Shown here in pieces: positions 1-64,000 of a stretch of DNA of 64,000 bases; the first letter of the stretch is position 1; the number at the start of each line of letters is the position of its first letter. Position numbers and translations under genes: made by a program. Under the pieces are notes generated by a model, which had not been told where the DNA came from, ran no database searches, and saw only the letters and a program-made list of their open reading frames with translations. The stretch comes from Ligustrum vulgare (lineage: Eukaryota; Streptophyta; Magnoliopsida; Lamiales; Oleaceae), in assembly GCA_963555705.1 (NCBI GenBank), contig OY743190.1:10329501-10393500 (forward strand), given 5' to 3'.

Positions 1-692
1 TGTTATGCTTTGTCATAACTTATATGCTTTAATGTATGATTATGAGAAATTTTTTAAGAAAGAAAACGAGTGTTGAGCATAATGGGAACAATATGATTTT
101 ATTGAAAATTAAGTAATGGATATTATGTTGAGTAAATGAATTATGCCTCTATGTTGAAGAGAAATTTATTATGAAGTTTGGCTTTGTGAATAAATTTTGG
201 GAATATGATTTATGGCATATATTTATAATTATGAGTAGTCTTTTGAGCCAATTAAGGTATGGAAGGAAGTGATATTGTGATATTGAAAAATATGATTTGA
301 AATTGTTATGTTGAGGAATTATGAATTGAATTATGGGATATTTTGATGATATTGAAGTGTTGGAATCGTTTTCAATATTTTTAGATCGTTGTGATCAAAT
401 GTGGAGTTATTTATTATTGTGAGTTATGAAGTATGCTTATGGTTTGGATAAGTCCAAATTACAAGGGAAACTCTGTCCAGAATGTTATCCTTTGGAATTA
501 AGAGCATGATATGATAAGCATCCACTAAAGGAATTAAGGTTAGACATGCAAGTACATTTATATCACAAACGAGATTTGGTTGATGATAGCAGAGATTTTA
601 TTATTTTCTCATAAGGAGAACACACAAGAGTCACACTGGAAAGGAAATACATGAAACACATGAAAGCATAAGAGAAAAACATGGAAAGATCC

Positions 693-925
693 TCAGAATG
701 AGAGATGTGTTTCCGGAGTAGCCGTATCCTACCACCTCTGATCTTTTGAGGATATAAAGAGAAAACCTTCAAAGAGGTGTGTTTCGAGAGTAAGAATACT
801 CCGTAATCTACCACCTGGAATCTTTGAAGTACACACAAGATTTAAACATTAAGGAAATCCTAGTAAATGGAGGGGTGTCTCGAGAGTGAGAATACTCCGT
901 ACTCTACCCCCACCTATTCTAAGAT
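693..925. repeat. Three imperfect repeats just beyond the LOG stop codon
   Basis: Three diverged units of roughly 70-80 bases share the core gagaatactccgtactctac. Cores lie near 705-740, 777-815 and 880-915. They sit directly downstream of the LOG stop codon and could act in 3' end formation of the minus-strand transcript, but that is inference. The repeat recurs at 7389-7621. Confidence 0.6.
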
Positions 926-1579
926 TCAAAGAGTTAAATTTACATTAACCGGACTCCATTTTCGCTTGATTCCCCTTCCTTGCGACCAATCTATCTTAAC
1001 TCCTGCTGGATCTTGTATTGAGATATATGACTGCAGCTTATCCAGTAGTTCATCAATAGTAGGAGCAGAAATAAGAAGCCTTCTGAAAAATGGAGAGATG
1101 AATCCCTGTTCCACAGCATAATCAAGAAAGGTTAACAAACCATCAAAGAAATTGTTAACATTCAGAAGCCCAATAGGCTTAGTATGGAGATCTAGTTGAG
1201 CCCACGAGGTAATGTTAAAGATTTCTTCTAAGGTACCAAAACCTCCGGGCAGGGCTATAAAGGCATCAGAACCATATAACATACAAGTTATGCGTTCATG
1301 GATGGATAAGGTTTGAACTTCATGCCCTCGTGTTTTGCCTGCAACATCTACCAAAGGGACAGGTATGACACCGATTACTTTTGATTTCTCTGCAAGAGCA
1401 GATTGGGAAACACAACCCATTAGACCACTGCTACCACCCCCATATACAAGAGTGATACCTTTTTCCCCCAGTTTCTTTCCAAGATCTACAGCCGCTTCTA
1501 GATAACCGAAGCCTTTCCCTACTTTTGATCCACAAAATACACAAATAGTTTTGATCTGTCGAAGTTTTGGTGCTTCCAT
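926..1579 (-). CDS. LOG-like: LOG-family cytokinin riboside 5'-monophosphate phosphoribohydrolase, retrotransposon cargo (copy 1)
   Basis: The product is 217 residues, the normal length for plant LOG proteins, in one uninterrupted exon. The family releases free cytokinin bases from their riboside 5'-monophosphates in the cytosol. Visible family marks are VCFCGS-type start TICVFCGS (11-18), VYGGGSSGLMG (45-55), HERI (94-97, holding the family arginine; the usual following lysine is isoleucine) and PGGFGTLEE (111-119, with the catalytic glutamate). The last 25 residues are basic and not typical. Plant LOG genes normally have several introns, so an intronless copy suggests capture from mRNA. It lies antisense to the retrotransposon, 300 bases downstream of a second minus-strand ORF. 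The start at 1579 is the first ATG before the conserved domain. It is probably a functional-length enzyme; activity is not shown. Confidence 0.88.
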   Translation of the reverse strand: MEAPKLRQIKTICVFCGSKVGKGFGYLEAAVDLGKKLGEKGITLVYGGGSSGLMGCVSQSALAEKSKVIGVIPVPLVDVAGKTRGHEVQTLSIHERITCMLYGSDAFIALPGGFGTLEEIFNITSWAQLDLHTKPIGLLNVNNFFDGLLTFLDYAVEQGFISPFFRRLLISAPTIDELLDKLQSYISIQDPAGVKIDWSQGRGIKRKWSPVNVNLTL

Positions 1580-1653
1580 CTTTGATAGTAAAGAAGGGAA
1601 AACTTACGAAGAAGATGTGATTTTGGGATGCCTGAACTATGAAATATGTTTGG

Positions 1654-1663
1654 CTATTTAAAG
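1654..1663 (-). promoter_or_regulatory. TATA-like box for the LOG ORF
   Basis: On the minus strand this reads CTTTAAATAG, 75 bases before the LOG ATG and inside the short palindrome GGCTATTTAAAGCC. A start site about 30 bases downstream would leave a leader of about 45 bases. An almost identical box precedes the other minus-strand ORF. A GTAAGT sequence at about 1604-1609 is a potential splice donor in the leader. Confidence 0.45.
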
Positions 1664-1879
1664 CCGGAAAAATTTACTGTTTTTGATTGATTCTGAAAAA
1701 GTAAAGATTTACTTTTGACAAAATCAGCCCACTTTTGAATATTTTTATCGTATAGAGGCTGTCACCTTTCGGCGATTTAATATTTTATTTCCAGCTTTAT
1801 CAAAACTCGAGAAAAGGAAAATATATTTTATTTTCAAAACGCGTGAAAGAAAGCAGCAAAATATTTTAAAAGATTTACC

Positions 1880-2431
1880 TTATAACATTGCTGAACTGCC
1901 AGAAGCCTCATTTTGTAAAACAGACTGGCAAACAGGATCTTTTGCTATTATATTTTGGAGACTATAACGATTTTTGTCCTCGTTAAACTGAGCGTATAAG
2001 GAGAGAAGTTCACGTTGTACATAACCACTTGGGTGCGTCTCAAGAGTCAGTCGAATATCATCCAAAGACTCCTTACTCAGTCCACCCTTTATGAATTCGA
2101 TTTTATCATCCCGATTAGTAGAAGAATATCCTACTGATTTGCAACGAGTATTACAGTTCCAACGAGCACATTTGTAGCAACCACCCAGTCTTTTTGCTCT
2201 TCGTTTCTTTGCAAAAGTGCTTTTGCCTAAACCAGGCATGTGCTTTGGAAATGTTGATGGTAATTCACCAGATAGTCGAACCTTTGCTTCTATCAACCAG
2301 CGAACATCTTCTGGAACACCATGAGCCATCAGCAACCTCAATCTTTCGAGCCTTATTTTATAGATCTTTCTCAGATCATTCATAGGAAGACTGGAATAAT
2401 ACTTGCGAATGTTAGAAAGGATGATATCCAT
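1880..2431 (-). CDS. Basic Cys-cluster protein, retrotransposon cargo (copy 1)
   Basis: The ORF is 183 residues from its first ATG at 2431; five more codons are open upstream, starting at TTG. I do not recognise it with certainty. It has a helical, charged N-terminal half, then a lysine/arginine-rich stretch STFAKKRRAKRLGG followed at once by a compact cluster C-x2-C-x4-C-x3-C (CYKCARWNCNTRC), then FIKGG and an acidic, polar C-terminus. A basic tract followed by a Cys cluster and a short hydrophobic/glycine motif resembles the layout of the small Cys-rich nucleic-acid-binding proteins of Betaflexiviridae (carlavirus and vitivirus types), although the cysteine spacing differs. RNA or DNA binding is plausible; silencing suppression is speculation. 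It lies upstream of LOG on the same strand. It could instead be a plant gene fragment. Confidence 0.6.
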   Translation of the reverse strand: MDIILSNIRKYYSSLPMNDLRKIYKIRLERLRLLMAHGVPEDVRWLIEAKVRLSGELPSTFPKHMPGLGKSTFAKKRRAKRLGGCYKCARWNCNTRCKSVGYSSTNRDDKIEFIKGGLSKESLDDIRLTLETHPSGYVQRELLSLYAQFNEDKNRYSLQNIIAKDPVCQSVLQNEASGSSAML

Positions 2432-2463
2432 TGTTTGATGATTCAACCTCTTCCCAGCATGAA

Positions 2464-2474
2464 CTATTTAAAAG
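2464..2474 (-). promoter_or_regulatory. TATA-like box for the Cys-cluster ORF
   Basis: The minus strand reads CTTTTAAATAG, 33 bases ahead of the ATG at 2431. It nearly matches the box ahead of LOG (CTTTAAATAG). The spacing implies a very short leader if the box is used. Confidence 0.4.
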
Positions 2475-3008
2475 CGCAAGGATATGAATGAATCCGCGTG
2501 ATTTGTGTTACAGTAAGAAAGGATGGAATAAAATAATGGATAAGAGGAGACAAGAATTAATGCGCCGTTCACTTTCTTAATAAAAGAAAGATTTGATGAT
2601 GGGATTTGAGATTTGGAATATTTTCTTGGATTATGGGTACTGATATTTTGTTATAATAATGATAATCATGGTATAGTGTGTTGATACGTGGAAAGTGAAT
2701 TGGAGACCGTATCGAATTAGAGTTAATACGTATATACAAGTGAAAGAAATACTTTGCAGGAAATGTGGTGACATTTAAGTATAGAATCTTAGTTTTGGGA
2801 GATATTTGTTTACTGAATTTTGAGTTACAAATATTGGAAAGATAAGTTGATGATATTATGTTGATATGTTTGGGTATTTTACGTAGAGAAAATATTCAGG
2901 TAATTCTTTGATTATTTTGAGAATATTCGATGATAAGAAGAAGAGATTTTGATTAAGTATTCAGAAATTATAAGACCAAGTAAGTTTAATTTCGAGGACG
3001 AAATTATT

Positions 3009-3023
3009 TTAAGAGGGTAAGAT
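3009..3023 (+). promoter_or_regulatory. Polypurine tract before the LTR
   Basis: The sequence ttaagagggtaagat lies directly before the LTR start TGTAGCG, and just after ttcgaggacgaaat. The same arrangement precedes the LTRs at 9720 and 45544. It is the expected plus-strand primer site of a gypsy element. Confidence 0.7.
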
Positions 3024-4654
3024 TGTAGCGATCAAGATTTTTACGCAATTTTATAATTATTTTAATATTTAGAAAATTGTGTCGCTACTATTTCACTCAT
3101 TGTTTTGAAATTAACGCCGCGACGAATTCGTCTAGCCAAGTCAAGAAATATCGAATTTGTTCGATTTTAAATTAAATTTCCGAATTTCTAAAATTATATT
3201 ATTTTAATTATTTATTCAAAGTATTATTTTCAAAATCTTTCTAAAATCCAAATTTTTGCCCACATGTCTTTTTCTTTACACCAAGACAACAATTCTTTAC
3301 ACAAAAACATCATCATTTTTGTACAAATAATTTTACATCATTTTCCATTTCATATTATACCTAATTCTACACTATCATATTCTATAGTACCAAATCAATA
3401 CATATTCTTCCCCATCACAACTCACGTCCCCTACATTTTTTCTTCCTTCTTTATCATTCTTTCCACCTCAATATACCATCATCAAAGCATCTTCAACATG
3501 GACACACAAAGCACCATCATTTTATCTCCATCATTACACCATTTTCTCTTCACTTTCCACTTCATTTCCAACCCATACTCATCAGCAACTCCACCTACTT
3601 CAATTCCACAATATACTAAAATCAAGCAGCAATCAACTGATGAACCATGGACATACAATCCACCCTCAATTCTGTACCAACACCAACCCCAATTTTATCT
3701 CCACCAGCAGCAGCCACCTCCTCGATCAGAAACCATCAGCAGCCACCATTTACCACACATAGATCAACCTACAGCAAGCCATAACTGTTTCATCACTGCA
3801 ACCACTGATCTACCAACCAAACCACCACCCTCTGCAACTCACAGCCGAATCCACTACCAATACTGCCATCCACAACCACTAGTTAATCAATTCATCAATC
3901 CGGCCAGTTTCCTCCATTCAACTACATCCAATTCAATTTCCATTTTCAGAATTCCCATTTGCAAGATCAACAATCTCAGCCATTATCATCAATTCTGATA
4001 TCCTGCAATCACCATCTTCATCATCACTGCAGCAAATTTCCACCACCGGTATCATCATCCTCAAACACCAAATTGAATCAGCGTTCATCATCATCAATCA
4101 AAATTGAGCACCACCACCGCACTCAGTCGAGAACCCAAAACACCATCACCATCATACAACCTCCATCATCGCCACACCCAAACCACCCTGCTTCCTTCCA
4201 AGTTAGATCACCACCACCACAATCCACGCAGTCACCACCGCCTACTGCATAATCCAGTCAATCACCACTGCCGGCCAGTCCACACCGAATCACTGCACAA
4301 CATTCCTCCAAAAATCAAACTCAAACCTAGAAGAAAAGATAACCCATAACCCTAGAAACCCTTTTCTTACCTCAATCGTAGGTCCCTTCGCCGGAAATCG
4401 GGATCTAAGCCGTTGTTTTACATTCGGTTTTCACACCCAAAAGCCTACCAAAACTTGAACCGCCGCTTTCCGCCACCCTCGCTGACGTCTCGCCGGCACA
4501 TCACCGGCTGCAGCACCCTTTTTACCCTAAGCGTTCGTCGTCGCCTGCCTTTCATCTCCAGATCGCCTTCGCCATTTGAGAGAGAGAGAACGTTGAGAGA
4601 GAGTTAGGATCTGATTAGGATATTTGATTTTAATATTTAAACTTTCAGAAATTT

Positions 4655-4990
4655 CACTTTAGTCCCTAGCCTAATTATGTTTTAAAGATTCAGTCCCTAA
4701 GTTTACAAAATGTTTTATGTCGGTCCTTTCAGCTTTAAATCTTTTTAATTCAGTCCCTTAAGTTCTAAATGATTTTAATCAGCCCTTTCATTTTCAAAAT
4801 CTGATCACTTCAGTCCCTGCTGATTTACTTTTAAGCTCAAGTTTCAAAAGTATTCATTTGAATCCCTCAACTATCAAAAGTATTCATTTTAGTCCCTCAA
4901 CTTTCAAAATATCCAATTTGGTTCCTTCAACTTTCAAAAGTATTCATTTTAGTCCCTCAACTTTCAAAACATCAATTTTAGTCTTCAAAT
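4655..4990. repeat. LTR minisatellite built on 'tttagtccctcaactttcaa'
   Basis: About nine imperfect units of 30-40 bases contain agtccct. The regular part is 4850-4970. The array recurs at 11351-11690, and a diverged relative occurs in the LTR at 47095-47300. Confidence 0.7.
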
Positions 4991-5363
4991 TATAATTTAT
5001 CATTTTGAACTATATATTCGATAGACTAAAGTGACTTATTGGCTAAGACGAAGCGTACGGAGAATTTAAAGAAATTGAAGTCATTCCCGCTCAACTTTGC
5101 ACTCGTCGGATTTGAGGTAGACTCGCACTTATTAATTGATTTAAATTATGATTTCATATGAATGTCATGTGACTTGTGAAAGTCAATTTTTAAGAAAAAC
5201 AAATATGTTTTTATGAAAGGTAAATATACCTTATGTTGTTATGAAAAGTAAGTATGTTTTTTTTTATGAAAAGAAAATATACTTTATGTTTTTACGAAAA
5301 GTAAGTATACCCTATGTTTTTACGATAATGTTTTATATGTTTTGGATCATTGCTATGCACATA

Positions 5364-5760
5364 AGAATTCTTACCACCTAAGTTCGGTAGAATTCTGTGT
5401 CTCCATAAGTTTATGAGGATTTACCACCTAAGTTCGGTAAAATTCCTGTCTTTCCATATGTTTATGAGGATTTACCACCTAAGTTCGGAAAAATTCATGT
5501 CGCGTATGTTTATGAGGATTTCGATCCTATCTTATGTTATGATGGAAATGATCCCTATGAATTTCATGAATTATGTTTTGGTATACTTACTGTTATTATG
5601 ATTTTACTACATAAGAATTCTTACCACCTAAGTTCGGTAAAATTCTTATGTTTATGAGGATTTCGATTTTATCCTATGTTATGATGAAAACTTATTGTTA
5701 TTATGATTTTACTGCATAAGAATTCTTGCCACCTAAGTTCGGTAAAGTTCTTGTGTCTCC
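5364..5760. repeat. Five hairpin-forming repeats in the LTR
   Basis: The core taccacctaagttcggta occurs five times (near 5370, 5420, 5470, 5610 and 5726). It is flanked by agaattc and gaattct or close variants, so each unit can fold as a hairpin with an 8-9 base loop. Units are joined by tatgtttatgaggattt. The array is repeated at 12062-12460. Confidence 0.7.
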
Positions 5761-6424
5761 CTATGTTTATGAGGATTTCAATCATATCTTATGTTATGCT
5801 TTCAAAAGAAATTATGCTTGGCATAATTAAAATGTTTTTATAAGTATATGGTTTTCAAAGAGCTATTTTCAAAGAGCCTATGATTTGCAAAATATGTCCC
5901 GTGCTGTAATGCACAATATGAGTTTTATCAAGAGCTGTTTTATAAAGAAGCTCTATCAATGCCCATTTTATAAAGAGCCGGGATTTATGTGTTTAATCAT
6001 CTTATAAATTAAATTAATTTGCGATGAGTCTACTGAGTATTTCCCCCATGAAATACTCACCCTACTTTTTAACAGTTTTGCAGATTTCGGAGACGGTGGC
6101 GAGCGATGAATGATGGTGGCAATAATCGTTAAACGGTTGAAAGTTTGACGTTAATGATTTCCGTATTTTCCAAACAATCGAATAATTTAGAGAAGTTCAT
6201 TTATTTGAGAAATTATGATATTGGCAATTTCTTTACAATATTAATGGTTCGATTTACTATTTCAAATGGTTTCATAAATGTTTTCAATTTTAGCGGCCAT
6301 TACAGTTTATTTAATGTTGCCAAAAATGAATTTCAATTATTTCTTCCGCAAAAATATTATTCGAAAAATTTAGACAGAAAATGACGTAGTGAATCGGGTA
6401 TACGGAACTCGGGGCGCTACAAGT

Positions 6425-6436
6425 CGGTATCAGAGC
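6425..6436 (+). promoter_or_regulatory. Primer binding site, initiator tRNA-Met type
   Basis: The sequence cggtatcagagc starts four bases after the LTR end. It matches the complement of the plant initiator methionine tRNA 3' end at 11 of 12 positions. The next bases, gtttctgtagact, are shared with the PBS regions at 42790 and 48031. Confidence 0.8.
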
Positions 6437-7388
6437 TAGTCTGCGTTTCTGTAGACTGGAAAAATTTTCAAAAAGAATTTTCAAGAAATATTTTTCATTA
6501 TAAGATTTTTATTTATGAAGATTGCCACTGCCATCATTTCGCTCCACCAACTCCGAGGTAAAGAAGTTTATAATGTTTAAAGTTATTTCAGTATTTCGAA
6601 TACTCATTTTATTGATTTATGAGAAAGAATGAAGAGTATTTCGGATACTTATGATTTATGAGAAATAAGAATGTATTTCTTCGAAAATAATGATGTTGTT
6701 ATGCTTTGTCATAACTTATATGCTTTAATGTATGATTATGAGAAATTTTTTAAGAAAGAAAACGAGTGTTGAGCATAATGGGAACAATATGATTTTATTG
6801 AAAATTAAGTAATGGATATTATGTTGAGTAAATGAATTATGCCTCTATGTTGAAGAGAAATTTATTATGAAGTTTGGCTTTGTGAATAAATTTTGGGAAT
6901 ATGATTTATGGCATATATTTATAATTATGAGTAGTCTTTTGAGCCAATTAAGGTATGGAAGGAAGTGATATTGTGATATTGAAAAATATGATTTGAAATT
7001 GTTATGTTGAGGAATTATGAATTGAATTATGGGATATTTTGATGATATTGAAGTGTTGGAATCGTTTTCAATATTTTTAGATCGTTGTGATCAAATGTGG
7101 AGTTATTTATTATTGTGAGTTATGAAGTATGCTTATGGTTTGGATAAGTCCAAATTACAAGGGAAACTCTGTCCAGAATGTTATCCTTTGGAATTAAGAG
7201 CATGATATGATAAGCATCCACTAAAGGAATTAAGGTTAGACATGCAAGTACATTTATATCACAAACGAGATTTGGTTGATGATAGCAGAGATTTTATTAT
7301 TTTCTCATAAGGAGAACACACAAGAGTCACACTGGAAAGGAAATACATGAAACACATGAAAGCATAAGAGAAAAACATGGAAAGATCC

Positions 7389-7621
7389 TCAGAATGAGAG
7401 ATGTGTTTCCGGAGTAGCCGTATCCTACCACCTCTGATCTTTTGAGGATATAAAGAGAAAACCTTCAAAGAGGTGTGTTTCGAGAGTAAGAATACTCCGT
7501 AATCTACCACCTGGAATCTTTGAAGTACACACAAGATTTAAACATTAAGGAAATCCTAGTAAATGGAGGGGTGTCTCGAGAGTGAGAATACTCCGTACTC
7601 TACCCCCACCTATTCTAAGAT
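7389..7621. repeat. Three imperfect repeats beyond LOG copy 2
   Basis: This is the second copy of the array at 693-925, offset 6696. Confidence 0.6.
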
Positions 7622-8275
7622 TCAAAGAGTTAAATTTACATTAACCGGACTCCATTTTCGCTTGATTCCCCTTCCTTGCGACCAATCTATCTTAACTCCT
7701 GCTGGATCTTGTATTGAGATATATGACTGCAGCTTATCCAGTAGTTCATCAATAGTAGGAGCAGAAATAAGAAGCCTTCTGAAAAATGGAGAGATGAATC
7801 CCTGTTCCACAGCATAATCAAGAAAGGTTAACAAACCATCAAAGAAATTGTTAACATTCAGAAGCCCAATAGGCTTAGTATGGAGATCTAGTTGAGCCCA
7901 CGAGGTAATGTTAAAGATTTCTTCTAAGGTACCAAAACCTCCGGGCAGGGCTATAAAGGCATCAGAACCATATAACATACAAGTTATGCGTTCATGGATG
8001 GATAAGGTTTGAACTTCATGCCCTCGTGTTTTGCCTGCAACATCTACCAAAGGGACAGGTATGACACCGATTACTTTTGATTTCTCTGCAAGAGCAGATT
8101 GGGAAACACAACCCATTAGACCACTGCTACCACCCCCATATACAAGAGTGATACCTTTTTCCCCCAGTTTCTTTCCAAGATCTACAGCCGCTTCTAGATA
8201 ACCGAAGCCTTTCCCTACTTTTGATCCACAAAATACACAAATAGTTTTGATCTGTCGAAGTTTTGGTGCTTCCAT
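7622..8275 (-). CDS. LOG-like: LOG-family cytokinin riboside 5'-monophosphate phosphoribohydrolase, retrotransposon cargo (copy 2)
   Basis: The protein is identical to that of the copy at 926-1579: 217 residues, PGGFGTLEE at 111-119, one exon. This copy lies in the complete element between two LTRs. Identity to copy 1 reflects recent duplication and is not by itself evidence of selection. The intact frame in an element that has lost gag and pol does suggest that the cargo was recently functional or recently captured. Confidence 0.88.
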   Translation of the reverse strand: MEAPKLRQIKTICVFCGSKVGKGFGYLEAAVDLGKKLGEKGITLVYGGGSSGLMGCVSQSALAEKSKVIGVIPVPLVDVAGKTRGHEVQTLSIHERITCMLYGSDAFIALPGGFGTLEEIFNITSWAQLDLHTKPIGLLNVNNFFDGLLTFLDYAVEQGFISPFFRRLLISAPTIDELLDKLQSYISIQDPAGVKIDWSQGRGIKRKWSPVNVNLTL

Positions 8276-8349
8276 CTTTGATAGTAAAGAAGGGAAAACT
8301 TACGAAGAAGATGTGATTTTGGGATGCCTGAACTATGAAATATGTTTGG

Positions 8350-8359
8350 CTATTTAAAG
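8350..8359 (-). promoter_or_regulatory. TATA-like box for LOG copy 2
   Basis: The minus strand reads CTTTAAATAG, as at 1654-1663, 75 bases before the ATG. Confidence 0.45.
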
Positions 8360-8575
8360 CCGGAAAAATTTACTGTTTTTGATTGATTCTGAAAAAGTAA
8401 AGATTTACTTTTGACAAAATCAGCCCACTTTTGAATATTTTTATCGTATAGAGGCTGTCACCTTTCGGCGATTTAATATTTTATTTCCAGCTTTATCAAA
8501 ACTCGAGAAAAGGAAAATATATTTTATTTTCAAAACGCGTGAAAGAAAGCAGCAAAATATTTTAAAAGATTTACC

Positions 8576-9127
8576 TTATAACATTGCTGAACTGCCAGAA
8601 GCCTCATTTTGTAAAACAGACTGGCAAACAGGATCTTTTGCTATTATATTTTGGAGACTATAACGATTTTTGTCCTCGTTAAACTGAGCGTATAAGGAGA
8701 GAAGTTCACGTTGTACATAACCACTTGGGTGCGTCTCAAGAGTCAGTCGAATATCATCCAAAGACTCCTTACTCAGTCCACCCTTTATGAATTCGATTTT
8801 ATCATCCCGATTAGTAGAAGAATATCCTACTGATTTGCAACGAGTATTACAGTTCCAACGAGCACATTTGTAGCAACCACCCAGTCTTTTTGCTCTTCGT
8901 TTCTTTGCAAAAGTGCTTTTGCCTAAACCAGGCATGTGCTTTGGAAATGTTGATGGTAATTCACCAGATAGTCGAACCTTTGCTTCTATCAACCAGCGAA
9001 CATCTTCTGGAACACCATGAGCCATCAGCAACCTCAATCTTTCGAGCCTTATTTTATAGATCTTTCTCAGATCATTCATAGGAAGACTGGAATAATACTT
9101 GCGAATGTTAGAAAGGATGATATCCAT
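8576..9127 (-). CDS. Basic Cys-cluster protein, retrotransposon cargo (copy 2)
   Basis: This is the same 183-residue product as at 1880-2431, with start ATG at 9127 and cluster CYKCARWNCNTRC after KKRRAKR. The stop codon is followed at once by GGTAAAT on the minus strand, a possible splice donor. The 300 bases between this ORF and LOG could therefore be leader, intron or promoter; the sequence cannot decide. Confidence 0.6.
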   Translation of the reverse strand: MDIILSNIRKYYSSLPMNDLRKIYKIRLERLRLLMAHGVPEDVRWLIEAKVRLSGELPSTFPKHMPGLGKSTFAKKRRAKRLGGCYKCARWNCNTRCKSVGYSSTNRDDKIEFIKGGLSKESLDDIRLTLETHPSGYVQRELLSLYAQFNEDKNRYSLQNIIAKDPVCQSVLQNEASGSSAML

Positions 9128-9159
9128 TGTTTGATGATTCAACCTCTTCCCAGCATGAA

Positions 9160-9170
9160 CTATTTAAAAG
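9160..9170 (-). promoter_or_regulatory. TATA-like box for Cys-cluster ORF copy 2
   Basis: The minus strand reads CTTTTAAATAG, as at 2464-2474. Confidence 0.4.
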
Positions 9171-9719
9171 CGCAAGGATATGAATGAATCCGCGTGATTT
9201 GTGTTACAGTAAGAAAGGATGGAATAAAATAATGGATAAGAGGAGACAAGAATTAATGCGCCGTTCACTTTCTTAATAAAAGAAAGATTTGATGATGGGA
9301 TTTGAGATTTGGAATATTTTCTTGGATTATGGGTACTGATATTTTGTTATAATAATGATAATCATGGTATAGTGTGTTGATACGTGGAAAGTGAATTGGA
9401 GACCGTATCGAATTAGAGTTAATACGTATATACAAGTGAAAGAAATACTTTGCAGGAAATGTGGTGACATTTAAGTATATAATCTTAGTTTTGGGAGATA
9501 TTTGTTTACTGAATTTTGAGTTACAAATATTGGAAAGATAAGTTGATGATATTATGTTGATATGTTTGGGTATTTTACGTAGAGAAAATATTCAGGTAAT
9601 TCTTTGATTATTTTGAGAATATTCGATGATAAGAAGAAGAGATTTTGATTAAGTATTCAGAAATTATAAGACCAAGTAAGTTTAATTTCGAGGACGAAAT
9701 TATTTTAAGAGGGTAAGAT

Positions 9720-12700
9720 TGTAGCGATCAAGATTTTTACGCAATTTTATAATTATTTTAATATTTAGAAAATTGTGTCGCTACTATTTCACTCATTGTT
9801 TTGAAATTAACGCCGCGACGAATTCGTCTAGCCAAGTCAAGAAATATCGAATTTGTTCGATTTTAAATTAAATTTCCGAATTTCTAAAATTATATTATTT
9901 TAATTATTTATTCAAAGTATTATTTTCAAAATCTTTCTAAAATCCAAATTTTTGCCCACATGTCTTTTTCTTTACACCAAGACAACAATTCTTTACACAA
10001 AAACATCATCATTTTTGTACAAATAATTTTACATCATTTTCCATTTCATATTATACCTAATTCTACACTATCATATTCTATAGTACCAAATCAATACATA
10101 TTCTTCCCCATCACAACTCACGTCCCCTACATTTTTTCTTCCTTCTTTATCATTCTTTCCACCTCAATATACCATCATCAAAGCATCTTCAACATGGACA
10201 CACAAAGCACCATCATTTTATCTCCATCATTACACCATTTTCTCTTCACTTTCCACTTCATTTCCAACCCATACTCATCAGCAACTCCACCTACTTCAAT
10301 TCCACAATATACTAAAATCAAGCAGCAATCAACTGATGAACCATGGACATACAATCCACCCTCAATTCTGTACCAACACCAACCCCAATTTTATCTCCAC
10401 CAGCAGCAGCCACCTCCTCGATCAGAAACCATCAGCAGCCACCATTTACCACACATAGATCAACCTACAGCAAGCCATAACTGTTTCATCACTGCAACCA
10501 CTGATCTACCAACCAAACCACCACCCTCTGCAACTCACAGCCGAATCCACTACCAATACTGCCATCCACAACCACTAGTTAATCAATTCATCAATCCGGC
10601 CAGTTTCCTCCATTCAACTACATCCAATTCAATTTCCATTTTCAGAATTCCCATTTGCAAGATCAACAATCTCAGCCATTATCATCAATTCTGATATCCT
10701 GCAATCACCATCTTCATCATCACTGCAGCAAATTTCCACCACCGGTATCATCATCCTCAAACACCAAATTGAATCAGCGTTCATCATCATCAATCAAAAT
10801 TGAGCACCACCACCGCACTCAGTCGAGAACCCAAAACACCATCACCATCATACAACCTCCATCATCGCCACACCCAAACCACCCTGCTTCCTTCCAAGTT
10901 AGATCACCACCACCACAATCCACGCAGTCACCACCGCCTACTGCATAATCCAGTCAATCACCACTGCCGGCCAGTCCACACCGAATCACTGCACAACATT
11001 CCTCCAAAAATCAAACTCAAACCTAGAAGAAAAGATAACCCATAACCCTAGAAACCCTTTTCTTACCTCAATCGTAGGTCCCTTCGCCGGAAATCGGGAT
11101 CTAAGCCGTTGTTTTACATTCGGTTTTCACACCCAAAAGCCTACCAAAACTTGAACCGCCGCTTTCCGCCACCCTCGCTGACGTCTCGCCGGCACATCAC
11201 CGGCTGCAGCACCCTTTTTACCCTAAGCGTTCGTCGTCGCCTGCCTTTCATCTCCAGATCGCCTTCGCCATTTGAGAGAGAGAGAGAACGTTGAGAGAGA
11301 GTTAGGATCTGATTAGGATATTTGATTTTAATATTTAAACTTTCAGAAATTTCACTTTAGTCCCTAGCCTAATTATGTTTTAAAGATTCAGTCCCTAAGT
11401 TTACAAAATGTTTTATGTCGGTCCTTTCAGCTTTAAATCTTTTTAATTCAGTCCCTTAAGTTCTAAATGATTTTAATCAGCCCTTTCATTTTCAAAATCT
11501 GATCACTTCAGTCCCTGCTGATTTACTTTTAAGCTCAAGTTTCAAAAGTATTCATTTGAATCCCTCAACTATCAAAAGTATTCATTTTAGTCCCTCAACT
11601 TTCAAAATATCCAATTTGGTTCCTTCAACTTTCAAAAGTATTCATTTTAGTCCCTCAACTTTCAAAACATCAATTTTAGTCTTCAAATTATAATTTATCA
11701 TTTTGAACTATATATTCGATAGACTAAAGTGACTTATTGGCTAAGACGAAGCGTACGGAGAATTTAAAGAAATTGAAGTCATTCCCGCTCAACTTTGCAC
11801 TCGTCGGATTTGAGGTAGACTCGCACTTATTAATTGATTTAAATTATGATTTCATATGAATGTCATGTGACTTGTGAAAGTCAATTTTTAAGAAAAACAA
11901 GTATGTTTTTATGAAAGGTAAATATACCTTATGTTGTTATGAAAAGTAAGTATGTTTTTTTTTTATGAAAAGAAAATATACTTTATGTTTTTACGAAAAG
12001 TAAGTATACCCTATGTTTTTACGATAATGTTTTATATGTTTTGGATCATTGCTATGCACATAAGAATTCTTACCACCTAAGTTCGGTAGAATTCTGTGTC
12101 TCCATAAGTTTATGAGGATTTACCACCTAAGTTCGGTAAAATTCCTGTCTTTCCATATGTTTATGAGGATTTACCACCTAAGTTCGGAAAAATTCCTGTC
12201 GCGTATGTTTATGAGGATTTCGATCCTATCTTATGTTATGATGGAAATGATCCCTATGAATTTCATGAATTATGTTTTGGTATACTTACTGTTATTATGA
12301 TTTTACTACATAAGAATTCTTACCACCTAAGTTCGGTAAAATTCTTATGTTTATGAGGATTTCGATTTTATCCTATGTTATGATGAAAACTTATTGTTAT
12401 TATGATTTTACTGCATAAGAATTCTTGCCACCTAAGTTCGGTAAAGTTCTTGTGTCTCCCTATGTTTATGAGGATTTCAATCATATCTTATGTTATGCTT
12501 TCAAAAGAAATTATGCTTGGCATAATTAAAATGTTTTTATAAGTATATGGTTTTCAAAGAGCTATTTTCAAAGAGCCTATGATTTGCAAAATATGTCCCG
12601 TGCTGTAATGTACAATATGAGTTTTATCAAGAGCTGTTTTATAAAGAAGCTCTATCAATGCCCATTTTATAAAGAGCCGGGATTTATGTGTTTAATCATC

Positions 12701-13120
12701 TTATAAATTAAATTAATTTGCGATGAGTCTACTGAGTATTTCCCCCATGAAATACTCACCCTACTTTTTAACAGTTTTGCAGATTTCGGAGACGGTGGCG
12801 AGCGATGAATGATGGTGGCAATAATCGTTAAACGGTTGAAAGTTTGACGTTAATGATTTCCGTATTTTCCAAACAATCGAATAATTTAGAGAAGTTCATT
12901 TATTTGAGAAATTATGATATTGGCAATTTCTTTACAATATTAATGGTTCGATTTACTATTTCAAATGGTTTCATAAATGTTTTCAATTTTAGCGGCCATT
13001 ACAGTTTATTTAATGTTGCCAAAAATGAATTTCAATTATTTCTTCCGCAAAAATATTATTCGAAAAATTTAGACAGAAAATGACGTAGTGAATCGGGTAT
13101 ACGGAACTCGGGGCGCTACA
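9720..13120 (+). repeat. LTR of LOG-carrying retrotransposon (3' LTR)
   Basis: This LTR of 3401 bases, TGTAGCG to CGCTACA, nearly matches 3024-6421. After 13120 the sequence changes to tatttacttatgcagg, where the array ends. No PBS follows, unlike the LTR at 3024. Confidence 0.9.
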
Positions 13121-13329
13121 TATTTACTTATGCAGGTAATCATTAGTATCAAGCATCAACTATTAAGCCTTGAAAGAGCCATTTACCAATGTATATAAAC
13201 TAACTTTCTAAATTCTGTTTCTGTTGCATTGTGACGATTGAGTAACTATTATTGAAAATCATCTTCCATTCGTTCATCGATTTTATTTTCTTTCATCAAT
13301 TTTCGTAATTGGTATTTAGTTTGTATCAG

Positions 13330-13405
13330 GTTGTCTATGCAAAAACGGATATGGCTGCTCGATTCAAAGGAATCACAGCCTTCATCAATGAGAAGGGAAT
13401 GTCTG
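13330..13405 (+). pseudogene. IVD: Isolated exon of isovaleryl-CoA dehydrogenase
   Basis: The exon encodes VVYAKTDMAARFKGITAF followed by INEKGMSG, the stretch of the isovaleryl-CoA dehydrogenase (mitochondrial leucine catabolism, acyl-CoA dehydrogenase family) middle domain that carries the AKTD...KGITAFI.EKGM signature. It is flanked by an AG acceptor (tatcag) and a GT donor (gtaaca), so one exon with its splice sites is preserved. I could not find the next exon in the following kilobase or the previous one in the 210 bases back to the LTR. It is a captured or left-over exon, not a complete gene. The retrotransposon array may have landed in an intron. Confidence 0.7.
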
Positions 13406-13752
13406 GTAACACATATTTTTTCTGACAATGAAGTTTCACTCAATACATGTGCCTTTAACTTTTGAAAATCTATCATGGTGGAGATGTGGATCATTTGAGT
13501 TCGATAAGAGGCCAACCACACTAAAATTGACTGAGAGCGGGTTTGGTTATGCTTAAAAAAGCTACTTTTCTATGAAGTGAGTTAAAACTTCTTTCTAAAA
13601 ATGCAAGTTTTGTTGTCACCTCTTATTTCTTCAAACACACAAAAATACAAGTTTTGCAAAAGAAGAGACGTTCATTTTGGGAGGGATTTTTGTGGGTTTT
13701 ATTGAAAAGTATTTTTACTTGTCAATGATTCTTGTCTTTCTCTATTTGACAG

Positions 13753-13868
13753 GTATATTCAATTGGTTAAGAAACATGGTTTAGAGATTTTCTAGCCTGG
13801 TTTTGAACCTAGTAATGGATTGTCATGGAAAATAACAAACATGAGTGGCGATAAAGAAGTGCACAAGT
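13753..13868 (+). pseudogene. Isolated, degenerate exon of a DUF707 family protein
   Basis: After the acceptor ttgacag the frame reads YIQLVKKHGLEIF, a TAG stop, then PGFEPSNGLSWKI and a tail ending DKEVHK, followed by a possible donor (aagtaaat). This matches the plant DUF707 proteins (function unknown; often predicted Golgi or secreted proteins) around the KHGLEISQP segment. The in-frame TAG and several replaced residues make it a pseudo-exon. It lies 350 bases after the IVD exon on the same strand, so two unrelated genes contribute single exons here. That pattern is typical of gene-fragment capture by a Helitron or Pack-MULE, although I see no termini. Confidence 0.55.
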
Positions 13869-14560
13869 AAATAAATTTATTAATAGTCACACCCCTAAAT
13901 AAAAAAGACCATATATTGGAGGTATTTGATTTTATTCTTTAATTTCTCAGTAAAAGAGCATGGTTTGAATTGTGTTGGAGTTGAGTTTTCTTTTCTTTCA
14001 AGCTTCTCAGTGCTTTTCTTCCTTGATTTGATATATAATTTTAGGCCGTGTTCAAAATTCTACAAAACCTAATGTTTTTTTTTTTCTTTTCTTTTGGTTG
14101 GCCTTGGGTGTTATGTTGATGGGCTAGGATGAGGAAAGTGATCCTGGTATCAGCACAAAGTAAGAGATGATCATGAGCATTGGTTGGGCCGAATTTCCAA
14201 CTCAAGGTGTTTACAAGATGGTCATGAGCATTGGTTGGACGAGTAATATATCTAATTCATAAGGACGTTACTTAATTCTCACTAAGAACATTTATGTTTA
14301 TTTTTAAATGTTGAAAGTTGTTTGCGATACTCTTTTAAGTTTTCGATGTAATTACATAAATTGTTTTAATGTATTTTGATACAATATTTTTGTTGGATGA
14401 TATATTCATTACATATTAATGTCTTTATTTATTGTCTTTTTGTGCAAATTTAGATATTTTTAATTAATCGAGTAAAAAATTTATAAAAAATAAAATATAT
14501 AAAAAACAAATACGAATAATTTCATTGATTGGATGAATTATTTAGCATACGAAATTCTAT
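13869..14560. other. AT-rich spacer with a short duplication
   Basis: I see no gene. At 14166-14240 the phrase tcatgagcattggttgg occurs twice, 54 bases apart. Confidence 0.5.
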
Positions 14561-14564
14561 TCTC

Positions 14565-14990
14565 CACAAAATTTTTTGTAGGAAAAAATAGGACCTAGCC
14601 CAAAAAATAATTATGGTCACAAATTCTTTCTTTGTTTGGACAAATTTTTGTAGAAAAATATTCATTCCCCTCAAAGTTATATTTGTAGGGAAAAGTAGGA
14701 TTAAGCCGACAACAAATTTTTACGTTGTGACCACAAAATCGCTTTGTAGGCAAAAATTACTTTTTCAAACAAATTGTTTTGTCGGGAAAGATCTTACTAG
14801 ACGAATAGTATTTATCTCCAAAGTTTTTGTAGGGACAAGTCTTAGCACACAAACTTCACAAATTTGTGAGCTTAACCCTTTCTCCACGATGTTTGCGCTA
14901 CAAAGTTCTCTACGAAATTTTTTTGTAGGGAAGGACCTTTGCCCACAAATATGAACATTTCCCTACAAAAAAAATTTGTATGCGGAATAT
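14565..14990. repeat. Degenerate repeats of 'tttgtaggga', subterminal-repeat-like
   Basis: The motif tttgtaggga or close variants occurs near 14573, 14687, 14741, 14779, 14826 and 14921, with an inverted copy near 14960. Dense short repeats of this sort are typical of transposon subterminal regions, for example CACTA elements. No terminus is seen, so the assignment is weak. Confidence 0.35.
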
Positions 14991-15034
14991 AAAATTCTTG
15001 TATGCTCTCTATTATGTAAAATATCCTCTTTAAA

Positions 15035-15530
15035 TATAAGAGTTTATTGGAGATGCTCTAAGAGGATCTCCATGTAGAGGTGGCAAACGGATCGAGCCGC
15101 TCGTTGGCTCGGCTCGTCAAACGGACGAGGCAAACAATGTAGTTGAACCACGAGCCGAGCTTGGCTCGGCTCGTGGTTCAATGAGCGGCTTGTTGGAATG
15201 AGCCACGAGCTCGTGCCAATGAGCTCAACGAGCTGGCGAGCCGAGCGGCTCGCCGGCTCGTGTAAAAAAAAAGAAAATTAAACGTCGTTTTTTCACGAGC
15301 CTAAGCTCGGCTCGTTTGACCCGGCTCGTTGCTCGGCTAGTCCGTTTGACGAGCTGATTCCGAACCATGGGCCGAGCATTGCCACCTCTATCTCCATGAG
15401 ACTTTAAGTACAAAATTATTTCATATATAAAGAACTAATGTTTAAAAATAAGTTTAGAGAGACAATCCTTTCAGTGATTTGCATTTAATAAGTCACAAAT
15501 TTCAATACTCTACTTCTTAAATTATTCAAA
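15035..15530. mobile_element. Older MITE-like sequence split by the hAT MITE
   Basis: Joined across the hAT insertion, the flanks (agaggatctccatgagac and onward to 15480) resemble 17119-17230, which also reads agagcatcttcaagagac and then aaagaactaatgtttaaa. Two related copies 2 kb apart suggest a small dispersed element. Termini are not defined. Confidence 0.4.
15075..15390. mobile_element. hAT-type MITE with 8 bp target site duplication
   Basis: Perfect 12-base terminal inverted repeats TAGAGGTGGCAA / TTGCCACCTCTA bound a 316-base element. The target duplication tctccatg is present at 15067-15074 and 15391-15398. The interior is rich in gctcg/cgagc and highly self-complementary, with no transposase. 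The eight-base duplication and the TAGaGGTGGCAA end fit the plant hAT superfamily. It sits inside an older MITE-like sequence. Confidence 0.88.
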
Positions 15531-17118
15531 CCACTTACACTTGATTGACCATTGATACAAAAATTATGTTAAATAAAATATGAAGTTTGACGGTCGGGTT
15601 TTCCAATCCATACATATATAATAATAGGATAATCGTCACCATTTTTCGCACATAGTTTTCCGTCCATTTTCACATGCTATTTTAGAAAATTTCTTATTTT
15701 TATCAATTTATTTTAATACATAAATTAGGAAAGTTCAATTAATGCATGTAATAAATGATTTATGGATTTGTAAAATATATATCTAGCTACTTCATAAAAA
15801 GTCAAATTATAGATTTTTTTCTTTTAATAATTATTGCATTATTTTGAAGTCGAAAAATATGCAATATGTGTGTCAAATCCAATATCTCAACGAGAAGTTT
15901 AATACAAACTAAGAAATGAGAGCAAACTCTAAACATATCATTCCTAAAATCATTTTAAATACTAAATGTAAAAGTTTTACTTATATTTTTTTACTTTTTC
16001 CAACATTCAATCTTTTTAATTTATCTCATTTAAGTCCAAAAATGTGATCTATTATTTCTTACCTAAACTTAGTTTGATCTAAATGATTAATTTTGAATAT
16101 TTTTCTTATCAAATTGAAATAAAAAATAAATATACTCGTTCTTTCTAAATAAAATCAATAAAGTCATTTAATTTTCTACAACTTTAGGTTCCGATAAACG
16201 CATTGGTTCAATTTGTAAACTAGAAGGTGTTAGCAAAATCATTCTATTTAAAAATAGAATATGGTCAAGACGTTTATTTGACATCCACAAAAATAATATT
16301 TGCAATTGTAGAAAATGAGTTTTAAAGAATGTGTGATTGAGAATGAACATTGAAAAAAATGATTTTTGAAAAATCAATTCTATATGAATAAGTGATAAAG
16401 TCTTATGTCTTGTGGGTTAAACTTCGGAGTTAATTATATTTGTAATATTCATTCAATAAAATTTAATTAAAATTTTTATTTCATATTATTTATTTTTTGC
16501 ATTTATTTAAATATAGAACTACGTATAAGTTTGTCACGTATAAGTTTAACAAATTGCACCATTTAATTTAAGTTTGAGCAATTTTTTATTTTTTTAAAAT
16601 ATTTGGTAAATTTTGTTCGTAATATATTTTTTTTTTACATGTAATGAAATGAAAATCTTGTATAATATTTTAAATATCAATTATTCCATTAAGATAGTTA
16701 GTAAAACTTCCTGTAGTATTATACGGGGAGTCGATAAATTAATTCTGTAAATGTCTATTAACCTCTTTATCTCATTTTACTATGAAAATTGTAAATATTT
16801 CAACTTTTAGAAATTAAAAAAAAAAAAACGTAAGCTCGACTTCAATCGTCAAATCAAAATTATAAAGTATAGAATAATTCACATGTCCATATCTTATTTC
16901 GCCTTTATAAGGCTAAGAAAATTAGAGAATGAATAATTAGCTGTTAAAAGAAATATGCAATTCGCAATTTTATATTTTACTGTTTTGAGTATTTTCCATT
17001 ATATATAAATGAACAATTTATGTCAGGCATGCATTGTACTTTTACAACTTATTCAATAAATAATTGTCAATTATATCTTCCGTACATCACACATGGTCGA
17101 TTACTTATTTAAATTATA
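15531..17118. other. AT-rich intergenic sequence, no gene seen
   Basis: There is no ORF with family features and no RNA gene. The base composition is very AT-rich. Confidence 0.5.
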
Positions 17119-17690
<572 letters not shown>

Positions 17691-17814
17691 TTTATTATCA
17701 TCTTATATTATTTAAGGATTGTCTTGAACCTCTAAATGTACAAAGAATGTCCGTCCACTTTTTTTTTCTTCATGAAATTGATATATAGCCTCTATTTAAT
17801 GGTGATTAAAATCG

Positions 17815-18840
17815 GATTTTTAGCATATTTAGATAAAAGTTGATAAAATATGTGGTTGAAAAATTGCAAGTTCTATGAATATGTGGTTGAGATTGATCAT
17901 TGACTTTAATTTAAATTGGTAATCTATATTTTAATTTGTATCAAGCATGGACATGATTTTCTAAACTCATAATAGTCATGGAAGTGGAAATAGTACAATG
18001 ATAAGAATAAATAATAGAAATTACTTTTTAAAAACAATTGTCATGATGCGAAAAGTTTCATTTGACATTAATTAATGTTATTATTTATTTTAGTTTGTAT
18101 CTATTTCTATGAAAAAATGGGTATTTTCTCTTTGGTCTAATTTAAAAATTCAAGTATATTGCTTTTTTACCAAGTAAAATATAATAATTTAGTTACATTA
18201 TAAATTTTGATCTGACAAAAATCTATTTTTTATATAAGTAGCGTACTACAAAATTGATTTAAAAATTCTCAGTCTTCATGGTTCATCATATAAATTATTT
18301 TGAGATTTTTTTCAGATACAAATTAACTTTGTTGATGATAAAAAGTAGTGTTGTCACTTGTAATTTCTTATAGTACATGCTTAAAATAAATTTAATAAGA
18401 ATGTATATATTTTGCCTATTTACACGGTAGTCGTTATTCGTTTTTTTTTTTTTTGAAATTTGATTTTCTCATTAATTTGTATTACAAAGATATTTAGTTT
18501 TTCCAAGTATGGAGTTTTCATTTGAAGAGGTCATAAAAATTTGTAAAATTGTTTCATCTTTTAAAGGTGGGTAATACCTTTTAGTTATTCATCTTTTTTA
18601 TTGGTTTGTTTGTTTTTATCTTAAATTTAGTTTAATAAAAAAATTTTAGAATGTATGTCTTTAATAAAGATTCATAATTTATGGAACACATCTTGAGGAT
18701 GTAAATTATCTAAAAACTCTTTTGTGTCTTTTTTACTCCGCCCCCCCCCCCCCCCCAATTTTATATGTTTAGTTCTTTTACATTTTTCCCTTTAGAATGA
18801 TAGAAAATGGGTATTAAACATAGTTACCTATTACAAACAA
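17815..18840. repeat. First copy of a ~1.02 kb tandem duplication
   Basis: The sequence from tagcatatttagataaaag to about 18840 is repeated starting at 18842, offset 1021, with scattered differences. The second copy is split by the Athila element and resumes at 29718. A poly-C tract (about 18739-18755) is present here, with an interrupted version at 30077-30100. No coding content. Confidence 0.8.
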
Positions 18841-18841
18841 T

Positions 18842-19402
18842 TTTGGTTTTTAGTATATTTTGATAAGAGTTGATAAAATATGAGATTGAAAAATTGCAAG
18901 TTTTATGAATATGTGGTTAAGATTGATTATAGACTTTAATTTAAATTGGTAATCTATATTTTAATTTGTATCAAGCATGGACATGATTTTCTAAACTCAT
19001 AATAGTCATGGAAGTGGATATAGTGTAATGATAAGAATAAATAATAGAAATTACTTTTTAACAACAATTGTCATGATGCGAAAAGTTTCATTTGACATTA
19101 ATTAATGTTATTATTTATTTTAGTTTGTGTCTATTTCTATGAAAAAAATGGGTATTTTCTCTTTGGTCTAATTTAAGAATTCAAGTCTATTGCATTTTTA
19201 CCAAGTAAAATATAATAATTTAGTTACATTATAAATTTTAATTTGACAAAAATCTGCTTTTTTACATAAGTTGCGTATTACAAAATTGATTAAAAAATTC
19301 TTAGTCTTGGATTCATGGTTCATCATATAAAATTATTTTAAGATTTTTTCAGATACTAATTAACTTTGACAATGATAAAAAGTAGTGTTGTCACTTGTAA
19401 CT
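18842..19402. repeat. Second copy of the 1.02 kb duplication, part before the insertion
   Basis: It matches 17821-18365. It ends in the target sequence taact (19398-19402), which is repeated after the Athila element at 29718-29722. Confidence 0.8.
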
Positions 19403-20767
19403 TGCTAAGTGCTTTATTAACATTTATTTTAAGCACTTATAACCTTGAACTAGCAACAATTTGATCCTATATAAGTATTATTAATGCATTTTATATTTTA
19501 TGTTATATAGGATCATAAAAAAAGAGAAAAAAAGAAAAAAAGACCAAAATTTACTTAAAACTGAAGATTGAGGACCTTGGATGCAAATAAGTTACGGCAG
19601 CAACAAAGGAGGTCACAGCCGTAAACGTTTCATGGCATTGTAAAAAAAAAAGAGCAGAACACGAGTTACGGCCGTAAATAAAAAGTTACGGCCGTAATCT
19701 CAAAACATGAAAAATCAGCAGAAACCAAGTTACGGCTGTAAATGATTTTTCACGGCCGTCAAGAATTTCCTTTTTTTTATTCTTTCCATAATTTTGGTAT
19801 GTCTTGAGCCCAAATCTAGGGTACGAAATTGTGGCAATAAAAAGGAAATTTCAAGACATAAAAAGTGAAAAAATTGCTAAAGGAAGAGCGGCTTGCTTGG
19901 AGCGTGGAAGAGAAATAAAGCGACTCGAGAAGATGAATCAAGAGCGGAAAATTCTGGAATTCTTCATGGCTTTAAGCGGCTAAGTTCTCCACCTAGTTCA
20001 AAAGGGGGACGTTGTGTTTTAATTAATTTGTTCATCACTTTTCCAAACTAGTAACGTAGTTCAAAATTCTTTATTTTGATTGTTGGATTTTTATGCGTTT
20101 TTAATTCAATCGATGAAATACTTTATTTGATTAAGGCCTTATCATTTAATTTGTTGTATTGAGATTTGCTATTTTGAATGATTTGATCCGTAATCGTCTT
20201 TTTGTTCAAATCATAGTAGCAAGTGGGAATTTATTATTTCCATAGGAAATTCCAACTTAGGTTAATTGTCACGAGCTTGTGTGACTAATAATATAATTCA
20301 CCCTAATTCTTCTCAAACATTATATAGTTGTTGTCTTAAATCTAAAGAGCTTGTTTTAGGTTATTCAATGGCTAATGTTTGATTAGAGAGTTTATTCTAA
20401 TTAAATGCAACTAAGGGAGAATAGAAATAGTTAGAGCTTATTAACTATTTACGGGTGATAAATCAAAGAAAAAATTGAACTCGCGTTACTTGGAAAGTGA
20501 TAACATTGTGATAGAATACAACTGAACCTGAGAACTAGGATTTTTCAATAATTGATTTACATTCTATCCAATTTACGTTTTCATTTTATTTTCAAGTCAT
20601 TTATAATATTTGAACTCAAAAAATCCCCCCATCTATTCTGATTGACATAACACTAATTTAGTTCCCGTTCCTTGTGGGATCAACTCTTACTTCCGTTACT
20701 ACAATTAAATTTGGTGATTTGCAAGGAAGATATTTAATTAAATTTCGGTGCGTAACAACGCACACCA
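19403..20767 (+). repeat. Athila 5' LTR
   Basis: It pairs with 28371-29717. It holds the TTACGGCCGTAA palindrome cluster at 19590-19770. The 3' half is AT-rich and ends gtgcgtaacaacgcacacca, itself an inverted repeat (gtgcgt/acgcac). Confidence 0.92.
19590..19770. repeat. Cluster of TTACGGCCGTAA palindromes in the Athila LTR
   Basis: Six full or near copies lie near 19591, 19613, 19664, 19686, 19730 and 19752. LTR 2 has five (28560-28712); the difference is one 21-base unit. A third cluster of six follows the integrase at 24276-24440. Confidence 0.85.
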
Positions 20768-20773
20768 AATTTT

Positions 20774-20791
20774 TCGCGCCGTTGTCGGGGA
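20774..20791 (+). promoter_or_regulatory. Primer binding site, tRNA-Asp type
   Basis: The sequence tcgcgccgttgtcgggga lies six bases after the LTR. It matches the Athila-type PBS tggcgccgttg(t/c)cgggga except for one changed base near the start. Confidence 0.8.
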
Positions 20792-21008
20792 AACGGTAAA
20801 CCAATTTAGTGTTTAATCAATCAGAATTTTATTTTTTCTGCATTTTATTTTAATCTTCACTTTATTTCTAGAATTTTTTTTTTAAAAAAAAAAATTCTTT
20901 TTGCTTCTTTACTTATATGTTTAAAACTCAGTCAACTAATTTTGAACTTTTTGATCTTGACCCAGAAATCGAGAGAACTTTCGACAACAAAGGGGAGCAG
21001 CACGACGA

Positions 21009-22846
21009 ATGGCAGCTAATAACATCAACAACAGAACTCTTAAACAACTGGCTATGCCCGATGTTGCTCAGCAGCCATTGTATATTACGTTTCCAACGGT
21101 GGAAGAAGGAAAAACTTTTGAGCTTAAATATGGGCTCATCCACTTGTTACCGACTTTTCGAGGGAACCCTGGTGAAGATCCGTATAGACACCTAAAGGAG
21201 TTTCATGTGGTTTGCGACAGTATGAGACCCACGGGCATTACGGAGGAGCAAATAAAAATGAGAATTTTCCCATTCTCATTGAAGGATGCCGCCACCAACT
21301 GACTTTCTTGTCTATCATCGGGAACATTTACTACTTGGAACGACATGAAAAGACTTTTCTTGGAAAAATACTTCCCTGCCTCGAGAGCTGGTACCATCAG
21401 AAAGGAGATATGTGGGGTGCGCCAGAACAACAACGAAACATTGTACGAGTATTGGGAGCGTTTCAAGAAAGAAATTTTAAAACTGTTAGGAGCAGGGATG
21501 ATTTACCCAATTTTAGACAGCAAGTGGATTAGTCCAATACAAGTGGTGCCCAAGAAATCTGGAGTAACAGTGGTAGAAAACAAGGATGGAGAACTTGTAC
21601 CGACTAGGGTCCAAATTGGATATCGGGTATGCATTGACTACAGGAAGGTAAACGCCGACACTCAAAAGGATCACTTTCCCCTTCCCTTCATGGATCAAAT
21701 GTTAGAAAAATTAGCTGGTCATTCACATTACTGTTTTTTAGATGGTTTCTCTGGATATTTTCAAATTACCATTACTCCAGAAGATCAAGAGAAAACCACA
21801 TTTACTTGTCCATTTGACACGTTTGTATATAGACGCATGCCCTTCGGCTTGTGTAATGCTCTCGCAACATTCCAACGTTGTATGATGAGCATCTTTTCTG
21901 AATATATAGGACAAATTATAGAGGTGTTCATGGATGATTTTAGTGTGTGGGGTGACTCATTTGACGCATGCTTGGAGAATTTGTCATTAATTTTGAAACG
22001 ATGCATTGACACTAACTTAGTCCTAAATTGGGAGAAATGCCATTTTATGGTAGATAAAGGAATTGTGTTAGGTCATGTAGTGTCGGAAAAGGGGATAGAA
22101 GTTGATAAGGCTAAGGTGGACATCATATCTGCATTACCTTACCCCGCCAATGTGCTGCATATACGATCTTTTCTCGGGCATGCAGGTTTTTATCGCAGGT
22201 TTATCAAGGACTTTTCCAAAATTGCATCACCACTGTGCAATTTGTTGCAAAATGATGTACCATTTGAATTCACCGAGCTGTGCAAAAAGGCCATTGACCA
22301 ACTGAATGAGCAGCTGACTACGCCCCCGATCATTCAACCACCGATCTGGGATCTTCCATTCGAAATAATGTGTGATGCCAGTGACTATGCACTGGGAGCA
22401 GTCTTAGGGAAACGGGTTGGGAGAGCGGCCCATGTGATTTACTATGCCTCCCGAACCCTGAATCAGGCCCAATCAAACTATACCACCACTGAAAAGGAAC
22501 TTCTATCTATGGTATTTGCTTTAGAAAAATTTCATCCTTATTCATTGGGTTCTAAAGTAATTATTTTTACAGACCATGCAGCATTAAGGCACTTGTTTGT
22601 AAAGAAGATGCAAAGCCAAGAATCATCCGCTGGATACTCTTATTACAAGAATTTGACTTGGAGATCAAGGATAAGGCAGGGTCCGAAAATGTAGTTGCCG
22701 ACCATCTTAGCAGGGTAGTGAAATCCGAAGACGACCTACCTCTGGGTGAAACCTTCCCAAATGAGGGTTTATTTGGTATCGAGTCGAATCCCCCATGGTA
22801 TGCTGATTTGGTTAATTACATGACTTCTAAACTAATTCCTTACTAG
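21009..22846 (+). pseudogene. Athila gag fragment fused in frame to reverse transcriptase / RNase H
   Basis: The frame opens with MAANNINN and a gag segment (LLPTFRGNPGEDPYRHLKEF). TGA at 21300 interrupts it where the family has tryptophan. It continues in the same frame through LFLEKYFPASRAG and YEYWERFKKEILK, then runs straight into RT (LLGAGMIYPILDSKW). The rest of gag, the zinc knuckle and the whole protease are missing. RT is otherwise well kept: YRVCIDYRKVN, PFGLCNA and the active site VFMDDFSVWG. RNase H follows with CDASDYALGAVLG and TTTEKELL. A frameshift near 22650 moves the end of RNase H (VVADHLSRV) to another frame, which closes at 22846. Confidence 0.88.
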
Positions 22847-22901
22847 TTTTTCGTAGGCAAAAAAGCATGAGATGAGAAGCGACGCTAAATATTACATTTG
22901 G

Positions 22902-24091
22902 GATGACCCATACCTGTGGAAAAGGTGCCCCGACCAAATTATTAGAAGGTGCGTGCCCGAATCAGAATACCAATCAATCCTTACCTTTTGACATTCATAT
23001 GCATGCGGTGGCCACTTTGGGCCTAGAAGAACAACACAAAAGGTATTGGAAAGTGGGTTATTTTGACCGACCATTTTCAAGGATGCATACATTTTCTGTA
23101 AGTCTTGCGACAATTGCCAAAGAACATGTAACTTATCCCAACGAGATCAAATGCCTCATAACCCCATAATTGTATGTGAGATTTTTGATGTTTGGGGCCA
23201 TGATTTCATGGGACCCTTTCCCCCATCATTTGGTTGTAACTACATTCTTCTAGCTGTTGATTATGTTTCAAAATGGGTGGAGGCGAAGGCCACCCGTACT
23301 AATGACGCTAAGGTTGTTGCAGCTTTTGTGAAAGCTAACATTTTTAGTAGGTTCGGAATACCCCGAGCAATGATCAGTGACAGAGGACGCACTTCTGCAA
23401 CCGAACCATTGAAGCCTTGTTAAAGAAATATGGAGTGATGCACCGGGTATCCACCGCGTATCACCCCCAAACTAGCGGGCAGGCAGAAATTTCTAACAGG
23501 GAAGTGAAGTCCGTTTTAGAGAAAACAATTCGTCCAGACCGGAAGGATTGGAGCATTCGACTCGATGATGCTTTATGGGCCTACCGAACTGCTTACAAGA
23601 CTCCGATTAGTATGTCTCCATACCGGTTGGTATTTGGAAAGCCATGCCATTTACCTGTGGAACTCGAGCATAAAGCATATTGGGCCATCAAGTAATGCAA
23701 TATGGATTGGGGAGCAGTAGGAGATCATAGGAAGCTTCAATTGCAAGAATTGGACGAAATCTGGAATGAGGCTTACGAGAATGCAATGATCTATAAAGAT
23801 AGAACTAAAGCATTCCATGATCAACACATCTCTCGAAAAAGCTTTCGTGAGGGCCAGAAAGTGTTATTGTTTCAATCCCGGCTCAAATTGCACCCAGGTA
23901 AGCTTCGTTCTCGTTGGATTGGTCCTTTTATTGTTACTAATGTATCTCCACTTGGTGCAGTCGAAATTAGGAGCTTGAGAACGAATAAAGAGTTCAAGGT
24001 CAATGGGCACCGTCTCAAGCCGTATTATGAGGGATTCCAAACTGAAAACTTGGAGGTAATTGCCCTGGAAAACAACAATAAGGGGCTCTAG
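22902..24091 (+). pseudogene. Athila integrase, broken by frameshifts and stops
   Basis: It begins with the zinc-binding part (histidine pair near 22995-23020, CKSCDNC near 23095). The catalytic core has [12 protein letters not shown] (first Asp), MISDRG (second Asp) and [11 protein letters not shown] (Glu). A one-base shift near 23386 falls right after SDRG. TAA at 23696 replaces a likely glutamine codon. The C-terminal part keeps [18 protein letters not shown] and GPF, the usual integrase tail of this lineage. The protein cannot be made as it stands. Confidence 0.87.
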
Positions 24092-25427
24092 TCCCGCATG
24101 GACGCAATCGAGCCAACGACAGTAAACAACGGCATTGCTCGGGAGGCAACCCGAGAGGGGCGTTTCTTTACCCCCATCAACTCTTTATTTTCTTATTTTC
24201 ATTTTTGGTCATTTTTATTTTATTTTATTTTAGTCATTTCATTCACCTAGTAAAAAAAAAAAAAAATTAAGTGGCCTCGTTACGGTCGTAAGATACTCCT
24301 TTACGGACGTAACGCAATTTCAGTTATTTTATCCAGAGGCAGACTTACGGCCGTAAATATTTTGTTCACGGCTGTAATTCATTTTTTCAATTTTTTTCAG
24401 AGCGTGACTTACGGCTGTAAGACAGTTCTTCACGGCCGTAATTTGCGAATCATTCGAATTTAAAAAGGAAAAAAACGCATAACCTCTCACAAGTATTCCC
24501 TTCTTCTTCGCCAACCTCCCACGACTCTCTCACGAAAATTCTTCCATTTCACACCAATATTTTCGTTTATAACGAAGTCTCTTTGAAAACATCCATCACA
24601 TCCATCACACCCATTCCTCTTCACAAGGTTTTAAAGGTGTGAAATCTCTCCTCCTTTTCCTCTCTTTGTGGCGTGGGTTAAGTTTCAATTTACATGGGCT
24701 TCTCGATTTTTTTTTCCTTTCTAATGATTGGCTGTGCATTGTAGAGTGTGTTTGTGATTTGGGACATAGCTTTTATATATTTTTACTACAATGGCATCAC
24801 CACTAAGTTTGCACTCCAAGTGTTAGATAAAATGTCTAGGAGAGTTTGAGGTGTTTGTTTCCTTAAAATTTCGATTCAAATCTCTTTATTACGCTCGTAT
24901 AAGTGTATAGATGCCATGATCCGAGCTCAATTGAAGGGAAAGCATGGTGTTTGAGCTTGATGAATTCATGAAGTGGAAAGGGTAAATTGTATATTCCCCG
25001 TTGCTTGATATATATTAATGGATAATTAGGTTATGAGTTCCAATTTTTGACTCCACATTGGCCTAAGTAGTGCCTCTACATCTTGGTTTTGGTTTGTCTA
25101 AATGGAGATTGTCCCATGAATTTGTTAAACCATGCATCACGTTGCATTTGGAGTGTTGGCTAATGGATTGTACCCCCCGGGGAACATGGTTAGGATATTG
25201 CTCTCGTGCCTATTTTTTTTCACTTGCTTGACACTGAAGACAAATCGGTTAATTGCACACTATGTTACATGTTTTACCTCCTCTCATGGTAAAGTTATTT
25301 GTGCTCTTCATGCCGCCTTTGAATCTCGAAATTGGGACTTGAACAATGAGCTTCACTTGCTTGAGTACATTTTTTTAAATTACTATCCTGCTCAACTAAT
25401 TCACTCATTTCTTTTACAGGATTTTCT
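24092..25427 (+). other. Post-pol spacer with palindrome cluster
   Basis: The stretch starts with a sequence typical of Athila elements (cgggaggcaacccgagaggg near 24140). Six copies of the TTACGGCCGTAA motif lie at 24276-24440. The rest is AT-rich, without a supported gene. A potential splice acceptor, cttttacag, ends at about 25419. Confidence 0.6.
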
Positions 25428-26512
25428 ATGGCTCCACCAACCAAGAGAGTAAGCAGGTGGCGGGGGAATCATCTTCTGAACCCCGTAGTGAGAAGATTCA
25501 ATCTAAGTTATGCATTAAGGAGTGACTATTCCTCTCAGAGGACTTTCAAGAAATGCGGAGCATTGACATAGTCATTGCTCCTCGACCATTTTGGGATCGC
25601 TTCGTAGAGTTCGGCTGGGGTAAAGTTTGCAAGCGATCTTCCTTTTGGAAACCCCCCCCCGCTCGTGTTCAAGTTCTACACTCAATTCAACAAGGAAATT
25701 GGTGATAAGGGATCGCTTGATTATCACCACACCAGGGTCGTAGGGAAGAGAATTAAGTTCAATAAGGAGGTGGTGGAAAACTACTTGGGGATCAGCAGTA
25801 CTGGGGCCGTCCCTATGTCATCCAGTGCAGGGGCTTTCTTTTCGGACCGGGAGGTACTCCAATGGGATTTGAAGCCAGAACTCCACGATTCCCTTAATGT
25901 CATACATCCGCACTATAAGAATCGGGATTTATAGAGGGACGCTTGGTACCTGCATCAGTGGGGGTCGGGGAGTCTATTTCCATCCACTAGCCTCACTACG
26001 GTTTCTATCTGTTATCTCCGAGTCTACTATGCTATCTCAAGGGGGATTAAATTTAACTTGGGACAGCACATTTATGACGCTATTTCCACCTATGCCAGCC
26101 TGATGCCACAGAAGAGGGGCATGCCTTTCCCATGCTTGATTACAGCCTTATGCCGGCTCAACGAGTTCCCCCTGCGCTGAGTGAGGACACTTTTGGGCAT
26201 GGGAATCGCCTCACAAAGGCGAGTTTGGAGAATGCTCACAGGAAGATCATCGCCAAGCGAGGTCGCGGAGATGGGGATTCGGGGGAGTCCGATGATGATT
26301 AGGGCGCTGAGGAGCCCGCAGCGCGGGAAGGGACACAACTGCCTCCTACTCCTACCCCTTTTGAGCTGCAAATGCTGGAGATGATGCAAGCCTTCCAGAC
26401 TCAACTGAATGCCATGCAAGAGGATCAACAACTCATTCTGGAAGAGCAGAGAGCCCTTCGGGAGGAGATCCGACGATTGCAGGAACCTAGGGACGATCCA
26501 CCGCCACATTAG
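25428..26512 (+). pseudogene. Athila env-like (third) ORF, decayed
   Basis: A start MAPPTKR at 25428 lies eight bases after a splice-acceptor-like cttttacag, as expected if this ORF is expressed from a spliced mRNA. Further on, in other frames, come FWDRFVEFGWGKV and then FYTQFNKEIGDKG, TRVVGKRIKF and NYLGISS. That matches the plant-transposon-protein domain found in the 3' ORF of Athila elements. The end is a glutamine/glutamate-rich coiled coil (FELQMLEMMQAF ... LREEIRRLQEP) that stops at 26510. Several frameshifts, a C-run near 25651 and an internal stop near 26305 break it. The envelope function of this ORF in plants is unproven. Confidence 0.7.
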
Positions 26513-26565
26513 ACCCGAGGGAGTTTCTTTTTCTTTTTCCCCCTTCTATTATTTTGCATTAAGCT

Positions 26566-26606
26566 ACAATGAGGACATTGTTATGTTTAAGTGTGGGGGG
26601 GATTGA
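26566..26606 (+). promoter_or_regulatory. Extra polypurine-tract-like sequence after the env-like ORF
   Basis: The sequence gaggacattgttatgtttaa is followed by gtgtgggggggatt. It closely resembles the terminal tract at 28338-28370 (gaggacgaacaatggtttta, then agtgtgggggatt), but it lies 1.77 kb earlier. Confidence 0.55.
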
Positions 26607-28335
26607 TTGTAAGCTCAATTTCTTTATTTTCTTTCTGTAGTCGAATCGTTAAACTCCTTTTGAGTCAGCATCCATTTTAATTTTGTTCTCTACTTTTGTT
26701 ACCTGTCTATGCCACTTAGGTCTTAAATCATACTTTGATAGGAAGCAGCCCCACTTTTGGTCCATTTTTTTCTTCCGAAAAATCATTGCATAATTGGATA
26801 TGAATTAAGCACATAGAGATGACCTCGTCCAGAACAACGCAAATAGGTTGAAAATGAAAAGTAAAATTGTCAATTGTCTACAACCTAGCCAACCCAAACC
26901 GGAATAGACATATTATCCCTTCATATATGACCCCGAGCGTCCCAATTCCAACATAAATTATCAGACTTTTGTGAGTAGTCATGGTTTGAATACTTTTAAA
27001 CACTATCCTCGACCAATGGATTTGGATTTGGAATGAAGATCAAGCAATGACCTATAACTCATAATTGGATGGGAGAAACACATGAAAACCATAATTTTTG
27101 AGCTTTTGAGCCTAAGAGTTGTTTTTAATACTTATGAGCTCGTGATTCTTTGATGTGTGTCCTGCATGGTTGGGTTATGCTTGGATGTCTTTTCCTGTGC
27201 AAACTGTTGTAGCTTCTTAACTTAAGTACAAATTATAGCAAAGACAATAGATTAAACCAAATTTGACTTGCTAAAAGAGCCTACCTTGCTACATGGACCA
27301 ATAGAAGCCCCTTTGAGCTTTAACCTTTCTTTGAATTTTTGATGCCACAATACAAGCCACGAATACCCTTTCTTTCGCATCATCTCTGTTTTGAACCCAT
27401 GGAGAAGGGATTCGCAAGCTTTGGTTGATTGGGGAATATGCTGTGGTCTAAACCTAAGAAATGTGATGGGTATCTTGTGATAGTTACGTAATGGATTGAA
27501 TTCAAATAGAGAAGTCCTATCGTGTGTTGATAGGTGACTGCATAAAAAAGAAGAAGAGAGCATAGAAAATGGAGTAAAGAAAGTTGGTAGTTGAGAAAGT
27601 AAAACACTCAACTTTTGAAAAAAGAGAGATAGAGAGTTACAAGTGTTAACTGAGTTGGGTAGCAGAAATGACGTTCATGTGGAGAGTAAAGGAAGTAATG
27701 TCACTATGAATTGACTTGGTTTGCGAAACTCCTTCTCGACTCAGCCTAGATATATCTCTTTGCCCTACCCAACCTAAAACCCCGTTACAACCAAAATAAA
27801 GACCTTTGCTTTGCATTTGTGTTATTGTTGGCTCCGGTTATGACATTTAGGCAATTTGTGGTACTGACTTATCCATGCAGAGAGCTGAGCGAAAATTCTA
27901 ACCCTTATACACTTTGCGCGAAGAGAGAAATATCTTGTGAGGGTGTTAAACCCCATTACATTTACTTATGAGTTGTTTGAATTGCTTGGTCTAGGGTTTG
28001 TGCTATGAATGTGGTTGAGGATACTGTGTTGACTGAATTTACATCATGAACAACTCGGTTTATGGGAGTGATTTCTTCCGGAGTTGGGCGAAACTATTTT
28101 CCTTCTAGTCACTCATAAATGGATGGGAGGTGAGTGAACACGAAAGGTGAAAGGAAATAAACCATATCGAGCCATGATTGGGATGGGAAATAGAGGGCGT
28201 TGCATCTCTAGCACACACTAACACAATCCAATCACGCAATTGAACATTCTTGTTGAAGAAAAGTGGGCTGCAACCTCATGTCTCTAAATCATAATCTGTT
28301 GTTTGAGTCCTATTCTTTTCTCTGTCTATCATTGT
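26607..28335 (+). other. Non-coding 3' region of the Athila element
   Basis: The stretch has no supported gene. A 119-codon minus-strand ORF (27252-27611) shows no family feature, and I treat it as chance. Confidence 0.5.
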
Positions 28336-28337
28336 TC

Positions 28338-28370
28338 GAGGACGAACAATGGTTTTAAGTGTGGGGGATT
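28338..28370 (+). promoter_or_regulatory. Terminal polypurine tract
   Basis: The sequence aagtgtgggggatt lies directly before the LTR start TGATAAGT. Confidence 0.8.
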
Positions 28371-29717
28371 TGATAAGTACTTTATTAACATTTATTTTAA
28401 GCACTTATAACCTTGAACTAGCAACAATTTGATCATATCTAAGTATTATTAATGCATTTTATATTTTATGTTGTATAGGATCATAAAGGAAGAGAAAAGA
28501 AGAAAAAAGGACCAAAATGCACTTAAAACTGAAGATTGAGGACCTTGGATGCAAATAAGTTACGGCAGCAACAAAGGAGGTCACAGACGTAAACGTTTCA
28601 TGGCATTGTCAAAAAAAAAAAAGAGCAGAACACGAGTTACGGCCGTAATCTCAAAACATGAAAAATCAGCAGAAACCAAGTTACGGCCGTAAATGATTTT
28701 TCACGGCCGTCAAGAATTTCCTTTTTTTTATTCTTTCCATAATTTTGGTATGTCTTGAGCCCAAAACTAGGGCACGAAATTGTGGCAATAAAAAGGAAAT
28801 TTCAAGACATAAAAAGTGAAAAAATTGCTAAAGGAAGAGCGGCTTGCTTGGAGCGTGGAAGAGAAATAAAGCGACTCGAGAAGATGAATCAAGAGCGGAA
28901 AATTCTGGAATTCTTCATGGCTTTAAGCGGCTAAGTTCTCCACCTAGTTCAAAAGGGGACGTTGTGTTTTAATTACTTTGTTCATCACTTTTCCAAACTA
29001 GTAACATAGTTCAAAATTCTTTATTTTGATTGTTGGATTTTTATGCGTTTTTAATTCAATCGATGAAATACTTTATTTGATTAAGGCCTTATCATTTAAT
29101 TTGTTGTATTGAGATTTGCTATTTTGAATGATTTGATGCGTAATCGTCTTTTTGTTCAAATCATAGTAGCAAATGGGAATTTATTATTTCCATAGGAAAT
29201 TCCAACTTAGGTTAATTGTCACGAGCTTGTGTGACTAATAATATAATTCACCCTAATTCTTCTCAAACATTATATAATTGTTGTCTTAAATCTAAAAAGC
29301 TTGTTTTAGGTTATTCAATGGCTAATGTTTGATTAGAGAGTTTATTCTAATTAAATGCAATTAAGGGAGAATAGAAATAGTTAGAGCTTATTAACTGTTT
29401 ACGGGTGATAAATTAAAGAAAAAATTGAACTCGCGTTACTTGGAAAGTGATAACATTGTGATAGAATACAACTGAACCTGAGAACTAGGATTTGTCAATA
29501 ATTGATTTACATTCTATCCAATTTACGTTTTCATTTAATTTTCAAGTCATTTATAATATTTGAACTCAAAAAATCCCCCCATCTATTCTGATTGACATTA
29601 CACTAATTTAGTTCCCGTTCTTTGTGGGATCGACTCTTACTTCCGCTATTACAATTAAATTTGGTGATTTGCAAGTAAGACATTTAATTAAATTTCGGTG
29701 CGTAACGACGCGCACCA
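28371..29717 (+). repeat. Athila 3' LTR
   Basis: It pairs with 19403-20767, ends cgcacca, and is followed by TSD taact. It lacks one 21-base palindrome unit present in the first LTR. Confidence 0.92.
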
Positions 29718-30195
29718 TAACTTCTTATGATACATGCTTAAAATAAATTTAATATGAATGTATATATTTTGCCTATTTACACGGTGGTTGTTATTCATAT
29801 TTTTTTTGAAATTTTTTTTCTCATTAATTTGTATTGCAAAGATATTTAGTTTTTCCAAGCAGGGAGTTTTCATTTGAAGAGGTCATAAAGATGTGTAAAA
29901 TTGTTTCATCTTTTAAAGGTGGGTAATACCTTTTAGTTATTCTTCTTTTTTATCGGTTTGTTTGATTTTATCTTAAATTTAGTTTAATAAATTTTTTTTT
30001 TTAGAATGTATGTCTTTAATGAAGATTTATAATTTATGTAAATTATCTAAAAACTCTTTTATGTCTTTTTTACTCCCCCCCCACCCCCCCAGCCGCCTCC
30101 CCAATTTTTAATTTTTAGTTCTTTTACATTTTTCCCTTTGGAATGATAGAAAATGGGTATTAAACATAGTTACCTATTACAAACAATTTTTATTT
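29718..30195. repeat. Second copy of the 1.02 kb duplication, part after the insertion
   Basis: It matches 18366-18835 (tgcttaaaataaatttaata onward to ttacctattacaaacaattt). Confidence 0.8.
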
Positions 30196-30215
30196 TTAAC
30201 TAGTGTTCATTATGA

Positions 30216-30233
30216 CACACACACACACACATA
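30216..30233. repeat. (CA)n microsatellite
   Basis: Nine CA units. Confidence 0.95.
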
Positions 30234-30700
30234 TTAGATTTGAATTAAATAGAATACACTAATAAATGCAAGCAACAAACCATGGTTTTTCAATTATTAG
30301 AAATTTGGGTGACAAGAAATTAATATTATATATAATACATGCAAGTACTTTTATAAACTTTTGATGTAACCCAGCCTCTTTTTTATATTGATTTTAAAGA
30401 GTTTATTTGAAGAAATAGTTTTTTAGATATTGATACCAAGGAGAATGTATGATTAAAAATTATAGGAAATCTTTTTTGGATATTGATAAACATTTGGTTG
30501 TAAAGAAGATAGAAAAATGTGTTTTGTTAATGAGGTTAAACATGGTATTAGTACATTAGTTTGTAATTGCTTTCATTAATTTGTTAGACATTACAATAAT
30601 GTTAAATGGTTATTTTGAGTTTTTCTATAGTATATAAGTGGAAAAAATATATTCCATAAACATAAAATAATTCATGACTTTGAACTAGGTGCCATAATTT

Positions 30701-30856
30701 TCTGTTGGGTAACACAGTTTAGTTTATAAACTGGTTTATATATGTTTTTAAGGTAAAAAGTAGTTAAAAATTAAAGAGAGAAAATTCGTGTGGTTAAAGA
30801 GTAATTTTGAAAATTGTGTAATTTATAAATTAGTTTGATTTACCAAACGGATGCTA
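30701..30856. mobile_element. MITE, family with GTTTGGTAA ends
   Basis: The left end tgttgggtaacacagtttag and the right end atttaccaaacggatg are imperfect inverted repeats around a 155-base AT-rich core that contains two ttataaa/tttataa arms. A second copy lies at 32668-32840. No transposase. Confidence 0.55.
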
Positions 30857-31789
30857 GAAAGTTTGCTTAAACTAAAATGATCAATGTGTTGCCATCATAT
30901 TTTTTCAATAACTTATTATGACTATCAATTGTCATTGTATCAAGGGTGGTTATATTAGCACTACAAAAACTAATAAATACACCACATTTTCAATGAATTT
31001 TGTTAATTACAAATATAGTCATGTATAAAAAGACTTTAATGACCTTATTCTTATTCTTATGTTTATATCCACACCACTTTAACCTAATTGAATACTAATA
31101 TGAGAAGATATTAATTAAGTCTATGCCAATCCATCTTTCTTAAGGATTCAAAGTGCAAAATAATTTGTTAATCAAAATAAAATAAAATAAAAAATACATA
31201 AGGGATTATGAATTGAATATGAAGAGTAGTCAGAAGACGATATATAGGCATTTTCCAAAAAGCCATGTTTACAAAACTTGCCTTGTCAAACATATAGGCA
31301 TTGAAATCGAAAGTGGGTTCTTCTTGCCTTGTGTTTTTGCTTCTTGCTCTTGTTCTTTGGTTAAAATGGTTGATATGAATTTTTTTGAGGGATTTGGGGG
31401 AAGGAAAGAAATGGGCAGTTTATGATTCTTCAGTGGATGAGGAAATAAAGAAAAAGCTTGTACAGATCTGTATCTGTTCATGGAATTTGTTTGATACCAT
31501 GTTGTAATTGGATTCAAAAGACTCATTCTTGCTTACAAAATTGTTACATACAAATTGCTTCACTCTGAAAGTGAAGTGTCCGTGAAATTCTAGGCTTTAC
31601 AAAGAGAATCGTGAGGATTTCAAAGCAAAGGGTGATAGATTGTTCAACGTTCCCTTTTCAGTCATTGTTCTTGTGGTGGATCTTGCTAAAAACTCATAAT
31701 GGCACCATGTCAGCAGGGCCCTGGAGAAGAAGACTAAAATCTACAAAACACTTGCATTGCATCTCTCTCTAGAATTTGTGTGTGTGTGT

Positions 31790-31825
<36 letters not shown>

Positions 31826-32545
31826 CTTTTGCTTTTCCCAAGAGAGAAATGCATTTTCTTTGCCGAGATAGGAAGTGGATAACATTAGAGAGACAGATTA
31901 GTCTGGGGTATCGTGGTTATGCCCAGACACCGTGGTTATGCATAAGAGAGGGATCTTGTAAGGATGAGAAGGGTTATATTGATCATGTGGAAGAACTTTT
32001 CTTATCAAAAATTCATTTTAGAGGTGGTGTAAATATAATGTGATGTATCAATTAAAAAATGTGGTTGCAAGATACAAGCACCTCGGAGCTTACCCCCGAA
32101 GTAAACCCCTCCTCACATGGAGAAATGAATAAATATATATTAGAGAAGAGCAAAATAAAAGTCAAAATACATAGCATTGTTGAAATGTGTAAATATCTTG
32201 ACCTTCTACATTTAAAGACATCATCTAATTACAATGCATGAGATACTCTTTATAAATAAAGTGCCTCTCGAAGATTGTTGGCACCCTATTTTCAAAGCCC
32301 ACGGTAGCTCCTTAATAGTAGTGGAATGATCGAACTCCAAAGTGAATTATTTCGAGCTCATCCTATGGTAGTTGGACTTTCATACTCGATCGAATACGGT
32401 AATTACGAACTCAATAGGAGGATGGCATCCACGTCATACCGTAGTGCACCACTTGATAGGAAGTAATCATCAAGAGAATCAGCTTGATTGAAAACCACGG
32501 CCTTTTTTAGTCCAACAGAAGAGAGTCGAGAAATTTGAATTAGGA
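30857..32545. other. Intergenic sequence, no supported gene
   Basis: Short ORFs (31213-31425, 31780-32043) have no recognisable domains and one runs through a (GA)n repeat. At 31575-31700 there is a 30-codon open stretch (KENREDFKAKGDRLFNVPF) that could be an exon relic, but I cannot name it. Confidence 0.4.
31786..31820. repeat. (GT)n then (GA)n microsatellite
   Basis: A short GT run (31779-31789) is followed by about 15 GA units. Confidence 0.95.
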
Positions 32546-32561
32546 CCATAAGAGCATCTTT

Positions 32562-32592
<31 letters not shown>

Positions 32593-32604
32593 GATGGTAA
32601 CATA

Positions 32605-33146
32605 AGAGCATCTTTATTGGTGAAGGTGGATTGGATGGGAGAGAAGAGAGATATTATTTTAAGATTAATGTTTGGTAATACTATTTTGTTTATAAACTGA
32701 TTTATTTGTGATTTTGAGGTAAAAAATAGTGATTGAAAATTGAAAAGAAAAAATGTGTGTAGTTAAAATGTTGGTTGAAAAATTGTGTAGTTTTTATTAA
32801 CTAATTTATAAATCAATTTATTATATTTACCAAACGGATGTTCCACATGATGTGGATGTTGAAAGTAAAAAAAAAAAAGGGAAAAAAGAGAGGAAAAAAT
32901 AAAAAAAGAAGAGAGAAATAGTCACAAATTCAAATAAATTAATAAAAAAAAATTAGTTGAATGGTTCAAGTAGAAGGTTCAATTTTCGACCTTGTGATGA
33001 GAGAATGTGAGAAAAAGTGAAGAAAAATAAGGAGAAAGTGAAAGAGAGATATGAAAAAAGATATATTAGAGTAGGACCCACGAATTTTGTTTGTGTCTCT
33101 CTCACGCAGTTGACACTTGACCGACTCTCCCATTAAAGATGTTCTA
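32605..33146. mobile_element. MITE-like element with 'agagcatcttta' ends
   Basis: The left end agagcatctttattgg and the right end cccattaaagatgttct form imperfect inverted repeats about 540 bases apart. A copy of the 30701 family (32668-32840) is nested inside. The left end is duplicated 53 bases upstream (32552). Confidence 0.5.
32668..32840. mobile_element. Second copy of the GTTTGGTAA-type MITE
   Basis: It starts tgtttggtaatactattttg and ends atatttaccaaacggatg, parallel to 30701-30856. Confidence 0.5.
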
Positions 33147-34315
33147 ATTGTACAAGAAATTTGCGATCAGCCACCTCAAATTCATGAAGAGAGGACCACC
33201 AGTACATAAAGCAGTAGCCACTTGATCAAAGCTCATTTTTCTTATAGTTACAACTTGTTATGTATAATGATTGGATCTTTGAATATAAATAAACTAATAG
33301 GCGATAAATACGTTGTACGAAACGTTTCATATTTGTATTTATTCGCGTGGAATTAAAATGCACCAATTGAAAGAAAGCTAGGAAACAATTACATATATAG
33401 AAAAATTCTTACATTGTTATGGCCTAACCTTTTGGATCCATCAATATCAATCAGTTTCTTCAAGGGGAATCGTTTCTAAGTATTTGCCATTTCTTTTGAC
33501 TCTGGCAAAGCCATTGGATTCGCCGGTGGTTGTCTGTGTTTTTTTTTTTTTTTTTGAGAAGGAAACCACGCCAATGACGGGACGATGGAGGCAAGTCAAC
33601 TGAGTTCAAACGAAATAAGAGGAAATCGTAAGAGAGAAGCTTCTAGTGTAGACGAGAAGATGAAGAGAAAATAAGATGATGTGGTAAGAGAAAGCGCGTT
33701 TGTATTTTTTATTTTGGAAACAAAACGCACTTGATCCTTATGAATAGTGATTTTGAAAGTGAATCTTATGGTGATATGACAAATTATTGTAACAAATAAC
33801 CCACTCATTTTTCCACAAGAAATTACAAAATGAATGGAGAAGGAACTAGATTATAGATGGCTTTATAGTTTATAGCATATTCTCATAATTCTCGACATTC
33901 ACCTAAGTCGACAAAATATGTGACATGTGTCCACGTCCCTTTTTGACCTCAATAGAGATGATCTAACACATGAAACTATAAATCAAAATATCTTCCCTTC
34001 TCGACTTCATGTAGTTATATTGATATATCTTCCCACGTACTCGTTGAGGCTGTGGAATTCAATCAATATTATTATGAAGGTTATAACACCAAGTATGGAT
34101 TTGGGGATAACAAAAACTTCAATTGTTATCCTAGCAAAACCTACAAGTTTGGTCTTAATAGAGGAACAAGTTCAGCATATGTTAAGTTAATTAATCGAAC
34201 ATGTGTGTGTGTGTGTGTGTGTGTGTGTATTGAAGTAAGGTTATTCATTCATCAAATCGGTAAGGAGCACATTTGAAATAAATAAAGGTAGGAAACAAGA
34301 CCAGTCAACAATACC
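33147..34315. other. Intergenic sequence, no supported gene
   Basis: A poly-T run lies at 33540-33556 and a (GT)n microsatellite at 34202-34229. The open stretch 34052-34200 is rich in Tyr/Asn and has no recognised domain. Confidence 0.45.
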
Positions 34316-34319
34316 ATGT

Positions 34320-37300
34320 AACGAAGTAGCGGCCTTAATTAGCTAGTGTGTGAGCTATTTGGTTAGCCAATCTCCTAACCCAGATAAACTTGAGATTCGG
34401 GAAATCTCTAACAAGAAGTCGACACTCTTCAATTAGGCTACCAAAGTAGGAATTATCAACTCCATTATTCTCTAGAGCAGTATAAACCAGGAGGGAATCC
34501 ATTTCAATGGTTCAGACCTAGGAGAGTTTAGATTTTAGCCAAGAAAGAGCCTCGCGAACTCCCAAAGCTTCAGCAATAAGCAGATCGACAATTCTTTGAA
34601 CAGGTCAAGTCCAGCCTTCCCAAAAATGGCCACATCAATGTTTAGATTGAAAGAACCCGTATTTGGTGGTTTCGACTTATCAATCTCTGGTGTGTTGGAG
34701 TTAACCATGGACGGTGGTAGGGACTGATTAGCATCACGCCATTGCTGGAGGAATTTTTTTGTAATGGTCATTACCTTGTGCACTGTATTGGACTTAGCTT
34801 TCCAAATTGTTTCATTTCGATTCATCCAGATGGCCCAGCAAATCATAGCGATAATCTCTTGTGCTTATTGATGATTTTTAAAGACAGTTGTAAATCACTC
34901 TTTGAAATTTACAACTAGGGGGGATGAACTGACTACTCTCACTGCATCCTAAACTTTCTGAGCAAATTCACAAGAGATGAGCATGGAGAACAAATTCTTC
35001 GTGCATTAAACAAACAGGGCAACAAATATCGATGTGGACTCCTTTTGCTCTCAATTGATCGGCTGTTGGAAGTACATTCAATGATGCCCTCCAGAGTAAG
35101 TTTTGAACCTTACTCGAAATTTTATATCGCCAAAGGTTGTTCCAGAAACTCTCTGTAACAGTATGAGAGTATAGGGAAGAATCCACCATCGAGTGCTTAT
35201 AAACACTTCTAACTGAGACCTTTTTTTTTTTTTTAATCATGAATCCAATATATTCAATCTCAAGGGCGGAGGCAGGGGTGGCCCGCCTTGGCCATGGCCC
35301 ACCCCATTTAAAAAAAAAATTGAAATTCCTTCACAAATTAAAAAAAAAAAATCTTTGAAGATGGCTCAGCTCATTTCATTGATGGCCCAGCCCATTCATG
35401 TGGGCTAGCTCCGCCCCTGTTCAATCTTCTCTCTCATGGGTAGTTAGAGGAATTTTCATAATCTGACGATGGTCTTCTTCATTGAACAGATCAACAAGAA
35501 AATTAGAATCCCTACCTATTCTCACCTACAATGATAAGTTGATCAACAGTGGCATCTTCACTTCACGGGATCAGTTCTGAAGTTACAAAACCTTGATTGG
35601 GATTAGGAAGCCGAGGGTCGTGCCAGATTCTAACCAAGGAACCATTTCCCACACGAATTCGGCAACCATCTTTTAAAAGAGATTGGGTAGCAAGTATACT
35701 ACGCTAGATATAGCTCGGCCTATAGCCAATATTAGCTTCAAAGAATGTTGTCGAAGGAAAGTATGCGCCTTATAAATCCGAGCTGTCAAGGATGCTATGT
35801 TATAAGCTTCCAACCAAGCTTATCGAGAAGAGCTAGATTTGTTTCATGAAGCTTCTTGAACCCAATACCACCTTAAGATTTTGGAAGACAAAGTTTATCC
35901 CACGCAGTCCAATTAATACCCGTGTTCCTCCCTTGATTAGATTGCCACCAAAGTTTGTTCATAATTCTCTCGAGTTCTACCTAAAGCTGATTCGGAATAA
36001 AAATACACATTCATGACGAAATTAGGGATAGCTTATGCAACAGTCTTAATAAGAATTTCTTTTCTCGCTCTGGATAAGTATTTCTCTTTCCATCCTTGCA
36101 CTCGTTGCCATGCCCGATCTTTATCTTTAATTAACGGGAATACCTCTCTCTTCTTCCTCCTAATAATAGATGGAAAATCAAGGTGTTTTCATGTCCTTGG
36201 AATGCCTGGACACCCAAAATCGATCGAATAGCAACATGCTTGTCAAGATCAACATTGCTACTGAAATATAAACTGGATTTATGATAATTTATGGATTGGC
36301 CAGATTCCACTTCTTATTTGTGTAGTAACTCCTTAATTTCATCACATTCCCTAGTGTTAGCTCGAAAAAACAACAAGCTATCATCCGCGAAGAATAGATG
36401 AGTAAGATAAGGGGCATTTCGTGCAATTCTACAACCGTGAATAGCGCCTGAGTCCTCTTTGAAACGATTAAGTGATGATAATCTTTCCGAGCAAAGAATA
36501 AATAAGTATGGCAATAAGGGGCAACCTTGACGCAAGCGTCACTCCGAAATAATGGGTCCAATATCGAAGCCCTCATGAGCTACATGATACCAGTCCATTG
36601 AGACGCATGAGACGATCAAATCAACCCAAATTTAAGGAAACCCATGTGAATCATCATGTGCTTCAAAAAACCTCATTCAAGACGATCATATGCCTTGCTA
36701 ATATCAACCTTGAGAGCAACCATGTGGTGTTTGCCACGATTCTTCTTCTTCATATGATGAAGATCCTAAAATGCCAACATAATATTGTCATTTATGGATA
36801 GGTCGGGAACGAATGCACATTGTGTCTTCGGTATGTGATATTCGGCAAAATAAGCTTGAGGCAATTAGCAAGAGTTTCAGTCTCTATCTTATACATGACA
36901 TTGCAAAGAGATATTGGTCTAAAATCTTGCATAATTTTAGGGTTGCCTTTCTTAGGAATGAGAAAAATTGAGGTGTCTTTCAAGCCTATGGGGAAAGTGC
37001 ACGTATTCAAGCAATGTAAACACAAAGAAATAACATCCTTACAGATGACATCCCTAAAATTTTAATAGAAAGCCGGGTTCATGCCATCCGGCCCCAGAGC
37101 CTTATCAGGATGCATGTCGAAAATAGTCTTGTAAATTTCTTGGGTTGTAAACGGGGCTACCAACAATTCATGATGAGAATAAAAAAATTCAAGAAATATT
37201 TATACCATCAATGACTGGACCCAAATCATCACTTTGAGTTGATGATTTAAAGATGTCATGAAAATAATCAAAGATAATTCCATGAATTGCCAACGTCTCC

Positions 37301-37491
37301 GAGAGCCAAATTACATCTTTAAAGCGTTGAATACTACGCAACTTTCTACGAGATGAAGCCGCTTTATGGAAGTATTTAATGTTGGAATCGCCTTCTTTAA
37401 GCCAAAGCTTCCTCGACCTTTGCTTCCAATAAATTTGTAAAGTACTATCTCGTATGAAATAAAAAGAAAAGAACATAAACATGGAAACCAA
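34320..37491 (-). pseudogene. 5'-truncated L1-type LINE: RT, zf-RVT and RNase H, multiply broken
   Basis: Reading down the minus strand, I see the linker before RT (WKQRSRKLWLKEGDSNIKYF, 37430-37340), RT blocks (FLIPKKGNPKIMQDFRPISL near 36940; LRQGxPL-type MRQGCPLLPYLFILCSE; active site LFFADDSLLFF near 36390), the zinc-binding RVT region (FWNNLWRYKISSKVQNLLWR, then CCPVC, 35150-34990), ICWAIWMNRNETIW (34840) and an RNase H-type end (EALGVREALSWL, 34560-34330). The endonuclease and ORF1 are missing, so the copy is 5' truncated. There are many stops and frameshifts, and a hAT MITE is inserted at 35261-35419. It is a dead non-LTR retrotransposon. Confidence 0.88.
35261..35419. mobile_element. 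hAT-type MITE inside the LINE, 8 bp TSD
   Basis: The ends are CAAGGGCGGAGGCAGG and, inverted, CAGGGGCGGAGCTAGCC. The target duplication ttcaatct occupies 35253-35260 and 35420-35427. It is 159 bases long and has no transposase. Confidence 0.85.
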
Positions 37492-38850
37492 TAAAATTAT
37501 GTGTGAATACTTGAAAACTTCTTAAATATAAAATAGTACAAAAACTATAACCTTTAAACTTAAGTTTCTAATTAATAAATACTATTATATATTACTTTTT
37601 TATTCTCATATTTGATTCATTGAATTTAACTTATTTATTAGATGATAAAAAGTTAAAAACAATTTATAATTTTCATTTGGCCATTTCTAAAAATTTAAAT
37701 GAAGTTTTTGCTATATTACTTTGTGGATTCTACAAAGAAATAGAAATTGATAATTATGATAAAACTTGGGTATTGTTCCAGTACTTTGAGGTTTGGTAAG
37801 TGAAATTTACATGATTATAAGAATTTTTTATGTAGTGAACAATTTTGAAAATTATAAATTACAAAATATTAATGACATGAAAATATTAAATACATCGCAT
37901 TTTATTTCCCTGTAACATTTTATAAATCCACACTGATCTTTGATCTGTAGAAAGTGTTAAAGAACTTTACAGACACTTTTTTCTAAAGAAATTTGTAGTT
38001 AATAGCTTAATATCCTAAAATGTTTTGTTTAAAGTGTCTTCGGTATAATTGATAGAAGAGTTTAGAGGGACCCTATCCCTTGTGAATTTAAATCAATCTC
38101 CACCATTTATTCTAAAGAGACAGAACTATAAATAGGACAAGCCACCTCACTATTACTCAAGTGAAAAGAGTTAAATTAGTAAATTACATCTTGATTGTTT
38201 TGATCTCAGATTAAATCCTTATTTAAAGATGGTGTTTTTAAGCCAAGCTCAAATGTGGTTGAAAGCATGAAGAATAACATATATTTAGAGACGAATCCAA
38301 GATTTTATGTTGGGCTGAGTTGAAAACAAAATTTATATATAACAAAAATAGTCGTTATATCATAATTCGTCGAAATTGTGATCGACAAGCTTTAAAACAT
38401 AAAATTGTTCATAAAACTTGTTGGATCAAATATGGCTTTCTCCAATTTCTACAAATTGATAACCCATATCTTGCTCGGTTGGATAGATATACACTTACTC
38501 TTTATTTTCTGTTATTCCTGGTTCTTTTGTATTACTTCCAGCCGATTTTGACTGCATACTACATTCTCTTTGCAAATAGTGTCTATACACAAATGAGGAA
38601 AACTTATATAAACCAACATAATATAAAAAAATATCAAAAATTCAAAAAGTCTCGTCTTTATAGCAGTCAAAAGAATAATAAATTAAAATAAACATTTGTT
38701 TTATAATTATAAATAAAAACAATGACACAAAAAAAAAAAAAAAAAAAAAAAAAAAGGAAAACATGATTTATTATATGAAGAATTTGAAACTTCATTTCAA
38801 CTAAAGTTTACAGTTAAAATATTCAGCCTAACCTTGATGCACAATACATG
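37492..38850. other. AT-rich sequence, no supported gene; one TATA-like box
   Basis: ctataaatagg at 38126-38136 is a good TATA box, but no ORF with family features follows. The 123-codon ORF at 38320-38691 shows no domain. A 28-base poly-A lies at about 38729-38756. Confidence 0.4.
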
Positions 38851-40376
38851 GTATTAGAAAGAAAAGAAAAGAGATGAAATTGTATATTAATAATGTTGTG
38901 TGTTTACAAGATAGAATAACCCTCTATACAGAAAGGATTAAAGAAAATAATTAACTAATTAAGCATCTAACTAAACAAACTAATTAACTAATTTTAACAC
39001 TCCCCCTCAAGTTCGAAGTTAAATATAATATAACTGATAATTCCAACTTGAAGATACAAAATGTTTGAAGAATATGCTGAATGCAGCGGGCTAACCTCCA
39101 CAACTACTAGTGAAATAGCTGCCTCGAGCTGAAAAGATGCCAACCGTGGGCACACAGAAAAGGAACGGGATGTAACGGAAATCCCACAACTGAGGGGCAA
39201 ATTACCATTAATGCTGTAGGGGCTCATTTATCCATAATCCATAAGAAAGGTCAACAATGGGCCAAAAAAAGGGAACTAGATGCTTAGAACGAAATCCACG
39301 ACTGCAAGGGCTCATATATCCATAGTTCTTACTTCTTAAGAAAAGTTGTAGGTTCATGCAAACAACAAAAATTTTAGCCAAACAAAAGGCTTAGAAGGGC
39401 ACCATGGGCACTGACGGAGTTTTTTTTTTTGGAGTCAATCCGTTTGAATCCTTCCTTGGGCCATGTGTTTCTTCACCATATGACTCACAACTAAAGGATG
39501 GAATAACCTTTGCTGAATTTTCAAGAGAAACTACAAAGTAGCTTCTTATCTCTAGAAAAATTTATTATCAGTTAATTGAATCTTGCATCCAAGTGGGTTG
39601 AACTACTGGAAATCCCAAATGACCTCAAATTCTATTACAATTCTGAGAGCCAACTTTGACTTGTCCCAAATTATTCCTTCTTCTAAAATGATTACTCCAA
39701 TTCACACCAAACATGGGGAGTCTAACTCAAAGCATAAGTATTAAAGTTGGTGGAATCGTACAACTGATCCCACAAACGAACAACCTCAATTGGACATTCC
39801 TCCCCGTTCAACGACTTTAGAAGGACCTCTTGATTTTAGTATTAGAAAGTAAATTGAGTGATTGCCTGTTATGGGAAAGATTGATACGTGAGTATGGAAA
39901 AACAAGAAATGCAAGAATAATAAGTGAAAGCTGGACATCCTAACTGAATCATTGCCACAAAAATCCCATATGTGATTTTGTCTTTCTTCTTCTTAGATTC
40001 CTCCTTTGGAATTTTTGTTTCCAACATTTTCTTCTTTTCTTCTTCGTAAATTTCTGAAAACAAGATGTTTGTTAAAATGCCGGAATCGACAGAAATGTTG
40101 TTTCGATAGGCTAGTTTCTGTACAAGAGTGGGATCAACTTTTTATCCTTTCCATTCATATGCATTGAATGTGACTGCTAGCTAGCACTCCAACCTTCTAT
40201 GTAAATATGTTTTACTTGACAACCACCAATGTTATCGGAGGTCGATGGCTATGGTGATGGTCACCTTCGACCCCAAGAAACTAACTCATAAGTAGAGATC
40301 AGCAGTGGAAATTCTGCTCTGACATCATATTAGAAAAGAGATGAAATTATATATGGATAATATTGTGTACAATGTT
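38851..40376 (-). mobile_element. Decayed copia-like element with short LTRs
   Basis: On the minus strand a polypurine tract (cttgagggggag, plus strand 38999-39012) precedes an LTR that begins TGTTAAAATTAG and runs to about 38851 (about 150 bases). At the other side a PBS-like tgatgtcagagca (plus strand 40317-40329) follows an LTR end that shares catctcttttctaata. The 5' LTR is cut off near 40376. The interior has no intact ORF and no recognised gag or pol, so it may be a TRIM-like or deleted element. Confidence 0.6.
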
Positions 40377-41035
40377 TTGAAACCCAGATTGGGCATTGAC
40401 CCGAAAAAAGGAGAGGGTCAACGGGTTGACTCGAGTGTGACCCGGGGTTAACCCGTGGCATTAAATAAAATTATCGGGAAAAAACAAATAATGTAATTGG
40501 AAGCAATAATTTTTTTTGAATGTTAGATTTTTTAATATTATTTTTAAGACTTCAAATAGATTTTTATATAATATAGATTTTTTTTTACATAAAAATATTA
40601 TATTAATAATATTTTTTAATTTTAGAATTATTAATTCAAAGAAAATATATAGATTAATTGTTGTTAATTACATTTATTGTACTATAATTTATTTTAAACT
40701 AAAATATTAAAAGTAGAACCCAAAAAATAAAAAAAGGAAAAGGAAAACAAGGACAAAGAAAATAAAAACCTCCCAATTCCAAACCTCCATGTGGTTGATC
40801 GAACCAAATAATAATGGGCCTACAAGAGGCTCTCTTGCCAAACGCGCTGAGCTTGAGTTTGTAACATCCGATTAAAATCAAATTTGAGGAGGAAGAAAAA
40901 AAAAAAAAAAAAAAGGGAACTCCTAATTCAACATCGAAAAAATAAGGCTCACATACTCACTCAACTATCTATAAAAGAGGGTTGTTTGGGGCGTTCAACC
41001 CGAATCCCCTATAATTCTCTCTTCTTTCCTCTGTT
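40377..41035. other. AT-rich sequence with a possible MITE end
   Basis: aatgttttgaaacccagatt followed by gggtcaacgggttgac resembles the ends of dispersed plant hAT MITEs. No second end was found. No gene. Confidence 0.35.
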
Positions 41036-41221
41036 TTAGCGCCCGTTTGGCATAGTCGCACAACTGTTGTAAATAGAGCCTTTTGTATTAGACCTTTTAT
41101 TAATAGAGTTTTTTTAAAAGTGCTTTTAACAAAAAACAGTTGTTGTTTGGTTGTCACTTCAAAAAGTTTCGTAAACATTAAATTGATTGGTTGGCAGCCC
41201 AATTATAAAAGTGCTTTTTTG
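41036..41221. mobile_element. Left part of a TIR element split by the 10 kb composite
   Basis: It starts gcgcccgtttggcatagtc. The possible partner end, ccaaacacgcactcag, lies at 51822-51837 on the far side of the composite. Both parts share aaaagtgctttttt-type sequence. Confidence 0.35.
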
Positions 41222-41486
41222 TGTAGCGTACCCGGTCCTCAAGGGCTTCCGGCCGTCTACTCATGGTATTTCCACTCCCCCCTGGTCGTCCTGCTCCTCA
41301 AGAGCTGACAGCCTCGTTTCCAGGAAGTGGATTTTTGCCTCCCCAGGGATTCGAACATTGTACCTAGGGGTTAAGTACAAACTTCATGAAATCCCTGGTA
41401 CCATTAGACCAAGCAGGACGACTAGGGGGGAAATGGAAAAACCATGAGTAGAAGGCCGGCAACCCTTGAGGACCAGGTACGCTACA
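41222..41486 (-). mobile_element. Foldback element A with tRNA-like core
   Basis: It is 265 bases long, with inverted ends tgtagcgtacccggtcctca / its complement of roughly 75 bases each. Between them, on the minus strand, is a pol III-like core: A box tggtctaatggt (41400-41411) and B box gttcgaatcc (41348-41357, complement). It looks like a tRNA-derived SINE head trapped inside a foldback structure. Confidence 0.65.
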
Positions 41487-41512
41487 CAAAAGGGACCTTT
41501 TTTGTAGCGTAC

Positions 41513-41693
41513 CCGGTCCTCAAGGGCTGCCGGCCGTCTACTCATGGTCTTTCCACTCCCCCCTGGACGTCCTGCTCCTCAAGGGCTGTCAACCTCATTT
41601 CCAGGAAATAGATTTTCGCCTCCCCAGGGATTCGAATCTTGTACCTAGGGGTTAAGTACAAACTTCATGGAATCCCTGGTACCATTAGACCAA
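41513..41693 (-). mobile_element. Foldback element B, truncated at the A box
   Basis: It carries the same left arm and core as A, but it stops after the A-box region (accattagacca). It is separated from A by caaaagggaccttttt, itself a near palindrome. Confidence 0.65.
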
Positions 41694-42460
41694 TTGTCAT
41701 TTGAGCCATTTAATGTATTGAAGGAAGTGATATTTTGATAATGGAAACTATGATTTGAAATTGTTATGTTGAGGAATTATCAATTGATTTTTTTTTCTGG
41801 GATATTTTTGGTGTTGTTGAAGTTTGTTGGGATTGTGTTGATATTTTAAATCGTTGTGGTAAATGTGGAGTGTTTAAGATTGTTATTGTTGGTTATGCAA
41901 ATAATGTAGTGATATTCTCTTCTTATTCATAAGCATCATAAAATGAGTGCAAATGAACATATTATTGTCTTGTCTCATGCTAGCAAATAAGTTATGACGT
42001 GCATAACATAAATTCTCAAATTTATCTCATATGAGATATTCTTGTCTTTTCTCATGCAATTAAGCATATAAAAATCACACAAATCCACATAAATACGTGC
42101 AATTATAGTCTAAATTAATTAGTGGGGGCGAGTCTACTGAGTATTTCATTTTGAAATGCTCACCCCATTATTTTAACAAATTTTGCAGATTTCGGAGACA
42201 GTGGTGAGTGATGGGCAATGGCGGCAAATTATAAATTGATATGATTTTTTTTTTTAAAGTCGTGAATTTCGAAATAATTATTTCATTTTATCAAGAATTT
42301 TCATTTTAAATAAATTTGTACGAATTATTTCATCTGAATTATCGCTAAACTTTTATTCAATAAATGTGATATTTAATATTTAGTCATTCTTCCACAATAA
42401 AGTTTATTCAAAATTTAGAAAAGTGGCGTTCCCGCGTTTCACGGAACTCGGGGCGTTACA
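41694..42460 (+). mobile_element. Fragment related to the LOG-element internal region joined to an LTR 3' end
   Basis: 41700-41890 resembles 243-430 (gaaggaagtgatattgtgat, gaaattgttatgttgaggaa). After about 41900 the sequence is LTR-like, with gcgagtctactgagtatttc, gcagatttcggagaca and the end ggggcgttaca at 42460. A deletion has joined the two. No PBS follows. Confidence 0.6.
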
Positions 42461-42790
42461 GCAGTGGAAAAATCAGAAATAATGTTAATTTTCTTTTTAA
42501 GTCAAGCTTTATAAATGTCATCAATTTAATTATTTATCGTTACTTTACTTTAAAACTTAAGATTTAATTTTATGGATTGTTTTAATTAAATTGATTAAAA
42601 TTTAGTTTCCGCTTTAGCTTTTAAATAATAATTGTGATATTTACAAAAATTCAATTATTTTTCGAAAAATGTTGTTTCAAATGTTTCACATAATAAATAT
42701 GATGTTTGAAATTTTTAATTATTTTCACAATAAAATCAGATTTAGAGGACGACATGACGTCCCGGGCTTCGCGGAATTCAGGGCGTTACA
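42461..42790 (+). repeat. 3' part of a gypsy LTR (5' LTR of the gag-bearing element)
   Basis: It ends cagggcgttaca and is followed by PBS-like tggtatcagggtggg (42794 onward) and the shared leader gtttctgtagact. The LTR start is missing. Confidence 0.65.
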
Positions 42791-42793
42791 GCG

Positions 42794-42804
42794 TGGTATC
42801 AGGG
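42794..42804 (+). promoter_or_regulatory. Primer binding site, initiator tRNA-Met type
   Basis: tggtatcaggg lies three bases after the LTR end, one change from the tggtatcagag seen at 48033. Confidence 0.7.
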
Positions 42805-43133
42805 TGGGTGTACGTTTCTGTAGACTTGCAAATTTTTAAAAGAGAATTTTTTTTTTTTAAAAAAAATGTTTTGATGAAAAGTGCCACTGCCACTGCCATT
42901 GCCCGCTTCGCCAACTCAGAGGTAAAGAAAGTATATTTAGAAATGATGAATTATTTTGGATACATGAGATTATTTTTAAGAGAATTTAGAGAAGAAAGAG
43001 CTTGTATCCAACCAAAAAACGAGTTTGAGCATAATTGAAAATAATAAAGATTTTATTTTACGTCCTCGTAATTTAACTTAGAGAGATTAAAGAACTTATC
43101 CCTAATTGGACTTTGCATAATTGATTTTAGGAC

Positions 43134-43694
43134 ATGACATCAAGTTCCAAGAACGTATCTAGTTACGCAGAAATAGCCGCTAGGGACTATGACAATTTTA
43201 AACCTAGGCCAGAATGGAATATCAACCAGCATGTTGGGCAAGAAAGCTACTTACGTAATCGAGCAATACAACACGACTACGTGACCAATGACTTCCAGTC
43301 GATCAGTCATTTGATCTCGTCCTTTCCGGATAATACACGAGATATAGTTCGCTTGATATACATAGACGCGAATACTTCCATTAACGTGGATCTTGACTAC
43401 GACTCGTTTTGTGAGAGACTTGTGGCATACTGGCCTATATACCACAAGGATATTTTGGGATTCTCTCCTGGTGAGACGCCAGCACCCGAGTCCGAACCTG
43501 GACAGGAAGCTTAGTTGGTGCCCGAGAGTGATCCCGAGGAGGACCCAGAAGAAGATCCGGAAGAAGAAGAACCTGAAGAAGATCTGGAAGAAGAAGAAGA
43601 AGAAGAACCAGAAGAAGACCCAGAAGAGGAAGACAATGAGCTAGTGCTAGAAGAGTTCTCGGATGCCGAGTCATGCGTGACCGAAGGAGAGTAG
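43134..43694 (+). pseudogene. Extra ORF upstream of gag, acidic C-terminus, one stop codon
   Basis: From ATG at 43134 the frame reads 126 codons (start MTSSSKNVSSYAEIAARDYD), meets TAG at 43512, and stays open to TAG at 43692. The second part is almost all glutamate, aspartate and proline (PEEDPEEEEPEED). Total length would be about 186 residues. It precedes gag by 200 bases. Tekay-type elements normally begin coding with gag, so this is an additional reading frame of unknown role. The early stop is TAG, one C-to-T change from CAG. I do not recognise the N-terminal domain. Confidence 0.6.
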
Positions 43695-43890
43695 AGAGAT
43701 AGAGTGGAGAGTAGTTTTGGCATTTTTTTTCAAATTCAAATTGTTCATGCCTTTCTATTCATGTACCCTCATTAAGAGAAGTTGAGTTATTAATAAAATA
43801 ATACTTTGGTTTCCATTTTTTGAGTTATTTCTTATCTCTATACGTTGTTGGAGTCCAACCCTTACAAACTACTTTTATTTTATTAAGGAT

Positions 43891-44844
43891 ATGGCCAGAC
43901 GTGCTAATAGAAGTATAATGGACCGCGCTACTTCAGAACAGGCCAACCCAGAGCAGGGCCCCACGGCCCAGTCCACGGCTATCAGGGACCTACTTCAGGC
44001 AGTACAAAGTTTGAGGCAAACTCCTGCAGTTTCCACAGTGCCGATGATAGAGCAATTCAGAAGATACCGCCCACCCACTTTTGATGGCAGAAATGGTCCG
44101 CTAGCGGTTGAGGAATGGCTATAAACTATCGAGAGAATCTTCAAGCACATATCTTGCCCTAAGGATAAGAAGGTTTTATGCCATGAGTTCATGTTAGTCG
44201 GGAGGGCTGGCTTTTGGTGGGAGTCCGCATCGCGGACTAGAACCGAAGTAGAACAGGAAACTCTAACTTGGGATGAATTTAAAGCTGAAATCAAAGACAA
44301 ATTCTTCCCACAAGCCCTTCGAGATCATAAGGAGACGGAGTTTCTGCATTTGAATCAGGGAGAGATGGACATAATAGATTATGAGAGAAAGTTCGAGGAA
44401 CTATCACGGTATGCTCCACACCTGGTGGAGATTGAGGCTAAAAATGCTCGTCGATTTGAGAGAGGCTTACGCTCGGAGATCAAACAAATTGTTAGTTCAC
44501 ATTAGCTGCCTACCTATCAAGAGGTTGTAAGGAAAGCTCAAGCTGTAACTTATGCTAGAGTGAAGTATGGAGGACAGGGTTCCGAGAACAAGCATGATAA
44601 AAGAAAATGGCAGAACCACAATCGAGATCGGAACGCGAACGAGAGCAACGCTCCTAACAAGAAACTCAACAATAAGCCTAATGGAGTACAGACATTGAAT
44701 TTTACTCCCTTATGCCCTAAATGTTATAAGCCCCATCACGGGGAATGTCTATGGGGTAAGGGCGTTTGCTACAAATGCGGGAAGTCGGGTCACATGGCAA
44801 AGGATTGTCGAGCCAGGTCAGCTGGGAATGAAGGGAAGACATGA
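43891..44844 (+). pseudogene. gag: Gypsy gag polyprotein with zinc knuckle, two internal stops
   Basis: One frame starts MARRANRSIMDR. It contains the retrotransposon gag core (YRPPTFDGRNGPLAVEEWL, then FEERL-type LSRYAPHLVE) and a CX2CX4HX4C zinc knuckle CYKCGKSGHMAKDC near 44770-44810, preceded by a second Cys/His cluster (CPKCYKPHHGEC). TAA at 44122 and TAG at 44503 interrupt it and TGA at 44842 ends it. All three are single C-to-T changes from CAA, CAG and CGA. Gag would package the element RNA. After it, the protease, RT and integrase are missing apart from a short relic. Confidence 0.88.
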
Positions 44845-45006
44845 AAGGCCAGGGTATTCTCTATGACCTATAACGACGCCAATCGAGATTCTGATGCGAG
44901 CCCAGGTATACTATCAACATCTCTATATTTTCATAAAAACTCCGATGAAGCATATTATCTGAAGCATGCCTAGCTAGCTCCCAACTAGTAATATTTTGAG
45001 ATTAGT

Positions 45007-45158
45007 ATGCCATACGAAGGAACGATTGATACCGATCTAATAGCTAGAAAGATACTGATAGATTTCGATGGCTTAGTTTTGGGAGTAGATTTACACGTAA
45101 TTGAAATGACTGATTATGATGCTAAGTCCATGTCCTTAGAAATCGAAAAGTTCCCTTA
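45007..45158 (+). pseudogene. Protease relic, active site lost
   Basis: It is in the same frame as gag. A stretch resembling the start and end of a gypsy protease (ARKILIDFDG ... LHVIEMTDYDA) is joined without the middle, and the D-S/T-G catalytic triad is absent. The rest of pol is deleted up to the LTR. Confidence 0.45.
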
Positions 45159-45543
45159 GTCAAAGTCCAATGGGATAGATATAATAAAGTTGAGGCATTT
45201 GAGAAAAAAATGAAGAATATATTCTTACCAAATACACAGGCCTCCCAGAATAAAAGAGTTAAATTTCGAGGACAAAACGAATTTAATAGCGCTCTCGTCT
45301 AGTCATATTAATTATTTTAAGATTTTAAGAAAAGAAATTTAAATTCGTTCAAATCTTTAAGTCCAAATTTTGATTTTAAAATTTTCCCAGTTCATTATTT
45401 ATTTTTAAAGTCCAACAGAGTAGACATGACAGTGATAAAACTACCTAGAAAAGAAAGAAGAAAATTTTGGTCTATTGCCCAAATATTTTTAGATCAAGAA
45501 AGTTTAAAATTTCGAGGACGAAATTATTTTAAGGTGGTAGGGT
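45159..45543 (+). other. Remaining 3' internal region with polypurine tract
   Basis: The phrase aatttcgaggac occurs twice (45270 and 45511). The second leads to attttaaggtggtagggt and then the LTR. No RT or integrase is present. Confidence 0.6.
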
Positions 45544-48030
45544 TGTAGCGACCAAGGATTTTCGTGACTTATTTAAATAAATATTATTTAAAACGTGTCG
45601 CTACGACTTTGACCCATTTATTTTAAATACATTTTCGCCTAACCTTTATAAGTGAAACTTTAATTTATTTAAATTTATCTTAGTTCAATTTAAATTTTAG
45701 AAGTGTCTCAAATTTCATTTATTTTATAGTCCAAATTTATTATTTACCTTTAAGCCCAAATTCTATTCATCTTGGATCAAATCTATTCCTATCAAATTTC
45801 AATGTGACCCAATCAAATTCCTTAGCCCATTTTATAAAAAGCCCAATAAGTGAATTTTCTGTTTTCCATACAAACTCCACATGTTCCCAATTTCACAGCC
45901 AATCTATGTCTCATTATCAACCCCAATTTCCCCAAATTCCTGTGAATCAGCCATCTTCCCCTTACAAACCCCTTTCATTTTGTCCTAAATCAAATAAGCC
46001 ATAATTTACCAAAGTTAATTCCCAATCAACAGAATAAGTCTTGCTTCCTCTTCACAAACTCACGACACAAAATTATTCACAACAATTCTGCAGAATTCTT
46101 CGTAAGTTCTCCCCCCAAACCTGAATTCTTCCTTCAATAGCAGATAAGAAATTCCATAATCAACGCCACATTCTCTAAATCAAAGAAATCAACACATATA
46201 TCCATCTCCAATCCCTCACACAACCGACCACCCATACGAGCAGACAAATTCTGGGTAAGCTCTCTACTACCTACTACCCAAATTCCAATCACCGCCCTTC
46301 ACCATCGAGTCTACAGAAAAACAATCCTCACTGCCAAGAACTCAATCAATTTCCACAACACTATCCAATCTCGAAACCAATCTCAGAACCCCAATGTCGA
46401 CTACAAGTCCCCAATTCACTACCTGCAACCCCATTTGGACGGCTACACACCACCATCAACCGCCATTGCTCGACCCAAATCCACCGCTGCAAAACTCTTG
46501 TCATCGAAACCCACGAACCTCCGTTAGCAAACCACAACCGGACATCACCTCCACCCCCTGCTGCCCGACCCAAAAAACTTCCAAACCGCCGCCATCCACC
46601 GCCTGCACCCAGCTCCAATCTCAACCAAATTGACACCCAAAATACCCAAGATCAATAAAAAAAAAGGAACCCAAATATCTAACCTACAGCCGCCACCGCA
46701 ACCACACGAGACCCGACACTGCCCACCTCCAAATCCGCCATCAACTTAACATACAAACCACCCAAAAGTCAAAGAATAAACCCTCCAAATACCTTACCTT
46801 CGACCGCTGCCTCGTATGGACCGGAATATCGCCGAAGAGTATCACCCTAGCTCGAAATTGAGCCTCGGTTCCAGCCCCAAATCGCCCAAAAACCATCCCT
46901 TTTCCTCACACTCGCACCACACCCATCGCCTCCATGCTCCGGCGGCGCCGTCGCCGGCTAAAACGCCGTCAACCCACAACGGAGATGGGCCGTTTGGCTC
47001 CCGTCCGTTTCTCCCTCTCATGCCTCTCTCTCTGGTTACGAAAAATGAAGAGAGAGATAGTGGTTTGATGTTATATTTTGATTTTGAGATTTTGCATTTA
47101 GTCCCAAGTTTTCAAAAGTTATTATATTAGCCCCTGAAGTTTTAAATTATCTTATTTCAGCCCCTATTTTAAATTAAGTCATTTCAGTCCTTTCATTTTA
47201 AAAACCTCTTTATTTCAGTCCCTAATTCCGAAATTTCATACTTTGCACGAACAGTCCCTAGTTTTTCCAATTTTCACGATTTAGTCCCTAAAGTTCTTAA
47301 AACTCTATTTTCTCTTACACAAATCTACTTTTAAAGCTTTCTTTATCTAAAAGTCTAATATTATTCATTTATTTATAGGGCTAGACGAGGCGTGAGAGAA
47401 TTAGAAGTATTATTCCCATTTGCTCAATACTCGAGAAATTAAGGTAGACTCTTATTTACAAAATTTACATTTTCAAAATTGCGCATCAATGATTATTTGA
47501 ATTATAAGTTTAACATGTATGATTGTGTTCATGAGAATTACTTGCTTTCTAAGCATGAGACTATGTTACGAGAATTTACTTGCTTAAATGCATGAGACTT
47601 GAACTTGTATGTTATTTACTTGTTCATGAGAATACTGGTGGTCGTTAGACACCTGAGACTTGAATATCATGATTATGAGTTTTGATTTATGATAAATAAT
47701 TATTGTGCGCGAGTCTATTGAGTATTTCTATTAAATACTCACGTTTTCCAAACTAAGATTTTTGCAAATGACGGAGTTGGCGGCGGGGCGTACGATGGTG
47801 GCCATTATTGAGATTTTAGAATGTTTTATTTGAAATTATAAACTTATTTTATTATGTTATGTTCAAGTTATTTTCCATGTTTAAACTATTTTGACCGTTT
47901 GAATCAATTTTTATAAAGTTATGTGAAATGGAATTTCAATTAAATTTATTTTTCGCTAAATTATCATCTTCAAAGTAAATTTTGAGACTATGAAGTGGCG
48001 TTCCGGGTGTTCAGAACCCGGGGCGTTACA
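45544..48030 (+). repeat. Gypsy (Tekay-like) LTR, complete
   Basis: It is 2487 bases long, from TGTAGCGACC to GGGGCGTTACA. It follows a polypurine tract and is itself followed by a PBS (48033-48043, tggtatcagag) and leader, so it served as 3' LTR on one side and 5' LTR on the other, as in the LOG array. It has the same layout as the 3.4 kb LTRs: CA-rich tract, agtccct repeats (47095-47300) and gcgagtctattgagtatttc near its end. Confidence 0.8.
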
Positions 48031-48032
48031 GG

Positions 48033-48112
48033 TGGTATCAGAGTGGGTCTACGTTTCTGTAGACTTGCAAATTTTTAAAAGAGAATTTTTTTTTTAAAAA
48101 AAAGGCGCCTTT
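48033..48112 (+). promoter_or_regulatory. PBS and leader fragment after the LTR
   Basis: tggtatcagag and gtttctgtagacttgcaaat continue to about 48100, then are cut by foldback fragment C. Confidence 0.7.
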
Positions 48113-48114
48113 TT

Positions 48115-48158
48115 TGTAGCGTACCTGGTCCTCAAGGGCTGCCAGCCGTCTACGCATG
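48115..48158 (+). mobile_element. Foldback fragment C (left arm only)
   Basis: tgtagcgtacctggtcctca and the following 24 bases match the left arm of A and B. It is preceded by aaaaggcgccttttt, the palindromic spacer seen between A and B and between E and F. Confidence 0.6.
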
Positions 48159-49000
48159 TTCGTCTAGCCATTATAAAAAAAAAAAAAAATTAAACATATT
48201 CCAAATCAAGCCCAATCTCAAATATTTTAAAGTATCGAATTCCTTCTTATTTTAAAATCCAAATTTGTAATAATTTTGAGTCCAATTTATTAGTCCAATA
48301 TTTTAATATTTCGAGTCTAATTTAATTAGTCCAATATTTTTTTATTTTGGGTCAAAAATTTTGTAATCCAATTCTAAATATTTTTCAATCCAATTATAAA
48401 TCCTATAGCCAAACTGGCCCACTTACTAACCTAGAAATTTGTGCCCTAACACATTACTATTCATTCACTCCATTTCTCCTTCCTCAGCACTCCTAGTTTC
48501 ACGCAGCCTAGGTAAGAGTCCTCCTCTCCATCTCCTCTGTTGAGCTCCATCACACACTTAACTTCAAGCACCAAATCAACACCTCTACTGCAAACCCACT
48601 GCAACACCAAGCATCACATTCTGTTGAACCCAACCCCACAACAACAAACTCCAGCTCTTCGCAGAACCATGATCAAGCACCACCATTGCCCAACTTTCGA
48701 AACCACACAAACCTAAATGCCATAGCAGCCCTTCACAAGCAACACCACTGCCGAACCATTTGCCAACCACTCCACAAAAACCACCAAATGCAAGCAGCCA
48801 CCACCACCTTTCCCATCGAGCACAGCTGCATCTGCCCAACTCCAAAATCCCCTCAATCAACATACAAGAACAAGAAATAAACCAAAGAAATGAGTTACCC
48901 AAACATTTACCTCCAACCGCCGGTAATTTGGACCGGATTTTGTCACCGGAAAGTGACATCTTGAGCCTCGGTTACACCCCAATTTTTCACCATTCATAAC
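48159..49000 (+). mobile_element. Fragment of another gypsy LTR
   Basis: The opening ttcgtctagcca matches the LOG-element LTR near 3130. The end (gaccggattttgtcaccgga, gagcctcggtt) parallels 46818-46870 of the LTR above. The short ORFs here are CA-rich LTR sequence, not genes. Confidence 0.5.
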
Positions 49001-49102
49001 CAAAAATCCACTTCCTGGAAACGAGGCTGCAAGCCCTTGAAGAGCAGGACGACCAGGGGGAGTGGAAAGACCATGAGTAGACGGCCGGTAGCCCTTGAGG
49101 AC
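49001..49102 (+). mobile_element. Foldback fragment D (right arm only)
   Basis: cacttcctggaaacgaggct through gtagacggccggtagccctt matches the right half of F. Confidence 0.6.
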
Positions 49103-49119
49103 GGAGTATGATACCACGC

Positions 49120-50748
49120 TGTAACGCCCCGGATACTGAACAGCCGGAACGCCACTTCATCGTCTCAAATTAACTTTGAAAATAATAATTTAGCGGAAAA
49201 TAAATTTAATAACTAAAATCTTAATTCACATAACTTCATAAACTTGGCTCAAACGGCCAAAATGTTTGAATATGAATTTAACTGGGACATAATAAAATAA
49301 ATTTGTTATTTCAACAATTCGAGTACTGAAAATAACTTGACAAAACCAATTGAAGTTGTTATTTGAAATGGAACAATTTAAAAACTTATTAATAGCCACC
49401 ATTGTACGCATTGCCGCCAACTCCGTCATCTGCAAAAATTTTAGTTTGGAAAACGTGAGTATTTCATAGAAATACTCACTAGACTCGCGTACAATAATTA
49501 TTTAACATTATAAATTAAAACACATAATCATGATATTCAGATCTCAGGTGTCTAACGACCACCAGTATTCTCATGAACAAGTAAATAACATACAAGTTCA
49601 AGTCTCATGCATTTAAGCAAGTAAATTCTCGTAACATAATATCATGCTTAGAAAGCAAGTAATTATCATGAACACAATCATACATACTAAACTTATAATC
49701 CAAATAATCATTGATGCGCACTTTTGAAAATGTAAATTTTGTAAATAAGAGTCTACCTTAATTTCTCGAGTATTGAGCAAACGGGAATAATACTTCTAAT
49801 TCTCTCGCGCCTCGTCTAGCCCTATAAATAAATGACTAATATTAGACTTTTAGATAAAGAAAGCTTTAAAAATAGATTTGTGTAAAAGAAAATATGGTTT
49901 TAAGAACTTTAAGGACTAAATCGCGAAAATTGGAAAAACTAGGGACTGTTCGTGCAAAATATGAAATTTTGGAATTAGGGACTGAAATAAAGAGGTTTTA
50001 AAATGAAAGGACTGAAATGACTTAATTTAAAATAGGGGCTGAAATAAGATAATTTAAAACTTCAGGGGCTAATATAATAACTTTTGAAAACTTGGGACTA
50101 AATGCAAAATCTCAAAATCAAAATATAACATCAAACCACTATCTCTCTCTTCATTTTTCGTAACCAGAGAGAGAGGCATGAGAGGGAGAAACAGATGGGA
50201 GCCAAACGGCCCATCTCCGTTGTGGGCTGCCGGCGTTTCAGCAGGCGAAGGCGCCGCCGGAGCATGGAGGCGATGGGTGTGGTGCGAGTGTGAGGAAAAT
50301 GGGATGGTTTTTGGGCGATTTGGGGCTGGAACCGAGGCTCAATTTTGAGCTAGGGGTGATACTCTCCGGCGATATCCCGGTCTGTATGAGGCAGCGGTTG
50401 AAGGTAAGGTATTTGGAGGGTTTATTCTTTGACTTTTGGGTGGTTTGTGTGTTAAGTTGATGGCGGATTTGGAGGTGGGTAGTGTCAGGTCTCGTGTGGT
50501 TGCGGTGGCGGCTGTAGGTTAGATATTTGGGTTCCGTTTGTTTATCGATCTTGGGTATTTTAGGTGTCGATTTGGTTGAGATTGGAGCTGGGTGCAGGTG
50601 GTGGATGGCGACGGTTTGGAAGTTTTTGGGGTCGGGCAGCAGGGGGTGGAGGTGATGTACGGTTGTGGTTTGCCAATAGAGGTTCGTAGGCTGTGATGAG
50701 AAGAGTTTTGCAGCGGTGGATTTGGGTCGGGCAATGGCGGTTGATGGT
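49120..50748 (-). repeat. Inverted partial copy of the gypsy LTR
   Basis: It is the reverse complement of about 46441-48030, with scattered differences. It starts tgtaacgccccgg, with PBS-like gtggtatcat just outside on the minus strand (49108-49117). It is cut at foldback E. With the forward LTR it forms a large palindrome around a 1.1 kb centre. Confidence 0.8.
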
Positions 50749-50926
50749 ACCAGGGATTCCATGAAGTTCGTACTTAACCCTTATGTATAAGGTTCGAATC
50801 CCTGGGGAGGCAAAAATCAACTTACTGGAAACGAGGTTGCCAACCCTTGAGGAGCAGGACGACCAGAGGGGAGTGGAAAGACCATGAGTAGACGGCTGGC
50901 AGCCTTTGAGGACCAGCTACGCTACA
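50745..50926 (+). mobile_element. Foldback element E, left-truncated
   Basis: It starts within the core (ggtaccagggattcc), has the B box ggttcgaatcc at 50791-50801, and continues to the end gctacgctaca. It mirrors B in orientation and truncation point. Confidence 0.65.
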
Positions 50927-50942
50927 AAAAATGCGCCTTTTT

Positions 50943-51225
50943 TGTAGCGCACCTAGTCCTCAAGGGCTGCCGACCGTCTACTCATAATCTTTCCACTCCC
51001 CCTGGTCGTCCTACTCCTCAAGGGCTGGCAGCCTCGTTTCTAATGGTAGCATGATTCTAAGAATCATTGTACTAAACCCCTAGGTACATGGTTCGAATCC
51101 TGCGGAAGGCAAAAATCCACTTCCTGGAAACGAGACTGCCAGCCCTTGAGGACCAGGACGACCAGGGGGGAGTGGAAAGACTATGAGTAAACGGCCGGCA
51201 GCTCTTGAGGACCGAGTACGCTACA
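50943..51225 (+). mobile_element. Foldback element F with tRNA-like core, complete
   Basis: It is 283 bases long. Two arms of about 95 bases (tgtagcgcacctagtcctca ... gcctcgtttc and the complement gaaacgagactgcc ... gtacgctaca) surround a core. The core has an A-box-like ctaatggtag (51040-51050) and B box ggttcgaatcc (51090-51100). It is the best copy for studying the family. Confidence 0.7.
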
Positions 51226-51230
51226 TTTTG

Positions 51231-51660
51231 TATAAACATAAACTTAGTTAAATAATTATTTCACTTCATTGTTGAAATATATATTGAAAAAATATTTAAT
51301 TAATTCATAAAATATAATATTTCACTATTTTGAATATATTCCATATATTTATTCATTAATGAATTATAATATTTCAATAGATTTTCCATAAGAGTTATAG
51401 AAAAAAAATATTGTCAATAAATTTCATATTTTATTAATTAATAAAATATAATTTCATATTAATCAATAAAATATAATATTTCAATACGTTATAAAAAATA
51501 ATATATTTTCAACATATTTCAAATTTTATTAATTATTAAAATATATTTTTTATTAATCAATAAAATATAATATTTTAATACGAATTATTGAATATAATAT
51601 TTTTTCAATAAATTTTATAATAAGATATTATATATTTCAACTTTTTGTATAAGTGCTTTT
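51231..51660. repeat. AT-rich degenerate tandem repeats
   Basis: The phrase taataaaatataatatttca recurs with variations about six times. No gene. Confidence 0.6.
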
Positions 51661-51838
51661 TTGAAAAGCTATAAATTTGAGCTTCTCTAAAACAACTTAA
51701 AAAAGCTGCTTATCCAGTTAAAAACTACTTTCTCAATCACAGCTAAACACTCATATTTTTTTTTATTGAAAGTAATTTAAGCCTTTTAAAAGTACTTTTA
51801 GAACTTCCAAAAGTCCTACCAAACACGCACTCAGACTG
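51661..51838. mobile_element. Right part of the split TIR element
   Basis: It is rich in aaaagtgcttttt-like arms and ends ccaaacacgcactcag. See 41036-41221. Confidence 0.35.
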
Positions 51839-51844
51839 ATAATT

Positions 51845-52562
51845 GATCTATTTATAATTTTTCTCGAGGACTAATATGCAATTGAAATAAATTGTTTTAT
51901 TTTCTCTTTAATCCCATAAAATTTATATTTTAGTCCCAAAAATTATTAAAAACTTCAAAGTGACTCTAGAAATTATAAGATCATATGAAATTGTAATAAA
52001 GAATTCTTGGGGCCAATATGAAGTTCTCAAGGAGTACTTTACAACAATATTTTTAGATCATAAAATCGAAATCCGGGGTAAAAGTTATAGCTCGTCAAAG
52101 TTATCAATTAAAACTATTTTACTTTTATCGTTTTCGATTTCTTTTCAAGTGGCTATTTTCGTCTTAATTTTAGGTATTCTTATTATAGTCAAAATTGAAC
52201 TTCCAATATATCATTTTGAAATACTAGTGATCTAGTTTCCGTTATCCTTACTAAAACACAATATGGTCAACTAAGCAAAAGTTACGACTTGTCAAAATAT
52301 ATTGTTTAAAACTAATATTTCTAATTGTCAACCTTATTTATTAAGGTTTTCAAGACATGCACACTAACCAAATATGTGTCTACAATATGTCATTTCAAAG
52401 GATATTCAGAGTCCTAAATGGTGGTATCCTCGAATAATCAAAACAGATAACGAAACTAAAAATTTAGACGTCCCAAAATCATACTTTTAATTTGTCATTA
52501 ATAAATATTAAATAAATAATATAATATATATTTTCACATCAAATATTTATATAAAAAAATTG

Positions 52563-52641
<79 letters not shown>

Positions 52642-52984
52642 TTGACCAATAAGTTTATAGATTAATTTTGTTCTTTTATTTTTCAACGTTGAGACGAATT
52701 TTTAGTTCCATTTTGAAGTACACTCCATATACTACAATCCATATCTTTTCAATTATGGAATCGATAATCCATTTATTAAATTGATAAAATTATTTAAATT
52801 AATATTTAATATTCTTATTTATTTTTCGTTGATGTTAGATCAATTAAATTAAAAACCTCTTTTAATGTTAAATAGGTCCTTTAAATAAGTCAAATAAATT
52901 AAAATTTATATTTGACTTTGAAGTGTGTCCCATTAAATATGAATAATTTAATATAATAACAGGACAAATTTTCGGGACGTTACA
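51845..52984 (+). repeat. Gypsy LTR fragment
   Basis: It contains tttagtcccaaaaatt and ends ttcgggacgttaca, as the other LTRs do. The start is not defined. An (ATT)n array lies at 52567-52643. No PBS follows. Confidence 0.5.
52567..52643. repeat. (ATT)n microsatellite
   Basis: About 25 ATT units. Confidence 0.97.
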
Positions 52985-52989
52985 TATAC

Positions 52990-53520
52990 TTACCGCTCTA
53001 GTTATTCTATGTGTAAATATTTTATGTCCACAAGGTATTGTGAGCATATATTTGTCAATAAATTGTGTAAAATGTACATATTTTAGCAGAAAAATCTTGT
53101 CCTAGTAAAATATCACTTCCAATAGTAGTTGACATATATATAATATCAACAAATATTTCTCTAAAAAAATATTAGAAAAGGTACTTGTGCAACAAACTTA
53201 CTATTTATCACCTTATTATTTCTTCATGTTGCTGTAGCAGTTATGATTTCCTTTGAATCATATCCCCAACATTTAGAAGGTAGTATATTTGAAAAGTATA
53301 GGCTTATAGTACTTGATGTATCTAGATAAGCATGAAATTTTATTCTGCAATAATTTTATAGATTAAGTGTAATTTTAATATACGGACCCATGAGATTAGT
53401 GTTTATTACTTTAATATCAATGGTTTCATATATTCATATATCCTTGGTATAATAATTGAATTCTCTTCTAGTGTTATTTTTATTTTTTCTTGACAAATTT
53501 TATATGGACTTACTTTTTAA
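52990..53520 (-). pseudogene. Endogenous pararetrovirus-like protease fragment, dead
   Basis: On the minus strand a decayed frame resembles the aspartic protease region of plant pararetroviruses (Caulimoviridae). An active-site-like D-T-S lies where D-T-G is expected (53314-53322). It is followed by a proline/tryptophan-containing stretch and later by a glycine-aspartate-isoleucine-leucine motif (near 53085-53125) typical of the second half of that domain. In-frame stops and at least one frameshift interrupt it. The reverse transcriptase that should follow is absent; the sequence runs into the LTR end at 52984. Only a non-functional relic is present. It could instead belong to a very old gypsy element. 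53521-54140 is AT-rich with no supported gene and may be more of the same relic. Confidence 0.45.
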
Positions 53521-54161
53521 AGAAAGCTCATTCCTAATATTATAAGTGAACGACTTACTCCATAACAGTCATCTTTATACAAAATTATATCTTTTGTACA
53601 TTCTTTTTGGTCTTCTACCATAAATATAAGGGAGAAATTTACAGTCTTTACATTACGCCCTCAATATTCTCTGAAGACATGGTTGCATTGACACTTCGTT
53701 AGTCTTTTACGCTCAGTATATTTTATAATGTCTATTATCTATATTTTTCATTAACATTTCTTAATGATATTTTATCATGTCCTTTAATGTTTTGTAAATA
53801 CAAATCATAATTTGGATTAAGCAAGTGAAACTAATTGTCTCCCTCTTGAAAATGAAATATGTGGAAGTGTCTGTATGATAAGAACTAAAAAGTCATATGA
53901 AGTACAGGAGGTCTAAGGACATTCAAATTTATTCTTTGAGCCCGTTCATTTTACTCTTTAACTTTAGGTCTCAAGCAGTATCTATTAAAAAAACTCTTTA
54001 CTTCTTGCGTTTACTCCTTAATCTCGTGTGAAGAAGTTTAGAATGCTTAATCAATCAAACACATTTGTGTAATTACATATGTAAACACGTGTGATGAATC
54101 ATAAATTACTGTACGAAAGGTTTGTTGTTGGTTTTAGTTCAATTAATTTTTTGAAGCTGCA

Positions 54162-54335
54162 TGGTTTTTTTTTTTTTTTTTTATATATATATACAAGGCA
54201 TAGCGGAGGAGGAGAAGGGAAATTAGGAGAGGGGAATATGGATTGGAACCATGGACCAAAGTCATGGTAAGGAGTAATATGGAACCACTAAACCAATGAG
54301 GCACCTCTTGCATCCCTGCAGGACTCTCCACATAT
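54162..54335 (-). mobile_element. tRNA-derived SINE
   Basis: On the minus strand there is an A box ttggtttagtgg (54284-54297) and, 34 bases on, a B box ggttccaatcc (54240-54250). A pyrimidine-rich body follows, then tatatatata and poly-A at 54162-54180. That is the standard layout of plant SINEs. The 62-codon ORF here is not a gene. Confidence 0.7.
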
Positions 54336-54710
54336 TAGAAACAACATTTCTCTTGATCTTTACCTATCAAGCTAGTGAATTATTTATTTAGTTCTTCATG
54401 TTTTGAGATTAAAATGTAAACTGTATCGGTGAAAATAAAATTAATTAAGGAAACGATACAAAATTTCTCATTAGGGATTGAATGTGCTTGTGCATAGAGG
54501 ATTATATATAGTTGCGAAGGGGATGAATGATTAAATGTTGCCTAAAGTTCGTGCTCATCTAAAATCTCATGGAGATCAGGCCACATTCCATTTCACAGGA
54601 CAGTCTTAGGGGAAATTTATTTAAATAGGAACTGAATTTTCATAATTTTTGTTGCCTTTTTTTTTCATTGTACTTTTTTCGTAATTTAGTTTTTGTAAAT
54701 GAAATATATC

Positions 54711-54737
54711 CGTGCATCGCACAGATGTGAAACTAGT
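54711..54737 (+). mobile_element. Helitron 3' terminus
   Basis: A small hairpin cgtgcatcgcac is followed by agatgtgaaactag and then t. Hairpin plus CTAG|T is the common 3' end of plant Helitrons. The 5' TC end was not identified, so the extent (leftward) is unknown; it may include the SINE. Confidence 0.6.
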
Positions 54738-54794
54738 TACATAATTAATTCAAGTGTTCTCGTGTCAATGTTTTGATGGACGATGAGTCACGGC

Positions 54795-56325
54795 TGTTGA
54801 GTGCATTTTACATGCATATTTCATATATTTTTAGTAATACTTTTAGAGTAATTTGGATAAATACCTACTTAATTGTGCATATTTTGTGGTTAAATTGGTT
54901 TAACAATCAACTTCATGGAGAAAGCACAAGAAAGAAGATAAATGGATGAATACTTGAAGAAATTGAAGAGAAAAGAGTCAAATCCATCAAAGAGTCAAAG
55001 TTTGGGGACCAAGTTGATCTACATTGAAAGTTGGAGGACCTAATTACAAATCATCAAAAGAGGATCAAGCTGCAAAACACCACTCAGGTCAACCACGTTA
55101 TCGCGTGGTTATGCACATGTCGTGTTCGCGAAGTCAGGCATAAACTCAACCCGAGAGTTTTTCACCTCAACCACGTGATCGCGAGGTACCCTGCCACGCG
55201 ATCGCGTGATCATAAAATGGAGCAATAATCTGGGTCGACCTGATGCGACCCGGTTCGGCCCAAAAGCTGTTATACGTGGATCTACGCGATTTTGGGTATA
55301 TTTTGAGTGATTTTGGGTATTTTTGATTCAGTCTTTTCCCCTTTTTCAAAGCAAGAAACCCTAGGTCTCTTTCTCTCTTTGATTTTTCTTGTTTTTCTCT
55401 TGTAATTTCCTTTTGTTTTTGTATAGTTTTGTTGATGAATATTGATTTGGGGAGGAATACCAACATTATTGTGGAAGAATAGTGATATTTTGAAGCAAGA
55501 ATCATTGGTGAAGGGAAGTGTTTTTGCTTAATCTTCATATTTCTCTATTTTATTTTACTTCATAGTTGAAATGATGTATTTAATTCTTGAATTTTATTGT
55601 TATTTCACTATGGGCTAAACTATTTTGTGTTGGGATGTTGATGAAGCTTGACCTAGCTTAGTTGATTTTAATGCTTGTATTAAGAATTTAAGCTTTTTAT
55701 TATCTTGTACATTTATTGTTGTATTTATTGACTAGTATTTATTGTGGCCACATTTATGCTTATGTTTCTTGGGATGTGCAATTATTGAGAACTTGTTGTG
55801 TATTCTAGATCAATACAATAGTTGCTCTAGGTTCTTGTTTAGAATAGAGATATACCTAAAACCCTAGATGACCCATTGAGCTATTTTCACATAGGTTTAA
55901 TGCAATTGGTGTGTTTTTAATTGACATAGAGATATAGTAGGTTAATTCTACTAATTATGGTTGATTTCACTCGAGAGAGGTAATTGGCTAAGCTTGGAAA
56001 ATCGGGTCTAACATGATTAATGAATTGCATTTCTATGTGCTTGTGATAATTCAATTAGGTAATGGTCAAGTGGAATCAAGAATCCCAACACTCCTTTATC
56101 ATCTATTCATCACCATTTTTCTAGTTATTTATTTACAATTACAACTTTAATTCTAGTAAGAGAACATTCCCAATCAAATCTTTATTGTGTGTGTTTCGTG
56201 TTAAAATTAATTATACTATAGTGTAGTTGAAATAGACAATCCTTGTGGGATCGATAAACCGGACTCAATTAGTCCACGATCACTTGTATGTGACTCATGC
56301 ACTTGCGGTGTGTTTCTAGCGAACA
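54795..56325 (+). mobile_element. Solo LTR (Athila-like) with TSD acggc
   Basis: It begins TGTTGAGTGCATTTT and ends gcgaaca. It is flanked by acggc at 54790-54794 and 56326-56330. It is 1531 bases long. No PBS follows, so the internal region was lost by LTR recombination. It holds CG-rich palindromes at 55086-55212. Confidence 0.82.
55086..55212. repeat. Cluster of CCACGCGATCGCGTGG-type palindromes in the solo LTR
   Basis: Near-palindromes ccacgttatcgcgtgg (55095), ccacgtgatcgcgagg (55172) and ccacgcgatcgcgtga (55194) lie about 290-415 bases from the LTR start. The Athila LTR at 19403 has its own, different, palindrome cluster at a similar offset. Confidence 0.75.
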
Positions 56326-56330
56326 ACGGC

Positions 56331-58375
56331 TTAATCTTTATGTTTGAACATTATTATAGTCAATTTCCGTATAATTATTAGGATTCGAGGAAAATAATTT
56401 CAACAAAATAATATTTTGAGGCAAATTGTAAATAGAGTCCGATACCTTTTGGAAAAGCACAAATAAATAATATTTAAAACAAGTAAATACATATAAACAT
56501 GTAAATAAATTTAGTCTTGTTTGATTCTGAATAAAAATTGATTTTAATCTCAAGTTAAAGTCAACAATACATTTTATGAGACACACAACTTTTTAACCAC
56601 AACATCTCATTAATGTTTATCAAAATCTACTAAGAATCTGATTTTAATTTATATCAAACTAATCTGATTTTAATTTATATCAAACTGGAGCTTGATTTGG
56701 GAATATGAAGTTTTTCAAATATTCTTGTTCTTTTGTGTTAACATATATTTAATTATTTTAAATGAGTTTCATTTATACTTTTTGAAAAATTCCACTAATT
56801 GTTTTGTAGTTTTTTTCTTACTTTTTGTCATACTAGAGTAGTAAACACGGGAATTATACGTCTTAGACTCTTATGTATAGAATGAATGGAACGTATAATA
56901 TTTTTAAAGTACTAATACTAACGTTAAAAGAAAAATTAAAACAGTTACAAAGAATATGAACAATTTTTTTTCTTTTTTTTTGAAATTATGTATATAATGT
57001 GAGAAATATTGAATAAACTGAAGTGTAATGATTTTACTACAGTAATACTTTGTTTACATAATTTTTTCCAATGTTCACAACTTTTTTTTTGCTTTTACCA
57101 ATACTTTTATTGTTCGTTTTGAAAATTTACGAGAAAGTGATACATATAGTTGTCAATGATTTGGGTAAGTATATTTTAACAGTAGGTACTATTTTCTTTA
57201 AACTTTGTTAGTCGTCATTGCAAAGCATATACGCAATTAAAATTGTTCTTCTTGAATTTGAATGAATATTCTTCACCATTTATCAGTTCATAGGATGCTC
57301 GGGGAGGAAAACTTTTTCAGCATAATGTTCAACGATTATTTTTACATGGATAATATGTCTCTTGAAATTACAATAAATCATTCTTGTTTCATGGCAAAGA
57401 ACTTTGGATTAGTCCGAATTCTTTAAGAGCATCACTGAAAAATTTCTTTTCAAGATTAACTTACATGAGGATACTATTTGGTAACAATGTATTTACGATT
57501 TCTTCTTGGTAAATTTTGTTTGTATTATCTATTACTTCGTCGAAAATGAAAAATTCTTCAATTTATTCAGGAAATAACTCGATTAGTTTGTCATTAAGAC
57601 ATTCAACTTGTTTTTTGTTGAAATAATTTTATATAATCCTAAGAAGCTATGTATAAATATATAATAATATGATTATATTATAAAATTTTATGTTATTAGA
57701 TATTATATTAATATAATGAATTATGTTATTAATTGAAATTAAAGGATGATATTGGGTAAAAAAATTTAGGGTATTGATTCTGATTGTGCCGCACGATTTT
57801 TCATATAATTTTTTTCAATTTTTTTTCTTTCATCTTTCATAATATAAATAATGTATAGTGGAAGAACTTAAAACTAAGTGGAGTATCTTAAAATTACGAC
57901 AGCGAAAGGAAATGAGAATATGTAAAACATTAACTGATTTTCCTGCTGTAAGTATCGATAAATGCAGTCTTGGTTTAATATTTAATTTCTGAAATTTGGC
58001 CATGTTATGCAAGTAACGGTAATTCAAATTTAGGTATCAATACATGTTAACAAGTATTACTTTAAAAGTAAATACTTTCAAAAACTTAACATTATAAACA
58101 AGATCATTTTACAAAAGAGCAAAAGTCAAGTTTGAATGTTACAAGCTAAACAAAATATCTCAAGGCCGTCACATTCTGAAAACACCAAACATACTAACCA
58201 TTTGTAAGGGTATATATATAGTTAAATGGGTAATTATATTGATACCACTAATTTTGTTAACAACACCATATTATATATACACATTTATTCGAACATGAAT
58301 TTTATAATTACATCACATCCCTTTTTTCGAATATAACCTTCATTAAAATAAAAATAAATCAAGGTACACCAAAAT
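56331..58375. other. AT-rich sequence, no supported gene
   Basis: A 27-base tandem duplication (ctgattttaatttatatcaa core) lies at 56637-56690. No ORF with recognisable features. Confidence 0.45.
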
Positions 58376-58545
58376 TCAAAATTTCGATACACCGGAGATG
58401 ACTGCAGGACACAGTTTGGTACGGATCGTTTTCTTGTAGTGTTTGAAGGGCACCCGGAGGAATTGATGTTCCAGTTTCAAGGACTCAGTTAATTGGCCAA
58501 TACATCGGTAGAATTGCCATTGGGGAGTTGCGAGTCAGTTTCCAT
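58376..58545 (-). pseudogene. First-exon fragment of a MAEA/GID9-type (LisH-CRA-RING) gene
   Basis: On the minus strand an ATG at 58545 opens METDSQLPNGNSTDVLAN. A stop follows, and after a one-base shift LKLEHQFLRVPFKHYKKTIR runs on, then AVISGV and a stop at 58376. The second part matches the N-terminal region of the plant homologue of MAEA/Fyv10, a subunit of the GID/CTLH ubiquitin ligase. The first part fits its variable N-terminus. The frameshift and the loss of the next residues make it a pseudogene. 58546-58800 may be its 5' leader, with an intron-like GT...AG stretch. The rest of the gene is not in the window. Confidence 0.6.
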
Positions 58546-58829
58546 TGGTGATGATATTTCTTTATTATTCTATTGAAACAGTGGATATAGATCCAGAAAG
58601 GGTATATACAAATGTAAAATGAACAGCAGCATAGTTAGAAACTCCAAAAGCCTCCTATACAGGGTCTTGAAACTTGTTCAAGTTAAACTGCCTTATTCGA
58701 GTCCGGCAATTTGATTTTCCAAAGAACTTCAATCCGATCACATAAATAACGGAGTAATTGGAATACCTTGTCCGGCAAGAATTGAAGGCTGAAAAAAAAA
58801 AAAATACATACAAGATTTAGGATTTTTAT

Positions 58830-60380
58830 TAATTGTGGTGTACATAAGAATAAACAACAAGAAAAATTAATATTATAAGGTGGTTATTTCAATCAATTTA
58901 ATTATGGCTAATTTAGCAAATATGAAAAGAGTGGTGTGATTAACAATATTAGTGGTTGATTATTGTCCAATTTTACTTATTTTAAAGAAGTAAATAAATG
59001 AAAAAATATAATTTTGGGATATAAATTTTGTCATTTAGAGTGAAACTTAAAAGATTCAATTTTATTTCTTTAACTCTAAATTGATTTTATTTGCTAATAA
59101 TTTCATTTATTTAATTGCAGGTACATTTTCGACAATTTTAACTCAAAAATCCCTAACTTAATTGACATAAAAAAGCCCAAAATGGATAAAACCCATAAAC
59201 CCAGCCCAAAAATGCATTCTGTCATTTTTCTCTACAACCTGCTTCAGCCATTTTCTCCCTTTCAGCCAACCTCTCACGCATTCTCCTCTGTCTTCTCTCC
59301 TCTCTCACGCAACCAACTTCCTCTCCCAAAAACCTATTCTTCTAGCCTCCTCGTCTCTCACCAACTCTCTCACGCAGTAAACTTCTTCCACAAAACCACC
59401 ACCAGCAGCCGTCTTCTCTAACTCAACTGCAAGTAACCTCTCCCTCACGTCTCTCTCTCTTTCACCTTTTACAGCCGCACCAAACCTCCAAACTCCTCTC
59501 TGTCTCAACCTCCTGATAACAGCCGCCAGCCTCTTCTCCCTCATGGAACTCAACCAGCAGCTCGCCATCTCTCTCGTTCCCACAGAATCCCCCCACCTTC
59601 GGCTTTCTACAACCTCTCAGGAACCAGCAACAGCTCTAGTTTTCTCCTTACTCTCGGCCAGCAGACTCCACACAGCAGTCATCAGTTTTGGGCGATTTTG
59701 TCCATTTTCTTATTGCCTTTATTTAGATTTTCAGTTGTTTTAATCATGAGTTTAAATAATTTTATATTATTGATGTTAGTTGATTTTTAGATATATTTTG
59801 GTTATTGAACTTTACTTTGAAAACTTGAATTACATTCTTTAGTAATGGTTATCGTTTGTTTGAATTTTGTTTCGTTTAATTTAATTATGTTTGGCTAAGT
59901 TATATTTGAGGGGAGTTATTCTTAGCTTTAATGGGTATGTTTTAAACCGTTATAGATGAATTCTTGTGATTGATAATAATTAACGAGTGTTTTAAATTTT
60001 CAAATTATTTTACTTGGATTAATGTCACTGATGTGGTATGTATTGAATATGCACACAACATGCTCGACAAAACGCTGTAGAATAGATTGATTAATTTTCT
60101 CACTAATATTTTTACATCTTATCGATCTCAAGAAATTCATATTAATCTTAGTTGCAAGCCCAATTGATAGCGAAAGAATAACTCCACTCAAATTTCTCTT
60201 TCATTGCAATTTAATTATATTATCTTTTTATCATTTAAGTAATTTCGAAATTATAGTTTAAGACTTGAATTTAGCAAATATTACGATACCAATAAAATTC
60301 CTAGAAAGAATGACCCTGGATTATTGCTAGGCTATAACTTGACCCCTTTATACTTGGAGGGTAGATCTAACATCGAATCA
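58830..60380 (+). repeat. LTR of the right-end Athila-lineage element (start uncertain)
   Basis: The end ...catcgaatca at 60380 is fixed by the PBS six bases later. The start cannot be placed without the second LTR, and lies somewhere between about 58830 and 59150. The CT-rich ORFs at 59182-59743 are LTR leader sequence. Confidence 0.6.
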
Positions 60381-60386
60381 AGTTTT

Positions 60387-60404
60387 TGGCGCCGTTGTCG
60401 GGGA
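60387..60404 (+). promoter_or_regulatory. Primer binding site, tRNA-Asp type
   Basis: tggcgccgttgtcgggga follows the LTR end. It is the same PBS class as the element at 19403, here without the changed base. Confidence 0.88.
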
Positions 60405-60509
60405 TTATTTTGGTGTTAGTTGAATTTTGTTGAATTCTTTTTATTTATTTTTTATTTTTTTATTTTTTTATTTTTTCTCTACTACTATTTTTGATATTGT
60501 CCTTTGTTT

Positions 60510-61739
60510 ATGTCCGTTTGGTTTCGAGATAATTCCAATCGATTAGTAAGATCGGAACCTACTAACCAATTTTTAATTCTTGAAAATCAGCAGGTAGTAA
60601 TGGCAAATAATGCAAATCCAAATAAGGCGCCAGTCGTTCAAAGTTTTAGAGATTACATTTTTCCAACGATGGCAAGCACTCTGTCATGCATAATAATTCC
60701 TGCAAATGCAGCGGTCTTCAACTTTAAACCGAGAATGATTGATCATCTACCACGCTTCCATGGGATGCCATCAGAGAGTCCATATCACCATATCCAGGAA
60801 TTCGAAGGGGTTTGTTTTACTTTTCTTGAAAGAAATTGCACTGAGGAAGTCATTCGACTCAAGCTTTTCCCTTTTTCACTAAAGGATAAAGCTAAGTCAT
60901 GGCTTAACTCTTTAAGGCCTGGTTCAATTACAAATTAGGCAAATATGCGGAAAGAGTTCATTAAAAAGTTTTTTCCACCACAAAGAACCACCGCTATTCA
61001 AAGACAAATCATGATTTTTTCCCAAAAGAATAATGAAAATTTTTACACTAGTTGGGAAAGATTCAAAGATTTTTTGTTATCTTGTCCCCATCATGGTTAT
61101 GAGCAATGGGTGTTAACTAAATTTTTTTATGAAGGGCTCAGACCAGAAATGAGACAATATGTGCAAACTATGAATAATGGTGATTTCTTTGCAAAAGACC
61201 CAAATGAAGTCTTTACATTTTTTGATGATTTAACTAAAAATACCCAATCTTGGGATAACATTGATGAGTTTGATAGGGGTGTTACAATAAAAACTAAATT
61301 TCCAAAGATTGCATCTGGAAATGGAATTCATTCACTTAGAGCAGATGATGACATAAATGCCCGATTGGCTGTCACCACTCGAAAACTTGAAAACTTGGAA
61401 ACTCAAAAAGTGAATGAAGTTAATTCCTCTTCCACTATTTTAGAAAAATGTTCAATTTGTGAAGATGTACAACATTGAACCTCTGATTGTCCTGCACTTC
61501 CCCAACTGAAAGAGATGTATTTTGATCAATCTGTTGCTATTAATATGATTTCCAAACCTTATTCTAACCCATATTCGAGTACTTTTAATCCAGGTTGGAG
61601 AAATCATCCAAATTTCAGTTGGAGGAATGATCAAGGAGGAAGCAATAATGTTGGCAACAATGCTGGACCTTCACAACCAACACCTTATATGCCACCGCAG
61701 AAGAGAAGTCTGGAAGACCAAATCCAACAATTCATGTAA
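60510..61739 (+). pseudogene. gag: Athila gag, three internal stops
   Basis: The first ATG is at 60510 (MSVWFRDNSN). The gag core is visible: FNFKPRMIDHLPRFHGMPSE, LKLFPFSLKDKAKSWLNSL, then MRKEFIKKFFPP and YEQWVLTKFFYEGL. A single Cys motif (CSICEDVQH) and an Asn/Pro-rich tail (NPYSSTFNPGWRNHPNFSWR) follow. Stops TAG (60936), TGA (61476) and TAA (61737) interrupt the first and second part, but the codons line up in one or two frames around them. Each stop is one transition from the expected Trp, Arg or Gln codon. The nearest family is Athila, where gag and pol form one polyprotein. Confidence 0.85.
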
Positions 61740-62837
61740 AGTCAAGCTGTAATCAATAATCAAAAATCTCAGGCCATTAATGACATCCGATCTCAGCTTA
61801 CAAAATTGACTACCCAGGCAAGTACACTAGAAAAAGGTAAGTTTCCAGCTCAACCAATGCCTAATCCTCAAACTCAATACAATGGGGTCGATAAGTCCAA
61901 TTTAAGACATGTGAAAGCAGTAACTACCCTGAGAAGTGGTAAGCAAATCCAAGTTCCTGAACCTAAAGAGAACTTGGTGGGTAAGCAAGCTGAACCTCCT
62001 GTTGATGATACTGTATTAAAATCTCTATCTGATGTTCATGAACCACCTAGGCCAGTAGTAGGTGCACCCCCTGCCTCTTTTCCTCAAAGATTACAACCTG
62101 ATAGTAAGACCAAAAATCAAACAGAAATTCATGAGATTTTTAAGCAAGTTAGGGTAAATGTTCCTCTATTATATGCAATTCAACAAGTCCCTGCTTATAC
62201 TAAATTCCTTAAGGATTTGTGTACAGTGAAAAGGAAGCTAGCTGTTAAGAACAAAGCATTTTTAACTGAACAAGTGAGTTCTATCATACAATGTCAAACT
62301 CCTCAAAAATTTAAAGATCCTGGTTCTCCAACCATCGCTTGTATGATAGGAACCACTCGTATTGGTCATGCATTGCTAGATTTAGGTTCAAGTGTAAATA
62401 TTTTGCCCTTTAGTGTGTATACACAACTTGGTCTAGGTGAACTTAAGCCTACCCCCATGATTTTACAATTAGCAGATAGATCTGTTAAGATGCCTAGAGG
62501 GATAATTGAGGATGTTTTGGTTCAAGTCGATAAATTCTATTACCCAGTTGATTTTGTTGTTATTGATGTTCAAAGTACACCTAAAACTTCTCCTCAAATC
62601 CCTGTTATTCTTGGTAGACCATTTCTTGCAACTTCAAATGCTTTGATAAATTGTAGGAGTGGTATTTTAAAGTTGACTTTTGGAAATATGTCTTTGGAAC
62701 TTAACATTTTCAATACTTGTAGGCAACCAAAAGATTTTGATGAAGTGCAGGAAGTTAATATGCTGGAAGAGCTGCTAATTGAGTTAGAAGATCCTAATGA
62801 GCATCTTGAGCAGAATCTCGAATTGGACAACATTTAA
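61740..62837 (+). pseudogene. Athila gag-pol linker and aspartic protease
   Basis: An open stretch of about 350 codons. The linker has VKAVTTLRSGKQIQVPEP. The protease core has ALLDLGSSVNILPFSVY, with DLG at the active site as in this lineage, then QLADRSVKMPRGIIEDVLVQ and VILGRPFLATSNALI. TAA at 62835 ends it before RT, where a CAA codon (one C-to-T change) would have kept the polyprotein open. The protease domain itself looks intact. Confidence 0.87.
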
Positions 62838-64000
62838 GACTCTTCAGAAAGTGTAACAACAACAGCTGTAAGAGCTTGGCAGCCAAACATTGAGCCTCTA
62901 AATGTTAGCCAAACACCCATGCAAACATCAGCAGAGAAGATGCCAACTCTGGAGCTTAAACCTCTTCCATCGGAACTAAAGTATGCATTCTTGGGACCTA
63001 ATGAATCATACCCTGTGGTAATCTCTTCTACTCTTACTTGTGATCAGGAAAATATGTTGTTGAAAGTGTTGAATGATCATAGATCTGTAATAGGTTGGAC
63101 TATAGCAAATATTAAGGGAATTAGTCCTTTAGTGTGCACTCATAGAATTTTCCTAGAAGAGAATGCGAATCCCTCAAGGGAATCTCAAAGAAGGCTAAAT
63201 CCTAATATGAAAGAAGTAGTAAAAAATGAAGTTTTAAAATTACTTGATGCAGGTATCATTTATCCTATTGCAGACAGCAAGTGGGTAAGTCTTGCTCAAG
63301 TAGTTCCTAAGAAAACTGGGGTTACCGTTGTTGAAAATGAACAGGGAGAAATGATAACTAAAAGAGTACCCACCAGTTGGAGAATGTGCATAGATTATAG
63401 GAAATTGAATTCCATGACCAGAAAAGACCACTTTCCTTTACCATTTTTAGATCAAGTGCTAGAAAGAGTTGCTGGACATTCATTCTATTGTTTCTTGGAT
63501 GGTTTTTCAGGCTATCATCAAATTGAAATAACATTAGAAGACCAAGAAAAAACTACTTTTACTTGCCCTTTTGAGACGTTTGCTTTTAAAAGAATGTCTT
63601 TTGGTCTTTGTAATGCCCCAGCAACTTTTCAAAGATGCATGCTTAGCATATTCAGTGACATGATAGAAAACTTTTTGGAAGTATTTATGGATGATTTCTC
63701 TGTGTATGGTGATTCATTTGATGATTGCCTAAAAAATTTGAAAGATGTTTTGTGCAGGTGTGAGGATAAGCAGCTTCTCCTTAATTGGGAGAAATGTCAT
63801 TTCATGATAACAAGAGGAATTGTTTTAGGTCATATAATTTCTGCTAAAGGCATGGAAGTTGATAAGGCAAAAGTAGATTCAATTTCTAGGTTACATATTC
63901 CTTTAACTGTAAAAGATGTTCGATCATTTTTAGGCCATGCAGGTTTTTATAGGAGGTTCATAAAAGATTTTAGTGTCATAGCAAAACCTTTGACTACACT
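62838..64000 (+). pseudogene. Athila reverse transcriptase, runs off the window
   Basis: It is in the same frame as the protease after the TAA, and open to the last base. RT blocks seen: AGIIYPIADSKW, WRMCIDYRKLNS, KDHFPLPFLDQVLERVAGHS, FGLCNAPATFQRCM, active site EVFMDDFSVYGDS and GFYRRFIKDFS. No stop lies inside RT. This part shows the sequence that is missing or fused in the element at 19403. RNase H and integrase lie beyond the window. Confidence 0.9.

What the first reader, a model, noticed from the sequence alone, without database searches (positions are those of the whole stretch)
926..2431. LTR retrotransposon with an antisense cytokinin-activation gene in place of gag-pol
Seen: a gypsy element with near-identical 3.4 kb LTRs has no gag or pol, but has an intact 217-codon intronless LOG gene antisense to it, in both visible units. 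Known: LOG enzymes release active cytokinin, and antisense ORFs occur in some Tat-lineage elements. Inference: an mRNA-derived LOG became cargo and is multiplied with the element, which could alter cytokinin levels and so meristem or germline cell division, where retrotransposons profit from activity.
Basis: partly seen in the sequence, partly recalled or inferred. Interest (0 to 1): 0.86.

Follow-up and report, generated by a model that had tools for sequence, protein, structure and literature searches.

The report
Retrotransposon cassette: virus-like protein plus LOG
Thousands of gag-pol-less jumping elements in this plant genome carry, backwards inside them, two maintained genes: a relative of a plant-virus nucleic-acid-binding protein (in viruses, RNA-silencing suppressors) and a relative of the cytokinin-activating enzyme LOG, so these elements appear to travel with a ready-made accessory kit.

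Summary
The LOG gene is real and intact, but only half of the story. The reported interval holds a second antisense gene (1880-2431, minus) matching Pfam Viral_NABP and Carla_C4, plant-virus cysteine-rich proteins (37 of 39 aligned family members). TATA-like boxes precede both ORFs, and three conserved stem-loops follow LOG. The window shows two units of a five-unit tandem array flanked by a 5-bp target duplication. A LOG marker occurs at 6,459 genome places. The same cassette, about 80% identical, also lies antisense in a second element type with about 235-bp LTRs. Between types dN/dS is 0.078 for LOG and 0.183 for NABP. In a cargo-blind LTR-selected sample, 22 of 25 copies carry LOG, none broken in the stretch read. 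Relatives of both proteins occur in several eudicot families; in three Orobanche gene models they are fused. LOG in gypsy elements was already reported (PMC9289625, one section read). None of my paper searches listed the NABP partner. Expression and activity are untested.

The parts
926..1579 (-). LOG-like gene, 217 codons, unit 1
1880..2431 (-). NABP/CRP-like gene, 183 codons from ATG at 2431, unit 1
   Evidence: Pfam Viral_NABP 4.2e-07 and Carla_C4 4.6e-06; 349 homologues, 120 listed
7622..8275 (-). LOG-like gene, unit 2
8576..9127 (-). NABP/CRP-like gene, unit 2
1654..1662 (-). TATA-like box TTTAAATAG upstream of LOG; same in unit 2 at 8350-8358 (by the 6,696-bp offset)
   Evidence: position; exact in 6 of 8 aligned cassettes
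2464..2472 (-). TATA-like box TTTAAATAG upstream of NABP; same in unit 2 at 9160-9168
   Evidence: position; exact in 7 of 8 aligned cassettes
872..914 (-). stem-loop 1 downstream of the LOG stop
775..817 (-). stem-loop 2
701..739 (-). stem-loop 3 (variant form, not in the covariation count)
590..2745 (-). approximate extent of the cassette shared with the second element type
   Evidence: (blast 663-2745)
3024..6421 (+). LTR (TGTAGCGATC...GGGGCGCTACA)
9720..13120 (+). last LTR of the array; followed by TSD TATTT at 13121-13125
6424..6436 (+). primer-binding site, TCGGTATCAGAGC here, TTGGTATCAGAGC in the 95 listed places outside this array (initiator Met tRNA complement, recalled)
   Evidence: 100 of 2,020 places listed
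3011..3022 (+). polypurine tract before the LTR; unit 2 at about 9707-9718

Best explanation
A two-gene accessory cassette that LTR retrotransposons carry antisense, in place of gag-pol. Each gene has its own TATA-like box, so the cassette can probably be transcribed without the LTR. The NABP protein, a zinc-finger relative of flexivirus cysteine-rich proteins, most likely binds nucleic acid in the nucleus and/or cytoplasm. There it protects element RNA from RNA silencing and/or acts as a transcription factor, as its viral relatives do. The LOG-like protein most likely changes cytokinin nucleotide metabolism, or signals through its tail, in cells where the element is active, favouring dividing cells. 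The stem-loop array stabilises or processes the LOG mRNA. The elements borrow replication proteins from an unseen partner. SHOWN: anatomy, pairing, thousands of copies, purifying selection, two element backbones, conserved stem-loops, relatives in several eudicot families. INFERRED: transcription, silencing suppression, cytokinin effect, stem-loop role, viral origin of NABP.
For: LOG beside NABP (or part of it, L014) in 38 of 38 loci L001-L038. NABP full length in 33 of 38, although L009-L038 were chosen by LOG only. dN/dS between the two types 0.078 for LOG (342 pairs) and 0.183 for NABP (288 pairs). Cargo-blind sample: 22 of 25 LTR/PBS junction loci carry LOG, 0 stops and 0 frameshifts in 2,603 codons. 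In 10 of the 22 read further, pooled dN/dS is 0.017 for the LOG N-half and 0.19 for NABP, with no indel inside either gene. NABP to viral CRP: 37 of 39 members match Viral_NABP, best 3.4e-9; Foldseek ranks 1, 2, 4, 6 and 7 are plant-virus NABP or silencing-suppressor proteins, none significant. Viral CRPs are silencing suppressors, and one is a transcription factor causing hyperplasia (passages of PMC12172455). Fused NABP-LOG gene models in Orobanche.
Against: No RNA, protein or activity data. NABP similarity to viral proteins is profile-level; the model is weak (pLDDT 64) and no fold match reaches E 0.001. No relative confirmed in IMG/VR. Older copies decay: of 6 second-type junctions without the exact LOG marker, 3 have a damaged LOG (two frameshifts, one premature stop) with NABP open, 1 has lost most of the cassette, 2 show none in the stretch fetched. 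3 of 25 first-type loci lack the cassette, so not every copy needs it in cis. The LOG set has changed next to the conserved Arg. In the stem-loop test one slid control (+2) has a higher covariation score (0.154) than the structure (0.122). No autonomous partner was found among the few loci read.
Confidence: 0.5

Rival explanations
1. The LOG-like protein no longer activates cytokinin. It works as a nuclear protein (basic patch plus EAR-like LxLxL tail that could recruit a TOPLESS-type corepressor), with NABP as a nuclear partner, to reprogramme host transcription or chromatin in favour of the element.
For: LxLxL in the last 15 residues in 92 of 120 listed TE-type LOG hits against 0 of 120 listed cellular LOG3-type hits; basic cluster in the last 30 residues in 103 against 1. 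Lys after the conserved Arg replaced in 88 of 94 readable TE-type sequences, kept in 118 of 118 readable cellular ones, by a simple pattern. Tail kept in 22 of 22 LTR-selected copies.
Against: PGGxGTxxE kept in 107 of 120 TE-type hits, as in 108 of 120 cellular ones. LOG is the more constrained of the two genes, as for an enzyme. The window's own tail is VNVNLTL, a relaxed, not strict, LxLxL. Cellular comparison is to the best hits of one LOG3-type query only.
Confidence: 0.22
2. The antisense transcript itself (dsRNA or structured RNA), not the proteins, is what is selected: the cassette regulates the element by antisense RNA.
For: Antisense position in both element types; stem-loops 89-97% alike between types, above the spacers around them, with five pairs that change on both sides; antisense RNA roles discussed in PMC7264820 (passages).
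Against: Selection is codon-level: dN/dS 0.078 and 0.183, and frames stay open in the cargo-blind sample. RNA-only selection would not do this.
Confidence: 0.08
3. Passive passengers: a host LOG and a virus-like gene were transduced once and simply copied; intactness reflects youth.
For: Young copies: LTRs of two second-type copies 99.5-99.6% alike; old copies decay.
Against: dN/dS far below 1 at between-type dS of 0.34-0.52 (LOG) and 0.41-0.78 (NABP); pair kept in two backbones and linked in Orobanche.
Confidence: 0.05
4. Host-level use: some copies serve the plant (domesticated LOG or NABP, for example antiviral interference), and that maintains the frames.
For: Virus-like NABP could interfere with viruses (inference).
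Against: Open frames are seen across dispersed copies and two backbones, which fits element-level selection; no non-mobile copy was identified, but none was sought systematically.
Confidence: 0.08

Closest known systems
Extra ORFs with LOG/YgdH similarity in plant Ty3/gypsy elements (Steinbauerova et al. 2011, recalled and not held; Alvarado-Marchena et al. 2022, PMC9289625, section 12 read: Citrus, Populus)
   Same: LOG-like coding sequence inside a plant LTR retrotransposon, in several species
   Different: No NABP partner, no cassette in two LTR element types, no stem-loop array or selection analysis in what I read; the 2022 elements were found by their reverse transcriptase, the present ones have none
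[quoted passage not shown] PMC7264820 passages)
   Same: Antisense, own promoter (reported for Grande), conserved between species
   Different: Those aORFs have no clear similarity to known proteins and accompany gag-pol; here two recognisable genes replace gag-pol
Carlavirus/vitivirus/allexivirus cysteine-rich (NABP) proteins (PF05515, PF01623)
   Same: Basic KKRRAK stretch followed by a cysteine motif; profile match above curated cut-offs
   Different: Encoded in DNA of a retrotransposon family, with no flexivirus replicase or coat gene beside it
Insect LINEs with a tobamovirus-like SF1 helicase domain with weak silencing-suppressor activity (PMC5563155 passages; PMC4686597 listing and start of abstract)
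   Same: RNA-virus-type domain kept in a retroelement, proposed anti-silencing
   Different: Different virus group, host kingdom, element class and protein; a fused domain, not a separate antisense gene
Orchid Ty3/gypsy with an AlkB-type RNA demethylase (PMC9289625, abstract, section 12 and passages)
   Same: Accessory ORF kept in a gypsy lineage, proposed against host control
   Different: Demethylase related to plant enzymes, in an element that has gag and pol
Large non-autonomous LTR elements (LARD-type; recalled)
   Same: LTRs, PBS, PPT, no gag-pol
   Different: LARDs are described as non-coding (recalled); these carry two selected genes

Membership tests
LTR retrotransposon (non-autonomous) | Terminal direct repeats TG...CA, PBS, PPT, 5-bp TSD | tested here: met
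   array TSD TATTT; two second-type copies TSD CCAAG and AACAA
Ty3/gypsy superfamily (first element type) | pol order RT-RH-INT | not testable with these tools
   no pol in the element; LTR length, PBS and PPT resemble Tekay-like gypsy from recall only
Ty1/copia superfamily (second element type) | pol order INT-RT | not testable with these tools
   no pol frame in L041 (frames of 120 codons or more); PBS and the 3' repeat motif are copia-like from recall; the motif has no match in the window
LOG family | PF03641 domain, PGGxGTxxE motif | tested here: met
   PGGFGTLEE in the translation; 2a33 (At2g37210, which I recall as LOG3) E=3.8e-57
LOG family | Cytokinin riboside 5'-monophosphate phosphoribohydrolase activity | not testable with these tools
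   some plant LOGs make the riboside instead (PMC11593424 passages); HxRK Lys lost
Flexivirus NABP/CRP family | Match to PF05515/PF01623 above cut-off | tested here: met
   30.6 bits against 23 and 26.9 against 20.9; 37 and 35 of 39 members at E 0.001
Flexivirus NABP/CRP family | Same fold as viral CRPs | tested here: inconclusive
   weak model; viral CRPs at ranks 1, 2, 4, 6, 7 but best E 0.1
Viral suppressor of RNA silencing | Suppression activity | not testable with these tools
   only by analogy with viral relatives
Endogenous flexivirus (EVE) | Other flexivirus genes (replicase, coat) alongside | tested here: not met
   no other frame above 108 codons in the internal region

The most novel reading that the evidence does not exclude
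A portable accessory module (virus-like CRP + LOG + triple stem-loop, with its own promoters) moves as a unit between unrelated LTR-retrotransposon superfamilies of eudicots. It gives gag-pol-less elements an anti-silencing and cell-proliferation programme like that of a plant RNA virus, and drove them to thousands of copies.
Probability: 0.35. Interest if true: 0.93.

Novelty: new variant of a known kind. Interest (0 to 1): 0.82.

Why it matters
The function of antisense extra ORFs in plant retrotransposons is an open question, and a 2020 review finds no similarity of them to viruses (PMC7264820, passages). Here one of a conserved pair has a virus-protein signature with known anti-silencing relatives, and the other is a hormone-enzyme relative. 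Both are under purifying selection in a family of thousands of copies. That makes 'do transposons carry virus-type weapons and hormone tools?' directly testable with two small proteins. It may also explain long lists of LOG-like hits in some plant annotations (for example Reevesia, Populus and Xanthoceras) as mobile DNA, though I saw no element context there.

Tried and rejected
Rejected: only two units carry LOG; chance ORF; endogenous flexivirus genome; known Rfam RNA for the stem-loops (two weak matches elsewhere, both below gathering score). Led nowhere: IMG/VR scans; PDB by sequence for NABP (best E 0.39); autonomous partner (L083 is a cassette-less derivative; L085 and L087 show no frame above 100 codons; only these few were read). 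The genome search with family PF05515 did not complete, and the one with P0006 was not repeated. Rows dropped: 2 of 38 loci (L010, L023) from the LOG codon alignment by the start-motif filter and 5 of 38 (L009, L014, L019, L020, L031) from the NABP one; L039-L041 left out; L001-L005, L039 and L040 left out. L041 and L034 are the same place, so 35 sequences are 34 places. A first stem-loop count used 20 of 27 distinct strings, not picked by a rule; I repeated it with all 27 while checking this report, with the same outcome. The identities count shared gaps as matches; those do not and are the ones used.

Full report
OBSERVATION. The window starts inside a tandem array. Positions 1-6421 and 6697-13120 are 99.9% identical. 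LTRs lie at 3024-6421 and 9720-13120, each TG...CA. The whole-genome search places the window at G000:C23:10329501-10393500 and finds five cargo copies 6,696-6,697 bp apart. The outer LTRs are flanked by TATTT on both sides, so the array is one insertion that became a tandem of six LTRs and five internals, most simply by unequal recombination (inference). The internal region has no frame above 108 codons other than the two genes.

TWO GENES, NOT ONE. On the minus strand, in order, are NABP (2431-1880) and LOG (1579-926). LOG matches PF03641 at 3.4e-33; NABP matches Viral_NABP at 4.2e-07 and Carla_C4 at 4.6e-06, both above curated cut-offs. Of 39 aligned sequences (the window's and 38 I chose from the 120 listed of 349), 37 match Viral_NABP (best 3.4e-9) and 35 Carla_C4. 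The alignment keeps KKRRAK, nearly invariant, followed by cysteines of which one is invariant and three nearly so, with a further invariant Cys near the end. A low-confidence model (pLDDT 64, pTM 0.36) gives no fold match at E 0.001, but ranks 1, 2, 4, 6 and 7 are proteins of Grapevine Kizil Sapak virus, Fig latent virus 1, sweet potato chlorotic fleck virus, Grapevine virus G and Garlic virus A, two of them named RNA silencing suppressor. I take homology to viral CRPs as likely, with the direction of transfer open.

FAMILY SIZE AND A SECOND BACKBONE. A 33-base LOG marker (up to 3 mismatches) occurs at 6,459 places, with none for the reversed control; the LTR/PBS junction of the window's type (up to 1 mismatch) at 2,020. 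A relative's LOG as query gave 8,983 first-look candidates, of which the best 150 were scored, all without stops. Of 38 loci L001-L038, 18 resemble the window's element beyond the cassette. The other 20 match it only over 663-2745, at about 80% identity. The ends of two of these 20 were read (L041, the place of L034; and L037 with L039/L040). They have LTRs of about 235 bp (214 and 237 bp aligned, 99.5-99.6% alike), TSDs CCAAG and AACAA, a different PBS and PPT, and no gag-pol frame; the cassette is again antisense. From recall the PBS and the 3' repeat look copia-like. Their LTR/PBS junction occurs at 2,454 places. On the first 30.4 Mb of C1, 24 of 40 such junctions have an exact LOG marker 1.7-2.3 kb downstream on the expected strand; for the window's type it is 9 of 17. 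Only zero-mismatch markers were listed and could be compared, so both are lower bounds.

SELECTION. Between types, LOG (19 by 18 sequences, 342 pairs) has mean dN 0.0351 and dS 0.4502, ratio 0.078; NABP (16 by 18, 288 pairs) has dN 0.113 and dS 0.6174, ratio 0.183 (NG86, as). Pairs are not independent, and L009-L038 were picked by LOG protein score, which biases LOG but not NABP. Close pairs (dS below 0.03) have higher ratios, 0.31 and 0.44, as expected if inserted copies drift. As a cargo-blind check I took 25 loci by LTR/PBS junction (L047-L071, all on C1, the first listed after this array; two tandem pairs among them). Of these, 22 reach LOG, with no stop and no frameshift in 2,603 codons, 49 synonymous and 23 non-synonymous differences from the window; 22 of the 23 are one site, codon 165, where the window differs from all 22. 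Three lack the cassette. Ten of the 22 were read further: LOG N-half 10 of 10 open, pooled dN/dS 0.017; NABP open over the part covered in 10 of 10, complete in 7, pooled dN/dS 0.19; the few indels lie outside the genes. These are young copies. Older ones decay: of six second-type junctions without the exact marker, L084 and L086 have a frameshifted LOG and L089 a premature stop, all three with NABP open; L088 has lost most of the cassette; L085 and L087 show none. This is the pattern of selection on active copies, not on each insertion.

CONTROL SIGNALS. TTTAAATAG precedes NABP exactly in 7 of 8 aligned cassettes and LOG in 6 of 8. Identity of the window to five second-type cassettes over aligned letters: upstream of NABP 63%, NABP 84%, intergenic 79% (22% gapped), LOG 89%, stem-loops 92, 89 and 97%, spacers between them 79 and 87% (the latter 27% gapped), beyond them 56%. 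The stem-loops occur as 2+1 copies in 34 of 35 sequences (34 places; L036 has 1+1) and in 21 of 22 LTR-selected copies with LOG. In all 27 distinct strings of loops 1 and 2, 91.9% of cells pair, against 40-66% for slid partners; five pairs change on both sides, and 14 cells do, against at most 10 for a slid version. Against this, the covariation score at slide +2 (0.154) exceeds that of the structure (0.122), the number of pair types is not unusual (131 of 500 shuffles), and shuffles do not remove relatedness. The strings come from sequences used to see the fold. So the hairpins are well conserved and pair well; covariation support is moderate. No Rfam family matches above its gathering score.

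THE LOG CLADE. In a tree of 52 proteins the window's LOG and 31 TE-type hits separate from 20 LOG1/LOG3-type cellular proteins with support 100/100. Cellular LOGs of other groups were not sampled, and 'TE-type' is the label of my query set; element context was seen only for this genome. LxLxL at the C-terminus occurs in 92 of 120 TE-type and 0 of 120 cellular listed hits. The Lys after the conserved Arg is kept in 6 of 94 readable TE-type sequences and in 118 of 118 cellular (26 and 2 unreadable by the pattern). So enzyme activity should be tested, not assumed.

DISTRIBUTION. Named NABP relatives are from Orobanche, Populus, Xanthoceras and Acer; named LOG relatives of the TE-type search include Reevesia, Diplodiscus, Xanthoceras, Populus, Diospyros, Primulina and Parasponia. 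Three Orobanche gene models hold NABP followed by LOG, so the linkage is not a peculiarity of this genome. Several NABP and LOG hits also sit on contigs of the same length (8,723; 4,511; 2,128), which suggests but does not prove linkage.

LITERATURE. LOG (YgdH) domains in gypsy elements of Citrus and Populus are in print (PMC9289625, section 12, citing a 2011 paper not held). My searches listed no paper that by title and abstract start is about an NABP/CRP gene in a retrotransposon; four of them listed only the top of longer lists (12 of 1,381; 12 of 86; 10 of 39; 10 of 18), and the library lacks most subscription papers. Viral CRPs as silencing suppressors and, for CVB p12, as a transcription factor inducing hyperplasia: passages of PMC12172455. 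A plant genome study reports endogenous flexivirus replicase-like sequence in cucumber, with no word hit for cysteine-rich or nucleic acid binding (PMC3136472 passages). A sunflower study suggests a possible silencing role for other, DRBM-like extra-ORF proteins (PMC11728184 passages).

MECHANISM. I commit to an element-serving accessory module: NABP protects or licenses the element's RNA (silencing suppression or nuclear regulation), and the LOG-like protein shifts the state of the cell, by cytokinin metabolism or its tail. The two viral-CRP outcomes, suppression and hyperplasia, fit the two genes well, but that is inference.

Noticed in passing
window 46452-48040 and 49109-50748: Large inverted repeat (arms about 1.6 kb, 90% alike, about 1.1 kb apart) that could form a long hairpin RNA or a foldback element.
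   Followed up: no
window 41696-45628: Short stretches 71-81% similar to the internal region, LTR 3' end, PBS side and PPT side of the cassette element: probably an old, diverged relative.
   Followed up: no
window 21345-22694 and 60504-62837: Frames that look like degenerate Athila-type gag/pol (recalled), no cassette.
   Followed up: no
L053, L063, L065 (C1) and L083: Elements with the same LTR end and PBS but without the cassette; the one followed (L053/L083) has no gag-pol either, so it too must be mobilised in trans.
   Followed up: partly
G000 C1, C2, C7, C8, C9, C14: Among the 40 scored cargo copies, pairs spaced about 6.5-7.1 kb on one strand recur, so tandem arrays are not special to the window.
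   Followed up: partly
window 5359-5798: Internal tandem repeats within the 3.4-kb LTR around the motif TTACCACCTAAGTTCGGTA.
   Followed up: no
eight cassettes aligned: Splice-donor-like AAGGTAAAT just after the NABP stop (8 of 8) and, in most, GTAAGTTTT before LOG; a spliced NABP-LOG transcript was not tested.
   Followed up: no
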